DNA of 53,278 nt, taken from positions 1 to 53,278 of the forward strand of contig JANWWN010000017.1 in assembly GCA_025055435.1 (NCBI GenBank), in the 5' to 3' direction. The notes beneath the pieces are model-generated. The model was not told the origin of the DNA, made no database searches, and worked only from the letters and a program-made list of their open reading frames with translations. The DNA comes from Cyclobacteriaceae bacterium (GTDB lineage Bacteria > Bacteroidota > Bacteroidia > Cytophagales > Cyclobacteriaceae). Position numbers and translations under genes: made by a program. Shown here piece after piece: positions 1 to 53,278 of this stretch; the first letter of the stretch is position 1, and each line of letters starts with the position of its first letter.

Positions 1-114
1 GTCATCACCCATGCCGGTACGCGTTTCAGGTCGTATAGGCTTGATTGATTTTTTAATCCGCTCGATGAGACCAAACTCACCGAGTTCACTTATTTCCGTT
101 CGTTTTTCAGTCAT
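1..114 (-). CDS. thiL: Thiamine-monophosphate kinase, N-terminal fragment (cut by window edge)
   Basis: ThiL phosphorylates thiamine monophosphate to thiamine diphosphate, the last step of cofactor synthesis in the cytoplasm. Only the first 38 codons lie in the window. The peptide reads MTEKRTEISELGEFGLIERI, then a basic stretch, then GMGDD at the window edge. The ELGEF-LI start and the G(I/M)GDD metal- and ATP-binding motif are hallmarks of the ThiL/AIR-synthase-like fold. The ATG complement lies at 112-114. The gene diverges from the small lipoprotein gene at 240, leaving about 125 bp for both promoters. Family assignment is fairly sure despite the short fragment. Confidence 0.8.
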   Translation of the reverse strand, partial: MTEKRTEISELGEFGLIERIKKSIKPIRPETRTGMGDD

Positions 115-239
115 ATAAAAATTATTGTAACCTGCAATTTATCCACTACGGCAGGCCATTGGTCCGGCAAAAGTACACTTCCGGCAACAAATACACAGGG
201 AGTTATCCGGAACGGGGTATTCAGTTAAAACGAAATGCC

Positions 240-419
240 ATGAGAGCGTTGATTTGCGCAGTCGTGGCTTTAATCCTGATGATTGGGTGCAGCACAATGC
301 CCAAACCGTATTACGAAACAAAAGAAGGTAAAAAGAAGCAGAAGTATTACAACGCTATCCAGTTCGGCCAGCGCGATATACCGCCTTTCCCAAAAAGCAA
401 GAAGCCAAGGAGCAGGTAG
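240..419 (+). CDS. Small predicted lipoprotein of unknown function (59 aa)
   Basis: The ATG at 240 gives a clean lipoprotein signal: MRALICAVVALILMIGC, a charged start, a hydrophobic core and the lipobox MIGC with Cys17. A longer reading frame from 159 puts about 27 polar residues before the signal and is less likely. After the cysteine come about 42 residues rich in Lys, Tyr and Pro, ending in a basic tail. Such short basic lipoproteins are common in Bacteroidota, but I do not recognise a named family. The gene stands alone between thiL (divergent) and the AbiE module. It is presumably anchored in the inner or outer membrane facing the periplasm. Confidence 0.6.
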   Translation: MRALICAVVALILMIGCSTMPKPYYETKEGKKKQKYYNAIQFGQRDIPPFPKSKKPRSR

Positions 420-477
420 TCAGTGAACCAGCTACCATTGTTCAAATGCTTAAGAGAACGCATCGCGATTAAATAAA

Positions 478-520
478 TTTTTTGCGAAAGGTACCGAAAA
501 GTGGTACTTTTCGCAAAAAA
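478..520. promoter_or_regulatory. Inverted repeat, likely AbiEi operator
   Basis: The left arm (478-495) and the right arm (503-520) are complementary at 17 of 18 positions and separated by 7 bases. Each arm starts or ends with a run of six T or A and contains TTGCGAAA and GTACC. AbiEi antitoxins studied elsewhere repress their own operon by binding inverted repeats upstream, so this is the expected operator. It starts 60 bp before the AbiEi start codon. It is unlikely to be a terminator of the gene ending at 419, because the 3' arm ends in A, not T, on the plus strand. Confidence 0.6.
482..512 (+). promoter_or_regulatory. Predicted promoter of the AbiE operon, buried in the inverted repeat
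   Basis: A TTG at 482-484 and TACTTTTC at 505-512, separated by 20 bases, fit the Bacteroidota -33/-7 promoter (TTG and TAnnTTTG) with one mismatch. Both elements lie inside the arms of the inverted repeat 478-520, so a bound repressor would block polymerase. The expected transcript start is near 519, giving a short leader to the GTG at 538. Confidence 0.45.
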
Positions 521-537
521 TCACTCTTAATTACCTG

Positions 538-1350
538 GTGAATAATTACAATCAGATTGCTAGATGGTCGGATACTTTACTGGCGAAAGGGAGGTATGGT
601 TTTGCCCTATCCGAACTAAGGACAAACTTTCCAGAACTCAGTGGAATTGCAGTAAAACATGCGCTTAGAAGACTAACAGATAAGAAAAAAATACAGCCTC
701 TCTTTAAAGGATATTACTTAATTATACCGCCTCAATTTACTTCCCAGGGCATTATTCCCCCTCATTTGTTTTTGGATGCCTTTATGAAAAGTTTGAATCG
801 CAACTACTACGTAGGTCTGCTAAGTGCGGCTGCTTTTCACGAGGCATCGCATCAGCAACCACAAGAATACTTTGTTCTTACAACTTTTCCGGCTCTTCGC
901 CCCACCACGAAAAGAGGACTTAAAATTAACTACATCAGCATACGCAAGATTCCGGAAAATTTATTGGAACAAAGAAAAACAGAGGCAGGATATCTGAAGA
1001 TCTCCAATGCAGCTCTTACCGCATGCGACTTGGTACATTTTGAAAAACGAATTGGCGGACTCAATCGTGCTGCAACGGTAATTAACGAACTGGCCGAGTC
1101 AATCAAGCCAACAGATTTTTCAACCCATTTATTGAGGCATGTTGCCGTAGCTTCTTTGCAGCGATTGGGTTACCTGCTGGAACACGTATGTGCTTATAAC
1201 ATACAGGCAGATGCCTTATTTGAATCTATGAAAAAAGAAAATCTAAATTTCTTCCGTGTTGCACTAAAAACCGGTAAAACCACCAAGGGCTTCTCTTCGA
1301 ATAACCGATGGAAGGTGATCGTTAATACCAAAATTGACATAGATGAATGA
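538..1350 (+). CDS. abiEi: Type IV toxin-antitoxin antitoxin, AbiEi family (270 aa)
   Basis: AbiEi is the antitoxin and autorepressor of the AbiE system, which neutralises AbiEii without direct binding and is linked to abortive phage infection. Residues 1-75 form a winged-helix DNA-binding domain (SELRTNFPELSG, then a helix with ALRRLTDKKKIQ and a GYYLI wing). The rest (about 80-270) matches the AbiEi antitoxin domain, with the typical GLLSAAAFHEASHQQPQEYF stretch. The start is GTG at 538, just after the operator. The last four bases overlap the toxin gene (ATGA at 1347), so the two are translationally coupled. The gene is more A/T-rich than the housekeeping genes around it, which fits horizontal acquisition. 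Confidence 0.85.
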   Translation: MNNYNQIARWSDTLLAKGRYGFALSELRTNFPELSGIAVKHALRRLTDKKKIQPLFKGYYLIIPPQFTSQGIIPPHLFLDAFMKSLNRNYYVGLLSAAAFHEASHQQPQEYFVLTTFPALRPTTKRGLKINYISIRKIPENLLEQRKTEAGYLKISNAALTACDLVHFEKRIGGLNRAATVINELAESIKPTDFSTHLLRHVAVASLQRLGYLLEHVCAYNIQADALFESMKKENLNFFRVALKTGKTTKGFSSNNRWKVIVNTKIDIDE

Positions 1351-2162
1351 TTCCACAGGCCTACATTAACGAATGGCGTCAACAGGTACCCTGGAAATCC
1401 AATGAGCAGGTAGAACAAGATCTCGTGATATGCCGCACCTTATTGGAAATATTTTCGGATGAATGGCTGGCCAGTAACTTAGCCTTCAGAGGAGGAACAG
1501 CATTACACAAATTATACCTGAGACCCCAACCACGTTATTCGGAAGATATTGATTTGGTACAGATACAAGCCGGGCCTATTAGAGAAACTGTGGAACGCCT
1601 GCAACATGTTTTAGCTTTTTTGGGAGAATCCTCCGTCAATCAAAGACATGATAATACACGAATTGTATTTCGTTTTATTTCGGAATTCCCACCATCCGTA
1701 CGGCTCCGCCTTAAAGTGGAAGTAAACACCCGTGAACATTTTACTGTATTGGGTTATGAACAAAGAAATTTTGAAGCAAATTCTACATGGATTAACGAAG
1801 TAAGGTTAGGTAACTCCTGTAAAATCACAACATACCAACTGGAAGAACTTCTTGGCACTAAGCTCCGCGCCCTGTATCAGCGCAAAAAAGGAAGAGACCT
1901 TTTTGATTTATCTATGGCTCTTTTGCTAAAACCGAATTTAGACCTGGATAAGCTGATGAGGTGTTACAAGGAATATATGCTCAAAACCATTGGCAAACTA
2001 CCGACGCAGCGTGAATATCTATTGAATCTGGAAGGCAAAATGGAGGACGATGAATTTCTAAATGATACAGCAGCTTTGATTCGGCCTGATCTTCCATTAC
2101 ACCCATACAACCCCACTCATGCCTTTGAACTGATTAAGAATTATTGCATTGAACGAATGTAA
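1347..2162 (+). CDS. abiEii: Type IV toxin-antitoxin toxin, AbiEii nucleotidyltransferase (271 aa)
   Basis: AbiEii toxins are DNA-polymerase-beta-like nucleotidyltransferases that halt growth; characterised relatives add nucleotides to tRNA. The fold's motif I is visible as RGGTALHK (residues 48-55) followed by RYSEDIDLV with the two metal-binding Asp at 67 and 69. A third acidic strand (LKVEVNTRE) and the helix LRALYQRKKGRDLFDL complete the AbiEii signature, so the catalytic core looks intact. Length is near the family norm. It overlaps abiEi by four bases. No other phage-defence gene lies next to it. Confidence 0.87.
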   Translation: MIPQAYINEWRQQVPWKSNEQVEQDLVICRTLLEIFSDEWLASNLAFRGGTALHKLYLRPQPRYSEDIDLVQIQAGPIRETVERLQHVLAFLGESSVNQRHDNTRIVFRFISEFPPSVRLRLKVEVNTREHFTVLGYEQRNFEANSTWINEVRLGNSCKITTYQLEELLGTKLRALYQRKKGRDLFDLSMALLLKPNLDLDKLMRCYKEYMLKTIGKLPTQREYLLNLEGKMEDDEFLNDTAALIRPDLPLHPYNPTHAFELIKNYCIERM

Positions 2163-2548
2163 ATGACCTGTCAAAAAGAGCGGCTAGTCCGCAGAATCAA
2201 AATGGCAGATGATGAAGAAAATACACCCATTCATGCGCAAAGTTAAGACCCTGTGATGAGCACCCACGGCAGTAATAATCAATTGATGTCTTATCAAAAG
2301 ATTTAAACCGTTTTTGATGCTACAGTACATTTTTGCACGCCCCACATAAGTAACCACTCCTGCCCGCATGACCAAATGGTACAAGGCGCCCGCAGCGGCA
2401 AGCAAATCATAGCCAAAGGCAGCATAGCGAATACTTCCTTCGGGCCATAACTTTTTGCCACCATTTCCCTATTGTGCCGGTTTTAAACCGAATTGCTAAT
2501 TTTACGGGCCATGCCAGAACTTTTGGCAGCTATGAAAAGTTTTTGTCT
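2163..2548. other. Non-coding stretch with a possible decayed reading frame
   Basis: About 385 bp lie between the AbiEii stop and the chosen start of the next gene. On the minus strand, roughly 2440 down to 2184, an open frame without a credible start codon encodes a peptide with GSIRYAAFGYDLLAAAGALY and then GVVTYVGRAKMY. This hydrophobic stretch followed by an Arg/Lys-rich tail resembles the C-terminus of some membrane-bound glycosyltransferases, but the match is only by eye. A stop codon precedes it. It may be a remnant left near the AbiE insertion. The last part (2472-2510) seems to be a promoter. Confidence 0.3.
2472..2504 (+). promoter_or_regulatory. Weak predicted promoter for the gene at 2549
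   Basis: TTG at 2472-2474 and TAATTTTA at 2497-2504, 22 bases apart, resemble the Bacteroidota -33/-7 pattern with one mismatch in the -7 element. This would start transcription around 2511 and supports the ATG at 2549 over the GTG at 2474, which would lie inside the promoter. Confidence 0.3.
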
Positions 2549-2974
2549 ATGAAACTCAGCATGCCTATGGAAACCACCAGCGAAATACATGTAGAGTCTG
2601 CACGCATCCAGCAGGAGATTAAAAATCACCTGGGGTTGCGGTCATCCGACCTGGTGTTTGAGTTTGGCAACGCTGACGGCAAAGTAAAACTGGATTTAAT
2701 CACCATCAACCCGCGGCACAACCAGGCTTTCCTGTTCCACTCCGTAACCGGCACCGATAAACTGGATGCCCTGCGTAAAATGCTGGACTATGTACAGAAC
2801 TATAAGGAAAAAGAAAACAGCTACACCATTCAGTGGGTGGCACGTGGCGACCGCGAGCTGCACACCTCCTATTTCCGCGCCAGCAACATCATGGATGCCC
2901 TGCAAAAACTGTATTACGGGCGCGACATGAACACCATTACCGTGTTCAGCGTGGTATTGAATCCGGTATCGTGA
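2549..2974 (+). CDS. Conserved-looking hypothetical protein (141 aa), upstream of the IscA-type gene
   Basis: I do not recognise a named domain. The protein is cytoplasmic, with no signal or membrane segment. It is mixed alpha/beta, with charged strands (SSDLVFEFGNADGKVKLDL) and a long helix (DALRKMLDYVQNYKEKE), and ends in a strand-rich region containing YYGRDMNTITVFSVVLNP. The ATG at 2549 is preferred, since the upstream GTG at 2474 overlaps the likely promoter. It lies 16 bp before the IscA-type gene on the same strand, so co-transcription is likely and a link to iron-sulphur assembly is possible, but that is inference from position only. Confidence 0.6.
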   Translation: MKLSMPMETTSEIHVESARIQQEIKNHLGLRSSDLVFEFGNADGKVKLDLITINPRHNQAFLFHSVTGTDKLDALRKMLDYVQNYKEKENSYTIQWVARGDRELHTSYFRASNIMDALQKLYYGRDMNTITVFSVVLNPVS

Positions 2975-2990
2975 ACAAACCCAGAACGCT

Positions 2991-3317
2991 ATGATTTCCG
3001 TTACCGATAAAGCAAAAGAAAAAATTCTGGAACTGCACACCAAAGAAGGAAAAGGCAGTGCTCCGCACGTACGCGTGGCTGTAAAAGGCGGTGGCTGCTC
3101 CGGCCTGATGTACGACTTATCGTTTGATGAAGCGGCTCAGCCGGCCGATCACGTATTTGAAGACAAAGGTATCCGCATTCTGGTGGACAAGAAGAGTTTG
3201 CTTTACCTGCTGGGGACTACGCTCGATTTTTCCGATGGATTGAACGGAAAGGGTTTTCAGTTCATTAACCCCAACGCCTCGCGTACCTGCGGATGTGGCG
3301 AGAGCTTTGCGGTGTAA
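2991..3317 (+). CDS. HesB/IscA-type iron-sulphur cluster assembly protein (108 aa)
   Basis: A-type carriers bind iron or [Fe-S] clusters and hand them to target enzymes. The three ligand cysteines are all present: Cys36 in GGGCSGL, and Cys100 and Cys102 in the C-terminal TCGCGESF. Length (108 aa) and the starting pattern ITDKAKEKILEL-like are standard for the IscA/SufA/ErpA family. Which of the three it corresponds to cannot be decided here, as no suf or isc genes are next to it. It is probably in one operon with the hypothetical gene at 2549. Its stop codon directly abuts the stop of the convergent Uma2-type gene. Confidence 0.9.
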   Translation: MISVTDKAKEKILELHTKEGKGSAPHVRVAVKGGGCSGLMYDLSFDEAAQPADHVFEDKGIRILVDKKSLLYLLGTTLDFSDGLNGKGFQFINPNASRTCGCGESFAV

Positions 3318-3911
3318 TCAGATGCGCATGGAAGATAAATCAAGTACAAAGCCTTCTACCGGTGAAGTCCCCATAACAGGTGCGTTTAAACTCTGTTCGC
3401 TGATATCGGCCAGCCGGATATTGAATACATAAACTTTTTTATCCCGCGGGTCAATCAGCCAGCCGAGCTCCACGCCGTTTTTGAGCCACAGCTTCATTTT
3501 TTCCTTTAATTCATCCAGGCTGTCTGATTTGGATACAATCTCAATCACAAAATCAGGAGCAACGGGCGGGAAACGGTCTTTGTCATCAGGCATTAACTTT
3601 TCCCATTTATCTGCTGAAAGCCAGGCAGCGTCTGGCGATAACACCGAGCGGTCGGGCAGCGAAAAAGCTGTAGATGAATCAAACACATAACCTTTCCCGG
3701 ACAGGTGATTCCAGTTACGAAGCTGGGCAACAATTTCAGCATGGTAAAGTCCTGATACTCCGGTATCAGGCGACATGATGATGATTTCGAGTTTATTGTT
3801 TCGTTCAATGCGCAGGTCGGGATTATCCAGGCAGAACCGCAGAAACTCCTCATCGCTCAGACCGGACGTTACGCTTCCTTTCAGTATAATCTGATCTCCG
3901 TTCTTTATCAT
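3318..3911 (-). CDS. Uma2-family (DUF820) PD-(D/E)XK nuclease-like protein (197 aa)
   Basis: Uma2 proteins share the restriction-endonuclease fold but their role is unknown; they are very abundant in cyanobacteria and patchy in Bacteroidota. The core motif is seen as LSPDAAWLS (catalytic Asp), PDFVIEIVSKSDS (the E-x-K-like element) and LKEKMKLWLKNGVELGWLIDP, in the usual order. The ATG at 3911 is preferred over the TTG at 3914. It is convergent with the IscA-type gene with no gap. Some relatives travel with mobile elements, but no inverted repeats or transposase are near. The family call is firm, the activity is not. Confidence 0.82.
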   Translation of the reverse strand: MIKNGDQIILKGSVTSGLSDEEFLRFCLDNPDLRIERNNKLEIIIMSPDTGVSGLYHAEIVAQLRNWNHLSGKGYVFDSSTAFSLPDRSVLSPDAAWLSADKWEKLMPDDKDRFPPVAPDFVIEIVSKSDSLDELKEKMKLWLKNGVELGWLIDPRDKKVYVFNIRLADISEQSLNAPVMGTSPVEGFVLDLSSMRI

Positions 3912-3932
3912 CAACCAAAATTAACAAGAAAT

Positions 3933-4349
3933 TCAGACCGTGGCGATGCACTTCAGTTCAATGGCAATGGGGGTGGGCAAAGCATTTACCTCAACGGTGG
4001 TGCGGCAGGGCTGATTGTCCCGGAAATATTCGGCATACACCTTATTGAATTTCTGAAAGTCGGCTTTCATGTTGGTAAGAAAGACGGTTACATCCACGAG
4101 GTTTTCCCATTTCGAGCCGCTGGCTTCCAGAATGAGGCGCACGTTTTCAAAAACCGACCGGCACTGCACTTCGATGTCGTACGCCACAACGTTTCCCTGT
4201 GCATCAAGGGTAACACCAGGAATTTCCCTGCTCCCCCGCTTGCGCGGTCCTACGCCGGAAAGAAACAACAGGTTGCCAACCCTGCGCGCATGCGGATAAG
4301 GACCAACGGGTTCGGGTGCGTGTAATGAATGAATGGATTGCGATGACAT
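3933..4349 (-). CDS. RidA/YjgF-family deaminase, 2-aminomuconate-deaminase-like (138 aa)
   Basis: RidA proteins hydrolyse reactive enamine/imine intermediates. The conserved Arg that binds the substrate carboxylate is in PCRTTVEVNALP near the C-terminus, and the N-terminal GPYPHARRVGNLLFLSGVGP is present. The longer central insert (PRKRGSREIPGV) and the wording of the N-terminus resemble the 2-aminomuconate deaminase branch used in 3-hydroxyanthranilate breakdown more than the archetypal RidA. No other kynurenine-pathway genes are in the window, so the specific substrate is uncertain. It is cytoplasmic and likely trimeric by family. Upstream on the same strand lies the broken ParE pair. Confidence 0.82.
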   Translation of the reverse strand: MSSQSIHSLHAPEPVGPYPHARRVGNLLFLSGVGPRKRGSREIPGVTLDAQGNVVAYDIEVQCRSVFENVRLILEASGSKWENLVDVTVFLTNMKADFQKFNKVYAEYFRDNQPCRTTVEVNALPTPIAIELKCIATV

Positions 4350-4657
4350 CGGTTATTCTGTTTTTAGAAGATACTTCATCTTTAAGCAACCGCGCAGCAT
4401 GATGAATGCGTAGTACGTTTACCGAACCTTCATGCAACTGATACACAAACCTAACCTCCTTCGATTAACTCCCTGATGTTTTCTTTTCCAAATTCGGGCA
4501 CTACCCTGCCCGATGCCGGAAAAGCACCAAGTTGATCTACACGGTTGATTATTTTTTCGATTAACCGGCTGGCATAGTAGCGCGAATCACGACTGACATA
4601 CTGATGAATCGCTTCAAGGTCTGACACAGCCAGTTCGCTCCAAACAATTTTTACCAT
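4350..4657 (-). pseudogene. RelE/ParE-family toxin, frameshifted
   Basis: The first 68 codons encode a normal ParE-type toxin start (MVKIVWSELAVSDLEAIHQY, later FPASGRVVPEF and IRELIEGG) and then meet TAG at 4451-4453. Reading on in another frame gives RFVYQLHEGSVNVLRIHHAA and RLLK, the missing second half of the fold. Intact family members read GGYRxVY here, so about two bases have been lost near 4452-4457. The restored frame has no stop before the ridA start, so the 3' boundary is approximate. The start overlaps the antitoxin stop (ATGGTAA), the usual arrangement. The toxin is probably inactive. Confidence 0.75.
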
Positions 4658-4822
4658 CTCCGGGCTGCTTCCTTCACCTGATCATGCGAAACTATTTTTT
4701 TTCTTTGCCTGCAGCAAGCCCTTCTCTACCTTATCGATGAAGATGATTTTTTTAATTAATTCTTCGGCCTCAAATTCTGATGGTAGCCCCCGGATTGCTT
4801 CAATTACTTTTTCTCTTTTCAT
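4651..4822 (-). pseudogene. Antitoxin partner of the ParE-type toxin, frameshifted in an A8 run
   Basis: From ATG at 4820-4822 the product begins MKREKVIEAIRGLPSEFEAE, followed by a helix (LIKKIIFIDKVEKGLLQAK), typical of short ParE-partner antitoxins. A run of eight A (4695-4702 as T on the plus strand) shifts the frame to a TGA at 4682, giving 46 residues. With seven A the frame would continue IVSHDQVKEAARRW and stop at 4651, overlapping the toxin start. The expected C-terminus, which normally binds the toxin, is thus lost. A true mutation, phase variation at the homopolymer or an assembly error are all possible. Confidence 0.7.
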
Positions 4823-4871
4823 ATACTAAATCTATGGAGAATTTTAAAAAAGACTTTTTCTTTTAACCATA

Positions 4872-5663
4872 TTAAAGACCAAACACCAAACTGGCCCAAT
4901 AGCTTTGCCAATCGGCTCCGGCTTCGCGGGCAGGAACCATTTTCACACAACTCACCATCCACATGCCTGTATTCCCTAAACGCGTTGTGAGGGTGCCATC
5001 TTTTTCGGTGTATATGTTTTGTACCAGCGTGCGACCGTCCTTCCGGTTCCACACTTTTACCAGGGCATACGGCAGCGGCCTGCCTTCAAACACGACTTTG
5101 AATTTTATTTCCCCGCTGAGTTTTGTAGTGTAGGGATTATTAAGCGGAATGATTTCCAGTGGCAGTCCGGTAACTTTCCCGAAGGTGTCGGTAGGCTTGT
5201 TGCCTACCTGCACCAGTAATTTCGCATTTCGCTGATAGTATTCGCGTGCCGGTTTATCGGCAGCTCCGGTTTGCTGGCGGTATTGTATAATGTCTTCCAG
5301 TCCATCCTCTTTCAGATACGCATTAAATTCTTCGGCCTGTAATTCAATAAAAGCGTTGTTGCTTTGCAGCACAAACAGGTGGGTTCCTTCGTTGGCCAGC
5401 TTGACCTCAAGGTGGTGACCTTCACTACCGGAATTCACACTTTCAATTAATCCTTCAGATGTTGCACTGTGGTGATCAAGCCGGATAATCCGGTGCTTTT
5501 TTAAGTCCCAGCGTTCACCCAGGAACTGTTCACCTACCATGAAGTTCAGTTTCATCACCTCGCCCGGCTGATACCGGAACTTGTCCGGCTGCATCCAGAA
5601 CTCATGGGCTGCAGCAACACCTTGAAGGATAACCAACCATGCAATGGCAACTGCGCGTTTCAT
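4872..5663 (-). CDS. DUF4198 domain-containing secreted protein (263 aa)
   Basis: A signal peptide (residues 1-19, MKRAVAIAWLVILQGVAAA) is followed directly by HEFWMQP, the hallmark N-terminus of the DUF4198 family, which is related to the periplasmic NikM-like part of nickel/cobalt uptake systems. The new N-terminal His after cleavage is a possible metal ligand. The rest is beta-rich, with a C-terminal Ig-like part (GRPLPYALVKVWNRKDGRT). Its start lies two bases after the pepP-like stop, so both are probably one transcript. No nickel or cobalt transporter genes are nearby, hence metal binding is only a hypothesis. Confidence 0.78.
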   Translation of the reverse strand: MKRAVAIAWLVILQGVAAAHEFWMQPDKFRYQPGEVMKLNFMVGEQFLGERWDLKKHRIIRLDHHSATSEGLIESVNSGSEGHHLEVKLANEGTHLFVLQSNNAFIELQAEEFNAYLKEDGLEDIIQYRQQTGAADKPAREYYQRNAKLLVQVGNKPTDTFGKVTGLPLEIIPLNNPYTTKLSGEIKFKVVFEGRPLPYALVKVWNRKDGRTLVQNIYTEKDGTLTTRLGNTGMWMVSCVKMVPAREAGADWQSYWASLVFGL

Positions 5664-5665
5664 GA

Positions 5666-6964
5666 TTACCTGCTGTTCATCAGATCTTCAATCTCCTCTG
5701 CCTCAATGGGTATGTTGCGCATCAGGTCGTGGAGTCCATTTTTGGTAACCACCACGTTGTTTTCAAGCCGGATACCCAGGCCTTCCTCCTTAATATAGAT
5801 ACCAGGCTCAACAGTCCATACCATGCCCTCTTTAATCTTATCAAACATATTGCCGGTGTCGTGCACATCCAGCCCGAGATGGTGGCCCGTGCCATGCATA
5901 AAATATTTCATACACGCAGGTTTATCCGGGTCCTGATTTTTGATGTCGGTTTTGTCCAGCAATTTAAGTTTAAGCAACTCCGCTTCCATAACCTTCTGTA
6001 CTTCCCGGTGGTACTTAAAATATTCCGTTCCCGGGCGCAGCATACTGAAGGCTTCGCGCTGAACGCGCAACACGGCATTGTACACCTCGCGCTGACGTTT
6101 GGTAAACTTTCCGTTTACCGGAATGGTGCGTGTGAGGTCGGCATTGTAGTTGGCATATTCCGCACCCACATCCAGCAGCAGCACATCGCCTGCGCGACAG
6201 GTGGCGCTGTTGTCGATGTAGTGCAGCACGCAGGAATTGGCGCCCGAAGCAATGATGGGTTCGTAGGCAAAGCCACGCGAACCGTGACGCAGGAATTCGT
6301 GTGCCAGTTCAGCCTCGATTTCGTACTCCTTCACACCCGGCTTTACAAACTCCAACACCCGCCGGAATCCCTTTCCGGTGATGTCGCAGGCTTTCTGCAT
6401 CAGTTCGATTTCCGGTTTTGACTTGATGGCGCGCAGCCGGGCCATCAGCGGAGCAAGACGTTCGTAGTGGTGCAGCGGGTATTTTTCTTTACACCATCGG
6501 ATGAACCGCGCATCGCGACTTTCTACGATCACATCGGCACGGTAATGCTCATTGGTATTGAGATAAACATGCTCCACCCCACCCATTACCATCATGGTGT
6601 GAAACAGACGCTTAAACTCCGACAACCACAATATCGTTTCAATGCCGGTTTGTTCGCGCGCTTCCTCTTTGGTAAGCTTGTGCCCCTCCCAGGTGGCAAT
6701 AATTTCATTGGTTTCGCGAAGAAACAGCACTTCGCGAAACTTCTTGTCCGGGTAATCCGGACACAGTACCAAAATGGTTTCTTCCTGATCAACACCGGTT
6801 AGATAAAAGAGGTCACTGTTCTGACGAAAACGCAGGGTGCCATCGGCATTGGTGGGCATAATGTCGTTGGCATTAACCACCACCAGCGAGGCGGGTTTGA
6901 GCAATTTTATCAGCCGCTTTCGGTTATCGGTAAAGAGCTGCTTATTGATTTTTTCGTAACGCAT
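5666..6964 (-). CDS. pepP: Xaa-Pro aminopeptidase, M24B family (432 aa)
   Basis: Removes N-terminal residues in front of proline. An N-terminal aminopeptidase-P domain (about 1-170) precedes the pita-bread catalytic domain. The five metal ligands are visible: Asp in LLLDVGAEY, Asp in YNADLTRTIP, His in GTGHHLGLDVHD, Glu in VEPGIYI and Glu in GIRLENNVVV. Length fits PepP (about 430-440). No signal peptide, so it is cytoplasmic. It is the first gene of a two-gene unit with the DUF4198 protein. The call is firm; the symbol follows the E. coli enzyme. Confidence 0.93.
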   Translation of the reverse strand: MRYEKINKQLFTDNRKRLIKLLKPASLVVVNANDIMPTNADGTLRFRQNSDLFYLTGVDQEETILVLCPDYPDKKFREVLFLRETNEIIATWEGHKLTKEEAREQTGIETILWLSEFKRLFHTMMVMGGVEHVYLNTNEHYRADVIVESRDARFIRWCKEKYPLHHYERLAPLMARLRAIKSKPEIELMQKACDITGKGFRRVLEFVKPGVKEYEIEAELAHEFLRHGSRGFAYEPIIASGANSCVLHYIDNSATCRAGDVLLLDVGAEYANYNADLTRTIPVNGKFTKRQREVYNAVLRVQREAFSMLRPGTEYFKYHREVQKVMEAELLKLKLLDKTDIKNQDPDKPACMKYFMHGTGHHLGLDVHDTGNMFDKIKEGMVWTVEPGIYIKEEGLGIRLENNVVVTKNGLHDLMRNIPIEAEEIEDLMNSR

Positions 6965-7056
6965 AGCACATTATTCAAGCCAAAGGTGCAAAAAGTTGAT
7001 TGTTCCGTAAGGCCTACGGATTACAAACGGAACCAAAAATTTTAATGCTGTGTCAG

Positions 7057-7515
7057 TCAGCCCTCCGAAGGCTCATCGGTATCAATAAAATTGATCAGGA
7101 TAAAGGTTACCAGCAAACCGGAAAAAACTCCTTCGAGTGCAACAATGAACGATGCAATGTAGGGATTGAGGAAACGGCCCATAGGTTCATTTTCAATGAG
7201 GTATTGCATGAATCCGCGATCGAGCAGCGATACATATAAGAACAGGAAGGCTGCAAAAACCAACGACCCCACGGCCCCGGTGGCAAAGCCTGTAATCAGG
7301 GCGCGGAAATAATGGATGTGTTCTCCGTGTGTGTGTTGAAATTTCTTCAAAGCATAGTAGATTCCGGCAATCAGAATAAAAAGATTCAGCAGCCTAAGCT
7401 CCACTACATGCAGCAGGCCGGCAAACTTCATCACTAGAAAATAAACAATCAGGCCAACGGCAATGCGCAGACCGTAATTAATATGAACCAGGTTAGGGTT
7501 GGTTAGTACATTCAT
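7057..7515 (-). CDS. Four-helix membrane protein, DUF4199-like (152 aa)
   Basis: Four hydrophobic segments are visible at about residues 14-34, 40-57, 72-95 and 120-143, with a His-rich cytoplasmic or periplasmic loop (FQHTHGEHIHYF) between the second and third. The pattern of a reading like YYALKKFQ-, then GxxxGxxxSLVFAAFLFLYV, parallels the DUF4199 proteins at 24558-25606. Function is unknown for the family. The gene stands alone on its transcript, between pepP and the phospholipase-like gene. The small tail DTDEPSEG is acidic. The membrane call is sure, the family link is moderate. Confidence 0.6.
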   Translation of the reverse strand: MNVLTNPNLVHINYGLRIAVGLIVYFLVMKFAGLLHVVELRLLNLFILIAGIYYALKKFQHTHGEHIHYFRALITGFATGAVGSLVFAAFLFLYVSLLDRGFMQYLIENEPMGRFLNPYIASFIVALEGVFSGLLVTFILINFIDTDEPSEG

Positions 7516-7628
7516 GGATGGCTTGGATTAACTGTCCGAAGATTTAAAAATTACCGGTGATTTTCAAATTTTTTTCTTCTGCTGCACCTGCACACGCTAA
7601 ACGCAACCCTAAGGCAATGTTCAATATC

Positions 7629-8597
7629 TTAAAAATCTCCTTCGTGCTCCCTTACCTTCAGCCTGCCGTTCTTCCATTCTTCCAGTAGTTTTTTGCGTTG
7701 CTCCAGTTCCTGTTCTGACGGTGTGTAACGCAGCAGCAACTGAACATCGGGCTGGCCGGCATCTACCCACGCACTGAACCACAGGTCGCCTAACATCCGG
7801 ATGGCCGCACGCATCTGGCGTTGCACCATGCCGTTCAACGCCTGGTGATAAGCCATGGCGAACTCGCGGCTGTACACCCGCACCGTTTGCCTCCCGCGGG
7901 TTTCAAAGGAGTATTTCCGTTCACCAAACTTTTCCGAAAGTTCGCGCTCGATGCGCAACACCGAATCCACCGCCTCGTGTGCCTGCACAATAGCGCTCCA
8001 CACCCGTTTACGTACATCGGTTTCGTAAGTAGCGCTCCCGACCCAAAAATCGTATGAAGCGGATAGTAACTCCGGAACGCGCGATTCCCAGAATGCGTGA
8101 ATGCCCTCCTGACCGGTAAACTGCCCGTTATAGTTTTCGGTGGTATGCAACGGTACATGTGCATCGGCAACGTAATGGCCCAAATCAGCCGAAAGGCGAA
8201 GGATGGCCTCCGCATCGCGCACAAAAAAAGCATCGCGCAGCCGGTAGTAAACAACAGGCAGATGCCAAGGCAAAATGCCATAAGCCTTCAATGTATCCTC
8301 ACTGTATAATGCCACTGCATCTTCCCACTTCCGTGGCATTTTATATACTGCGCTGTCGCCAAAGTGATCAATGTCAATGTAATGTCGTGGCGCCTCATCC
8401 GGCACGGCAAAACGTCTGCGGTCAGGATTAACCGATGCTTCGGTAATGTAGTCGATATGCTTTTTGTAAAACTGTATAAGCGGTGGTGGCAATGTAAACA
8501 CGGCCAGGCGGTTAATTTGCCGGTGAGCATGAAAACCCCAGCCGCCCAGTAAAACTGGCAACCCGGCTAACACGAAAATTTTTGTCACACGCTTCAC
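7629..8597 (-). CDS. Zinc-dependent phospholipase C / S1-P1 nuclease-like secreted protein (322 aa)
   Basis: The fold binds three zinc ions. After a short signal peptide the mature N-terminus would begin near WGFHAHRQINRLAVF, the invariant Trp whose amino group binds zinc in this superfamily, plus a first His. Further ligands sit in RHYIDIDHF, DLGHYVADAHVPLHTTENYN and GIHAFWESRVPE. The family in Bacteroidota is usually labelled zinc-dependent phospholipase C, but the catalytic motifs are shared with S1/P1 nucleases, so the substrate (lipid or nucleic acid) is open. The start is GTG at 8597. It diverges from the M1 peptidase gene with only 31 bp between starts. Confidence 0.75.
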   Translation of the reverse strand: MKRVTKIFVLAGLPVLLGGWGFHAHRQINRLAVFTLPPPLIQFYKKHIDYITEASVNPDRRRFAVPDEAPRHYIDIDHFGDSAVYKMPRKWEDAVALYSEDTLKAYGILPWHLPVVYYRLRDAFFVRDAEAILRLSADLGHYVADAHVPLHTTENYNGQFTGQEGIHAFWESRVPELLSASYDFWVGSATYETDVRKRVWSAIVQAHEAVDSVLRIERELSEKFGERKYSFETRGRQTVRVYSREFAMAYHQALNGMVQRQMRAAIRMLGDLWFSAWVDAGQPDVQLLLRYTPSEQELEQRKKLLEEWKNGRLKVREHEGDF

Positions 8598-8628
8598 TCC
8601 GTGTAATTTACAACCAAATCATTCAGCT

Positions 8629-10221
8629 ATGCTACTCCGCATCTTTTTGCTGCTGGCTTTTCTTCAGCCGGCATGGGCAGCCGATAATTACCCGCGCAAC
8701 GAATCGGTTGACATCAGACGCTACATCTTCCGTCTGGAGCTGAACGACACCACCAACCGCATTGCCGGAAAGGCCACCATCCGCTTCTATACCATAAAAC
8801 CCGTTCGCGAAATCACATTCGATTTGATTGAAGAAACACAGGGTAAGGGCATGCGCGTGGACGAAGTGCGCATGAACAACCGGCAGCTGATATTCAGCCA
8901 TCATGCAGGGCGGCTAAAAATTTTATTTCCATCGGAGATACCGGCCGATCAGGAAACTGAAGTAACCATTAGCTACGCCGGCGTTCCGGCCGATGGATTA
9001 ATCATTTCCAAAAACCGATATGGCGACCGTACCTTTTTTGGTGATAACTGGCCCGATCGTGCCCGGCATTGGTTGCCCTGCATCGATCATCCGTATGATA
9101 AATCGCCTGTTGAGTTTATCATCATCGCTCCGTTGCACTATCAGGCAGTGGCTAACGGTGTGCGCGTGGAAGAAAGCTTTCTCTCTTCCAGGCAAAAGCT
9201 CACGCATTGGCGTGAAGAAGTGGAACTACCTACTAAGGTCATGGTGATTGGTGTGGCCCGGTTTGCGGTGGCCCTTATCGGACGGGTTCAGCACATTCCG
9301 GTGGAAGCGTGGGTTTATCCGCAAAACCGCACCGAAGGATTTTTGGATTATACACCGGCTGTAAACGTGTTGAATTTCTTTAACCGTTTTGTGGCACCTT
9401 ATCCCTATCAAAAACTGGCCAATGTGCAGTCAACTACCCGTTATGGTGGTATGGAAAACGCCAACACCATTTTTTACTTCGAGCGATCAGTTACCGGAAA
9501 AGGACAGGTTGAAAATTTAATTGCACACGAAATTGCCCATCAGTGGTTCGGTAACTCAGCCTCTGAAAAAGACTGGCACCATGTCTGGCTCAGCGAAGGG
9601 TTTGCCACGTATTTCACCCATGTATATCTCGAGCATGCCTACGGCCCTGAACGTCGCAAAGAGGGAATGCTGCGCGACCGCCAGAAGGTGCTCAGTCATT
9701 GTGCCCGTTCGCCTGCACCGGTTATCAACACGGCCATCACAAACTATTCCGAGCTGCTTTCGCCCCATGTATATGAGCGCGCTTCGTGGGTGCTGCACAT
9801 GTTGCGCAGGCAGGTGGGCGATTCGACATTTTTTCAGGGCGTACGCCGTTACTACAACCGCTACAAAGGCAGCAATGCCCTGACAGAGGATTTTAGAAAG
9901 GTGATGGAAGAAGTTTCCGGGCAGAACCTGGAAGGTTTCTTCCGGCAGTGGCTGTACGAAACACCGGTGCCCCGACTGCACCTTACCTGGCAATATGCAA
10001 ATGGCAAAACCACAATTACCGTTACACAAATGCAACCCGGCCCTTTGTTTAACCTGAACCTCGAAGTTGAAATAAAAATGGCCGATGGCACCTCCCGACG
10101 TCAAAACCTGCGGATATCCGCAAAAACCCAGACTTTCAGCTACCCCTCTGCCGGACAACCCGTGCAAATAATAGCCGACCCGGACGTCAACCTGCTTTTT
10201 GAGGAGGTGAAAGGTCGATAA
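8629..10221 (+). CDS. M1-family metallopeptidase, secreted (530 aa)
   Basis: A zinc aminopeptidase of the gluzincin class. A signal peptide (about 1-18, LLRIFLLLAFLQPAWAA) sends it to the periplasm or outside. Residues 25-200 form the N-terminal beta domain, YGGMENANTIF is the exopeptidase motif (GxMEN), and HEIAHQWFGN at 300-309 with Glu323 in WLSEGFATYF gives the HExxH-x18-E zinc site. A catalytic Tyr is likely in the VYERASWVLHMLRR stretch. At 530 aa it lacks the long helical C-terminal domain of PepN and resembles the shorter bacterial M1 group. It stands alone; the rpsT promoter begins right after it. Confidence 0.9.
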   Translation: MLLRIFLLLAFLQPAWAADNYPRNESVDIRRYIFRLELNDTTNRIAGKATIRFYTIKPVREITFDLIEETQGKGMRVDEVRMNNRQLIFSHHAGRLKILFPSEIPADQETEVTISYAGVPADGLIISKNRYGDRTFFGDNWPDRARHWLPCIDHPYDKSPVEFIIIAPLHYQAVANGVRVEESFLSSRQKLTHWREEVELPTKVMVIGVARFAVALIGRVQHIPVEAWVYPQNRTEGFLDYTPAVNVLNFFNRFVAPYPYQKLANVQSTTRYGGMENANTIFYFERSVTGKGQVENLIAHEIAHQWFGNSASEKDWHHVWLSEGFATYFTHVYLEHAYGPERRKEGMLRDRQKVLSHCARSPAPVINTAITNYSELLSPHVYERASWVLHMLRRQVGDSTFFQGVRRYYNRYKGSNALTEDFRKVMEEVSGQNLEGFFRQWLYETPVPRLHLTWQYANGKTTITVTQMQPGPLFNLNLEVEIKMADGTSRRQNLRISAKTQTFSYPSAGQPVQIIADPDVNLLFEEVKGR

Positions 10222-10228
10222 GGGGAGA

Positions 10229-10260
10229 TTTGGCAAATCGGGAAGCAGCCCTTACTTTTG
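10229..10260 (+). promoter_or_regulatory. Predicted rpsT promoter
   Basis: TTTG at 10229-10232 and TACTTTTG at 10253-10260, with 20 bases between, match the Bacteroidota -33/-7 consensus (TTTG, TAnnTTTG) fully. The transcript would start near 10267, about 17 bp before the rpsT start codon. Confidence 0.65.
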
Positions 10261-10283
10261 CAGTCCTTTTAAGTTAAGTTCCT

Positions 10284-10538
10284 ATGGCAAATCACAAATC
10301 GGCCGAAAAACGCATACGTTCCAGCGAAGCACGCCGTCAGCGCAATCGCTATCAGCATAAAACTACGCGTACTTTCATTAAAAAACTGAAAGCCACCACT
10401 TCCAAAACTGAAGCAGAAGAACTCCTGAAGAAAGTGAGCAGCATGCTGGACAAGCTGGCCAAGAAAAATATCATCCACTGGAAAAAAGCTGCCAATCAGA
10501 AGTCACGGCTGGCTACCTACGTCAATTCTTTGAAATAA
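10284..10538 (+). CDS. rpsT: 30S ribosomal protein S20 (84 aa)
   Basis: S20 is a small helical protein that binds 16S rRNA early in 30S assembly. The N-terminal ANHKSAEKRIRSSEARRQRN and the basic helical remainder (TRTFIKKLKATT, later HWKKAANQKSRLATYVNSLK) are diagnostic. Length is standard. It has its own strong promoter at 10229-10260 and a hairpin terminator at 10566-10603, so it is a single-gene unit. The codons use the favoured set expected for a highly expressed gene. Confidence 0.96.
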   Translation: MANHKSAEKRIRSSEARRQRNRYQHKTTRTFIKKLKATTSKTEAEELLKKVSSMLDKLAKKNIIHWKKAANQKSRLATYVNSLK

Positions 10539-10565
10539 TCATAGGTTTGCGTTTAATAAATGCGA

Positions 10566-10603
10566 TTTCCCGGAAGCCCTGCTTGCCGGGAATTTTTATT
10601 TTT
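10566..10603 (+). terminator. Rho-independent terminator of rpsT
   Basis: The stem TTCCCGG (10567-10573) pairs with CCGGGAA (10586-10592), with an inner AAGC/GCTT stem, and is followed by TTTTTATTTTT (10593-10603). This lies 28 bp after the rpsT stop and also shows that the radC frame should not be started at 10560, which would lie in front of this hairpin. Confidence 0.75.
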
Positions 10604-10607
10604 AGCC

Positions 10608-11309
10608 ATGGCTAAGTCCGGCCCCGGCTTTCTTAATATCAAAAAATGGGCAGAAGAAGACCGCCCGCGCGAAAAGTTGCTGCTTAAAGGCAAAGCGTCC
10701 CTGTCCGATGCCGAGCTCATTGCCATTTTAATCGGCACCGGCACGGCCTCACAAAGTGCGGTTGACCTGGCCAAACAGATTCTGCTTTCGGTTGATAACA
10801 ACCTCGATGAGCTGGCTAAACTGAGCGTTGCCGATCTGACGAAAATTAAAGGCATCGGCGAAGCAAAAGCCATCGCCATTGTAAGCGCCCTGGAGCTGGG
10901 CCGAAGAAGAAAAGACTTTACGGAAAAAGAACGCCCGAAAATCAACAGTTCCAGGCTGGCCTTTGAAGAAGTAAAGGCCGACCTGCTCGATCTGGCTCAG
11001 GAAGAATTCTGGATTTTATTGCTGAACCGCGCCACTCAGCTTATCAAAAAACAAAAGGTAAGCGTGGGCGGCATTCATGCTACCTACGTTGACGCAAAGG
11101 TGATTTTCAAATATACCCTTGAAGCCGGAGCAAGCAACATCATCCTTGCACATAACCACCCGTCGGGGAACAGCACTCCCAGCCCGGCCGACCTCGAACT
11201 GACCCGCAAACTGAAAGAAGGCGGAAAACTGCTCGATATTCAACTGATTGACCACATTATCGTGGCAGGCAAAAGTTATCTTAGCTTTGCCGATGAAGGA
11301 CTGTTATGA
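10608..11309 (+). CDS. radC: RadC-family JAB domain protein (233 aa)
   Basis: RadC proteins carry an N-terminal helix-hairpin-helix part (LTKIKGIGEAKAIAIVSALE) and a C-terminal JAB/MPN-like metal-binding domain. The JAMM-type motif is present as HNHPSGNSTPSPAD, starting at about residue 182, with the upstream Glu in the expected place. Despite its name the family is no longer thought to act in DNA repair directly, and its role is unsettled. The ATG at 10608 is used because the more upstream in-frame codon lies in the rpsT terminator. Its stop overlaps the start of the DUF1684 gene (ATGA at 11306). Confidence 0.9.
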   Translation: MAKSGPGFLNIKKWAEEDRPREKLLLKGKASLSDAELIAILIGTGTASQSAVDLAKQILLSVDNNLDELAKLSVADLTKIKGIGEAKAIAIVSALELGRRRKDFTEKERPKINSSRLAFEEVKADLLDLAQEEFWILLLNRATQLIKKQKVSVGGIHATYVDAKVIFKYTLEAGASNIILAHNHPSGNSTPSPADLELTRKLKEGGKLLDIQLIDHIIVAGKSYLSFADEGLL

Positions 11310-11917
11310 AAAAAATTATCTGGCTCATGATTGGTTTTATTAGCATGGCAATTTTGCTCTATACCCTTTCGGGCGGATCGGAAAGTGAAACGGATTACAT
11401 CCGCAAAATTGAAAAATACCGCGCCGATAAAGACCATCAGTTTAAAACCGAGCCCACTTCACCCTTTGCAGGTGATACTACTTTTCACGGACTAAACTAT
11501 TTTCCGGTTGACCCGACCTACCGCATCCGTGCCAGGTTTCTTCCTGCCGGACAAAGGCGTATCATTACATTGCCTACCAGCGACGGAAAGGAGAAGCGTT
11601 ACCGCGAATACGGTTATGCCGATTTCACGTTACACGGTAAAAACAACCGCCTGCTCATACTCGAAATCATCGACATGGGTCCGTATCGCGGAACGTTGTT
11701 CCTTGCCTTTGGCGATGAAACGAGTGCACGCGAAACATACGGTGCCGGCCGCTATCTGGATGTAAAAAAGGAGAAGGGCGCTTCTACCATCCTGCTCGAT
11801 TTTAACTTGGCTTATAATCCGTACTGCGCCTACAACGATAATTATTCCTGCCCGCTGCCACCTCGGGAAAATTTATTGGGTGTGGCCATACGGGCAGGTG
11901 AAAAAAATTACAAGTAA
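11306..11917 (+). CDS. DUF1684 domain-containing membrane-anchored protein (203 aa)
   Basis: An N-terminal hydrophobic segment (residues 4-21) is either an uncleaved anchor or a signal peptide. The remainder shows the DUF1684 pattern: SPFAGDTTFHGLNYFPVDPT, a beta-rich core, TLFLAFGDETS, then GRYLDVKK and the strongly conserved DFNLAYNPYCAYNDNYSCPL with two Cys, ending in AGEKNYK. The family's function is unknown. It is translationally coupled to radC by a four-base overlap, a link that may reflect only local operon structure. Confidence 0.85.
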   Translation: MKKIIWLMIGFISMAILLYTLSGGSESETDYIRKIEKYRADKDHQFKTEPTSPFAGDTTFHGLNYFPVDPTYRIRARFLPAGQRRIITLPTSDGKEKRYREYGYADFTLHGKNNRLLILEIIDMGPYRGTLFLAFGDETSARETYGAGRYLDVKKEKGASTILLDFNLAYNPYCAYNDNYSCPLPPRENLLGVAIRAGEKNYK

Positions 11918-12011
11918 TCATACAACCAGCATTCAACAACTTTCATTTCCGAATAAGCTTTTCATACTTAAACTTTCTGACCCTCACCGGTCTTGACTTA
12001 TGTCTTGCATC

Positions 12012-12044
12012 TTGCGTTCATTTCTGCCTTCTTCTGTATTTTTG
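12012..12044 (+). promoter_or_regulatory. Predicted promoter of the pheT operon
   Basis: TATTTTTG at 12037-12044 is a perfect -7 element (TAnnTTTG), and TTG at 12012-12014 lies 22 bases upstream. The start codon at 12059 is 15 bp after the -7 box, so the leader is short. Confidence 0.55.
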
Positions 12045-12058
12045 ACCCTTAACCTGAT

Positions 12059-14476
12059 ATGACCATCTCCTACAACTGGCTGCGGGAATACATTCACCTG
12101 CCTGAATCACCCGAAGAAACCGGTCGGTTGCTTACCGGCACCGGACTGGAAGTGGAAAGCATTGAAACTTTTTCTACTATCAAAGGAAACCTCGAAGGCC
12201 TTGTAATTGGCGAAGTCCTGACCTGTGTTAAGCACCCCAATGCCGATAAACTGTCGTTGACCACCGTTGACGCCGGCACAGGAAAAACCCTTCATATTGT
12301 ATGCGGTGCACCCAACGTGGCAGCCGGCCAGAAAGTAATTATTGCCCTGCCGGGAACTACGTTGTATCCGTATAAGGGCGAACCTTTCACGATTAAAACC
12401 ACCAAAATACGCGGTGAAGTATCGGAAGGAATGATTTGTGCCGAAGATGAAATCGGCTTGTCCGACAACCACAACGGCATTATCGTACTTACTACCAACC
12501 TGCCCAATGGCACACCGGCTGCCGAACTGTATAAACCTTATTCCGACTACCGCATCGAAATCGGACTTACGCCCAACCGGGCCGATGCCGCCTCGCACAT
12601 TGGCGTAGCCCGCGACCTGAAAGCAGTACTGAACCGTGAAGTGAAGTGGCCTTCCGTTGAAAAGTTCTCAGCCGATGACCGCAGTTTACCCATCCGCATA
12701 ACCATTGAAAACCCACAAGCCTGCATCCGCTACTCCGGTGTAACCATTTCGGGAGTAACCGTAGGCGAGTCGCCCGCCTGGCTGAAAAACAGACTGCTGT
12801 CTATTGGACTTACGCCCATCAACAACATTGTTGATATTACCAACTTTGTGCTGCACGAATGCGGACAGCCGCTACATGCATTTGATGCCGATGCCATTGA
12901 CGGAAAGCACATCATCGTAAAAACATTAAAAGAGGGCACGCCTTTCGTTACGTTAGACGGCAAGGAGCGCCTACTTACCGCAAACGACCTGATGATTTGC
13001 GATGAAACAAAAGGCCTGTGCATAGCCGGTGTGTTTGGCGGAAAACAATCGGGTATTACCGGAAAAACCACCAACGTATTTCTGGAAAGTGCCACTTTTT
13101 TATCGGATTACGTGCGCAAAACCGTGCTTCACCACGGCCTGAAGACCGATGCGGCCTTCCGCTTCGAGCGCGGCACCGACCCCAACCTTACGGTATATGC
13201 CTTACAACGTGCTGCTGTGCTGATTAAAGAAATTGCCGGGGGAAAAATTTCTTCCGATATCACCGACATCTATCCACACCCGGTAAAAAACCGAACCATC
13301 ATGGTAAAGGACAGAAACGTTAACCGGCTGATTGGCAAAACGATTCCACGCGAAGAAGTCTTTTCCATTCTAAAGCGTCTCGATATCGACATCATCGAAT
13401 CCGCTTCCGAAAGTTACACCGTAAGTGTTCCGCCTTACCGCGTGGATGTAACGCAGGAAGCCGACATCGTGGAAGAAATACTGCGCATACACGGTTTCGA
13501 CAACATTGAACTAAAATCCTATACATCCAGCGATTACCTTTCGGAGTTCCCGGAAAAAAGTCCGGATAAGTTTCGCAGAGCGTTAGGCGAAATGCTGGCC
13601 GGCAGCGGTTTTTACGAAATCTGGACCAACTCGTTAACGCGGAAAGCTTATCAGGAAAAACATCAGCTCAAATTTGACAGCGAGCCGGTGGAAATCCTGA
13701 ATAAACTCAGTGAAGAGCAGGGCATCCTCCGCCAAACTTTATTGTTTACCGGACTGGAAGTGTGTGCCTATAACATTAACCGCAAACAGAAAAATTTAAA
13801 GCTGTTCGAATTTGGCAAGGTGTACGGTAAAAAAGATGATGCCTGCCACGAAGAAGAACGCCTGGCCCTGTTTGTTACCGGTCTTGCCGAGGCCGAAAAC
13901 TGGCAACGTCCGCCACGCGAAGTTACCTGGCATGACCTGGCGCAACATGTGTACGACGTGCTGGAAAAATCCGGCATCACCAGCATCCAACAAAACGAAA
14001 TCCGGGATAAACGCTTTGAATATGCTTCCGGATTATCCACAAATCATTCACGTATTGGCCTGGTTGGAAAAGTAAGTTCAGCTTTGTTAAAAGATTTAGG
14101 CATCAAACAACCGGTATTTTTTGCCGAACTCGATTGTGCCTTGCTTTTCCGGCAGGCAAATCCTATGTTCGTGTTCAGGGAGGTGCCGCGCTACCCTGAA
14201 GTAAGACGCGACTTATCGCTGGTGCTGGATAAACAGGTGAAGTTTGAAGCGATACGCAAGGTTATATTGGCCACCGAAAGCCGGCTGATTAAAGAACTGC
14301 TGGTTTTCGATGTGTACGAAGGCGAAAAAATTCCGGAAGGGAAAAAAGCATATGCGCTGGGATTGATACTGTTGGACGAAAGCAAAACCCTGACGGATGA
14401 AGAAATAGACCAAACCATGCAGCGCCTGATGCATGCCTGCGAGCAGCAGTTAGGCGCTGTTATCCGAAAACAGTAA
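12059..14476 (+). CDS. pheT: Phenylalanine--tRNA ligase subunit beta (805 aa)
   Basis: The beta subunit of the (alpha-beta)2 enzyme recognises tRNA-Phe and edits misacylated Tyr. All domains are in order: an N-terminal domain with the EMAP-type tRNA-binding fold (about 40-150, with KHPNADKLSLTTVD and IVCGAPNVAAGQ), B3/B4 editing (about 215-390), B5 (405-470), catalytic-like core (490-680) and the C-terminal FDX-ACB anticodon-binding domain (710-805, FREVPRYPEVRRDLSLVLD). The length is standard. pheS is not adjacent, as is usual in Bacteroidota. It is the first gene of an operon with the ZapB-like gene, zapA and rny. Confidence 0.97.
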   Translation: MTISYNWLREYIHLPESPEETGRLLTGTGLEVESIETFSTIKGNLEGLVIGEVLTCVKHPNADKLSLTTVDAGTGKTLHIVCGAPNVAAGQKVIIALPGTTLYPYKGEPFTIKTTKIRGEVSEGMICAEDEIGLSDNHNGIIVLTTNLPNGTPAAELYKPYSDYRIEIGLTPNRADAASHIGVARDLKAVLNREVKWPSVEKFSADDRSLPIRITIENPQACIRYSGVTISGVTVGESPAWLKNRLLSIGLTPINNIVDITNFVLHECGQPLHAFDADAIDGKHIIVKTLKEGTPFVTLDGKERLLTANDLMICDETKGLCIAGVFGGKQSGITGKTTNVFLESATFLSDYVRKTVLHHGLKTDAAFRFERGTDPNLTVYALQRAAVLIKEIAGGKISSDITDIYPHPVKNRTIMVKDRNVNRLIGKTIPREEVFSILKRLDIDIIESASESYTVSVPPYRVDVTQEADIVEEILRIHGFDNIELKSYTSSDYLSEFPEKSPDKFRRALGEMLAGSGFYEIWTNSLTRKAYQEKHQLKFDSEPVEILNKLSEEQGILRQTLLFTGLEVCAYNINRKQKNLKLFEFGKVYGKKDDACHEEERLALFVTGLAEAENWQRPPREVTWHDLAQHVYDVLEKSGITSIQQNEIRDKRFEYASGLSTNHSRIGLVGKVSSALLKDLGIKQPVFFAELDCALLFRQANPMFVFREVPRYPEVRRDLSLVLDKQVKFEAIRKVILATESRLIKELLVFDVYEGEKIPEGKKAYALGLILLDESKTLTDEEIDQTMQRLMHACEQQLGAVIRKQ

Positions 14477-14480
14477 CTGA

Positions 14481-14777
14481 ATGGACCAGGAAATACTTAA
14501 AACCCATTTCACCGCACTGGAGCGAAAGATTGCGGTGCTGATAAACGAACACAAACGCCTGAAAGACGAAATCCGCCAGTTAAAAACCGAGAATCACGAG
14601 CTGCGGCAGCTGCTGCAAAGCCGCGAAGAACAACTGGAGCATTTCAGAAATCAGGCGAAAATCGCTAAACTTGTCGATAATTTACGTTCGGAAGACGGAA
14701 GTGCTTCGGAATTAAAGAAAAAAGTTGACGACTATATCAGGGAAATCGACAAATGCATAGCCTATTTAAGCCGATAA
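14481..14777 (+). CDS. ZapB-like coiled-coil protein upstream of zapA (98 aa)
   Basis: Almost the whole protein is a predicted coiled coil: heptads of Leu/Ile run through residues 5-62 (for example LKDEIRQLKTENHELRQLL), followed by a short linker and a second helix with VDDYIREIDKCIAYLSR. It has no signal peptide. Position four bases after pheT and 17 bases before zapA suggests a role at the division ring. Similar coiled-coil proteins occupy this position in other Bacteroidota. The division role is inferred from position and shape, since ZapB-type proteins have low sequence conservation. Confidence 0.7.
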   Translation: MDQEILKTHFTALERKIAVLINEHKRLKDEIRQLKTENHELRQLLQSREEQLEHFRNQAKIAKLVDNLRSEDGSASELKKKVDDYIREIDKCIAYLSR

Positions 14778-14794
14778 ACCTGTAAGCCGCAAAC

Positions 14795-15082
14795 ATGGAA
14801 GAGTTATCCATACGCATAAAAATAGCCGACCGCGAATACCCGATGAAGGTAAAGCCACAGGACGAAGAAAAAGTAAGGCAGGCCGGCCGGCTCATCAATG
14901 AACGCATCGCAGCTTACAGAAACCAGTTCGGCATTGAAGATAAACAGGACCTGCTGGCCATGGTGGCCTTCGACAGCCTGGTGGAAAAAATGACTTCCGA
15001 AGAGAAGCAACAGGTTTTCGGCCAGGCGCTCATGGAAAAAGTAAATCACCTGAATAACCTCGTCACCCAGTCCATTCTTTAA
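14795..15082 (+). CDS. zapA: Cell division protein ZapA (95 aa)
   Basis: ZapA bundles FtsZ filaments. The N-terminal strand-rich head (IRIKIADREYPMKVKPQDEE) followed by KVRQAGRLINERIAAYR and a C-terminal helix (LLAMVAFDSLVEKM, then a long helix to the end) is the ZapA pattern. Length fits. The gene follows the coiled-coil gene and precedes rny in the same operon, an order common in Bacteroidota. The start codon ATG at 14795 has no competing alternative. Confidence 0.88.
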   Translation: MEELSIRIKIADREYPMKVKPQDEEKVRQAGRLINERIAAYRNQFGIEDKQDLLAMVAFDSLVEKMTSEEKQQVFGQALMEKVNHLNNLVTQSIL

Positions 15083-15132
15083 TCCCCTTCCGCCCATTCC
15101 GGACAGGTGTTTAACTTCTAACCCTTCGTGCT

Positions 15133-16710
15133 ATGGGCGAACAAACTTTCATATGGGCCGTTGTCGGCATAGCCACAGCCGCCACCATCGGATTAAGTTT
15201 CCTCATCGGATACCTTTTTTATAAGCGCAAACTGAAAAACCACCAGCAGGAGCTCGAACAAAAAGCCCAACTCATGCTGAAGGAAGCTGAAATAGCTGCC
15301 GAGAACATCAAAAAAGACAAGATTCTGGAGGCCAAGGAAAAAATCCTCAAAATGAAAACAGAATTTGAGGAAGAAGCCAACCGGAAGAAAAACCTCATCA
15401 TCAGCAACGAACAAAAAGTAAAGCAGCGCGAACAGCAGGTTAGCCGCGAACTGGAACAGGTAAAACGCCGTGAGGCCGAGCTGAATGAACTTCAGCAAAA
15501 CCTGCAGCAGCAGCTGGAGCTGGTAAAGAAGCGCAGAGAAGAACAGGAAAAATTCAACCAGCAGAAAGTACAGATTCTGGAAAATATTTCGCGCCTCACG
15601 GCCGAGGAAGCGCGCGAACAGCTTATCGCCTCCCTAAAAGAGGAGGCCCAGGCACGCGCTGCCGCTTACATCAAAGACATTATGGAGCAGGCCCGGCTTA
15701 CGGCCACCAAAGAAGCCAAAAAAATTGTGGTAGAAACCATCCAGCGTACAGCCACCGAACACGCCATCGAAAACTGCGTGTCGGTATTTAACCTGGAGAG
15801 CGATGACATTAAAGGAAAAATTATCGGTCGTGAAGGGCGCAACATCCGCACACTCGAAGCTGCCACCGGTGTGGAGTTGATTGTGGACGACACGCCCGAA
15901 GCCATCATCATCTCCGGCTTCGATCCGGTAAGGCGCGAGATTGCCCGGCTGTCGTTACACCGGTTGGTACAGGACGGACGCATTCACCCGGCGCGCATCG
16001 AGGAAATCGTAGCCAAAACCGCCAAACAGATTGAAGAAGAAATTGTAGAGATTGGCGAACGCACGGTGATTGAACTCGGCATTCACGGTCTCCACCCCGA
16101 GCTGGTTAAACTGGTGGGCCGCATGCGCTACCGCTCCTCTTACGGACAAAACCTGCTGCAGCACTCACGCGAAGTAGCCAACCTGTGTGCCATTATGGCC
16201 GCCGAACTGGGCCTGAACGTGAAGCAGGCTAAACGCGCCGGACTACTGCACGACATTGGTAAGGTGTGGCCCGAAGAACTGGAGAAACCCCATGCGCTGG
16301 TAGGTATGGAGCTGGCGCAGAAATACAAGGAACACCCCGTTGTGTGCAACGCCATTGGCGCCCATCACGATGAAATTGAGATGACCAGCATCATTGCCCC
16401 CATCGTACAGGCCTGTGATGCCATCAGCGGTGCGCGCCCCGGTGCACGGCGCGAAGTGATTGAACAATACATCAAGCGCCTGAAAGACCTGGAAGAACTG
16501 GGCATGAGCTTCGATGGTGTGGAAAAATGCTATGCCATTCAGGCGGGCCGCGAACTGCGTGTGATACTGGATGCCGAAAAAGTGAGCGATGAACGGGCCA
16601 GTCAGCTGAGCTTCGAAATATCGCAGAAGATTGAACGCGACATGCAGTATCCGGGTCAGATAAAAGTTACCGTTATCCGCGAAAAGCGCAGCGTGGCCTA
16701 TGCCAAGTAA
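15133..16710 (+). CDS. rny: Ribonuclease Y (525 aa)
   Basis: RNase Y is a membrane-anchored endoribonuclease that starts mRNA decay. Visible parts in order: a transmembrane segment (about 6-28), a long Glu/Lys/Gln-rich coiled coil (30-190), a KH RNA-binding domain (about 215-280, with [18 protein letters not shown]) and an HD domain (about 330-430) with the metal-binding AGLLHDIGK and AHHDE. The C-terminal domain ends with [18 protein letters not shown], as in other RNases Y. Length is normal. It is the last gene of the pheT operon. No clear terminator follows. Confidence 0.96.
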
Positions 16711-16934
16711 TACCGGCATAATTTTTTTAGATAAATTGCTGAAAATCAAATTATAACGGAATATTTAACAGGATTAGGAATTGGATTCCCAGGTTAGCGG
16801 GTATGCGGATTTTAATTTAAAGTTTGGCGTTTGTGCCATCGGTTTCCAGGTGCACGGATATTATATCTGTATGAATGTCCGGAGAATACCAGCCGGCTAT
16901 AAACTATTCAACCGCTAATAGAAATCTTTTTCCT

Positions 16935-17711
16935 TCACTCCATCAGCTCCACAATCTCGCGGTCATCTATCCGGATATCATCTTCGCCCACCTCATCGAA
17001 CGGATGCTCCAGGTGGTCCTGAATGTTATCTAAACTTACCAGTATGAAACTGTACAGTACCGGCATAACGTACTCCAGTTGGGCCGAATAATCATTAAAG
17101 GTGCTGGCAAAATAAGGCCCGTAGATGATCGGAAAAATGTAAATAAACACCTTGCTGTAGGCACGAAGGGTTACCGGTGTCCGGTAAGCATGGATAATCT
17201 TCAGGTTATCGAAGGCAATAATCATTTTGCTTACATACTGACTCACGCGCGAAATTTCACCGCTTTGCACGCCATGCTGACGCATTTCCATGGTAAGTTG
17301 CGACAAAGCCGAAAAAAGCCGGTAAATCCTGTTTTCGTTTTCCTGCCATGCACTGCGCTGGTGCGACAAAAACATGGTGCGCATAAGCCGGGTAAGGTCG
17401 GCCACAATGGAACGGGCGCGTTGCGGCAGGTCATTGCTCTTCTCGGTCGTCCAGTCGCGGGTGGCGTAGTAAATGGCGATGGCGTGTCCTTTAAAATCAC
17501 TTAACCGTTGCAGGGCTGTTTCCCTGCGGTTATAGGCCGAGCCGATGGAGAACACCACCGGAAACACGATGGCAACGCCCACCAGCATATCCGGAAATTT
17601 TGCGGTCAACCCAAAATGGTAACACACATACGTGGAAATGACCGCCAATGCCGTAACGATCAGCGTTTTGTAATTGATGATGAGAAAGAAACTGGAGAGC
17701 ACCCGTTTCAT
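16935..17711 (-). CDS. Bestrophin-like membrane protein (258 aa)
   Basis: Two hydrophobic segments near the N-terminus (about 14-33 and 38-58) and two more near residues 185-205 and 213-230. The C-terminal pattern RTPVTLRAYSKVFIYIFP, then LDNIQDHLEHPFDEVGEDDI, resembles the bestrophin/YneE family of anion channels, where an acidic cluster follows the last helix. Central helices are charged. The N-terminal bestrophin motif is less clear, so this could be a separate but related family. It is transcribed away from rny and follows the SPOR-OmpA gene on the same strand with a gap of 78 bp. Confidence 0.5.
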   Translation of the reverse strand: MKRVLSSFFLIINYKTLIVTALAVISTYVCYHFGLTAKFPDMLVGVAIVFPVVFSIGSAYNRRETALQRLSDFKGHAIAIYYATRDWTTEKSNDLPQRARSIVADLTRLMRTMFLSHQRSAWQENENRIYRLFSALSQLTMEMRQHGVQSGEISRVSQYVSKMIIAFDNLKIIHAYRTPVTLRAYSKVFIYIFPIIYGPYFASTFNDYSAQLEYVMPVLYSFILVSLDNIQDHLEHPFDEVGEDDIRIDDREIVELME

Positions 17712-17789
17712 GGCCGAAAGTTTAGGCCGAATATGGCGAATCGGGTTATATTAACAAATGATGAAGCGCAGATTAATGTAATGTTGCGT

Positions 17790-18995
17790 TTAGTCGGCCA
17801 GCACCTCTACCTCAACCCGCACGTTTTTCCGGGCATTGACACCATGGCGGTCGTATAGCGGACGTTTGCCACCCCAGGCTTTTATTTCAATCCGGTCTCC
17901 GGAAATACCATTGGTCATCAGGTATTCTTTAATGGTTTCGGCCCTTTCGTAAGATAAGTCCTTTGCCGAGCCTATCCGTTCTCGCGCTCCGGTTAATGAG
18001 AAGAAGTTCTTATCCGGACCCAGGTAAAGGATTTTTCCATGGTAGTTGCCGTTGGTGTGCCCATGCAGGCGAATACGATATCGCGGATTCTCCTTCATCA
18101 TCTCCAGCAGCTGCGTCAACTCGTACTTCGACTCCGGCAGCATGATGGCAGCATCATTGAAAAAATACACATTATACAGCGTAGCCCTATCCCCTCTTCG
18201 GTAACGTACCATGTCGAACAACACGGCAAGGGTAGTGCCCATCAGCTCGATGTAGGGCTTAATGGTATCTTTCAGTGGCAGCGGATAGTTGATTTCAACC
18301 TGCTGTTTGCGGTATCCGAATACTTCGGCAATCAGCGTAAGCATACCCGATTGTGTTTTGGGGTCGGGCAGCATGAGGTATTCATTACCCTTAACTTTGG
18401 TGATGAGCCGGTTGCGCTCCGTGTCAATTACCTGTACTTCTCCGTCAATTACCCGGTTGGTGGTGGCATCAAATAAACTGAGAAACACTTCCGTATTACC
18501 CAGTGTCATCACCGGGTACTGAATAATTTTTTCCTCCTGCTCAACAGTAATCTCCTCTTTTTTTTCAGCGGGATCCGGTTGTGGTGCAGGTGCAGGCGCT
18601 ACCACAGGCTGAGACCCGGTTTGTGAATTTAACTGCATGACCTGTTGAGTAACGGGTTCAGGGCGGTGAGCAATAAGTCCGGCCACGACACGTACCCATG
18701 CATCGGTAAACTTACCCTGTTCACGTACTTTTTTCATTTCTATCAGTGATGAGCGCAGGTCGGTATGATAACTCAGATAAACAAAGAAGAGATTTTTCTG
18801 TGCATTGAAACCATATTGCGCCGAAAGGCCCTTGTCTTGTAAATCTTTCGTAAACCGGCTAGCATAATTTTCACGCGAGTGGGCATAGGCAGCTACCACC
18901 ACATAGTAACCCGGCTCCAGTTCATGGGGTGCCGGCTGGGCGTATAACTGCATGCTCAGGCCCCACAGGAAGAAAGCCAACAAGACAACCTTCAT
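17790..18995 (-). CDS. OmpA-family protein with N-terminal SPOR-like domain (401 aa)
   Basis: A signal peptide (about 1-19, ending LYAQ) is followed by a SPOR-like fold at 27-105 (PGYYVVVAAYAHSRENYASR, then FFVYLSYHTD), which in other proteins binds denuded peptidoglycan at septa. A Pro/Ala-rich linker (130-150) and a beta-rich middle (160-275) lead to an OmpA C-terminal peptidoglycan-binding domain at about 285-400, with RLHGHTNG and NARKNVRVEVEV as its anchors. Cells would use it to tie the envelope to the wall. The SPOR plus OmpA combination on one chain is notable. The gene appears to be alone or co-transcribed with the bestrophin-like gene. Confidence 0.8.
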   Translation of the reverse strand: MKVVLLAFFLWGLSMQLYAQPAPHELEPGYYVVVAAYAHSRENYASRFTKDLQDKGLSAQYGFNAQKNLFFVYLSYHTDLRSSLIEMKKVREQGKFTDAWVRVVAGLIAHRPEPVTQQVMQLNSQTGSQPVVAPAPAPQPDPAEKKEEITVEQEEKIIQYPVMTLGNTEVFLSLFDATTNRVIDGEVQVIDTERNRLITKVKGNEYLMLPDPKTQSGMLTLIAEVFGYRKQQVEINYPLPLKDTIKPYIELMGTTLAVLFDMVRYRRGDRATLYNVYFFNDAAIMLPESKYELTQLLEMMKENPRYRIRLHGHTNGNYHGKILYLGPDKNFFSLTGARERIGSAKDLSYERAETIKEYLMTNGISGDRIEIKAWGGKRPLYDRHGVNARKNVRVEVEVLAD

Positions 18996-19071
18996 GTAAG
19001 ATTTGGTTTAGGATTTGTCAATATTGGACAAAAAAACCTTAAAATCAAAATAATTAAACGGTTTTACGCAG

Positions 19072-20052
19072 TCAGGCCGGTTTTTTCAGGATGTAAGATT
19101 TTACCCATTCCGTTAAAAATCCGTAACCGTAACCACCCAGTTGTGCGAACGTAGCCGGTAAGGCCAGCATAGCCACCTTCGCGCTTCGGGTGATTGTATA
19201 GGCTTTATAGGCTACCAATGCCAGAAAGAACAGCAACAACAGAAGTGCAAACGCAAATAACGGCTTACTGATAAGCAACAAAGCAGGCAGCAACACCATA
19301 CCCATTAGAAAACATGCCGGAAGCCAATGCACAAAACTTATTTCCCCGGCATGCGCCCGCCCTACATGTACCCTGCCGCGGCCAAAGTTTTTTACCTGCC
19401 GAAAGAAATCACCCAGCGTTGCACGGCGCTTATGGAAAACATATGCATCATTCAGCAAAGCAATCCGGAAGCCGGCTTTGCGCATGCGTACACTCAGTTC
19501 GATGTCTTCGGCCAGACGGCTGAACCGAAAACCACCGGTCGCCTCCCACACCTTTCGCGAAAAGCCCATGTTGAAACTACGCGGTTGAAAGTTTCGATCC
19601 GTGCCGCCTCCGCGAATGCCTCCGGTAGTAATACCGGCCGACATGGTAAAGGCCATGGCCTGTTGTAAGGGTGTAAATGAATCATGTCCGCGGTCGGGAC
19701 CTCCCCACGCATCAAAGTCATTTTTCGATAAAGCTTTATGTACCGTTTCCAGGTAATGCTCCGGAATGATGCAGTCGGAGTCGAACATAACGAAATATTC
19801 TCCGCGTGCATGTTGGAAGCCCAGGTTGCGACTGGGGCCGGGACCGGAATTGGGTTTGAATAAATATTGGATGTTCAGCTTGTCGGTGTAATGCTGCACC
19901 ACCTCATCGCAACGTCGTACCGAACCGTCATCCACTACCAGTACTTCGAAGTTGGTATAGGATTGCCGCGTCAGGCTCTCCAGCAGTTCACGCAATTCGT
20001 CCGGGCGGTTATACACCGGAATGATTATGGAAAATTTTGGCGCAGGCTGCAT
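19072..20052 (-). CDS. Glycosyltransferase family 2 protein with C-terminal membrane helices (326 aa)
   Basis: An inverting GT-A transferase. FSIIIPVYNRPDELRELLES opens the nucleotide-sugar domain, VLVVDDGS and FDSDC are the two metal/nucleotide aspartate motifs, and LAEDIELSVRMRKAGF is the acceptor-side ED motif. The second half has about two to three membrane segments (roughly 235-290), so the catalytic part sits on the inner face of the membrane. ATG at 20052 is used rather than the TTG at 20058. The acceptor cannot be told from sequence. Its start is close to the divergent gene at 20126. Confidence 0.85.
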   Translation of the reverse strand: MQPAPKFSIIIPVYNRPDELRELLESLTRQSYTNFEVLVVDDGSVRRCDEVVQHYTDKLNIQYLFKPNSGPGPSRNLGFQHARGEYFVMFDSDCIIPEHYLETVHKALSKNDFDAWGGPDRGHDSFTPLQQAMAFTMSAGITTGGIRGGGTDRNFQPRSFNMGFSRKVWEATGGFRFSRLAEDIELSVRMRKAGFRIALLNDAYVFHKRRATLGDFFRQVKNFGRGRVHVGRAHAGEISFVHWLPACFLMGMVLLPALLLISKPLFAFALLLLLFFLALVAYKAYTITRSAKVAMLALPATFAQLGGYGYGFLTEWVKSYILKKPA

Positions 20053-20125
20053 GCGCAAATGTAAGCAGGATGAGCGGTTTCCCTGTTGTACGTGGATTTG
20101 TTACCTTCCGAACAAAATCATGTTT

Positions 20126-20641
20126 ATGAAAAAAACAGTGTGGCTGCTGCCGTTCCTAATCGCATCACTCAAAGCCCAGCCAACTTATCAAACTGATGTG
20201 CAGTCGGTTGATGCTATTATTCGGGCATTGTACGATGTCATTTCCGGAGCACCCGGTGAAGCGCGCAACTGGGAACGCTTCCGGTTTTTGTTCGCATCCG
20301 ATGCGCGCCTGATTCCAACCGTAAAAAACCAGGAAGGACAGCTTGCCCTACGCCCGTTAACGCCCGAACAGTATGTGGAGCTGTTTAGCAGCCGCATACC
20401 TGTTGGGTTTTATGAGCGGGAGTTGCACCGCGTCACCGAGCAGTTCGGCACGGTAACGCATCTTTTCAGCACCTACGAAACACGCGAGAAAGCCGATGGC
20501 CCGGCAACTAACCGCGGCATCAACAGCATACAATTGTTTTACGATGGCACACGCTATTACATTGTGACCATCTTTTGGTGCGCGGAAAGCATGGGTTATA
20601 CCTTGCCTGAGAAATATCTGAAAACCGGAAAGAAAAAATGA
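20126..20641 (+). CDS. Secreted SnoaL/NTF2-like protein of unknown role (171 aa)
   Basis: A signal peptide (MKKTVWLLPFLIASLKAQ) directs it out of the cytoplasm; an ATG six bases upstream (20120) is an equal start candidate. The mature part begins with a helix of VDAIIRALYDVISGAPGEA, then NWERFRFLFASDARL, a hydrophobic core and a beta sheet ending in FYDGTRYYIVTIFWCAE. This is the cone-shaped NTF2/SnoaL-like layout, found in enzymes and in binding proteins. The gene overlaps the M20 hydrolase gene by four bases (ATGA at 20638), so both proteins are produced together. No ligand is evident. Confidence 0.65.
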   Translation: MKKTVWLLPFLIASLKAQPTYQTDVQSVDAIIRALYDVISGAPGEARNWERFRFLFASDARLIPTVKNQEGQLALRPLTPEQYVELFSSRIPVGFYERELHRVTEQFGTVTHLFSTYETREKADGPATNRGINSIQLFYDGTRYYIVTIFWCAESMGYTLPEKYLKTGKKK

Positions 20642-22152
20642 AATACACGGTCTTACTTTGTTGTGCGCTGTGCAGTGCCCTGATTTTATCTGCACAGAAA
20701 AAGCAGCCTTCGCTGGATGAAGTAGCCGCAAAACATGCCGTTCAGTCATTTAAATTGTTTTACGACTTACTCAGTCTGCCCAACGATGCGCACTATCCGG
20801 AGGACATCGAAAAAAATGTGCAGTGGTGCGAAAATGCTTTTACAAGCCGCGGCTTTACTACCCAACGCCTCAGCACACCCACTGTGCCGTTGCTGCTGGC
20901 GAGCCGGCCGGTAAAAAAAGCTACCAAAACCGTGTTAATATACCTGCAACTTGACGGCCAGCCGGTGGATCCGTCAAAGTGGAATCAGGAGAGTCCATGG
21001 AAGCCTGTATTAAAAGAAAAAGATGAAAGCGGCAACTGGAAAACCATACCATACGAATTGTTGTACGAAGGCTACCAGCCTGACTGGCGCATCTTTGCAC
21101 GCGCAGCCTCGGATGCCAAAGGACCTGTAGCTGCTTTTCTGGCGGCACTGGATGCCCTGAAAGAACTAAAGTCCGAGCCCAACTTCAACATGAAGGTTAT
21201 CATGGATTTTGAGGAAGAGTTAGGCTCACCCAATCTTCCCGAAGCAGTGAAAAAATACCGCTCGGAACTGGCCGCTGACATGCTGATTATCTTCGATGGT
21301 CCGCGCCATTTCTCCAACCAGCCTACGCTTAGTTTTGGTGCACGCGGTATATGTGAAATGACCCTGACCGTGTATGGACCGCGGCAGCCGGTGCACAGCG
21401 GCAATTACGGCAACTATACGCCCAACCCGGCCATGCGCCTGGCACAACTGCTGGCATCCATGAAAGATCCGGATGGACGCGTAATTATTCCCGGATTTTA
21501 TGATGGCGTGGTACTCACAACGGAAGAGAAAGCCATTCTTAAGCAAGTACCCGATGATGAACAGGTTATAAAAAAATTTCTCGGCATAGCCGAACCCGAT
21601 AAGATTGGCGATAACTTTCAGGAATCGCTTCAATATCCCACGCTCAATATCCGGGGACTCGATGCCCTTTACGTTGGCAGGGAGGCCCGCACGTTGATTC
21701 CCGATAAAGCGGTTGCCGAGATAGACATCCGCCTGGTGCCTTCCAGCGATGCCGAACGACTGATTGGATTAATCAAAAATCATATCCGGCAGCAGGGATA
21801 TTATTTGATTGATCGCGAACCGACCGAAGAAGAAAGATTGAAGTATGGCCGCATCGCGTCCATACGTTACAGTGTTGCGTACGGTCCGTTTCAAACCCCT
21901 TTTGATTCGGACGTCGGCAGGTGGTTAACGCGTGCCATGGTACGTGCTTTCGGAAACGAGCCGGTGCGCATCCGCATGACGGGCGGCTCCATTCCTATTT
22001 CGCCTTTTGTGCTAACTCTCGGTATTCCCGCAGTTGCTGTGCCTACAGTTAATCCGGATAATAATCAACATGCCGAAAACGAAAATATACGGGTTGGCAA
22101 CTATGTTGAAGCGGTCAAAACTTTTCTTTCGATTCTCACGGAGAAACTCTGA
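20638..22152 (+). CDS. M20-family metallohydrolase, secreted, with altered first zinc ligand (504 aa)
   Basis: Di-zinc peptidases of this family cleave dipeptides or deacylate amino acids. Signal peptide at 1-19 (ending LSAQ). The second metal site looks complete: SDAKGP (bridging Asp), DFEEELGSPN (catalytic Glu and ligand) and HAENENI (last His). The first-site motif, usually GH-x-D-x-Q, reads LQLDGQPVD, so the His seems to be Gln. The Asp of the motif remains. A lid domain spans about 235-350. It is coupled to the SnoaL-like protein by a four-base overlap. Whether this enzyme is active, or uses one metal, is unknown. Confidence 0.8.
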   Translation: MKYTVLLCCALCSALILSAQKKQPSLDEVAAKHAVQSFKLFYDLLSLPNDAHYPEDIEKNVQWCENAFTSRGFTTQRLSTPTVPLLLASRPVKKATKTVLIYLQLDGQPVDPSKWNQESPWKPVLKEKDESGNWKTIPYELLYEGYQPDWRIFARAASDAKGPVAAFLAALDALKELKSEPNFNMKVIMDFEEELGSPNLPEAVKKYRSELAADMLIIFDGPRHFSNQPTLSFGARGICEMTLTVYGPRQPVHSGNYGNYTPNPAMRLAQLLASMKDPDGRVIIPGFYDGVVLTTEEKAILKQVPDDEQVIKKFLGIAEPDKIGDNFQESLQYPTLNIRGLDALYVGREARTLIPDKAVAEIDIRLVPSSDAERLIGLIKNHIRQQGYYLIDREPTEEERLKYGRIASIRYSVAYGPFQTPFDSDVGRWLTRAMVRAFGNEPVRIRMTGGSIPISPFVLTLGIPAVAVPTVNPDNNQHAENENIRVGNYVEAVKTFLSILTEKL

Positions 22153-22204
22153 GTTAATTTCAGGTTTTCAATTTTTGCTAACTTGCTGCAGATAGTTCGC
22201 ATGT

Positions 22205-23497
22205 ATGAGCAGCAGCAGGTCCCGCTTGTCACGTTTACTTCTAGGGCCTGATCGGATTGAATCCCATCTTGAATATAAAACGGCCGTTCTACGCGCGGGC
22301 CTGGCACTTCTGGCAACGGCTGTGGGTTTGCTTTACATCATTATTGACCGCATCGTTGGCATTTACGGTAATGAAGTTTTTTACCTGGGTGCCATCGCAA
22401 GTGGGATGATAACTCTTATTCTTAATCGCTATCGTTATTACCGCGCAGCTAACATCATTTTTCTTTCAGCCATTAACCTTACCATCTTTCTATTTGCCGA
22501 CAACGATCCGTATTACACCGGCATCTATGCTTATTTTATCTGTACAGCCCTTACAGCTTTTGCATTGTTTGGTTATAAAGATATTTACTCCGCGTTTGCT
22601 TTCAGTATCCTGAGTCTTACGTTGTTTCTTATCGCTTACTGGAACGATAACAGCCTGATTGTTCATGAAATTGTTCCGCCTGAACGTGCTGAAGTTTACC
22701 TTACCATCAACATCACGGTATCCTTTATAACCTGTGTGGCCATCATTTATTTTCTCATCAAAACCAATCGCCGCTCAGAGGAGCTATTGGATGAACAAAA
22801 CAAGTTGCTTGCCAAAGCCAATGCCGAACTCGACCAGTTTGCTTACAGCGTTTCCCACGATTTACGTGCACCGCTCAGCTCCATTCTCGGTCTGATTAAC
22901 GTGTACGGCTTATCGAAAACTGCCGATGAGAAGGAACAGGTCATATCGCTCATCAGCAGCCGGGTTCATAAACTGGATCAGTTTATTCGCGACATCCTGA
23001 ATCACTCCCGTAATATCCGGATGGAAGTGCAATACGAACAGGTAAAGCCGCACCACCTGGTTCAGGAAGTACTGAATCAACTGAACCACATGAAAGATTT
23101 CGGTAAGCAAAAAATTGAGAACCTGATTCCCGAAGAGCTGACCGTAGAAACCGATCGCAACCGCCTGCTCATCATCCTTTCCAATCTCATCAGCAACGCT
23201 GTAAAATATTACGACCCGTGCAAAGCGGAACCTTACATCCGCATTAAAGCGGACCAAAACAGAACGCACTGGACGTTAACGATTTCTGATAACGGCATTG
23301 GAATTGAAAACGAACACGTGAAAAATCTTTTCACCATGTTTTACCGGGCTCATTCGCATGGCGAGGGTTCAGGACTGGGACTTTATATCGTTCACGAGAT
23401 ATGCCGCAAGATGGGCGGCTCAGTAACGGTCAATTCGCAGTATGGCATGGGAACCGAATTTTGTGTTACCCTGCCTAATAATACCAAGATTAAGTAA
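22205..23497 (+). CDS. Membrane sensor histidine kinase, orphan (430 aa)
   Basis: About six membrane segments (residues 25-190), with hardly any periplasmic domain, form the sensor part. A short coiled coil (NRRSEELLDEQNKLLAKANA) leads to the HisKA domain with the phospho-acceptor His218 in YSVSHDLRAPLSSILG. The HATPase domain follows, with the N box (NLISNAVKYY), G1 box (DNGIG) and G2 box (GSGLGLYIV). Length and layout are typical of orphan kinases in Bacteroidota. No response regulator is adjacent. The stop overlaps the convergent GT2 gene by eight bases. Confidence 0.92.
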   Translation: MSSSRSRLSRLLLGPDRIESHLEYKTAVLRAGLALLATAVGLLYIIIDRIVGIYGNEVFYLGAIASGMITLILNRYRYYRAANIIFLSAINLTIFLFADNDPYYTGIYAYFICTALTAFALFGYKDIYSAFAFSILSLTLFLIAYWNDNSLIVHEIVPPERAEVYLTINITVSFITCVAIIYFLIKTNRRSEELLDEQNKLLAKANAELDQFAYSVSHDLRAPLSSILGLINVYGLSKTADEKEQVISLISSRVHKLDQFIRDILNHSRNIRMEVQYEQVKPHHLVQEVLNQLNHMKDFGKQKIENLIPEELTVETDRNRLLIILSNLISNAVKYYDPCKAEPYIRIKADQNRTHWTLTISDNGIGIENEHVKNLFTMFYRAHSHGEGSGLGLYIVHEICRKMGGSVTVNSQYGMGTEFCVTLPNNTKIK

Positions 23498-24482
23498 GTC
23501 GTACTTCTTTTTCGGCCTCTCTGAATCCGGCTCGCTCTGCTATTAAATAATCTTTTTTGGAAAGCGACTGGCGTGTTATGAGCTCGGCCAGAAATCCTGT
23601 AACAAAAAGTTGCACGCCAATGATAACGGCTACCAATGCCAGATAGAAAATAGGTTGTTGGGTGATGTCGCGTTTTAATGGAATTCCGGAAAAGTAAATC
23701 GAGTCAATCTTATCCCACAAAAGTTTTGCGGTAAACAGAAAACCCGAAAGGAAAGAAAGTATGCCCAGCGTGCCAAAAAAGTGCATGGGCCGCATGGCAA
23801 AGCGACCTACAAACAGGATGGTAAGCAAATCGAGAAAACCTCGGATAAAACGCTCAAACCCAAACTTGCTGTACCCATACTTGCGTTCATGGTGTTCTAC
23901 CACCTTTTCGGTGATTTTATTAAAGCCGGCCCATCTGGCAATAACCGGAATATAGCGGTGCATTTCGCCATACACCGAAATGTTTTTTACCACTTCGCTG
24001 CGGTACGCTTTTAAACCGCAGTTAAAGTCGTGAATGGGAATGCCGGAGAACTTGCGGGTAACGAAATTAAAAAAACGGGAAGGTATGGTTTTACTCAGCG
24101 GGTCTTTGCGCTTTTTCTTCCATCCTGAAACGAGGTGGTAGCCTCCTTCGGTAATCATATGGTAAAGCCCGGGTATTTCGTCCGGGCTGTCCTGCAAATC
24201 GGCATCCATCGTAATAACCACTTGTCCTTTGGCCGCACGAAAGCCGGTTTGCAGTGCAGCCGACTTTCCGTAGTTGCGGTTAAAGCGTATGCCTTTGATG
24301 CGATCGTCTTCCGCACTCAGACTTTTGATTTGTTCCCACGACCCGTCGGTTGAGCCATCGTCAACAAAGATGACTTCGTACGAAAATGAATGGGGCTGCA
24401 GTGCCCGGTTAATCCACTGACTTAACTCGCGAAGGGACTCTTCTTCGTTGTAAACGGGTATGATTACGGAGATCTGCGTCAT
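23490..24482 (-). CDS. Glycosyltransferase family 2, DPM1/ArnC-like, with C-terminal membrane helices (330 aa)
   Basis: This GT2 type usually transfers a sugar from a nucleotide to polyprenyl phosphate. The N-terminal domain has ISVIIPVYNEEESLRELSQW, FVDDGSTDGSW and MDADLQDSPDEIP (the DxD motif). Two membrane helices (about 235-262 and 285-312) follow, as in ArnC and DPM1-like proteins of the polyprenyl-phosphate mannose/glucose group. A close paralogue lies at 51478. It is the last gene in a minus-strand series with the DUF4199 proteins, dihydroorotase paralogue and BatA protein. The acceptor lipid is inferred, the sugar unknown. Confidence 0.88.
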   Translation of the reverse strand: MTQISVIIPVYNEEESLRELSQWINRALQPHSFSYEVIFVDDGSTDGSWEQIKSLSAEDDRIKGIRFNRNYGKSAALQTGFRAAKGQVVITMDADLQDSPDEIPGLYHMITEGGYHLVSGWKKKRKDPLSKTIPSRFFNFVTRKFSGIPIHDFNCGLKAYRSEVVKNISVYGEMHRYIPVIARWAGFNKITEKVVEHHERKYGYSKFGFERFIRGFLDLLTILFVGRFAMRPMHFFGTLGILSFLSGFLFTAKLLWDKIDSIYFSGIPLKRDITQQPIFYLALVAVIIGVQLFVTGFLAELITRQSLSKKDYLIAERAGFREAEKEVRLT

Positions 24483-24557
24483 TCATCAGTATCAACGCAA
24501 ATCTGATAAAAGTTTCCGGCATTCTATAGGTTTCCTGAATTTTTTACAAGAGAAGGT

Positions 24558-25076
24558 TTAGAATGGAGGAGCCGGATTCTTCTTCTGGGTAAAGATGGAA
24601 ACAATCAATGCGATTACCGTACCACCAACAACACCGCCAAAGGCGTAAAACACCCAGAATAATTTTTTCGTCCATTCAATAGCCACATCAATCTGGTCAT
24701 CGGGCATATTGCGCTCCTCCATTTGTATGCGTTGTGTCTCATAGAAGTTTTCCATGGTAGCCGGGTCAATGATATTTGCATATACATAGGTAAACAAGCC
24801 GGCAACCAGCGTAGCTACCACTGCACTCCAAAAGCCAATACCAACGCCCTGTGCGTAGGTCATAAAGCCATCTCCGCGATCTTTAAATTCTCTGTGGGCT
24901 AACACCAATAAAATAATGGTAAAAATTGAGCCTATCCAGCCCCACTTATTATCAAACGCATTCAATCCTGCTATAATCAGGATGATAAAAAAAGCAATCG
25001 ATACAAGCGCACTGATTGCACCCCATTTCAGACCTACCGACATTACGGAGGCTGCTGGTTTTGTTTGTTCTTCCAT
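24558..25076 (-). CDS. DUF4199 domain-containing membrane protein (172 aa)
   Basis: Four hydrophobic helices (about 17-38, 48-62, 78-102 and 138-162). The stretch HREFKDRGDGFMTYAQGVGI followed by FWSAVVATLVAGLFTYVY is the DUF4199 signature, and the extended loop (NFYETQRIQMEERN) lies before the last helix. The function of this Bacteroidota family is unknown. The start (ATG at 25074-25076) lies five bases after the stop of the preceding paralogous gene, so the two are a tandem pair in an operon. Confidence 0.8.
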   Translation of the reverse strand: MEEQTKPAASVMSVGLKWGAISALVSIAFFIILIIAGLNAFDNKWGWIGSIFTIILLVLAHREFKDRGDGFMTYAQGVGIGFWSAVVATLVAGLFTYVYANIIDPATMENFYETQRIQMEERNMPDDQIDVAIEWTKKLFWVFYAFGGVVGGTVIALIVSIFTQKKNPAPPF

Positions 25077-25081
25077 ATGGT

Positions 25082-25606
25082 TTACGTTTTAGGTTGTTTT
25101 CTGAGGATTACCGACATAATAATTCCCAGCAACAGGCCGATGACCAGGCTCTGTACCAGGTACAACGAAGCCAGTTGTGCCGCATTAGTCGCAGGAAGCA
25201 ACTCCAGATTACGCTCATAAACCTCTTTTCCTATGCGGAGGATATCTTCTTCCGGAAAGCTTTTCAGGTACGCCAGTGTTTTTTCAATATATTCTGATAC
25301 AAAACCAGCCTCCAGTGTTCCGAAAATCCACACACCCAAACCACCCAGTAAAGCAGCCCACATCACCATAAGGGAACTGCCGGCCATGCCCTGCACGAAA
25401 TAAAGCACACCGCCCTGATGATAATCGCGAAATTCGCGCAACGCAAAGAAGATAAAGATTCCGTATAGCGGTACGCGAAAATCAAGAAAGGGCGAAACCA
25501 GCAACGGATGCCGGCCGAGGTAGTACACTACCACCAGAAAAGATGAACTTAACACGGCTGCCAGCGCACCGTATTTCAGCGTTATGAACAACAGTTTTCT
25601 GAACAT
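25082..25606 (-). CDS. DUF4199-like membrane protein, tandem paralogue (174 aa)
   Basis: Four hydrophobic segments in the same order as its neighbour: N-terminal pair at about 10-30 and 40-55, then VQGMAGSSLMVMWAALLGGLG and a C-terminal helix. The element ALREFRDYHQGGVLYFVQGM is the counterpart of HREFKDRGDGFMTYAQG next door. ATG at 25606 is used rather than the TTG at 25615 because it begins a hydrophobic N-terminus and lies one base after the dihydroorotase stop. Its similarity suggests a local duplication followed by divergence. Confidence 0.72.
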   Translation of the reverse strand: MFRKLLFITLKYGALAAVLSSSFLVVVYYLGRHPLLVSPFLDFRVPLYGIFIFFALREFRDYHQGGVLYFVQGMAGSSLMVMWAALLGGLGVWIFGTLEAGFVSEYIEKTLAYLKSFPEEDILRIGKEVYERNLELLPATNAAQLASLYLVQSLVIGLLLGIIMSVILRKQPKT

Positions 25607-25607
25607 G

Positions 25608-26867
25608 CTATTCAAAAATGCGGTAACGACCGTTATTGAAAACGGCTATGGTTTTTCCCTTTACTTTCTTTCCCCACCAGGGCGAATTTTTCGACTTACT
25701 CTTGTTGGTTGTTTCGTCCAGCGTCCACTCCGCACCGGGGTCGAACAAGGTAAGATTTGCCTTTTCGCCTTCCTCAATAACCGGCTGTTGAAGCCCCAGC
25801 ACTTTTCGTGGGTTGATCGCAATTTTTTCAATCAGCACATCCCATGGAATTACCGATGAAAGCTCGGACAAATTACTTCCTGTGGTCTGCAAGCTGATGA
25901 TGCCAGCCTCAGCATGATCGAATTCTACCATTTTGCTTTCCTCGTCCTGTGGTACGTGACCGGAGCAAATTACATCAATGGTTCCGTCCTGCAAACCGCG
26001 TATAAGGGCATCGTTATCCCGTTTCTGACGCAACGGCGGATTTACCTTATAGTTGGTATCGAACGATTCGAGCAGTGAATCATCCAGCAACGGCTGATAT
26101 GCCGCCACATCGCAGGTTACGGCAAGTTTTTTACGGGCTGTGCGCAACAGGCTAACTGCCCGCGCAGTAGAAATCCGTGAAATGTGTAATCTTCCACCCG
26201 CATAACCTAACAGTTTCAGGTTTCTGCTCAACGCAATTTCCTCCGCCAGTGCAGGCATGCCTTTTAAACCCAGGCGGGCACTAACAGGGCTTTCGTTCAT
26301 CTGACCATAAAGATTCAGCCAGATGTCTTCCGGATGATCCACCAATAAGCCGTTAAAGGCCTGCAGGTATTGCAGAGTTTTCAGAAAAATATCCGTGTTC
26401 CAGATGGTCTTCAGTCCGTCAGTAAACCCGATGGCTCCCGCATGATGCAGGTCCATCATTTCAGTAAAGTCTTCGCCCCTGGTATTTCGGGTAACTGCAG
26501 CCAGCACATGCATTTGTACCAGCCTGCCGGCATTGCCGCGAAGAAAGTAATTCACATCGTCTTTGGTCTGAACAACAGGCTGTGTGTTGGGGAGGACGGC
26601 CAGCTCGGTAAAACCACCGGCCATGGCAGCCTGCGCAAGCGACTCAAGGTCTTCTTTCTGCTCGAAGCCCGGCTCACCCGACTGCGTACCCAGGTCGAAC
26701 CAGCCCGGGCTTAGCAGCATACCTTCCGCCTGAATGATGCGATCAGCTTCGGAAGTTTTTGTGCTGACATCGGCTATACGACCGTTTTCTATAAGTATGT
26801 TTCGTGTTTTTTGATGCGCTGAAGAATTCGGGTCGATGATTTTAGCCGATTGAATGAGAATCTTCAT
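25608..26867 (-). CDS. Dihydroorotase-like protein lacking metal ligands (419 aa)
   Basis: The overall amidohydrolase/TIM-barrel fold of dihydroorotase is seen from MKILIQSAKIIDP to the C-terminal strand. But the motif normally DxHxHxREPG reads DLGTQSGEPG (about residue 57), so both zinc His and the Arg that binds substrate are lost. The later DHAPH motif reads SGHVPQ, also degenerate. Such inactive DHOase paralogues in other bacteria serve as structural partners of aspartate carbamoyltransferase. The start ATG at 26867 is used. It lies next to the BatA protein and DUF4199 genes, a linkage seen in other Bacteroidota as far as I recall. It should not be counted as an active PyrC. Confidence 0.85.
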   Translation of the reverse strand: MKILIQSAKIIDPNSSAHQKTRNILIENGRIADVSTKTSEADRIIQAEGMLLSPGWFDLGTQSGEPGFEQKEDLESLAQAAMAGGFTELAVLPNTQPVVQTKDDVNYFLRGNAGRLVQMHVLAAVTRNTRGEDFTEMMDLHHAGAIGFTDGLKTIWNTDIFLKTLQYLQAFNGLLVDHPEDIWLNLYGQMNESPVSARLGLKGMPALAEEIALSRNLKLLGYAGGRLHISRISTARAVSLLRTARKKLAVTCDVAAYQPLLDDSLLESFDTNYKVNPPLRQKRDNDALIRGLQDGTIDVICSGHVPQDEESKMVEFDHAEAGIISLQTTGSNLSELSSVIPWDVLIEKIAINPRKVLGLQQPVIEEGEKANLTLFDPGAEWTLDETTNKSKSKNSPWWGKKVKGKTIAVFNNGRYRIFE

Positions 26868-26911
26868 AGGAATGCTGCAGCAAAGAAACAACTTTTTTCA
26901 TCAACAGCCTT

Positions 26912-28909
26912 TCACCGCCAAAACCGGATAAGTAATATTTCCGTCAGTAAAAAAATCAGCGACAAAATCAGGGCATGTCGCCACAGCGGAGTACCCAGGT
27001 ACTGTGCCCGGAAAGTTTTGCCGAAATCACCGGCCGATGTACCGGATATAAACTGTACATGATACGGATTACTCAGGGCCTCCATAAGCGAAGCCTCCGT
27101 GTGTTGTTCGGGTTCGGACTCGCGCCGGTCGGGATTAAAGGCCAGTAAGGCAAGCGTATCCGATTGATGAAGCGCAAAATAAAATCCCGGTGTAAGCGCA
27201 AAACGGGGAAGCTCCAGCACAAACCGGCCATCGCGCATTCTTTGGTCCGGAATAAAATCCTGTTCGCCCGATAACCGAATGGTAGCCGGGGTGTTTAAAC
27301 TGTCAGGACGAACAGTAAGTTGGGTTTCGGTCAAGGAATAATACGGCCTCAGCTCCGCCTTTTTCCCGGTGATTGCCAGGCGATACATAACCGGAAGAAA
27401 AAGGAAATGGTTACCAAAATCTGTATAAGCCGGTTGCAGCGATGTGGCCAGCAGATACAGGTTGCCGTTTCCTTTACGAAAACGGGAAAGCAGTGGCTGG
27501 TTGTTTTTTAGTTTAATCAATGCCGACCGGTCATTGCCCCAATCCATTACTCGTTTTGCCTGAAACAACACCATCCTGTTAGTAGCTTCTTCCACAATAT
27601 GCTGAAAAAACGGACTGCGAAAGTCCGGTGATTCGATTTCCAATTTTTCATTTTCGGAAGCCGGACCCACGGGCCGGTCTGTAAGCTCCCGCAGCAACTC
27701 AAACGATTGGGCAGGAGCCGGTATAACCAACAAAGACCCACCATTTCGTACATAATCGTTCAGCGACTGAATTAAAGCTGCAGACGGGCGGCTTACTTCA
27801 TTGATTACGACCAAATCGGCCGACTGAACAATAGCTAAATTTAAATTAGCCGTGCCGAATGATTTAAAGTGAAATACTTTCGGATTACCGAAAACCGTCT
27901 GTATATAACGCGTTGAACCGGATTCTGTAATTTCAACGACACGAATCCTTTCGGTGCGGTTCAGGGCAAGATATAGCTGGTTATCGAAAGTAACGGGAAA
28001 GTCATTAAACCGGACTTCCGCCTTGCTGAAGGCCGGCAAAGCCGATGGTAAACTGAAGGAAACAGTAGCCGATGCGGAGGCGGGCACCGAAACAATCGTT
28101 GAGCCCACCTGAATGTCGTTTATCAAGAGCTTGACCGAAAGTTGTTCAGCTGTCTGCAAACCCGTATTTCGGATTCGGACGTTGAGCACGTTGCGTTCTC
28201 CTTCCAAAAGAAAAGGCGTCTCAAGCCATGCTGTGTCCGCATAAACGTTGGCCGATGACTGGAGTGGCAGTCGCAGCAGGTAAACATGACGGGTAGTATC
28301 GGGAAATATATCGCCATCGATTTGACCTGCTGTTGATTTTTGAAAATCGGAAAACAAATAAAAGTCTCCACCCGTTTTCGTATCGTGCATGCGCGTTGCA
28401 ATTTCCTTCAGCGATCGCCCAACCGGTGACAACCGAATACCGGATAATAAATCCAGAAATTCAGTTTTCGATTTCATTGAATTGGAAAATGGCGCAAAGT
28501 CGTTCGTAATTAAACGATAGCGGGTATCGGGTGGAAATACCTCGGTAAGTTGGCGCGCATACTGCATGGCTGCATCCAGAGCCCGTTCTTTTTCGGCTAC
28601 GGGTGCCGACATGCTCAGTGAGTTATCGATGTAAATTGTTACCGAACGCGTATCGGTTACCTGTTGGCCGGCAGGAATAAACGGCTGGGCAAAAGCCATA
28701 ACCAGAAAGAAAAGAAACAGCAGCCGCGCAGCAAGTATGAGTAAATGTTTGAGTTTTTGACGCGAAGCCGTGGCCTGTTGCACCTGGCGCAAAAAGCGAT
28801 TGGATGAAAAATAAACCCGCTGGGTTTTACGAAAACTGAACAGGTGTACAATTATCGGAATGGCCAGAGCCGTCAATGCCCACAAAAATGCCGGATTCAC
28901 AAAACTCAT
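26912..28909 (-). CDS. BatA domain / von Willebrand factor A-like membrane protein (665 aa)
   Basis: The N-terminal BatA domain (about 1-78) starts MSFVNPAFLWALTALAIPII and has two membrane helices, with HLFSFRKTQRVYFSSNRFL between them. A vWA-like domain follows, with the MIDAS-type DNSLSMS (about 93-99). The long middle is beta-rich and includes a glutamine-amidotransferase-like fold part (GSLLVIPA). A final membrane helix (about 645-662) is near the C-terminus. BatA-type proteins are found in Bacteroidota and in Bat aerotolerance operons; here no BatB-E or MoxR is present. The start at 28909 fits the hydrophobic N-terminus better than an upstream TTG. Confidence 0.85.
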   Translation of the reverse strand: MSFVNPAFLWALTALAIPIIVHLFSFRKTQRVYFSSNRFLRQVQQATASRQKLKHLLILAARLLFLFFLVMAFAQPFIPAGQQVTDTRSVTIYIDNSLSMSAPVAEKERALDAAMQYARQLTEVFPPDTRYRLITNDFAPFSNSMKSKTEFLDLLSGIRLSPVGRSLKEIATRMHDTKTGGDFYLFSDFQKSTAGQIDGDIFPDTTRHVYLLRLPLQSSANVYADTAWLETPFLLEGERNVLNVRIRNTGLQTAEQLSVKLLINDIQVGSTIVSVPASASATVSFSLPSALPAFSKAEVRFNDFPVTFDNQLYLALNRTERIRVVEITESGSTRYIQTVFGNPKVFHFKSFGTANLNLAIVQSADLVVINEVSRPSAALIQSLNDYVRNGGSLLVIPAPAQSFELLRELTDRPVGPASENEKLEIESPDFRSPFFQHIVEEATNRMVLFQAKRVMDWGNDRSALIKLKNNQPLLSRFRKGNGNLYLLATSLQPAYTDFGNHFLFLPVMYRLAITGKKAELRPYYSLTETQLTVRPDSLNTPATIRLSGEQDFIPDQRMRDGRFVLELPRFALTPGFYFALHQSDTLALLAFNPDRRESEPEQHTEASLMEALSNPYHVQFISGTSAGDFGKTFRAQYLGTPLWRHALILSLIFLLTEILLIRFWR

Positions 28910-29010
28910 GAACGCAAGGTACAAAGCATTGAAACAGCAAAGTTACCGGACAAAAAATTTTGCTTAGCGTTAGCTTACAATGAGCATTGTTGAAATACGG
29001 TTGTTTTAAC

Positions 29011-29037
29011 AAAAAAACCCTCCCCTTTCGGGGAGGG
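29011..29037 (-). terminator. Rho-independent terminator of the beta-propeller gene
   Basis: CCCTCCCC (29018-29025), loop TTTC and GGGGAGGG (29030-29037) make a perfect 8-bp G/C stem. On the minus strand it is followed by seven T (A at 29011-29017). This fits termination of the minus-strand gene that stops at 29122. A GC-rich region between (29038-29121) shows no gene. Confidence 0.8.
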
Positions 29038-29121
29038 CAACCCTCCGCAGGCATCATTGCCTCAAAGCCCTGTTGCCGGGGAAGATTTGGCTGGTAAGGG
29101 TTTGGTAAGAAGCTTTTGTTT

Positions 29122-30930
29122 TTATTGCCGCAAGTCATACCCGATGATGGTATTATCGGATTTGAGGAAGAAGAACACACCAAAATCCTCATCTACCAGG
29201 TATTCGGGTTTCTTGTCTTTGGTTATAATCTGTCCATCCGGTTTACCGGTATCTTTATTTAACCGGATGAGGCCTACACCATCATCGAGAGATGTCTGGA
29301 TATAAATGCTGTTTTTGGTTGCGGTTGTGGCATTAAATCGCTGACTCATAATGGAGGCAGCACTGCCGGCTGCACCGGTAAGTGATTTTGCATTACTGGA
29401 GGCCATCCGCTCGCTGTCTTCCACATAAAACGGTGTAGCTCCCTGCATATAACCTGCTTTGGCTGCATTGGCTGAGGCGGCCGCCATGGTGGTTACCATT
29501 ACGGCACCTGCCAGAATCTTACCTGCAATGCTGGTTCCCGGCGCTTTGTAAAAAGCATGGTACTTCACATTGCCGTCATAGTCCACTAACATTGCATTTT
29601 GATTGGACGTTAGCAATACACCTCCCTCGCGAAACTCCATCTTCGAAGGGTTTTCGTCTCCTTTAAATTCAATATCGCATACCTTCTTTGAAGTGCCGTC
29701 ACGGGTAATGAAGAACAGCTCGTTTCCGGTGCTTACTACAAACCGGTTGTTGTTTCTATCCAGGCCGGTTATCATCTGTTCTACTTTCCTGAATTTAGCC
29801 GGTTCTTTTGCAAAACCACCGTCTTTCAGGTTAACCAGACCCATTTTTACATTGGTGAGATAGAACAATGTACCATCCTGATTAAGGGCAAAAATCCGGT
29901 AGGGCGCACCGGTTTCAATATTTTTCGGCAAATGGAGCGAACCGGTGTGCAACAAAGTGTTTACTTCTCCGGTGGATGTGCCGAACACCACGCCATCGGG
30001 CTGGAAAATAAATTCCCGGATTCCCCCTTTATCCGAATACGGCTTCTTCCAAAGTTTTTGTGCAGTACCCGGATCGAATAAATTTACTTCGAATGACTTT
30101 TCTTCTTCCGAATACACCCACAAACCTTCCTTTAAAAGTTCTATACGTTTAACGGCTCCGTCCAGACTGATGGGCTTGGCCCACATCAGCGAGCCATCTT
30201 TTGCATTGATTTTAAAAATCTTGGCTTTCAAAAACGGACCGTAGGCATATACCACCTGGTTTTCTTCATCGAACAGGTACTTCAGCGTTCCGTCAGAATT
30301 GTTAAGCTTCGTGGTAAACCATTCAATCGCATTGGTGCGCAGGTTCACTACCGTCACACTTTTGGTGGTTGTCATAATGAACCGGTCATCTTCCACAACC
30401 ATACTCGTGGGTAGTCCGCCTCCGGTTAATTTTTTATCCTTCAAATCGATTAAAGCCAGCTCTTTATTGGAGCCCAGGTCATATATCCCGATGCAGGTGG
30501 CGGACTTTAACTTATTGTTGGCACCCCATATCACGAATTTGGCTTCGTCGGTAACAACATGGTAGCCGGCTGGTGCCGTCCAGTCGTATTTCTGGCTTTC
30601 AAAAACCGGTTTGCCGGTGAAATAATCCAACACCACGTAAGATGGCATTTTACCCATGGCCGTATTTTTTAGAACCACCCACGGCAAGCCTTCGATCAAG
30701 TCCATTTCATTAAGCTTAATTTTCCCCAAGTCGGTATAATCATATAGCAATTGATTTTTGTGGGCTTCAATGGCCGTGAAACCTTTTGAATGCCCCACCA
30801 ACAAAATACCGCCTGGAGCAAGGGTCCAGGTTTCCCATTTGTTAGGTAAGGTGTAGGTGTACTTAGGTTGAATGTTGGTTTGTGCCCAAAGCGGGGTACA
30901 AAGCAACCAGAGCAGGCGTAATTTTTTCAT
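29122..30930 (-). CDS. PQQ-like beta-propeller repeat protein, secreted (602 aa)
   Basis: A signal peptide (1-16, MKKLRLLWLLCTPLWA) precedes many short beta-sheet blades of the PQQ/quinoprotein-like type, for example NAIEWFTTKLNNSDGTLKYL, KDGSLMWAKPI and AQKLWKKPY. No enzyme motifs or Cys pair were seen, so PQQ binding is not implied. An unusual Ala/Gly-rich hydrophobic insert (about residues 462-495, GKILAGAVMVTTMAAASANA) could be a membrane-interacting segment or a signal-like loop. The protein stands alone with its own terminator. Function is unknown. Confidence 0.75.
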   Translation of the reverse strand: MKKLRLLWLLCTPLWAQTNIQPKYTYTLPNKWETWTLAPGGILLVGHSKGFTAIEAHKNQLLYDYTDLGKIKLNEMDLIEGLPWVVLKNTAMGKMPSYVVLDYFTGKPVFESQKYDWTAPAGYHVVTDEAKFVIWGANNKLKSATCIGIYDLGSNKELALIDLKDKKLTGGGLPTSMVVEDDRFIMTTTKSVTVVNLRTNAIEWFTTKLNNSDGTLKYLFDEENQVVYAYGPFLKAKIFKINAKDGSLMWAKPISLDGAVKRIELLKEGLWVYSEEEKSFEVNLFDPGTAQKLWKKPYSDKGGIREFIFQPDGVVFGTSTGEVNTLLHTGSLHLPKNIETGAPYRIFALNQDGTLFYLTNVKMGLVNLKDGGFAKEPAKFRKVEQMITGLDRNNNRFVVSTGNELFFITRDGTSKKVCDIEFKGDENPSKMEFREGGVLLTSNQNAMLVDYDGNVKYHAFYKAPGTSIAGKILAGAVMVTTMAAASANAAKAGYMQGATPFYVEDSERMASSNAKSLTGAAGSAASIMSQRFNATTATKNSIYIQTSLDDGVGLIRLNKDTGKPDGQIITKDKKPEYLVDEDFGVFFFLKSDNTIIGYDLRQ

Positions 30931-31028
30931 GGCTTTGAGGTTTACTATTCAAAAGCCAAGTTGCTCCAGGTTACCTGTTGTTTTAATACACGAAAATAAG
31001 GAATGGGGTACCTGAAAAAAGGTAAAGT

Positions 31029-31679
31029 TCAGTTGAGCAGTCCCTCGGTGATAGCCATGCGAATCAACTCGGCCGAATTGCGGGCATTGAGTTTTTTAAG
31101 CAGGTTTTTGCGATGCGTTTCGACCGTTCCGGGTGAAAGATGAAGGCGATCGGCTATTTCTTTACTGGAAATGCCCTCAGCAATCAGCTGTAAAACTTCA
31201 CGTTCGCGCTGAGTAAGCAACGCCAGTAATTTTACATTCGACTCTCTTTTTACTGTCAGCGGCGTTACCTCCAGCATGGATTCGGTAAGCTGACTGGAGT
31301 AGAATTTTGTTCCCTGCTTTACCATCTGCAAACCGGTAAGAAATTCCTGACGCGGGGCATTTTTAACGATGTATCCGGCAATACCCATTTTTACCATTTT
31401 CTGCACCAGCGCTTTTTCGTGATGGAAGGTGAGTATGACAATTTTATAACCCGGATTTTGGGCCAGCAGCTTTTCCGTGCATTGCAACCCGTTCATACCC
31501 GGCATCTCCAGGTCCATTAAAATAATGTCCGGTTTTAGGATTGGAATTTTTTTCATCGCCTCTTCTCCGGAGTTGGCGTAACCGATTACCTCCCAATCAC
31601 CGCTGCTTTCCACCAATGAGATGATTCCATCAATCACCAACTGATGGTCATCAACCAGATATAAAGTGCTCTTTTTCAT
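31029..31679 (-). CDS. NarL/LuxR-type response regulator (216 aa)
   Basis: The N-terminal receiver domain (about 4-120) has LVDDHQLV (acidic pocket), phospho-acceptor Asp56 in ILMDLEMPGMNG and Lys in GYIVKNAP. The C-terminal LuxR-type helix-turn-helix (150-210) reads LTQREREVLQLIAEGISSKE and IADRLHLSPGTVETHRKNLL. The gene follows the histidine kinase at 31685 by five bases, so they form a pair. The Bacteroidota partner pathway is unknown. Confidence 0.94.
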   Translation of the reverse strand: MKKSTLYLVDDHQLVIDGIISLVESSGDWEVIGYANSGEEAMKKIPILKPDIILMDLEMPGMNGLQCTEKLLAQNPGYKIVILTFHHEKALVQKMVKMGIAGYIVKNAPRQEFLTGLQMVKQGTKFYSSQLTESMLEVTPLTVKRESNVKLLALLTQREREVLQLIAEGISSKEIADRLHLSPGTVETHRKNLLKKLNARNSAELIRMAITEGLLN

Positions 31680-31684
31680 CTTTA

Positions 31685-33640
31685 CTAAATAGGTACAGTA
31701 ACGGTTACCAGCGTGCCCGACTTGCCGTTTTGCTCGAACAACACCGTGCCCTTCACCCCCTCCACGCGGCTGCGGATGTTCATCAGGCCATGTCCGCTCT
31801 GTGCCGCCTGCGCATCGAAACCTACGCCATTGTCCTCTACAGTAAGGCGAAGTTTATCTTTCATTTTAAAAAGGTTAACGGATACCTGACTGGCCTGAGC
31901 ATGACGAATAATGTTATTAACCAGCTCTTGTACCACCCGAAACAAGGTAAGTTCGGTTTTGGCATCAAACCGATCGGTGGCCAGATGGTGATGGAACGTA
32001 CACTGCACGGATGTGTTGGAAAATGTCCGTGCCAAAAGGTCGGTTATGGCGGGCACCAAACCCAGTTCGGTTAATGAGCGTGGCATCATGTCGTGTGATA
32101 ATGTCCGAACTTCAGATGCGGTTTTGCGCAGGTTATCCGAAAGTGAGCTAACGATGGTTTTGAGTTCAGAACCATGAGCTCTATGTTTTGCCGACTCGAG
32201 CTGGAGAATAACCCCGCTGAGCTGCTGGCCTATGCCATCGTGCAGGTCGCGTGCTATGCGTTGCCGCTCCTCTTCGGTGGCCTGCAATACTGCATCCAGG
32301 CGAAGTTGTTTTTCCTTCAATAACAGTTGTTGTTCACGCGCCCGTTGACGAGCACGGAAGAATAAGAACCCGATGACACCCAACAGGGATAAAATAATCA
32401 CCGCAGCTGTCAGGATGATATTTTGATTACGATGACGCGCTAACATCAGGTTATTGTGTTCAATGAGCAGCTTCTGATCCAGTATTTGCCGTTCTTTTTC
32501 GGCTGTTTCGTATTTCACTTCCATCTCGGCAACGCTTTCGGCATTTCGCTTTGAAAATTTCTGCTCGAGTACTTCCTGTTGTTTATTGCCGTAATACCTG
32601 CCTTTCTGTGTATCACCAACGGTGTAATAATAAGCTGAAGCATACCGATACACATCCGATGCATAAAATTCCAGCTCGGGCTTCTGCTCTATCAAAGCAA
32701 AGCACTTCTGAAGTAACGGCAATGCCTTTTCCGGTTTTCTCATGTTTAAATAAACCCCTGCTGCTGCCGAATTGATGTTCATCAAAAATTTATCGGGCAG
32801 TTTAATGGATGGGTCATGGTTCAGGATTTCGAGGTTAAACCGCTGTGCTTCATCATACCGGTTCATGGCAGCCAGTGTATTGGCCATGTTACCTGCCAAA
32901 TCATAGTACTGTCGTAAAAATTTTCGCTCAAGCGCAAGTTGTAAACCTTTGCGGTAGATCTCTTCAGCCTCCCTGTATTTCTTCTGATGATATAAGCAAA
33001 TGCCTATGTTGTTGTACGAAGTTGCCGCCTGCGCAAGCAGAGCCGGATCGCTCAACCGAATTTGCAGCGCTTCGCGATGATACTCCAGTGCTTTATCGTA
33101 AAGCCCCAACTCCTGATAAATCAAACCGATATTATTCAGCGGTGTACTTTGTGGAATCTGTTTTGATTTCTCCAGTTGCCGGTTGCGTTCGTTAACCAGG
33201 AGAAATAAGTCGAGTGCCGTTTGAAAATACCCCCGGTTCCAGTTGTTCAGGCCTAATCCGTTGAGAAACTTTACCTCCAGATCGTTGAATTGATGGTTGC
33301 GGCTTAGCTGCAAACCTTTTTCGAAATAGAATCGTGCCGAATCGGCCGAACCTGTAACATCATAATAAACGGCTTTAACATAGGTAGCATGGGTTTGAAG
33401 ATAAGGATTATGTTTCCCAACAAGTAGTTGCCGGGCTTCTTCCAGATGTTGCCAGGCTGTTTTTGAATTGCTGAAAATAGCTTGAAAGGCAAGTTGCAAC
33501 AGCGCTGTAACTTTGACCGAATCATCGGAGGCGGTCTGCGCGAGTTTTTCCAGGCTGTCGGTCTTCACGCCCTGTGCACACGCAACATGCGAAGCATAAA
33601 ACAGTAGAGCGGCAAATGCAGCCGGGCGCAAGCAAATCAT
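31685..33640 (-). CDS. TPR-containing sensor histidine kinase, HisKA_3 type (651 aa)
   Basis: Signal peptide (MICLRPAAFAALLFYASHVA), then about seven TPR repeats (35-370; for example YNNIGICLYHQKKYREAEEI and ALEYHREALQIRL) in the periplasm, a single membrane helix near 405-425, and the kinase core. The phospho-acceptor His is in RIARDLHDGIGQQL, at about residue 467, and the ATPase domain has NNIIRHAQA, DNGVGF and GHGLMNI. ATG at 33640 is used; an in-frame TTG further up would add eight residues. Such kinases are common in Bacteroidota, usually followed by a LuxR-type regulator, as here. Confidence 0.9.
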   Translation of the reverse strand: MICLRPAAFAALLFYASHVACAQGVKTDSLEKLAQTASDDSVKVTALLQLAFQAIFSNSKTAWQHLEEARQLLVGKHNPYLQTHATYVKAVYYDVTGSADSARFYFEKGLQLSRNHQFNDLEVKFLNGLGLNNWNRGYFQTALDLFLLVNERNRQLEKSKQIPQSTPLNNIGLIYQELGLYDKALEYHREALQIRLSDPALLAQAATSYNNIGICLYHQKKYREAEEIYRKGLQLALERKFLRQYYDLAGNMANTLAAMNRYDEAQRFNLEILNHDPSIKLPDKFLMNINSAAAGVYLNMRKPEKALPLLQKCFALIEQKPELEFYASDVYRYASAYYYTVGDTQKGRYYGNKQQEVLEQKFSKRNAESVAEMEVKYETAEKERQILDQKLLIEHNNLMLARHRNQNIILTAAVIILSLLGVIGFLFFRARQRAREQQLLLKEKQLRLDAVLQATEEERQRIARDLHDGIGQQLSGVILQLESAKHRAHGSELKTIVSSLSDNLRKTASEVRTLSHDMMPRSLTELGLVPAITDLLARTFSNTSVQCTFHHHLATDRFDAKTELTLFRVVQELVNNIIRHAQASQVSVNLFKMKDKLRLTVEDNGVGFDAQAAQSGHGLMNIRSRVEGVKGTVLFEQNGKSGTLVTVTVPI

Positions 33641-33699
33641 ACCAGCCAATAAATGCTTATGCAAGCAAGATAATTATTTAAAAAAAGATAAACTACTCT

Positions 33700-35028
33700 T
33701 CAGTCGCGGGTAAGTTCGGTGAATACAATTCCGTATGTTTTCAGTTCCTGAAGTATGGGTTTGTACAATTCGGTGAACACGGGAATAGCAACTCCACGGG
33801 TTGTTATCCGGCCTTCCAGTAAAAGCCGCGCGGCCATGCCCATCGGAAGCCCCACGGTTTTGGCCATGGCAGTGTGTGTGGCATCCGTTCCGGTAACCGC
33901 AAGTGACGACTGGATTTCACCGGGCTTTCCGTTTTTGTCATACCGAAAGCGGTGCCACATCACAATCATATCTTTATCATCCGGGTTCAGAGCCCATTTT
34001 TTATTCAGGATGTGCTCGGTAATCTGTGCCGGTGTGCCCTGCTTCAGACCAATAGGTTCATGACTGAAAAATCCGCTCCAGCGCAATCGATGCATCTCCG
34101 GGCTTTGTAACGACAAACCAAAAAATTTTGCAAGTCGCTCTTCTGCCGGAAGCGGGCCGGAAGGAAGGTAAAGCTCGGTGAAGCCGGTGTGCGTCAAGCC
34201 CTCACAGTTCAGGCTGTAGGAATCATCGCATACACCCAGTTGAGCCAGGATATGCCATGCCGCACAAAATCCATGATTGCGCAGGGTGCCGCGCAACAGG
34301 GTTTTTACTTCGCTAAGCCCGTATAATTCCCGGTACTGCAGGGAGTCGCGGTTGGCATATCCTTCAAAGTCGCCATAATTCGGTACCTGAACAGGCGTAA
34401 CTCTTTTAAATAGCTGGGTATAGGGAATGAACCGGATTTGTCCATCTTCCAGGTAGCGTGCCGTGCCTTGCCCGGCCATGACCACATTACGCGGATTCCA
34501 GGTGAATTTGTATCGCCAGGGATTCCCGGGGTCGGTATCGGGTGCAATCAGTCCGCCGGTAAACGACTCAAAAGAAGTAACCGTTCCGCCTTCGCTTTGA
34601 ATGCGATGAATGATTTCCATGGCGCTCATGTGGTCAATGCCCGGATCAAGTCCGCATTCATTCAGAAAAAGAAGGCCACTATCGTATGCCTGCTGATGCA
34701 AAGCCTTCATCTCAGGAGAAACATAACTTGCTGTAATGAGATGCTTTTTGTGTGCCAGACAGTGTTTCGCAACGCGCACATGCAGATGGGCTGGTAGCAG
34801 CGATATCACCATATCGCTTTGGCGGATTACCTCAGCGCTGTTTGCTTCATCTTCAATGGTGAAGCTGATGGCTTCGCCTTTTTCACGCCCGCCAATGCGT
34901 TGCCGGGCCTGCCCGAGGTTCATGTCCCCAACGATTATTTTCCATCCGTGTGAAACCGCCTTATCAAGAAGGTAATCAATTAAAGCAGAAGATGAGCGGC
35001 CGGCACCCAGTACTAAAATGGTTTGCAT
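33700..35028 (-). CDS. Saccharopine dehydrogenase-like oxidoreductase (442 aa)
   Basis: The N-terminal Rossmann motif VLGAGRSSSALIDYLL binds NAD(P)H, and the remainder matches the saccharopine dehydrogenase/lysine-ketoglutarate reductase-like fold: NECGLDPGIDHMSAMEII, ESFTGGLIAP and a C-terminal SDH-type domain with GLPMGMAARLLLEG. In fungi and animals the enzyme acts in lysine metabolism; in Bacteroidota it may degrade lysine. The neighbouring genes do not belong to that pathway. It diverges from the cytidine deaminase gene. Confidence 0.82.
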   Translation of the reverse strand: MQTILVLGAGRSSSALIDYLLDKAVSHGWKIIVGDMNLGQARQRIGGREKGEAISFTIEDEANSAEVIRQSDMVISLLPAHLHVRVAKHCLAHKKHLITASYVSPEMKALHQQAYDSGLLFLNECGLDPGIDHMSAMEIIHRIQSEGGTVTSFESFTGGLIAPDTDPGNPWRYKFTWNPRNVVMAGQGTARYLEDGQIRFIPYTQLFKRVTPVQVPNYGDFEGYANRDSLQYRELYGLSEVKTLLRGTLRNHGFCAAWHILAQLGVCDDSYSLNCEGLTHTGFTELYLPSGPLPAEERLAKFFGLSLQSPEMHRLRWSGFFSHEPIGLKQGTPAQITEHILNKKWALNPDDKDMIVMWHRFRYDKNGKPGEIQSSLAVTGTDATHTAMAKTVGLPMGMAARLLLEGRITTRGVAIPVFTELYKPILQELKTYGIVFTELTRD

Positions 35029-35091
35029 ACTTTATCAGCTAACAGCCGCAAGTTGAAAATTTTTTAACTTTCTCAAACCAAAGCGCCTGTT

Positions 35092-35571
35092 ATGAAAGAC
35101 CCGGAAATGTTTGAGCAAATTGATGACCTCGACCAGGAGTCGCGTTATCTCATTCACAAAGCCAAAGAAGCGGCCAACCACGCCCACGCCAACTACTCAA
35201 AATTTTGTGTTGGCGCAGCCCTCATGCTGGAAGACGGTACGGTAATTACAGGCGCCAATTATGAAAATGCATCTTACCCGCTAAGTATGTGCGCAGAGCG
35301 AGTGGCGCTATATGCCGCTGCCGCACAGCATCCGGATAAGCGCATTACCAAGCTGGTAGTGGTGGCAAAAAAGAAAGGTGGCAAGGAGCTGGTACCGGCC
35401 ACCTCATGCGGAGGCTGTCGTCAGGTTATGCTGGAATTTGAGGGCAATCAGAAAAAACCATTCGAGGTCATTATGCAAACCGATGACCATAAATGGATTA
35501 AACTTTCATCCGCACAATCGCTGCTGCCCTTTGCATTTTCCAGGCACAACGTTGAAGGAACGAAAAAATAA
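35092..35571 (+). CDS. cdd: Cytidine deaminase (159 aa)
   Basis: Deaminates cytidine and deoxycytidine to uridine and deoxyuridine, salvaging pyrimidines. The zinc site is CAER (Cys and catalytic Glu) in LSMCAERVALYAA and SCGGCRQ with the two further Cys, close to the standard PCGxCRQ. The substrate-binding NYENASYPL precedes it. Length (159) is slightly more than the 130-aa minimal form, due to N-terminal residues (about 20 acidic ones). It stands alone. Confidence 0.93.
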   Translation: MKDPEMFEQIDDLDQESRYLIHKAKEAANHAHANYSKFCVGAALMLEDGTVITGANYENASYPLSMCAERVALYAAAAQHPDKRITKLVVVAKKKGGKELVPATSCGGCRQVMLEFEGNQKKPFEVIMQTDDHKWIKLSSAQSLLPFAFSRHNVEGTKK

Positions 35572-35643
35572 TCATCGGAGCTGGCTGCCGGTTGCAGTTA
35601 TTTACAAATCTTCTAATCCGGTATTTTCATTAAACTTGCCGGC

Positions 35644-37575
35644 ATGAAACGGCTTTCCCGCCTTACCCTGCGCCAGTGGGCCTGGCTGATTGCTCTTCTT
35701 GTATTTGCTCTTATCAGTCTGGAGGCTTTGTGGCTTTACCATGTGCACCAACAGGTGCTGAACGTGCACCGTCAGATTGACGTAGTGCGTCAGCAACAGT
35801 TTCATTTTAACGAAGTACTTAGTGCAGAACTGCCCGAATCAGCCCGGCAGGCGCGGGTAAAGCAAATCAGCAAGACCCTGTCGTTACTTGAAACAGGCGG
35901 ACTTTTACCTTTGACCCTGCAAGAGGTTACGGCTTTGCAGGGCATACCGGCTGTTACCTTAAAATCATTACTATCCGACTGGAAGGCCTTTACCGGAAGT
36001 ACCGACAGCGTCACCCAACGCACCCATGCCCTGCTTATTGCCGGGCACTTTGAAGTTTTGATTCGCGACCTGCATCGGCAGGAAGCTAAAGAGCGAACCA
36101 TCTTCACGTATTCATTAGCCGGCAACCTGATTATCGTTGCTGCGGTATTGTATGTACTGGTACGCAGCTTCAGACGAAAAATTCTTGAGCCACTCCATCA
36201 GCTAGCCATCAACGCCATTCAACACAATCACACCAACGGCTTACCCGATAACGAATTAGGTAAGGTGGCTATAAACATTAATACAGTGATTGAAAACCTG
36301 CGCGACGCATCGGACTTTGTAACAGCCATAGGTGAAGGGAACCTGACGAAAGATTACCGCGAACTGGAACCGGACTATGAGCCAGGTAAAAATAAACTGG
36401 CCGATTCGCTTATCGCCATGCAGGAAAAGCTGCGGCAGATTAATGAAGAAGAACAAAAACGGAAGTGGGCCAACGAAGGCCTTGCAAGATTTGTGGATAT
36501 TCTCCGTTCCTCGCAGAATAATCTCCACCAGTTGGGCGACCGGATAATCGCCACACTGGTACAATATACCGGCTCCAACCAGGGCGGATTGTATGTGCTG
36601 AATGAAGATGACCCGCACCACCCTCACCTGGAATTGCTGTCGCTCTACGCTTTCAACATTAAAAAACATCAGCAGCAAAAAGTTAAGCCGGGTGAAGGAC
36701 TGCTCGGGCAAACGTTTCTTGAACAACAAACTGTTTACCTCAAAGAGCTTCCGGATGAATACATCCGCATCACTTCCGGGCTGGGCGATGCATCTCCGCG
36801 CAACCTGCTGATTGTACCGCTTAAGCTGGAAGATAAAGTGTATGGCATGGTCGAACTGGCCTCCTTCAGGGAATATCAGCCTCACGAAATAGCGTTTGTT
36901 GAAAAACTGGGCGAAACCATAGCCTCCACACTGGCAACCGTTCGCAACAACCAACGCACACAACGCCTGCTCGATGAAAGCCGGATGGCGGCAGAGTCCC
37001 TCCGCGCACAGGAAGAAGAGATGCGACAGAACATGGAAGAACTTACCGCCACGCAGGAAGAAATGCAACGAATCCTGCGCGAATCACAGCAAAAGGAAAC
37101 TTACCTGAACAACCTCATGGATGCTTCGGGCGATGCTTTTGTGGCCATCGACCGAAACTACTGCGTAGCTCTGCGCAACAACGCACCTTTGTTCGAACAA
37201 TTTATTAAGGCAGGTATTCCGTACGAAAAAGGTTTCAACGTGCTGAGTTTGTTTAAAGCTGACGAAGTGGAGTACCACAAAGCCATTTACGACCGCGTAT
37301 TTCAGGGTGAAAGCATCAGCGTGGTAAAGAATTATTTTGGCCGCGACTATTCCGTTAACTATAAACCGCTTCGCGCCCCCAATGGTGAAATTCTTGGCGC
37401 AGCCATTTACGCGCACGACCTCACCCATCAGCAACTTCAGGAAAAACGCATCAGCGAACTGGAACAACAACTGGCCCGACAAACTACCGATGAGGTGCTT
37501 ACCGGACTGGAAAAAGCGCTGCGGCTGAACCTGGAGGCGCTGGAAATTACACGCAGGGCCGCAGGCGGTCAGTAA
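35644..37575 (+). CDS. Membrane GAF-PAS sensor protein (643 aa)
   Basis: Residues 11-33 and about 153-176 are membrane helices, enclosing a helical periplasmic domain similar to the four-helix-bundle part of chemoreceptors. A HAMP-like linker (178-270) precedes a GAF domain (about 278-440, with PGEGLLGQTFLEQQTVYLKE and LIVPLKLEDKVYGMVELASF). A coiled coil (440-482) contains EELTAT at 465-470, and a PAS domain ends at about 600. No kinase, cyclase or HTH output domain is found. The GAF domain resembles those at 39186 and 39931, suggesting they act together in the neighbouring Che/Sia cluster. Confidence 0.82.
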   Translation: MKRLSRLTLRQWAWLIALLVFALISLEALWLYHVHQQVLNVHRQIDVVRQQQFHFNEVLSAELPESARQARVKQISKTLSLLETGGLLPLTLQEVTALQGIPAVTLKSLLSDWKAFTGSTDSVTQRTHALLIAGHFEVLIRDLHRQEAKERTIFTYSLAGNLIIVAAVLYVLVRSFRRKILEPLHQLAINAIQHNHTNGLPDNELGKVAININTVIENLRDASDFVTAIGEGNLTKDYRELEPDYEPGKNKLADSLIAMQEKLRQINEEEQKRKWANEGLARFVDILRSSQNNLHQLGDRIIATLVQYTGSNQGGLYVLNEDDPHHPHLELLSLYAFNIKKHQQQKVKPGEGLLGQTFLEQQTVYLKELPDEYIRITSGLGDASPRNLLIVPLKLEDKVYGMVELASFREYQPHEIAFVEKLGETIASTLATVRNNQRTQRLLDESRMAAESLRAQEEEMRQNMEELTATQEEMQRILRESQQKETYLNNLMDASGDAFVAIDRNYCVALRNNAPLFEQFIKAGIPYEKGFNVLSLFKADEVEYHKAIYDRVFQGESISVVKNYFGRDYSVNYKPLRAPNGEILGAAIYAHDLTHQQLQEKRISELEQQLARQTTDEVLTGLEKALRLNLEALEITRRAAGGQ

Positions 37576-37698
37576 AACCTGCTGGCTTGAGTTGCTTTGT
37601 TTGTAATTAATTAAATTTCAAAGATTTAACGGGCCTGCCGGGCAACCAAGACAGCAAAAACAGGTTGCGCATGTAAGATTTTACAACCGTTTTCCCTG

Positions 37699-37726
37699 TT
37701 GCGCTTGACCGGCTCTTGTATTTTTG
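37699..37726 (+). promoter_or_regulatory. Predicted promoter of the cheR-siaC gene series
   Basis: TTG at 37699-37701 and a perfect -7 element TATTTTTG at 37719-37726, 17 bases apart, match the Bacteroidota promoter pattern. The -7 element is 28 bp upstream of the cheR start at 37754. It could make genes from cheR to at least the PP2C protein one transcript, independent of the GAF-PAS gene. Confidence 0.55.
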
Positions 37727-37753
37727 GGGCCTTCAATTTTAAAGACCCTCAAC

Positions 37754-38575
37754 ATGCAGGAAATAGACATAGCTGACCTGAGGCGGATATCGGAGTTGAT
37801 TTATCAGAAATACAACTACGACTTCCGCAATTACGCCATGTCGTCATTCAAACGCAGGGTCCAGCGTATCCTCGACCTGAAAAAACTCACCATTGACTCC
37901 CTGATAAAAAAACTGAACGAACAACCTGCCTTTATCCACGAGTTCCTGGATGAGCTTACCGTTAACGTAACCGAAATGTTCCGCGACCCGGGCTTCTGGC
38001 GGGTCATGCGCGAAGAAATCATCCCCTCCATCCTGCTTAACCACAAACAATTTAAGATATGGCATGCCGGGTGCTCATCCGGTGAAGAAGTGTTGTCAAT
38101 GGCCATCCTTTTAAAAGAGATGGGCATTCACCAAAACGTACAGATTTACGCCACCGACCTGGATGTGAACATTCTCGAAAAAGCCAAAGCAGCCACCTAT
38201 CCGGTAAAAAACATGGACCTGAACGAGAAGAACTACATCCGCTTTCAGGGGGCCGGTAGCTTAAAAGATTATTACCGGGAAGAAAACGGCCAGGCCATTT
38301 TTAATCGCGACCTGCTCAGCACCGTCACGTTCCGCAAGCACGACCTGGTACTGGGCGAAGTATTCAACAAATTCGATTTGATACTGTGCCGAAACGTAAT
38401 GATTTATTTCAATCAGACGCTTCAAAATGAAGTGCTGAAAAAATTTCACGAAAGCTTATTCAAATACGGATACCTGGCCATCGGCTCCAAGGAATCACTC
38501 ATTTGGTGCGATTACGCCAACCGTTTTATTGTGGTTAACAACGAAGAAAAAATATATAAGAAAATAAAAGATTAA
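37754..38575 (+). CDS. cheR: CheR-type protein-glutamate methyltransferase (273 aa)
   Basis: CheR methylates glutamates in receptor helices using S-adenosylmethionine. The N-terminal helical domain (about 1-75; SSFKRRVQRILDLKKL) and the SAM-binding Rossmann-like domain are both there, with IWHAGCSSGEEVLSMAILL and YATDLDVNILEKA, and the catalytic region LILCRNVMIYFN. The start ATG at 37754 follows the promoter; the 10-codon longer frame would begin inside it. The usual partners CheA, CheW or an MCP receptor are not in the window. It is followed by the CheB-like gene after 17 bases. Confidence 0.93.
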   Translation: MQEIDIADLRRISELIYQKYNYDFRNYAMSSFKRRVQRILDLKKLTIDSLIKKLNEQPAFIHEFLDELTVNVTEMFRDPGFWRVMREEIIPSILLNHKQFKIWHAGCSSGEEVLSMAILLKEMGIHQNVQIYATDLDVNILEKAKAATYPVKNMDLNEKNYIRFQGAGSLKDYYREENGQAIFNRDLLSTVTFRKHDLVLGEVFNKFDLILCRNVMIYFNQTLQNEVLKKFHESLFKYGYLAIGSKESLIWCDYANRFIVVNNEEKIYKKIKD

Positions 38576-38592
38576 TACGCTGCCATCGGCCC

Positions 38593-39189
38593 ATGAACAA
38601 ATACAACCTAAATAACAGCTATAAAGCCGTTGTTATCGGTGGGTCGGCCGGTAGCTTTCAGGGTGTGGTAAAAATCCTTTCGCAACTGCCCAAGGGTTTT
38701 CCATTACCCATCATCATGTGCCTGCACCGGCTTAAGCACGTGCGCCACGGTTTCGTGGAGGCCCTGTCGCTGAAAAGTGTAGTTCAGGTAACTGAACCAT
38801 ACGATAAGGAGCCAATAAAAAAAGGCGGCGTTTATCTGGCACCGGCAAACTACCACCTCTCGGTTGAACTGGGAAATTACTTTGCCCTCTCAACCGAAGA
38901 GATGATCAACAACTCCAGGCCGGCCATCGACATCACCCTGGGCACCTGCGCCTATGTGTTTAAAGATAAACTCATCGGCATTCTGCTATCAGGTGCCAAT
39001 AAGGACGGTGCCTTGGGTATGAAGCAGATTAAAGACCGTGGCGGACTAACCATTGTACAGGATCCGTCCGAATGCATGATTGACACCATGCCCAAGTCGG
39101 CTATGGCGTTAACTAAAATTGACTACGTTTTGAAAATTGACCAGATTGTGGATTTTCTTAAAGAATTAAACAAGCACTACCGCACATGA
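38593..39189 (+). CDS. CheB-type methylesterase catalytic domain, no receiver (198 aa)
   Basis: CheB removes methyl groups from receptor glutamates. The catalytic triad is intact: Ser18 in GGSAGS, His45 in CLHR and Asp138 in GANKDGALG. The N-terminal receiver domain that regulates classical CheB is missing, so activity would not be gated by CheA phosphorylation. It lies between CheR and the membrane GAF protein and overlaps the latter by four bases (ATGA at 39186). Hence the pair can methylate and demethylate a local target. The alternative function, deamidation, is also possible. Confidence 0.9.
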   Translation: MNKYNLNNSYKAVVIGGSAGSFQGVVKILSQLPKGFPLPIIMCLHRLKHVRHGFVEALSLKSVVQVTEPYDKEPIKKGGVYLAPANYHLSVELGNYFALSTEEMINNSRPAIDITLGTCAYVFKDKLIGILLSGANKDGALGMKQIKDRGGLTIVQDPSECMIDTMPKSAMALTKIDYVLKIDQIVDFLKELNKHYRT

Positions 39190-39908
39190 AAAGACCAAAC
39201 CTGCATTTCCTATCCATTCTGCTCGCAGTAGTTTTTCTGCTCTCGGGTACCGGTGCCTGGTTAACCTTGCTCCTGTCATCGGCAGCCGGCATACCCTCTT
39301 CGTTTTACTTTTATCTTGCAGTCTCCTTTCTTTCAGGCGCAACTGCGTTGATTTTGGCGTTAACCGTCCGTAATGAAGTCATCGTTTACCGGGAAAGAAA
39401 AGATGAAAACCGTCAAACCGATGAACAACAGCGGCATGACCATACCGCCTCACTGAATAGTAAGCTCATAACCGAATCCGTGCGCAAGGCACGAACAACG
39501 GCCGATGCAGCTCAGCAATTTTTGCAATCTGTGGCCGGACAACTGCAGGCCGGTGCCGGAGCTTTTTACCGCGTACACCGGGATAACGGAACGCGCACAG
39601 CAGTACTGGAAGCCGGATATGCCATACCGGTAAGCGAAAAAAACCGCATAGCCTACGAAGCCGGTGAAGGCCTGGTGGGTCAGCTGATCGTTACCGGAAA
39701 AACTGTGTATCTGGACGAGCTCCCGGAAGGTTACATTAAAATTATTTCCGGACTGGGCAGCGCCTCACCGCGATATGTTTTTATTTGCCCGGTGCTTAAA
39801 GACAACGAAGTTGTGGGCGCTGTTGAACTGGCCTCATTTACTCCGCTTACCCCTGCCCAGCGTAAACAAGTGGAAGAAGCATGCCAGATTGTAGCTGAAA
39901 AAATGTAA
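39186..39908 (+). CDS. Two-helix membrane protein with GAF domain (240 aa)
   Basis: Two membrane helices (about 8-32 and 38-60) separated by a short loop, then a coiled linker and a GAF domain at about 95-240. The GAF core reads GEGLVGQLIVTGKTVYLDEL, then ISGLGSASPRYVFICPVL and VVGAVELASFTPL, closely parallel to those of the proteins at 35644 and 39931. There is no output domain. It is translationally coupled to the CheB-like protein. A role as a ligand-sensing partner in the cluster is likely but unproven. Confidence 0.82.
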   Translation: MKRPNLHFLSILLAVVFLLSGTGAWLTLLLSSAAGIPSSFYFYLAVSFLSGATALILALTVRNEVIVYRERKDENRQTDEQQRHDHTASLNSKLITESVRKARTTADAAQQFLQSVAGQLQAGAGAFYRVHRDNGTRTAVLEAGYAIPVSEKNRIAYEAGEGLVGQLIVTGKTVYLDELPEGYIKIISGLGSASPRYVFICPVLKDNEVVGAVELASFTPLTPAQRKQVEEACQIVAEKM

Positions 39909-39930
39909 GTCTTCATAAACAGAAGCAACT

Positions 39931-42900
39931 ATGTGGAAAAAAATCCGGATTAGCACCAAAATCACGTTACTTATTCTCCTCCTGTCTCTAATCGGAGTGT
40001 TGGCCATCGGTGTGTTTACATACGAATACCTGATAAAAGCCAATCGCGATAAATATATGTTCAGCCTTGCGGCTATTGCGAACGCCAGGGCCGACCAGGC
40101 AGAAATATTTTTTGAATATCAGAAAAACCGGATTAACACCCTGGCCGATTACCTCAACAACTTTGGCGAATCCCTTACAAACGAATCACTGCTAAGTAAT
40201 GATACCGCCTGTGTAATCAGCTCTTCCGGCAACATATTGTTTTCCAATCATCCTTCCTTCCCGATAGGAAAAGTACTTACCGACCCCGATGGCTCCGGTT
40301 TCGCAGGAGCTCAACAAGGCATCTACTTCAGTACCGCATTAAAAGAAGGCAGCGATTATTTTACCTACGGAGTTACCTCTGTTTCGCAGGACAAGCTGCT
40401 GGTGGTAAAAATAAAACTCAATTCACTATACCGGCATTTTATGCGGGAGCAAGGCTTGGGTAAAACCGGTGAGATTATACTGGTAAAACAAGATGCTTCA
40501 GCCAACCGCATTTTCCTGCTCAGTCCGCTGCGCCACGACCCCGGTGCAGCCATAAAAGTATTTTCAGCCAATGACCCGAAGGTGCGCGGAATAAAAGCCG
40601 TGTTTGCCGGCATGCCGGGTTATACCGCTTCTTCCGATTATCGCGGAGAATCGGCCTTGTACACCGGTCGCCCGCTTGCACTGAACGGATGGGCTGTAAT
40701 CGCTAAAATGGATACCGATGAGGCCAATGGCGATGCACCGGGCGTGATGCGCACCATTACCATGGCCGGCCTGGGTGTGCTGATGCTTGCTTTTCTCATC
40801 TCCCTGCTGCTTACACGCTCACTCACCCGTCCGTTAAATTTTATGCGAAATATCCTGGGCATGGTTGAACAGGGTATCCTTCCGGAACGCATCGAAGTAA
40901 CAAGCCGGGATGAATTCGGCCAAATGACCGAAAAGGTAAATAACCTGGTGGCATCTCTTAAAAACAACGCCCGGTTTGCGCAATTTATTGGCGAAGGAAA
41001 ATACGACACGGAATTTAAGCCAGCATCGGACAACGACCAGCTGGGCATGGCGCTCATTACCATGCGCAATAACCTGGTAGAAAACGAACGGCGCGAAAAC
41101 GAGCGCAACTGGATTGTGCGCGGTGTAGCCGAAATCAGCGAAATCCTCCGCATGCACGACTCCATCGATACGATGGGCGATGATGTAATCAAATTCATCC
41201 TCGAAAAAATCGGTGCCGTGCAGGGAGCCTTTTACGTGGTGAATGACGAAACCGGAGCAGAACCGGTTATTGAAATGCGCGCAAGCTATGCCTATGGCCG
41301 AAAAAAATATTTGCAAAAGCAATTCCGCTTTGCCGAGGGTTTGGTGGGTCAGGCAGCTATTGAAAAGGATACGGTATTACGAACCGAAATTCCGCCAGAT
41401 TATGTAACCATCACTTCGGGTATTTTAGGCGACCAGCGGCCAACGTGTATTCTCATCGTTCCGCTGATAACCAACGAGGAAGTTTATGGTGTATTGGAAT
41501 TTGCCGGCCTCAAAAAATTCAATCCGTCGCAGGTAAAGTTTGTTGAAGAACTCAGTTTGATTCTGGCCCGCACCATCTTCAACATTAAAGTAAACGAGCG
41601 CACGCGCAGGCTGCTGGAAGAGTCGCAGGCCATGAGTAATGAACTGAAAGAGAAACAGGAGGTGTTGCGCCAGAATGCCGAAGAAATGCAGGCTACGCAG
41701 GAAGAACTGGAGCGCACCAACCGCGAACTGGCCAAACAAATCGAAGAGGTAAACCGGACCCAGAAGCGGATGCAACTGCTGCTGGAAAATGCTTCGGAAG
41801 TAATAACCATATACGAAGAAGATGAAACCATACGCTACATGTCGCCATCGGTTGAAACCATTTTAGGATATGGCCAGAAAGAACTGATTGGCAAGAGCGA
41901 CCTGTACCTTGTGCATCCCGATTACCGCGAAGTATACGAAGACCTTTTCCGTAAAATGAAGTCGCAGCCGGATGAAAAGGTTACGGCGCAGTTTGAATAC
42001 AAAACCAAAGACGGCAACTACATCTGGGTTGAAGCCACCGGTACCAATTTCATGAAGAACCCGGCTATTCACGGGTACATCTTAAATGTGCGCGATATCA
42101 CCGAGCGCCGGCGTGCGGAGCAGGAACAGCGTATGCGCAGTAAAATGCAGGCGCTCTCGGAAAACTCGCCCGACCTCATCACGCGGCTGGAGGATGAAAT
42201 CATTTCGTACATCAACCCGGTTATTGAAACCTATACCGGCAAGAGCCCGCAGTGGTTTATTAACCGAAAAGTGAAAGAGGCCGAACTGGATAACTCCATA
42301 TTAAACTCCTGGCTTAAAATTGTTGAACAGGTTCAGGCCAGCCAGGAAACAGTGGCCACCGAAATGGATTTCCCCAGTGAACTGGGTAAACGCATCATGC
42401 AGGTAAATGCCATTCCTGAATTTGATGAAAACAGTAAGCTGGAATCAGTGCTGGTGGTGTCCCATGACATCACCGAGCGCAAAATGATTGAACTGGAAAT
42501 TCAGAATAAGAACAAAAAAATCACCGAGAGCATTAACTACGCCAAGCGCATCCAGTCGGCCATATTACCCAACACCCGCGTTATCAGCCGGGTACTGCCC
42601 GACTCATTTATATTATACAAGCCCCGTGATGTGGTGAGTGGCGACTTCCCGTGGTATATGCAACTGAAGGATGAAGTATTTATTGCTGCGGTTGACTGCA
42701 CCGGCCACGGTGTACCGGGTGCGTTGTTATCGCTTATCGGCTACTTCCTGCTGAACGACATTGTACGTAGCCGAAAGGTTACCGAGCCGGGCGTTATACT
42801 CGACCTGCTCGATGAAGGCGTTACCAAAACCCTTCGTCAGGATGAGGATGCCACCACAAAAGACGGCATGGACATCGCCTTGTGTAAAATCAACCTCAAC

Positions 42901-43269
42901 ACGCGCGAAGTGGAATACGCGGGTGCTCACCGGCCATTGTATGTTATGCGCAATGGCGTAATGGAAGAAGTCAAGGGTAATAAATTTCCCATTGGTGGCG
43001 GGATATTTAAAAATCAAACCAACTTCACAACCACCCGCCTGCAACTCAACAAAGGCGACTCCATTTACTTCAGCTCCGACGGTTACCCCGACCAGTTTGG
43101 CGGGCCGGAGGGCCGTAAATTCGGCCCCAAAAAAGTGCGCGAAATCATCGAACGCGTATATACCCTCAGCATGCGCGAGGCGGCCATCATCTTTGATAAT
43201 GAGTGGGAAGCATGGCGGGGCGACACGAAACAAACCGATGATGTATTGTTAATCGGCATTAAATTTTAA
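39931..43269 (+). CDS. Cache-HAMP-GAF-PAS-PAS-PP2C (SpoIIE-type) phosphatase, SiaA-like (1112 aa)
   Basis: Membrane helices at about 11-33 and 272-292 enclose a large periplasmic Cache-like sensor. HAMP (about 293-345), GAF (395-545), a coiled coil (545-612, with EEMQAT at 584-589), two PAS domains (about 613-735 and 740-855) and a C-terminal SpoIIE-type PP2C phosphatase (about 880-1112) follow. The PP2C metal-binding Asp residues are seen in VVSGDFPW, AVDCTGHGVPGA, SSDGYPDQFGG and TDDVLL. This is the layout expected of a SiaA-like phosphatase that removes phosphate from SiaC. The length is unusual, with at least four input domains. Confidence 0.92.
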   Translation: MWKKIRISTKITLLILLLSLIGVLAIGVFTYEYLIKANRDKYMFSLAAIANARADQAEIFFEYQKNRINTLADYLNNFGESLTNESLLSNDTACVISSSGNILFSNHPSFPIGKVLTDPDGSGFAGAQQGIYFSTALKEGSDYFTYGVTSVSQDKLLVVKIKLNSLYRHFMREQGLGKTGEIILVKQDASANRIFLLSPLRHDPGAAIKVFSANDPKVRGIKAVFAGMPGYTASSDYRGESALYTGRPLALNGWAVIAKMDTDEANGDAPGVMRTITMAGLGVLMLAFLISLLLTRSLTRPLNFMRNILGMVEQGILPERIEVTSRDEFGQMTEKVNNLVASLKNNARFAQFIGEGKYDTEFKPASDNDQLGMALITMRNNLVENERRENERNWIVRGVAEISEILRMHDSIDTMGDDVIKFILEKIGAVQGAFYVVNDETGAEPVIEMRASYAYGRKKYLQKQFRFAEGLVGQAAIEKDTVLRTEIPPDYVTITSGILGDQRPTCILIVPLITNEEVYGVLEFAGLKKFNPSQVKFVEELSLILARTIFNIKVNERTRRLLEESQAMSNELKEKQEVLRQNAEEMQATQEELERTNRELAKQIEEVNRTQKRMQLLLENASEVITIYEEDETIRYMSPSVETILGYGQKELIGKSDLYLVHPDYREVYEDLFRKMKSQPDEKVTAQFEYKTKDGNYIWVEATGTNFMKNPAIHGYILNVRDITERRRAEQEQRMRSKMQALSENSPDLITRLEDEIISYINPVIETYTGKSPQWFINRKVKEAELDNSILNSWLKIVEQVQASQETVATEMDFPSELGKRIMQVNAIPEFDENSKLESVLVVSHDITERKMIELEIQNKNKKITESINYAKRIQSAILPNTRVISRVLPDSFILYKPRDVVSGDFPWYMQLKDEVFIAAVDCTGHGVPGALLSLIGYFLLNDIVRSRKVTEPGVILDLLDEGVTKTLRQDEDATTKDGMDIALCKINLNTREVEYAGAHRPLYVMRNGVMEEVKGNKFPIGGGIFKNQTNFTTTRLQLNKGDSIYFSSDGYPDQFGGPEGRKFGPKKVREIIERVYTLSMREAAIIFDNEWEAWRGDTKQTDDVLLIGIKF

Positions 43270-43358
43270 CATGTATGAAAATCGTTCATTTTGAATATTT
43301 TAAGGACCCGATTTTCAACCAAACCTTCTAAATTCGAACCTTCAAAATTCCTATCGCA

Positions 43359-43910
43359 ATGGATTTTATCTACAACCTCCACCGCACCATGCTGAGCCAG
43401 AATCTGATCCTGGTTTATCAGGGAGATTTTACCCAGGAAACCACCAAGTCCATTCTGGCCATGGCCGAGCGCAATCTCGACTCATCGGGCGAAGAATCGT
43501 CTATCAAAAGAAAAGTGTTCAACGTAATGGTCGAGGCCTTGCAAAACATCGTTAAGCACAGCGATGAGCTGATTGACGGTCAGATGCGCAGCCATGCGGC
43601 CATCTTTCTAATCGGAAAGGAAGCCAATCGCTATTCCATCATGACCGGCAACCCGATCCGAAAATCCAATGTCGAAAAACTTAATCAGGCGCTTACCCAC
43701 ATCAATAGCCTCGATAAAGACGGACTGAAGGAGTTGTACAAGAATATCATTAAAAACACAACCATATCCGAAAAAGGAGGTGCGGGACTCGGCTTCGTGG
43801 ATATGGCCCGCAAGTCGGGTGAAAAACTGGAATTTGCTTTCCCGGAAATGAACAGTGAGTACTGCTTTTTCTGTCTGAAAGTTAACGTGCCGCGCGAAAG
43901 CGGTGAGTAA
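43359..43910 (+). CDS. siaB: SiaB-family protein kinase (183 aa)
   Basis: SiaB is an ATP-dependent kinase of the GHKL fold that phosphorylates SiaC. The N box is VMVEALQNIVKHSD, and the ATP-lid region is GGAGLGFVDMARKSG. Length fits the DUF6272/SiaB family. It lies between the PP2C phosphatase and SiaC, just as siaA-siaB-siaC in Pseudomonas aeruginosa. No SiaD is nearby. Confidence 0.9.
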   Translation: MDFIYNLHRTMLSQNLILVYQGDFTQETTKSILAMAERNLDSSGEESSIKRKVFNVMVEALQNIVKHSDELIDGQMRSHAAIFLIGKEANRYSIMTGNPIRKSNVEKLNQALTHINSLDKDGLKELYKNIIKNTTISEKGGAGLGFVDMARKSGEKLEFAFPEMNSEYCFFCLKVNVPRESGE

Positions 43911-43955
43911 TCTGATAAAACTGATGTTAAACCGAAAACGAAAATCTGTATAACC

Positions 43956-44318
43956 ATGGAAATACTGCATCTGGAAGGAACGGAAGACACCCCGAAAATC
44001 ATTCTCGACAAAAAGAACGGCATCTTTGAAATCTCAGGGCGTTCCCTGCCCGAAGACTCAGCCGAATTTTACCGGCCTGTACTGGAGTGGATTGGACAGT
44101 ATAGCTCAGACCCTAATCCCACTACCGACTTTGTATTCAAGCTGGAGTATTTCAACACGGCTTCCTCAAAACTTATTCTCGATGTACTTAGTGCATTGGA
44201 GGATATTAAAGGCATGAAAATTCTTTGGTATTACCACGAAGATGATGAAGACATGCAGGAAGCCGGCCAGGAATTTTCAGAGCTGGTAGAAATTCCGTTT
44301 GAGTTTAAAACCTACTAA
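43956..44318 (+). CDS. siaC: SiaC-family regulatory phosphoprotein (120 aa)
   Basis: SiaC is the partner-switch protein, phosphorylated by SiaB and dephosphorylated by SiaA; in P. aeruginosa its unphosphorylated form activates the diguanylate cyclase SiaD. The conserved phosphosite motif FNTASSK is here, and by count the threonine is Thr68, the same position as in P. aeruginosa. The start (MEILHLEGTEDTPKI) and the C-terminal YYHEDDEDMQEAGQEFSEL complete the DUF1987 pattern. The next gene, an ABC transporter, starts 38 bases downstream. Confidence 0.93.
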   Translation: MEILHLEGTEDTPKIILDKKNGIFEISGRSLPEDSAEFYRPVLEWIGQYSSDPNPTTDFVFKLEYFNTASSKLILDVLSALEDIKGMKILWYYHEDDEDMQEAGQEFSELVEIPFEFKTY

Positions 44319-44356
44319 TCTTTTTTCGGACAAGCCGAACCCGCAAGCCCTGAAGC

Positions 44357-47300
44357 ATGAGCGAGGAAATACTCAAAGCACTTACCCAGCTGTTTGCCAT
44401 CATTACCAAGCAGGACAGTGGCGTAAGTGCCAATGAGCGGCAGTATGTTATCAACTTTTTCCAGACCGAACTCGACCAGGATTCGGTTAAGGAATACCTC
44501 GCCCTGTATGACGAGCAATCAGGCTATGGCAAGACTGCCGAGGCAGGCGGAACAAAGCTTACCTCGGTTAAGGAGTCTGTCCGCGTACTGGGTATCTGCA
44601 AAAAAATCAACAAAACCCTTACCCAAAAGCAAAAGGTAGTTGTACTGATTAAGATTCTGGAACTGGTGGCTGTGGATAAGAATTTTTCATCCCAGCGCAT
44701 GGAAATTATCAACACGGTTTCCACGGTATTCAACATCAGTCCGGAAGAATACAAACTGATTGAGGATTTCATAACCACAACCAATCCGCTGTCGCTCGAC
44801 TACCCGGATATTCTGCTGGGCAATACAAACGAAAAGGAAGAAAGTAAACGACATAAGCACGTTAAAATCCACATTGACGGAAACCTGGTATGCATGCGCG
44901 TACGCAGTGTGGACATGTACTTTGTTAAGTATGTGGGCGAAGAATCCACCTTGCTTAACGGATTCATCATGCAGCCCAACCGCGTGTACCTGTTTTCGCA
45001 TGGCAGCACCATTAAAACTCAGTCGGGCGATGCCATGTACTACAGCGACATCGTAGCCGACTTCAATGAAGAAATCAAAACCACCAAGCTGTCGTTCAAT
45101 GCGGTAATTGAAGAATACCGCTTCCCTAACGGTACCATCGGACTGCGCGACATTCAGGTATCGGAAGGACCGGGCAAACTGATCGGCATTATGGGTGCCA
45201 GCGGTGCCGGTAAAACCACCCTGCTCAACGTACTGGCCGGGCTGGCAAAACCCACCAAAGGCTATATCCGCATCAACGGCTTCGACATTTTCGAAGAAAA
45301 AGAAAAAATCCATGGTGTTATCGGTTATGTATCGCAGGACGACTTGCTGATCGAAGAGCTGACGGTTTACCAAAACCTGTACTACAACGCCAAGCTTTGC
45401 TTTGCCCACTACACCGAAGAACAAATCCACAAGCGGGTGATGGAAGTGTTGGAAGACCTTGGGCTGGACCAGCGAAAAGACCTGAAAGTGGGTAATCCGC
45501 TGCAGAAAACCATCAGCGGCGGGCAACGCAAGCGACTGAACATTGCTTTGGAACTGATACGCGAGCCGGCCATATTGTTTCTTGATGAACCTACCTCCGG
45601 TTTGTCATCACGCGATTCGGAAAACGTTATCGACCTGCTGAAGGAATTGTCCATGAAGGGCAAGCTGATTTTTGTGGTTATCCATCAGCCCTCATCCGAC
45701 ATCTACAAGATGTTCGATAAGATGATCATCATGGACACGGGTGGCTATCCGGCGTATTACGGCCCGCCGGTGGAAGCCGTAACCTACTTCAAAAAATCTA
45801 CCCTGCAGGTTGACAGCAACCGCGGCCAGTGCGAAACCTGTGGTAACGTTAACCCCGAACAAATATTCAATATCATCGAAGCCAAGGTAGTTGACGAGTA
45901 CGGTCAGCCTACCTCCAAAAGGAAAATCAATCCGGCACAATGGTACGAATGGTACCGCGAGCGCTTCCGGATACAAAAGGTGGAGGACGTGCGCGAAGAG
46001 CCTCCGCGCTCGCTTAACTTACCGAATCGCCTCAAACAAACTTTAATTTTTACCACACGCGACACACTGGCCAAGCTCAGCAACAAGCAATACCTGCTGA
46101 TCAACCTGTTGGAGGCACCCTTGCTCGCTTTTATTCTCGCTTTTATCATCAAATACCGCAGCGCTCCGGGCGGTAAAGATTACCTGTTCCGCTTTAACGA
46201 TAATTTCCCGGCCTTTATCCTGATGAGCATTATTGTTGCGCTCTTCATGGGCCTGACCGTCAGTGCCGAAGAAATCATCCGCGACCGTAAGATCCTGAAA
46301 CGCGAATCATTCCTTAACTTAAGCTGGAACAGCTACCTGCTTTCCAAAATTATTATTCTCTTCACCCTGTCGGCCATTCAAACGCTGTCGTTCGTACTCA
46401 TAGGCCACCTTATCCTTGAAGTAGAGTGGCGCATGATATTGCCCTATTGGCTCATGCTCTTTTCCGTGTCATGCATGGCCAACGTGCTGGGCTTAAATAT
46501 CTCATCGGCTTTCAACTCGGCCGTTACCGTTTATGTGATGATACCGCTGTTGCTGATACCGCAGATGATTTTGAGCGGATTACTGTTCCGGTTCGACAAA
46601 CTGAATGAGCTGATCAGCACCAAAGGCAAAGTACCGGTGGTAGCCGATTTGATGGCATCGCGTTGGGCATTCGAAGGTCTTGCCGTTTATACTTTCGTGA
46701 ACAATTCCTACGAAAAGCCTTATTACAAGTTGGAGAAAATTGAATCGCAGGCTGACTTTCGTTCGTCTTTCCTGGCTGATGAGCTGGAGAAAAGAAGAAA
46801 ATTTATTGCCGATAACATTGACAATCCGTCCGATTCGGTTAAGCGATTGATGCAGAAAGACCTGGAAATCATCCGCAAGGCACTGAAGGATGATTATTAT
46901 AAAAAAGGTCTCGAAAAACTGAACTTTGACGAACCCTGGCAATTATCCATGTTCACACCTGATTTTGCCCGTAAACTGGAAGAATTTTTGCAGAACTACC
47001 GAAAGTTCTATCAGGGTGCTTACAATAAGGCTGTTTCCGAACGTGAAGAACTCATCTATAAGCGGGAAAATGCGAAAGGCTCCACGTACAATCTGAATGA
47101 ATACAAAAACCATTATTTCAATGAAAGTCTGGCCGACCTGGTAAAAAATGTTTCAACCAAAAACCGCATTGAAGAGTATAACGGTGAACTAATTCAAAAC
47201 ATCAACCCCGTGTTTCTGGACCCTAAACCGAAGGGACTGCTTGATTATCGGACACACTTTTATGCACCCGTTAAAAACTTTATCGGTATGCGTATAAATA

Positions 47301-47425
47301 CGTATGCTTTCAACCTTATCATGATCTGGTTAATGGCGCTGGCTTTCTATGTAACCCTGTATTTTGAATGGCTCAGAAAGGCCATAGACCTTACCGGAAA
47401 AGTGAGTGTGCCAGGTAAAAAATGA
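44357..47425 (+). CDS. TerB-like/FHA-like/ABCG-type ABC transporter (1022 aa)
   Basis: N-terminal helices (about 1-140) resemble TerB, with two acidic helical repeats. A beta-rich FHA-like part (about 165-255) follows. The ATPase core has Walker A GASGAGKTT (about 280), signature ISGGQRKRL, Walker B ILFLDEPTSGLS (about 410) and H-loop IHQPS. A linker carries CETC at about 495. Several membrane helices begin near 584 as in ABCG half-transporters, then a long, charged extracytoplasmic region and a last helix near 985-1005. The fused ATPase and permease form a full half-transporter. Its position right after siaC suggests that it is the output of the Sia switch, but this is inference. Confidence 0.85.
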   Translation: MSEEILKALTQLFAIITKQDSGVSANERQYVINFFQTELDQDSVKEYLALYDEQSGYGKTAEAGGTKLTSVKESVRVLGICKKINKTLTQKQKVVVLIKILELVAVDKNFSSQRMEIINTVSTVFNISPEEYKLIEDFITTTNPLSLDYPDILLGNTNEKEESKRHKHVKIHIDGNLVCMRVRSVDMYFVKYVGEESTLLNGFIMQPNRVYLFSHGSTIKTQSGDAMYYSDIVADFNEEIKTTKLSFNAVIEEYRFPNGTIGLRDIQVSEGPGKLIGIMGASGAGKTTLLNVLAGLAKPTKGYIRINGFDIFEEKEKIHGVIGYVSQDDLLIEELTVYQNLYYNAKLCFAHYTEEQIHKRVMEVLEDLGLDQRKDLKVGNPLQKTISGGQRKRLNIALELIREPAILFLDEPTSGLSSRDSENVIDLLKELSMKGKLIFVVIHQPSSDIYKMFDKMIIMDTGGYPAYYGPPVEAVTYFKKSTLQVDSNRGQCETCGNVNPEQIFNIIEAKVVDEYGQPTSKRKINPAQWYEWYRERFRIQKVEDVREEPPRSLNLPNRLKQTLIFTTRDTLAKLSNKQYLLINLLEAPLLAFILAFIIKYRSAPGGKDYLFRFNDNFPAFILMSIIVALFMGLTVSAEEIIRDRKILKRESFLNLSWNSYLLSKIIILFTLSAIQTLSFVLIGHLILEVEWRMILPYWLMLFSVSCMANVLGLNISSAFNSAVTVYVMIPLLLIPQMILSGLLFRFDKLNELISTKGKVPVVADLMASRWAFEGLAVYTFVNNSYEKPYYKLEKIESQADFRSSFLADELEKRRKFIADNIDNPSDSVKRLMQKDLEIIRKALKDDYYKKGLEKLNFDEPWQLSMFTPDFARKLEEFLQNYRKFYQGAYNKAVSEREELIYKRENAKGSTYNLNEYKNHYFNESLADLVKNVSTKNRIEEYNGELIQNINPVFLDPKPKGLLDYRTHFYAPVKNFIGMRINTYAFNLIMIWLMALAFYVTLYFEWLRKAIDLTGKVSVPGKK

Positions 47426-47498
47426 TAACCACAAATCGCATGGATAGACCGGCACCGCATACGACATTAAACCATAAAACAACACGATTGTAAGTTTT

Positions 47499-47528
47499 TT
47501 GGCAGGGATTGATGAATTTATAACTTTG
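47499..47528 (+). promoter_or_regulatory. Predicted promoter of the lipoprotein gene
   Basis: TTG at 47499-47501 and a perfect -7 element TAACTTTG at 47521-47528, 19 bases apart, form a consensus Bacteroidota promoter. It also shows that the true start codon is ATG at 47550, not the one upstream at 47499, which is part of the promoter. Confidence 0.7.
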
Positions 47529-47549
47529 TGGACCTTTAATTTTGGGATT

Positions 47550-48449
47550 ATGAAAAAGTTATTCCCCGCACTTTTCACAATTATCCTGATGGCCTGCGGC
47601 TCGGAAAAGAAAAGCGATGAACAGGCTTTCATGGAGGAGTTGGACAGTGCCCAAAACACCGGGCCCACCATTTCTGAAGCCGTGATAGGCGATATACTTC
47701 AGCAAATCCCAAGTCCGCTGGAAATTGCCGTATTATTAAAGGAGTCGGGGAAAAAGTACAATGCTTCGCTACTTAACTCACCCGATAACCTGCCCAAATA
47801 CAACAGTAACTACAAGAAGGCGCTAAATCTTGGAATCTACGGTGCAGATTTGGGATACACCAATATCTACGAGCAGAATCAGGACGGCATCAAATACATT
47901 TCAAGTATCAAATCGCTTGCCGATGGCTTAAATATCGGTCAGTTTTTCGACATCGAGACCATCGGGCGACTGGCTACCAACAGCAAAAATCTGGACTCAC
48001 TTTTGCTGATTACCACCCAGAACTTCAACTCCATTAATCACTACCTGCAAACCCAGGGAAGGGCCAACCTGAGCGTATTGCTGCTTACAGGCGGGTGGAT
48101 TGAAGCGGTGCATATCATGTGCAGCGTAGCCGCCCAGGACCCGAACAACAAAGTACTGCAGGAAAAAATTGGTGAACAAAAGGTAATTCTGGAGAATATT
48201 ATGCTGTTACTTTCCTTCTATAAAGACAAGGATCAGAACATGGCTACCTTATACGATGATATGCAGGAGCTGAAAAAAATATTCGACCGGGTAAACATTA
48301 CCTACACGTACAAAGAATCAACATTCGAAGTGGTTAATGGTGTAATGGTCATTAAAGACAACAGTACCACAACCATTGATATTACACCACAGGATGTAGT
48401 GGATATTCGTAACTCAACCGTAAATATTCGTAACAAGATTATCAGCTAG
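47550..48449 (+). CDS. Predicted lipoprotein of unknown function (299 aa)
   Basis: The signal MKKLFPALFTIILMACG has a lipobox LMAC with the lipidated Cys16. The mature protein is mostly helical and charged: a run of helices with FMEELDSAQ, a middle with KKALNLGIYGADLGYTNIYE, and a C-terminal region with strands such as VVNGVMVIKDN and long helical NMATLYDDMQELKKIF. No named domain is recognised. It is two bases from the next secreted protein, and it has its own perfect promoter. It begins 124 bp after the ABC transporter of the Sia cluster. Confidence 0.75.
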   Translation: MKKLFPALFTIILMACGSEKKSDEQAFMEELDSAQNTGPTISEAVIGDILQQIPSPLEIAVLLKESGKKYNASLLNSPDNLPKYNSNYKKALNLGIYGADLGYTNIYEQNQDGIKYISSIKSLADGLNIGQFFDIETIGRLATNSKNLDSLLLITTQNFNSINHYLQTQGRANLSVLLLTGGWIEAVHIMCSVAAQDPNNKVLQEKIGEQKVILENIMLLLSFYKDKDQNMATLYDDMQELKKIFDRVNITYTYKESTFEVVNGVMVIKDNSTTTIDITPQDVVDIRNSTVNIRNKIIS

Positions 48450-48451
48450 CT

Positions 48452-48877
48452 ATGAAACGACTCGCATTTTTTGTATTTATCTTTTTTGCGCTAAGTTCAA
48501 CTAACTCCACCGCTCAGTGCAATTCAGAAGCCCTGTCGAACCAGTGTATTCCTAAACTGGCTTCCGGATTTAACTTTCTGAAGAGTTATAAAATTGACGG
48601 TGAAGGCGGTGCGAAAGATAAAGTGGAATATTCTTACGTGTTTACGAAAGGTACGCAGTACATGATAAACATTTGCGCGCCTAACCAGCCCACTGATGGT
48701 ATCGTGGTTACACTGTATGACTCTAACCGAAACAAAGTAGCCACCAGTAAGGTTAATGGGCAATACATCTCGGCAATTGCTTATCCCTGCAATGCAACGG
48801 GAATCTATTATATTCAATACACGTTCGATGGCTCATCCACTTATTGCGGTGGCAGTGCCTTAGGGTTTAAGCGCTGA
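48452..48877 (+). CDS. Small secreted beta-sandwich-like protein (141 aa)
   Basis: Signal peptide (about 1-21, KRLAFFVFIFFALSSTNSTA) precedes a mature protein with six Cys. The mature part is beta-rich, with VEYSYVFTKGTQYMINIC, GIVVTLYDSNRNKVATS and GIYYIQYTFDGSSTYCGG, similar to pre-peptidase C-terminal-like domains. It is two bases from the lipoprotein stop, so it belongs to the same operon. It ends 24 bp before a terminator hairpin. Confidence 0.7.
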   Translation: MKRLAFFVFIFFALSSTNSTAQCNSEALSNQCIPKLASGFNFLKSYKIDGEGGAKDKVEYSYVFTKGTQYMINICAPNQPTDGIVVTLYDSNRNKVATSKVNGQYISAIAYPCNATGIYYIQYTFDGSSTYCGGSALGFKR

Positions 48878-48901
48878 GCAGCTTTAAAACTTAACACACT
48901 T

Positions 48902-48925
48902 ACCCGGCCTGGCTGGGTTTTTTGT
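48902..48925 (+). terminator. Rho-independent terminator of the lipoprotein operon
   Basis: A stem-loop at 48902-48918 (ACCCGGC with GCTGGGT, one G-T pair, loop CTG) is followed by a run of six T (48918-48923) and then GTTTT. It lies 24 bp past the stop at 48877 and ends the transcript from 47528. Confidence 0.65.
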
Positions 48926-48949
48926 TTTATCTGCTAAGCAGATAAAACA
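48923..48949. repeat. Perfect 13-bp inverted repeat (27-bp palindrome)
   Basis: TGTTTTATCTGCT at 48923-48935 and its exact complement at 48937-48949 flank a single base. It overlaps the T-run of the terminator just upstream and could act as a second, bidirectional terminator or as an operator for the PAP2 gene that begins at 49115. An exact 13-bp palindrome by chance is unlikely. No similar sequence was noticed elsewhere in the window. Confidence 0.75.
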
Positions 48950-49114
48950 GTCCATTCTGGTTTGTCTGCAGCATATTTACGAAGGGTAAATTTCCGGTAA
49001 AGAAATTTTTATCTCAATTAAAGAATCAGGATAAACACATAACCAAGAATTTAAAATGCACTCAAACTGCTGTAACCTGCCGCCATTACCTTGCTGGTTG
49101 AATTACTTACTGGC

Positions 49115-49786
49115 ATGACAAACCATCAGCGGTTCTCTCTAGCGGCTTTTACCTCGTGCACCGGTTTGATGTTGATCCTGGCTCTGATTATACCTCATGG
49201 TAAGGATGTTCTGCTGATTAACGGATATCATCATGCTATGCTTGACCGGATAAGTCCGGTGATTACGGAGCTGGGAAATGCCGTTTACTATTTGCCCGTG
49301 CTTTTGGTTCTGCTCTTTGTCCGTTTCAGGTGGGCAACTGCGCTCTCGCTTGCCGGAATTTTACATGGCCTTGCGGTTGTGCTTTCCAAACGCCTCCTGT
49401 TTCCCGATGCACTCCGACCGACCGGGATGCTGGATAAAGCCTCCCTGCATTTCATCCCGGGAATTAAAGTACATACCCTGATGAGCTTTCCATCAGGACA
49501 CACCGCAACGGCTTTTGCTTTCTTACTGATCTTATCGCTATACCTGAATAACCGGTGGCTTAGCATTCTACTCCTGACAATTGCTTTACTCACCGGCTTA
49601 TCCAGAATTTATCTTCTGCAACATTTCTTAATTGACGTTGCAGCCGGTGCGGCCATCGGCACCGCATCGGCGTGGACTGCCTGTTATCTCATCAATCAAC
49701 AGCCGTGGTCGTGGCTTGATTGGCGGCTTACCTTTTCGGTTCGAAAAGCTAACGAGATTCAGGGTTCAATAACGGCACAAGGATAA
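49115..49786 (+). CDS. PAP2-family membrane phosphatase (223 aa)
   Basis: These enzymes remove phosphate from lipid phosphates such as undecaprenyl diphosphate or lipid A. The three catalytic motifs are KRLLFPDALRP, FPSGH and SRIYLLQHFLIDVAAG, which contain the phosphate-binding Lys/Arg, the acid His and the nucleophilic His. About five or six membrane helices are visible. The ATG at 49115 is preferred over the TTG at 49091. Its 3' end overlaps the convergent GT39-like gene by 38 bases. It stands in front of envelope glycosylation genes. Confidence 0.88.
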   Translation: MTNHQRFSLAAFTSCTGLMLILALIIPHGKDVLLINGYHHAMLDRISPVITELGNAVYYLPVLLVLLFVRFRWATALSLAGILHGLAVVLSKRLLFPDALRPTGMLDKASLHFIPGIKVHTLMSFPSGHTATAFAFLLILSLYLNNRWLSILLLTIALLTGLSRIYLLQHFLIDVAAGAAIGTASAWTACYLINQQPWSWLDWRLTFSVRKANEIQGSITAQG

Positions 49787-51326
49787 CGGTTTCGCTTTTT
49801 TCAAAAAGATCGCGCTGCTGAAATACCACCTTAAATTCACCCGCCGCCCGGATTTCATCAACAGCCGATGAACGCGCCAGGATCAGGCTGCGCGGATGTT
49901 CTTCAATATATTTTCTCAAACTTTTCACATCGTTAAACCTCGGAATAACAGATTTATATTCAAATACAAACGCAGGATTAAATAAGCCATACGCAACTGG
50001 TGTATAATCATGGTAAAGCCTGCGAATATTTTCACTCATCCGCACCGGGTTATTTCGGTCAATTACCGGCGCAATGAAATAAAAAACCACCAGACTGAAA
50101 GCAATCCATCCGGTAACGGTGCTGATGAAGGCTGCTTTAAACTTTTTACGAAAAAAGAAATACCCGCCGAAACCAAATGCCACTGGAAGCAACAAAGTAA
50201 GTCCTGAAAAATTCCGGAGGCCCGAAAAACCCGGCTCGCGCTGTACTGCATAAATGACGCCTCCGGCAACGGCAAAGCCGAAAAATAATGCTACCGGCAC
50301 TACCCACATCCACCTGCGCGACCATTGAAAATGCTCTGACAAGTAACTACCGAGAACAATGGAGAGAAACGGAATAGCTGGGCTAACATAGCCCGGCAGG
50401 AAGGTTTTGGATAGCATGAAAAATAAGGTAATAGTTATAACAACGCAGGTTGCAAATAAAGGAAGACCTTTTCCGCGCCACGCCTGCCGGATAGCCGCAA
50501 ACGCAAAGAGTGAAAACGGAAATAAAGACAACAACAAAACCACAGGAGGTAAAATAAAATACCCGCGATGCCCTTCCATCGTGTCCGTAAACCGGCCAAT
50601 GTTATGCTGCAGGAAAAATCCTTTAAGCCATGCTCCATCTGTTTTCAGGCCCACGGCAACATACCATGGCAACGCAGCCAACAAAAACAACGCAATACCC
50701 TGCAGGAGCTTCATGCGCCGGATGAATGCCAGGTTCAGGTTTGATGTAAGAAGGAGAAAAATGATTGCAACACCGGCGGGCAGCACCAGTGCCACAGGCC
50801 CTTTGGTAAGAAAGCCAAAGCCCGCACCGATAAATATCCATTTCCATGCTTTCGTGTTTCCCTCGTAAAAATCATAGAAGGATAACAGCGTAACAGTGAG
50901 CCAGATTATGAGAAAAGGATCGGGAACGGCCAGATGAAACTGCACATGCAACTGAAACGAGCTGCATAAAACAAGTGCAGTAATTATAGCTGTTTTTACA
51001 CCCGCTTTTCTTTTTACATATTGATACACATAGCCCATCAGAAACACTCCGGCCAATGACTGAAATATGCGTGCAGTGAGAGGATTAACCCCGCCCAGTG
51101 TAAAGGCCAGCATCATGAGGTAATAATGAAAGGGAGGTTTATCGGTGCGTAATTCACCATTAAAAGTGGGCACGACCCAATCACCTCGTTGTAACATCTC
51201 CGCAGCACAGGAGGCATTCTTTGCCTCATCCAGCATGTAAACCGATAACCCCCAGATGTTAGCACCAAACACGGCCAAACCGGCTAGCAGAATAAAAACA
51301 AAATATTTATCAACTGACCCTTTCAT
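49749..51326 (-). CDS. ArnT/GT39-like glycosyltransferase, membrane-bound (525 aa)
   Basis: A GT-C enzyme that takes sugars from polyprenyl phosphate and transfers them to lipid A, proteins or other lipids outside. The catalytic DEAKNA motif in the first loop and RTDKPPFHYYL are characteristic. About 11 to 12 membrane helices occupy residues 10-420, then a soluble C-terminal tail. ATG at 51326 is preferred over TTG at 51368. The DPM1/ArnC-like GT2 (51478) is divergent and 151 bp away, and PAP2 lies convergent. Confidence 0.88.
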   Translation of the reverse strand: MKGSVDKYFVFILLAGLAVFGANIWGLSVYMLDEAKNASCAAEMLQRGDWVVPTFNGELRTDKPPFHYYLMMLAFTLGGVNPLTARIFQSLAGVFLMGYVYQYVKRKAGVKTAIITALVLCSSFQLHVQFHLAVPDPFLIIWLTVTLLSFYDFYEGNTKAWKWIFIGAGFGFLTKGPVALVLPAGVAIIFLLLTSNLNLAFIRRMKLLQGIALFLLAALPWYVAVGLKTDGAWLKGFFLQHNIGRFTDTMEGHRGYFILPPVVLLLSLFPFSLFAFAAIRQAWRGKGLPLFATCVVITITLFFMLSKTFLPGYVSPAIPFLSIVLGSYLSEHFQWSRRWMWVVPVALFFGFAVAGGVIYAVQREPGFSGLRNFSGLTLLLPVAFGFGGYFFFRKKFKAAFISTVTGWIAFSLVVFYFIAPVIDRNNPVRMSENIRRLYHDYTPVAYGLFNPAFVFEYKSVIPRFNDVKSLRKYIEEHPRSLILARSSAVDEIRAAGEFKVVFQQRDLFEKSETVILVPLLNPESR

Positions 51327-51477
51327 GGCAGCCGGCAAATTTGAAAGTAGGATAGCTATCCGGTTCAAACCGTATGTTAAGTATTTGTGAAATTGTTAAC
51401 ACTCCGAAAAGTCAGGCTTCACAATTCATAAACATTGCTTTGACCATCAGACAAAAACAGCTCCTTTACTTTGTTTC

Positions 51478-52431
51478 ATGGAATTATCGGTGGTTGTAAC
51501 ACTCTATAACGAGGCGGAGAACATAGCTCCGTTACTTCACCGTATCCGGGAGGCGCTTCATTTCATGCATTATGAAATTATCCTGGTTGACGATGGCTCA
51601 ACCGACAATACGGTTGAAGAAATCCGCAAATTGATGGACACCGATATTCAGTTGATTATTCTGAATCGAAACTACGGACAAACGGCAGCCATGGCTGCCG
51701 GCATAGCACATGCAAAAGGCCGTTATATAGCTACACTGGATGGCGATTTGCAAAACGATCCGATAGATATTCCGCGAATGCTCGATAAACTAAAGTCGGG
51801 CAAGTGGGATGTGGTTGCCGGCAACCGCGCCAACCGGAAAGATAACTGGTTGTGGCGCAAACTACCCAGCCGAATAGCCAATCTGCTGATTCGCAGGTTA
51901 TCGGGTGTTACGGTTCATGATTACGGCTGCACGCTTAAGGTGTTTCGCAGTGAGCTGGCGCGCAACCTCGGTTTATATGGCGAATTACATCGCTTTATAC
52001 CCATACTAAGCGTCATGCAGGGCGGCCGCATAACCGAAATGGATGTTAAGCACCATCCGCGCCTGCACGGTAAATCAAAATATGGTATGGGCCGAACATT
52101 CAAGGTAATCAGCGACCTGCTGTTGTTGCTGTTTTTTCAGAAATACCTGCGCAGACCCATCCATTTTTTCGGACCGCTGGGTTTGGTGTGTTTCGGCGTG
52201 GGTTCCTTCATCAGCCTCTATATGCTTATCTTAAAAATTATGGGGCAGGATATCTGGGGGCGGCCTTTGCTATTACTGGGAATAGCGTTGGTGCTGGGCG
52301 GCATTCAGTTTCTTACACTTGGCATTCTGGCCGAAATGCTGATGCGTACCTACTTCGAAGCACAAAACAAAAAAACATACGGCATACGTGAAATTATCAC
52401 TGTCTCAGATTTGGAAGCATCCGAGGTTTAG
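51478..52431 (+). CDS. Glycosyltransferase family 2, DPM1/ArnC-like (317 aa)
   Basis: The layout is the same as for the protein at 23490: LSVVVTLYNEAENIAPLLHR, LVDDGSTDNT and LDGDLQNDPIDIP (DxD-type), then LHGKSKYGMGRTF and two membrane helices at about 228-256 and 262-290. These enzymes make polyprenyl-phosphate sugars, which a GT-C like the one next door would use. The stop codon at 52431 lies 44 bases inside the next gene, so both are translated as an overlapping pair. Confidence 0.9.
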   Translation: MELSVVVTLYNEAENIAPLLHRIREALHFMHYEIILVDDGSTDNTVEEIRKLMDTDIQLIILNRNYGQTAAMAAGIAHAKGRYIATLDGDLQNDPIDIPRMLDKLKSGKWDVVAGNRANRKDNWLWRKLPSRIANLLIRRLSGVTVHDYGCTLKVFRSELARNLGLYGELHRFIPILSVMQGGRITEMDVKHHPRLHGKSKYGMGRTFKVISDLLLLLFFQKYLRRPIHFFGPLGLVCFGVGSFISLYMLILKIMGQDIWGRPLLLLGIALVLGGIQFLTLGILAEMLMRTYFEAQNKKTYGIREIITVSDLEASEV

Positions 52432-53278
52432 ATTTCTTCTGAAAATTCTTTTCAGCATAGCTGCCCTGTGGTTTGTTTATGCCCGGGTTGACTTAACAGC
52501 AGTACTTCAACTTACCGGGACGATTCCTGTTTATGTGTTCATTTTAAGTCTGGTGCTCTATAATGCCTCGCAGGTAATGAGTTCAAAACGCCTGCTTTTG
52601 TTTTTACATAAGGAAAGCATCAACATTTCGTACGTTGAAAATCTCAAGCTTTATTATCAGGGCATGTATTATAACCTGTTGTTACCGGGAGGAGTTGGAG
52701 GTGACGGGTACAAGGCTTATCGTTTTAAGAAAGACGGTGGAATTCCGGTAAAGCACAGTGTTCGGGCCCTGTTAACCGACCGGGTTAACGGTGCCATGGC
52801 ACTTTTGATATTAAGTGCTTCGGGAACCTTGCTAATTCCAAATTTTTGGTTAACCGATCTAAAAATCTGGATTGCGCTATCCATGGTATTGGCATTACTG
52901 GTTTCCGGCGTGTTTATTATCGAATTTTTTGAGCACTATTCATCGGTATGGTGGAAAGCCCTGGGATTTTCCCTGCTGATTCAGGGTTTACAGGTAGTTG
53001 GTGTTGTCTTATTGTTTTACGCACTTCAGGTTGAAAGTTCCTACCTCCCTGCCTACGCAGCTGCTTTCCTCGCGGGTTCGCTCGCATCGGCTATTCCGGT
53101 TACGGTGGGGGGACTGGGCGCCCGGGAACTCGTATTTATCTATGCAGCTAAAATATTGGCTATCAACACAGAGAAAGCAGTTGCAGTAGCCACCCTGTTC
53201 TTTTTCCTTCATGTCATCAGTTCGCTACCTGGGCTTTTTGTTTCTGCCCGAGCAGATTTTATTAACCCAACGCCCACA
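52388..53278 (+). CDS. LPG-synthase-type (AglD/YbhN/UPF0104) membrane protein, C-terminus cut by window
   Basis: From a GTG at 52388 the frame stays open to the window edge (297 codons). The peptide begins with MKLSLSQIWKHPRFRFLLKI and has several membrane helices. Two signatures of the family are clear: NLLLPGGVGGDGYKAYRF and PVTVGGLGARELVF. Proteins of this family flip or transfer lipid-linked groups (as the membrane part of MprF) and often stand next to GT2 genes. It overlaps the GT2 gene by 44 bases, a sign of joint translation. Its end is not in the window. Confidence 0.85.
   Translation, partial: MKLSLSQIWKHPRFRFLLKILFSIAALWFVYARVDLTAVLQLTGTIPVYVFILSLVLYNASQVMSSKRLLLFLHKESINISYVENLKLYYQGMYYNLLLPGGVGGDGYKAYRFKKDGGIPVKHSVRALLTDRVNGAMALLILSASGTLLIPNFWLTDLKIWIALSMVLALLVSGVFIIEFFEHYSSVWWKALGFSLLIQGLQVVGVVLLFYALQVESSYLPAYAAAFLAGSLASAIPVTVGGLGARELVFIYAAKILAINTEKAVAVATLFFFLHVISSLPGLFVSARADFINPTPT

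Follow-up and report, generated by a model that had tools for sequence, protein, structure and literature searches.

Gene Content of the Locus

The window, that is, the whole 53,278-nucleotide stretch of Cyclobacteriaceae DNA analyzed here, contains a run of genes in which Che-type methylation enzymes stand next to the components of a Sia-type phosphatase/kinase switch and an ABC transporter (all features described below lie on the plus strand). An initial annotation had read eight same-strand genes in this run, and all eight are indeed open frames on the plus strand, at about the positions claimed. Most of the domains assigned there were recovered with Pfam or NCBIfam, the exceptions—each without a Pfam match—being the PAS domain of gene 1, the Cache domain of SiaA, and the FHA-like part of the transporter.

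Gene 1 (35644–37575) encodes a membrane sensor with a GAF domain matched by Pfam, a coil containing EELTAT, and a probable PAS domain; HisKA, HATPase, and receiver domains were matched neither in this protein (P0001) nor in SiaA (P0005). The CheR-type glutamate methyltransferase (37754–38575; PF01739, 153.8 bits), for which ATG at 37754 is a more likely start than TTG at 37724, is alignable to the solved CheR structures 5ftw and 1af7. Four residues of its SAM site are conserved in all 80 sequences compared and Arg87 in 79, the remaining one being a gap; the roles of these residues, including that of Arg87, are presumed. Closely upstream of the cheR ATG, a candidate promoter-like element, TATTTTTG (37719–37726), was read in the sequence. 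CheB (38593–39189; PF01339, 165.2 bits) is a stand-alone methylesterase domain with no Pfam match to a receiver domain, and is alignable to 3sft. Ser18 and His45 (82/83 each, the exceptions being gaps) and Asp138 (83/83), which we take to be the catalytic triad, are conserved. The catalytic residues of both enzymes are intact, as expected of members of a Che pathway. CheB is followed by a membrane GAF protein (39186–39908; PF13185), the least conserved member of the core by tblastn identity.

The SiaA-type sensor phosphatase (39931–43269) comprises an N-terminal sensor part, HAMP, GAF, a coil (the S-helix), two PAS domains, and PP2C. Its PP2C part is matched by NF038263 (SiaA), with 199.5 bits and a missed cut-off of 700, and aligns with 6k4e (E 1e-29), an entry labeled "putative serine phosphatase" that we take to be SiaA; the metal-site Asp is present in 90 of 90 sequences, an intact metal site being what is expected of a SiaA homologue. 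Next comes a SiaB-family kinase (43359–43910; NF038262, 179.5 bits, above the cut-off of 85). It matches chain 6kko_A (E 1.4e-13), which likewise bears the label "putative serine phosphatase"; we read this chain as SiaB, given its alignment with the SiaB protein and its place in the same entry as SiaC. Glu59 and Asn63, presumably the N-box, are found in all 92 SiaB sequences. SiaC (43956–44318; PF09345, 134.3 bits), a member of the widespread DUF1987 family present once in this genome, is alignable to P. aeruginosa SiaC (6k4f and 6kko_C), and its Thr68 codon (44157–44159) is the equivalent of the P. aeruginosa phosphosite. The NCBIfam equivalog cut-offs were not reached (SiaA, 199.5 against 700 bits; SiaB, 85 against 225; SiaC, 84.8 against 150).

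The last of the eight genes encodes a predicted half-size ABCG-type exporter (44357–47425; PF05099, PF00005, PF01061). Downstream of it, a second candidate promoter-like element read in the sequence, TAACTTTG (47521–47528), precedes a gene for a mainly alpha-helical lipoprotein (47550–48449); both elements resemble what we take to be the Bacteroidota-type promoter consensus. The lipoprotein has a lipobox-like LMACGS with a Cys invariant in 21 of 21 rows; it matched no Pfam family, and a Foldseek search of its model (pLDDT 78.4) against the PDB reached a best E of 0.099, short of the 0.001 threshold. A small secreted protein (48452–48877) follows, with a signal-like N-terminus by eye, five cysteines (23, 32, 75, 113, and 132) invariant in 21 rows, and no Pfam or NCBIfam family above cut-off. 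A terminator-like hairpin (48902–48918) lies 3′ of the unit; terminator-like sites are not enriched in the region (18, against a mean of 17.1 in shuffles).

Conservation and Extent of the Module

The unit proposed in the initial annotation stands for genes 2 to 8, with its extent in need of correction, as the lipoprotein and secreted-protein genes accompany the rest in all 20 of the family loci fetched first, a biased pick chosen by SiaC match length. The membrane GAF protein is likewise found in 20/20 of these loci. By contrast with the claim that the membrane GAF-PAS sensor belongs to the set, a homologue of gene 1 occurs at only 7 of the 20, and gene 1 was rejected as a core member and is regarded as optional. 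The core thus consists of nine genes, encoding CheR, CheB, the membrane GAF protein, the SiaA-type PP2C phosphatase, SiaB, SiaC, the TerB/FHA-fold/ABCG transporter, the lipoprotein, and the secreted protein.

Loss of gene order in relatives had been named beforehand as a refutation of the proposed pathway. The order and strand are identical in all 68 scored loci that carry all nine genes (60 distinct by transporter). Twenty further loci were drawn from other families, and 12 of them carry the full set, again with the order unchanged; the module occurs in at least nine families of Cytophagales. Cultured strains with all nine genes include Chryseolinea serpens DSM 24574 (L072) and Ohtaekwangia koreensis DSM 25262 (L066). 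The notion that these are functionally unlinked chance neighbors or an assembly artefact, for which no supporting point was found, is refuted by this constancy and can be put aside as next to impossible. No paper describing the module was found in the open-licence PubMed Central literature, which, being limited to open-licence articles, is a weak indication. Two conserved, uncharacterized envelope proteins are thereby brought to attention.

Genome-Wide Absence of GGDEF and Chemoreceptor Domains

The absence of a GGDEF protein, CheW, and a classical receptor, noted initially for the window, holds across the whole assembly (2.79 Mb, 97.4% complete), in which a domain search returned no GGDEF, CheW, or MCPsignal match and a single CheR. 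CheA normally includes a CheW domain, and since none was found, CheA is probably absent from this genome as well. A SiaD elsewhere in the genome is ruled out, as there is no GGDEF domain.

Strict co-evolution of a SiaD-type cyclase with SiaC, the second outcome that would have spoken against a distinct pathway, was not observed: GGDEF matches occur in 6 of 148 family genomes (five of them above the cut-off), and in 2 of the 62 listed carriers, 60 being without. Carriers were defined by a SiaC adjoining the module lipoprotein, which served as the marker in the genome counts, and number at least 62 of the 148. CheW is commoner in the listed carriers (38/62) than in the remaining family genomes (19/86). 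Of the 24 carriers without CheW, 13 show a single CheR match, and the 16 that were searched for MCPsignal all lack it. The claim of a distinct pathway is borne out to the extent that the module is conserved, with neither SiaD nor a chemoreceptor array in its own genome. These genomes provide a large natural family in which SiaC stands next to a predicted exporter and hardly any GGDEF protein occurs, as well as a setting for CheR/CheB methylation studies free of chemoreceptor arrays.

Nested Loss of the Phospho-Switch

Comparison of the loci showed a nested pattern of gene loss—that is, the transporter unit alone, with SiaC, with SiaB and SiaC, or complete—in which SiaC is the last regulator to go; SiaA or SiaB without SiaC has no instance among the scored module loci. 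In the SiaC-only loci, SiaA, SiaB, CheR, and CheB are absent, and the neighbors left are the transporter unit and a flanking cdd gene. SiaC lies directly upstream of the transporter, and 13 of the 15 such loci keep its frame open over almost the full domain; the frame is broken in L132, and the SiaC of L111 reaches the contig end. These loci stem from one or two events on the tree, so that the 15 are not 15 independent trials. SiaB is missing genome-wide in 11 of the 14 SiaC-only genomes; in the remaining three there is another copy of the module, which includes CheR, CheB, and SiaA to SiaC.

Thr68 is lost in 6 of the 15 SiaC-only loci, with the transporter kept, as compared with 0 of 98 other module SiaC, counts in which certain loci belong to one same genome, and with 0 of 28 SiaC from other clusters. 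The loss is confined to loci without SiaA and SiaB; Thr68 is retained in 9/15 SiaC-only loci. The genome of one Thr68-loss locus, L114, holds a second module. An acidic stretch of SiaC, kept in the SiaC-only loci, was considered as a transporter signature and rejected, since it is general to SiaC of the group. Loci without kinase and phosphatase, part of them also without the phospho-threonine, constitute a ready natural experiment. In one SiaC-only orthologue position 68 is an isoleucine, so that nature supplies a form that cannot be phosphorylated there.

The S-Helix Motif and the Methylation Enzymes

The S-helix of SiaA contains a candidate CheR/CheB site, spanning codons E584-E585-M-Q-A-T (41680–41697), with E585 as the expected target. 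The EE pair is invariant (21/21 rows), and the SiaA of nearly all near relatives scored (69/70, 61 distinct) carries the chemoreceptor methylation consensus, in the form NAEEMxAT. EExxA[ST] is also present in the coil of gene 1 in 8/8 copies, namely the window copy and seven family homologues. A CheR-type gene adjoining a GAF–S-helix protein of a PP2C switch is the arrangement of RsbK–RsbM-type systems, and we infer that CheR/CheB methylation tunes SiaA output, the methylated protein presumably being SiaA or the gene 1 product.

Two regulators could instead share one operon, with SiaA, SiaB, and SiaC controlling the transporter and with CheR and CheB methylating other GAF-coil-PAS sensors encoded elsewhere, as a global input. 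The exact consensus is absent from 8 of 16 SiaA of other families, four of which are near (Ser for Ala; 12/16 if Ser is allowed) and four of which are broken (L207, L211, L217, and L221, without the EE pair or the Ala) despite CheR in all four genomes. Gene 1 and phosphatases of other clusters carry the motif too, and the EELQAT-like motifs in SiaA-like phosphatases of clusters without adjoining CheR/CheB (L173 and L174) imply that it may be generic to the group. However, CheR and CheB stand beside the Sia genes in a fixed order at every all-nine locus, the motif is nearly universal in the nearer SiaA, and CheR and CheB are both absent from the locus where SiaA is absent from it (16/16 named loci with sufficient upstream DNA). 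Such a division of labor is considered rather unlikely, though worth keeping in view.

Several of these loci merit individual mention. The genome of the L173 and L174 clusters carries the module CheR elsewhere. L088, among the 16 loci, retains a SiaA fragment (tblastn), and in L215, from another family, CheR adjoins SiaB and SiaC with no scored SiaA. No genome with SiaA and without CheR was found: L207, L212, and L217, considered as CheR-less controls, were rejected because CheR is present in each genome, just past the fetched edge in L207 and L217 and on a separate contig in L212.

The Transporter Head as Candidate Output

The transporter chain begins with TerB (about residues 1–135) and an FHA-fold part (about 150–240). 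These are followed by PF00005 (263–414) and then PF01061 (561–750), so that a nucleotide-binding domain precedes an ABC-2 membrane domain in one chain, as in ABCG proteins; TIGR00955 matched with 258 bits, below its cut-off of 736. Although unmatched in Pfam, the FHA fold is supported by a model (m4db093600310, pLDDT 86.7). FHA-domain proteins make up most of the best 50 Foldseek matches, with a best E of 0.0025 and none at E≤0.001, and a profile match to the MEK1 FHA domain has an E of 0.0099. With E-values this weak, the model and the profile match suggest an FHA fold fused to the ABC exporter.

Through such a domain, the transporter might itself recognize SiaC phosphorylated on Thr68, the phosphorylated form being the active ligand, and a precedent exists in Rv1747 (PMC5549992). 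The phosphothreonine-binding residues of FHA domains are given as Gly-Arg-Ser-His-Asn (PMC5549992). In 30 rows, Asn201 is invariant and Gly202 nearly so, whereas a conserved Arg or Ser-x-x-His before residue 179 was not seen in the sequence columns, where Gly-Arg-Ser-His is not evident. In addition, the domain persists in transporters of loci without SiaC, and Thr68 is lost in the six SiaC-only loci just described with the transporter kept. Direct reading of the phosphate is regarded as quite improbable.

The ABC transporter, initially named as the nearest output candidate, is also the best one in the present analysis, and gains from the observation that SiaC, among the regulators, stays longest with the transporter. 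In an alternative scheme, SiaC would have another target, either a partner of the anti-sigma kind or an enzyme not linked to the locus, with the transporter only co-regulated. The fold of SiaC resembles that of anti-sigma-factor antagonists (PMC7647112), seven transporter units (L133–L135, L145–L147, and L214) lack SiaC, and mirror-tree analysis of SiaC against TerB or the FHA part gave no extra covariation (partial r −0.06 and −0.09, respectively). The scheme is nevertheless unlikely in view of the SiaC-only loci, where SiaC still directly precedes the transporter after the other regulators have gone. TerB helix 1 was rejected as a SiaC-specific docking site, its identity to the consensus being 0.79 even where SiaC is absent. 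Control of the transporter by SiaC is preferred here, and their contact, its sign, and export itself are put forward as inferences from the locus.

Proposed Mechanism

The gene set with its order and spread, the intact active sites, the absence of GGDEF, CheW, and MCP domains, the nested loss, and the phosphosite loss were computed here. The nine-gene block seems to link Che-type methylation enzymes, which provide memory in bacterial chemosensing, to a phospho-switch that probably acts on an ABC exporter and not on the usual second-messenger enzyme. In the proposed mechanism, the sensor part of SiaA, joined by gene 1 where present, would pick up a signal and relay it through HAMP, GAF, and the coiled S-helix. 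CheR and CheB would act as a dedicated writer and eraser, reversibly methylating E585 of SiaA and its twin in gene 1, and methylation of the S-helix may shift PP2C output, comparably to the effect of methylation on chemoreceptors and on RsbK of Bacillus cereus. From sequence similarity, the phosphate on Thr68 of SiaC is predicted to be added by SiaB and removed by SiaA. SiaC would then bind the TerB/FHA head in one of its two forms and switch export, acting with the products of the two downstream genes; the analogy with SiaC–SiaD makes the unphosphorylated form the most likely one.

Taken as a whole, this reading, with CheR and CheB tuning SiaA, SiaA and SiaB switching SiaC, and SiaC setting the transporter, has a little less than an even chance of being correct. 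A more specific version, in which the module is an array-free adaptation circuit, with CheR/CheB action on the phosphatase helix serving as memory and SiaC gating the exporter directly via its TerB/FHA head, is tentative and on balance doubtful. To our knowledge, no earlier partner switch ends on a transporter and no earlier methylation-adaptation system ends on a phosphatase; if the scheme is true, it would be the first of each.

Comparison with Known Systems

Chemosensory pathways (MCP–CheW–CheA with CheR/CheB) share with the module intact CheR/CheB sites and EExxA[ST] in a coiled coil, but the module genome has no CheW or MCP signaling domain and the module CheB has no receiver. A closer parallel is RsbK–RsbM–RsbY of Bacillus cereus, in which RsbM, termed a CheR-type enzyme (PMC12848376), methylates the RsbK S-helix and adjoins a HAMP–GAF–S-helix sensor that feeds a PP2C partner switch (PMC4574943). 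RsbK is, however, a hybrid histidine kinase with a separate PP2C and with sigma B as the output, whereas the module S-helix lies within the phosphatase itself; RsbM is described as an orphan without a cognate methylesterase, unlike the module enzyme, whose cluster has CheB (PMC4574943).

On the export side, Rv1747 and Rv2623 also combine an FHA-fold ABC exporter with a threonine-phosphorylated regulator, the phosphorylation being predicted in the present case, and pThr-Rv2623 binds FHA I of Rv1747 (PMC5549992). The module transporter differs in having TerB in place of a second FHA domain, in that phosphate-binding residues are not evident, and in being adjoined by partner-switch genes.

HsbA–HsbD and BgrSTUWV are partner switches in which a STAS-like protein acts on an enzyme and not on a sigma factor. 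A diguanylate cyclase serves as the output there, and the passage that names them mentions neither CheR/CheB nor a transporter output (PMC8457831). SiaABCD of P. aeruginosa shares with the module the PP2C phosphatase SiaA, the kinase SiaB, and SiaC with Thr68, along with matches to solved chains (PMC7647112; PMC8457831). It differs in that the genome described here has neither SiaD nor any GGDEF protein, that the module SiaA has a GAF domain, a coil, and two PAS domains beyond HAMP and PP2C, and that the cluster adds CheR/CheB and an ABC exporter. The modulation of adjacent proteins has been suggested as a common function of SiaC (PMC8457831, eLife 2021).

Gene Content and Conservation of the Module

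The eight genes described in the initial annotation are all open reading frames on the + strand, and most of their claimed domains were recovered with Pfam or NCBIfam; the Cache domain of SiaA, for one, had no Pfam match. They encode a membrane GAF protein that probably also has a PAS domain (gene 1; 35644–37575), CheR (start more likely 37754), a CheB catalytic domain without a receiver (38593–39189), another membrane GAF protein (39186–39908), SiaA with a sensor-HAMP-GAF-coil-PAS-PAS-PP2C architecture (39931–43269), a SiaB-family kinase (43359–43910), SiaC (43956–44318), and a TerB/ABCG transporter (44357–47425). Seven of them are borne out as a core; gene 1 is optional, with a homologue in 7/20 family loci, and two + strand genes 3′ of the transporter had been overlooked—that is, a lipoprotein (47550–48449) and a small secreted protein (48452–48877) followed by a terminator-like hairpin, neither of which scored above the threshold of any Pfam or NCBIfam family. 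A paralogous pair in the same genome (L139, G000:C19, 9339–13388) has the lipoprotein before the TerB-ABCG transporter and no adjoining SiaC, and peptidases and a leucyl-tRNA synthetase-like gene are among its neighbors.

SiaC is present in 100 of 148 Cyclobacteriaceae genomes. In 20/20 family loci chosen by a SiaC match length equal to that of the window, a choice favoring orthologues, the order is CheR, CheB, membrane GAF protein, SiaA, SiaB, SiaC, transporter, lipoprotein, and secreted protein. An independent set, from a contig scan with a lipoprotein alignment (best 80 of 142 relatives), comprised 64 loci in which 6.2 kb or more of sequence precedes the transporter gene, 13 cut upstream, and 3 without a scored ABC gene. 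All nine genes were found in 47 of these 64, with one locus (L080) cut before CheR, three retaining SiaB, SiaC, and the transporter unit (transporter, lipoprotein, and secreted protein), and 13 retaining SiaC and this unit. Both sets plus locus L148 give 68 all-nine loci (60 distinct transporter frames, some genomes being counted twice), and one order on one strand was observed in 68/68. Lipoprotein matches, weaker paralogues included, occur in 113/194 genomes of the Cytophagales. In other families, 12/20 loci taken from high-scoring genomes show the full nine-gene set in unchanged order (in L220 the edge of the locus cuts CheR, and the transporter of L210 lies in two frames); these fall in eight families besides that of the window, and L211 carries eight of the genes. 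The gene order, which the initial annotation had proposed to compare among relatives, is conserved, and the module, whose existence is all but certain, extends to at least nine Cytophagales families. It is a variant Sia partner switch that has a CheR/CheB pair of its own and probably an exporter as output, and no description of it was found in the literature searches made.

In some members of the order (L213, L218) the lipoprotein gene is duplicated or triplicated in tandem, and L218 also has three SiaB genes in a row. The transporters of L065 and L095, records named as uncultured Bacteroides and uncultured Chitinophaga, nearly match or closely resemble the Ohtaekwangia koreensis transporter, and these names are probably wrong.

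Nested Gene Loss and the SiaC Phosphosite

Module loci occur in four states: all nine genes, SiaB and SiaC with the transporter unit, SiaC with the unit, and the unit alone. An extra state in another family (L215) keeps CheR, SiaB, and SiaC with no scored SiaA or CheB, and L088, in the SiaB-plus-SiaC state, retains a SiaA fragment (tblastn). SiaA or SiaB without SiaC was found in 0 scored module loci. On a tree of 114 transporters, made by a quick method and containing long branches, state changes numbered two to SiaC-only (one forced), five to SiaB plus SiaC, and three to none; SiaC-only loci were nested among full loci, and L214 and L218 lay near paralogues. SiaB is gone from the whole genome in 11/14 SiaC-only genomes (L110 left out), and in the remaining three another contig carries a second copy of the module, with all nine genes in L169; in L167 and L168 this copy runs from CheR through the transporter, up to the contig end. 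Such a sequence of losses is as expected from a chain leading from SiaA/CheR/CheB through SiaB and SiaC to the transporter, and falls short of proving contact.

In the second copies (L167–L169), the SiaA frame has 881–891 residues, with the N-terminal sensor part mostly missing (vs. 39931–43269 in the window), and a large sensor-like gene (833–930 residues) precedes CheR, as if sensing had moved to a separate gene. In L129 and L132, both SiaC-only, the transporter frame is interrupted within the TerB part (about 6877–7232), reflecting decay or assembly error.

The window SiaC aligns with that of Pseudomonas aeruginosa, in which SiaB and SiaA act on Thr68 (PMC7647112), and this residue is retained in the window. 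With two loci cut at contig ends set aside, Thr68 is kept in 74/74 scored SiaC with SiaA present, in 4/4 with only a SiaB-like gene left, and in 9/15 at SiaC-only loci, where it is replaced by Ile (4), Val (1), or Pro (1). After adding those two loci and 18 SiaC of other families, the count is 107/113, with all six losses SiaC-only; they represent few independent events, and the genome of one of the six, L114, has another module copy. SiaC of other clusters has Thr68 in 28/28. Since the gene is open across nearly the entire domain in 13/15 SiaC-only loci (the exceptions are L111, which runs off its contig, and L132, whose frame is broken), SiaC is retained there without its kinase. Some family genomes have up to 10 SiaC genes, and in other clusters of the family (L192, L193, and L195) two or three lie side by side, with neither CheR nor CheB nor the transporter unit.

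The Transporter as a Candidate Output

The model of the transporter head (residues 1–255, pLDDT 86.7) combines a seven-helix TerB part with a beta sandwich. FHA-domain proteins make up most of the 50 Foldseek matches listed (best E 0.0025; none of those listed at 0.001 or better), PG1108, a TerB-like protein, is also among them, and a profile match to the MEK1 FHA domain (E 0.0099) agrees with the fold. In the FHA-fold part, Asn-Gly is evident among conserved columns and the phosphothreonine-binding Gly-Arg-Ser-His is not, so direct reading of phosphorylated SiaC by this part is not our first choice. Covariation of SiaC with TerB/FHA gave a null result. That SiaC acts on the transporter is the reading toward which we lean.

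Absence of a Cyclase Partner and of Classical Receptors

The absence of a GGDEF protein, CheW, and classical receptors, claimed in the initial annotation, holds across the whole assembly (2.79 Mb, 97.4% complete), which contains one SiaC and one CheR and yielded no GGDEF, CheW, or MCP signaling domain. GGDEF matches occur in 6/148 family genomes, five over the cut-off. At least 74 family genomes have a lipoprotein match of at least 290 bits, at least 62 of them with SiaC within 6.5 kb; 60 of those 62 listed carriers lack GGDEF, and no SiaD-type cyclase tracking SiaC was found. CheW is missing from 24 of the 62, 13 of these 24 having exactly one CheR match, and MCP domains were found in 0/16 CheW-less carriers searched. 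The CheR/CheB pair therefore has no findable classical client in these carriers. CheW is nonetheless commoner in carriers, as taken from the matches listed (38/62 vs. 19/86 in other family genomes), and a link of the module to arrays is thus possible where arrays exist.

A second, separate Sia-Che link is seen at L170 (G092:C84:30000–49500), where a canonical che cluster (CheW, MCP, CheR, histidine kinase, CheD, CheB with receiver, CheY-like, and CheC-like) is followed immediately by a PP2C-SiaB-SiaC set. SiaC and CheW also share a contig, among the matches listed, in G014:C183 and G135:C154.

Candidate Methylation Target

The active sites of CheR and CheB are conserved in alignments and in comparison with solved enzymes. 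The SiaA coil between GAF and PAS carries E584-E585-M-Q-A-T, a fit to the EExxA[ST] methylation consensus of chemoreceptors, within one of the best-conserved blocks of the protein; NAEEMxAT occurs in 69/70 scored SiaA (61 distinct), and the gene 1 coil has the motif in 8/8 copies. Among 16 SiaA of other families, the consensus is exact in eight, has Ser for Ala in four, and is broken in four. Two observations count against SiaA as the target: all four genomes with a broken motif contain CheR, and a similar motif occurs in phosphatases of other clusters. Action of CheR/CheB on SiaA or gene 1 is, on balance, slightly favored. The whole scheme, joining this action to that of SiaC on the transporter, is more tentative, at a little under even chances, an estimate that allows for the two links likely standing or falling together in part.

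A known parallel is found in Bacillus cereus, where the kinase RsbK (CHASE3-HAMP-GAF-S-helix) feeds a PP2C switch and is methylated on its S-helix by RsbM, an enzyme that has no cognate methylesterase (PMC4574943). In the window, by contrast, CheB is part of the cluster, and the S-helix with the candidate site belongs to the phosphatase itself.
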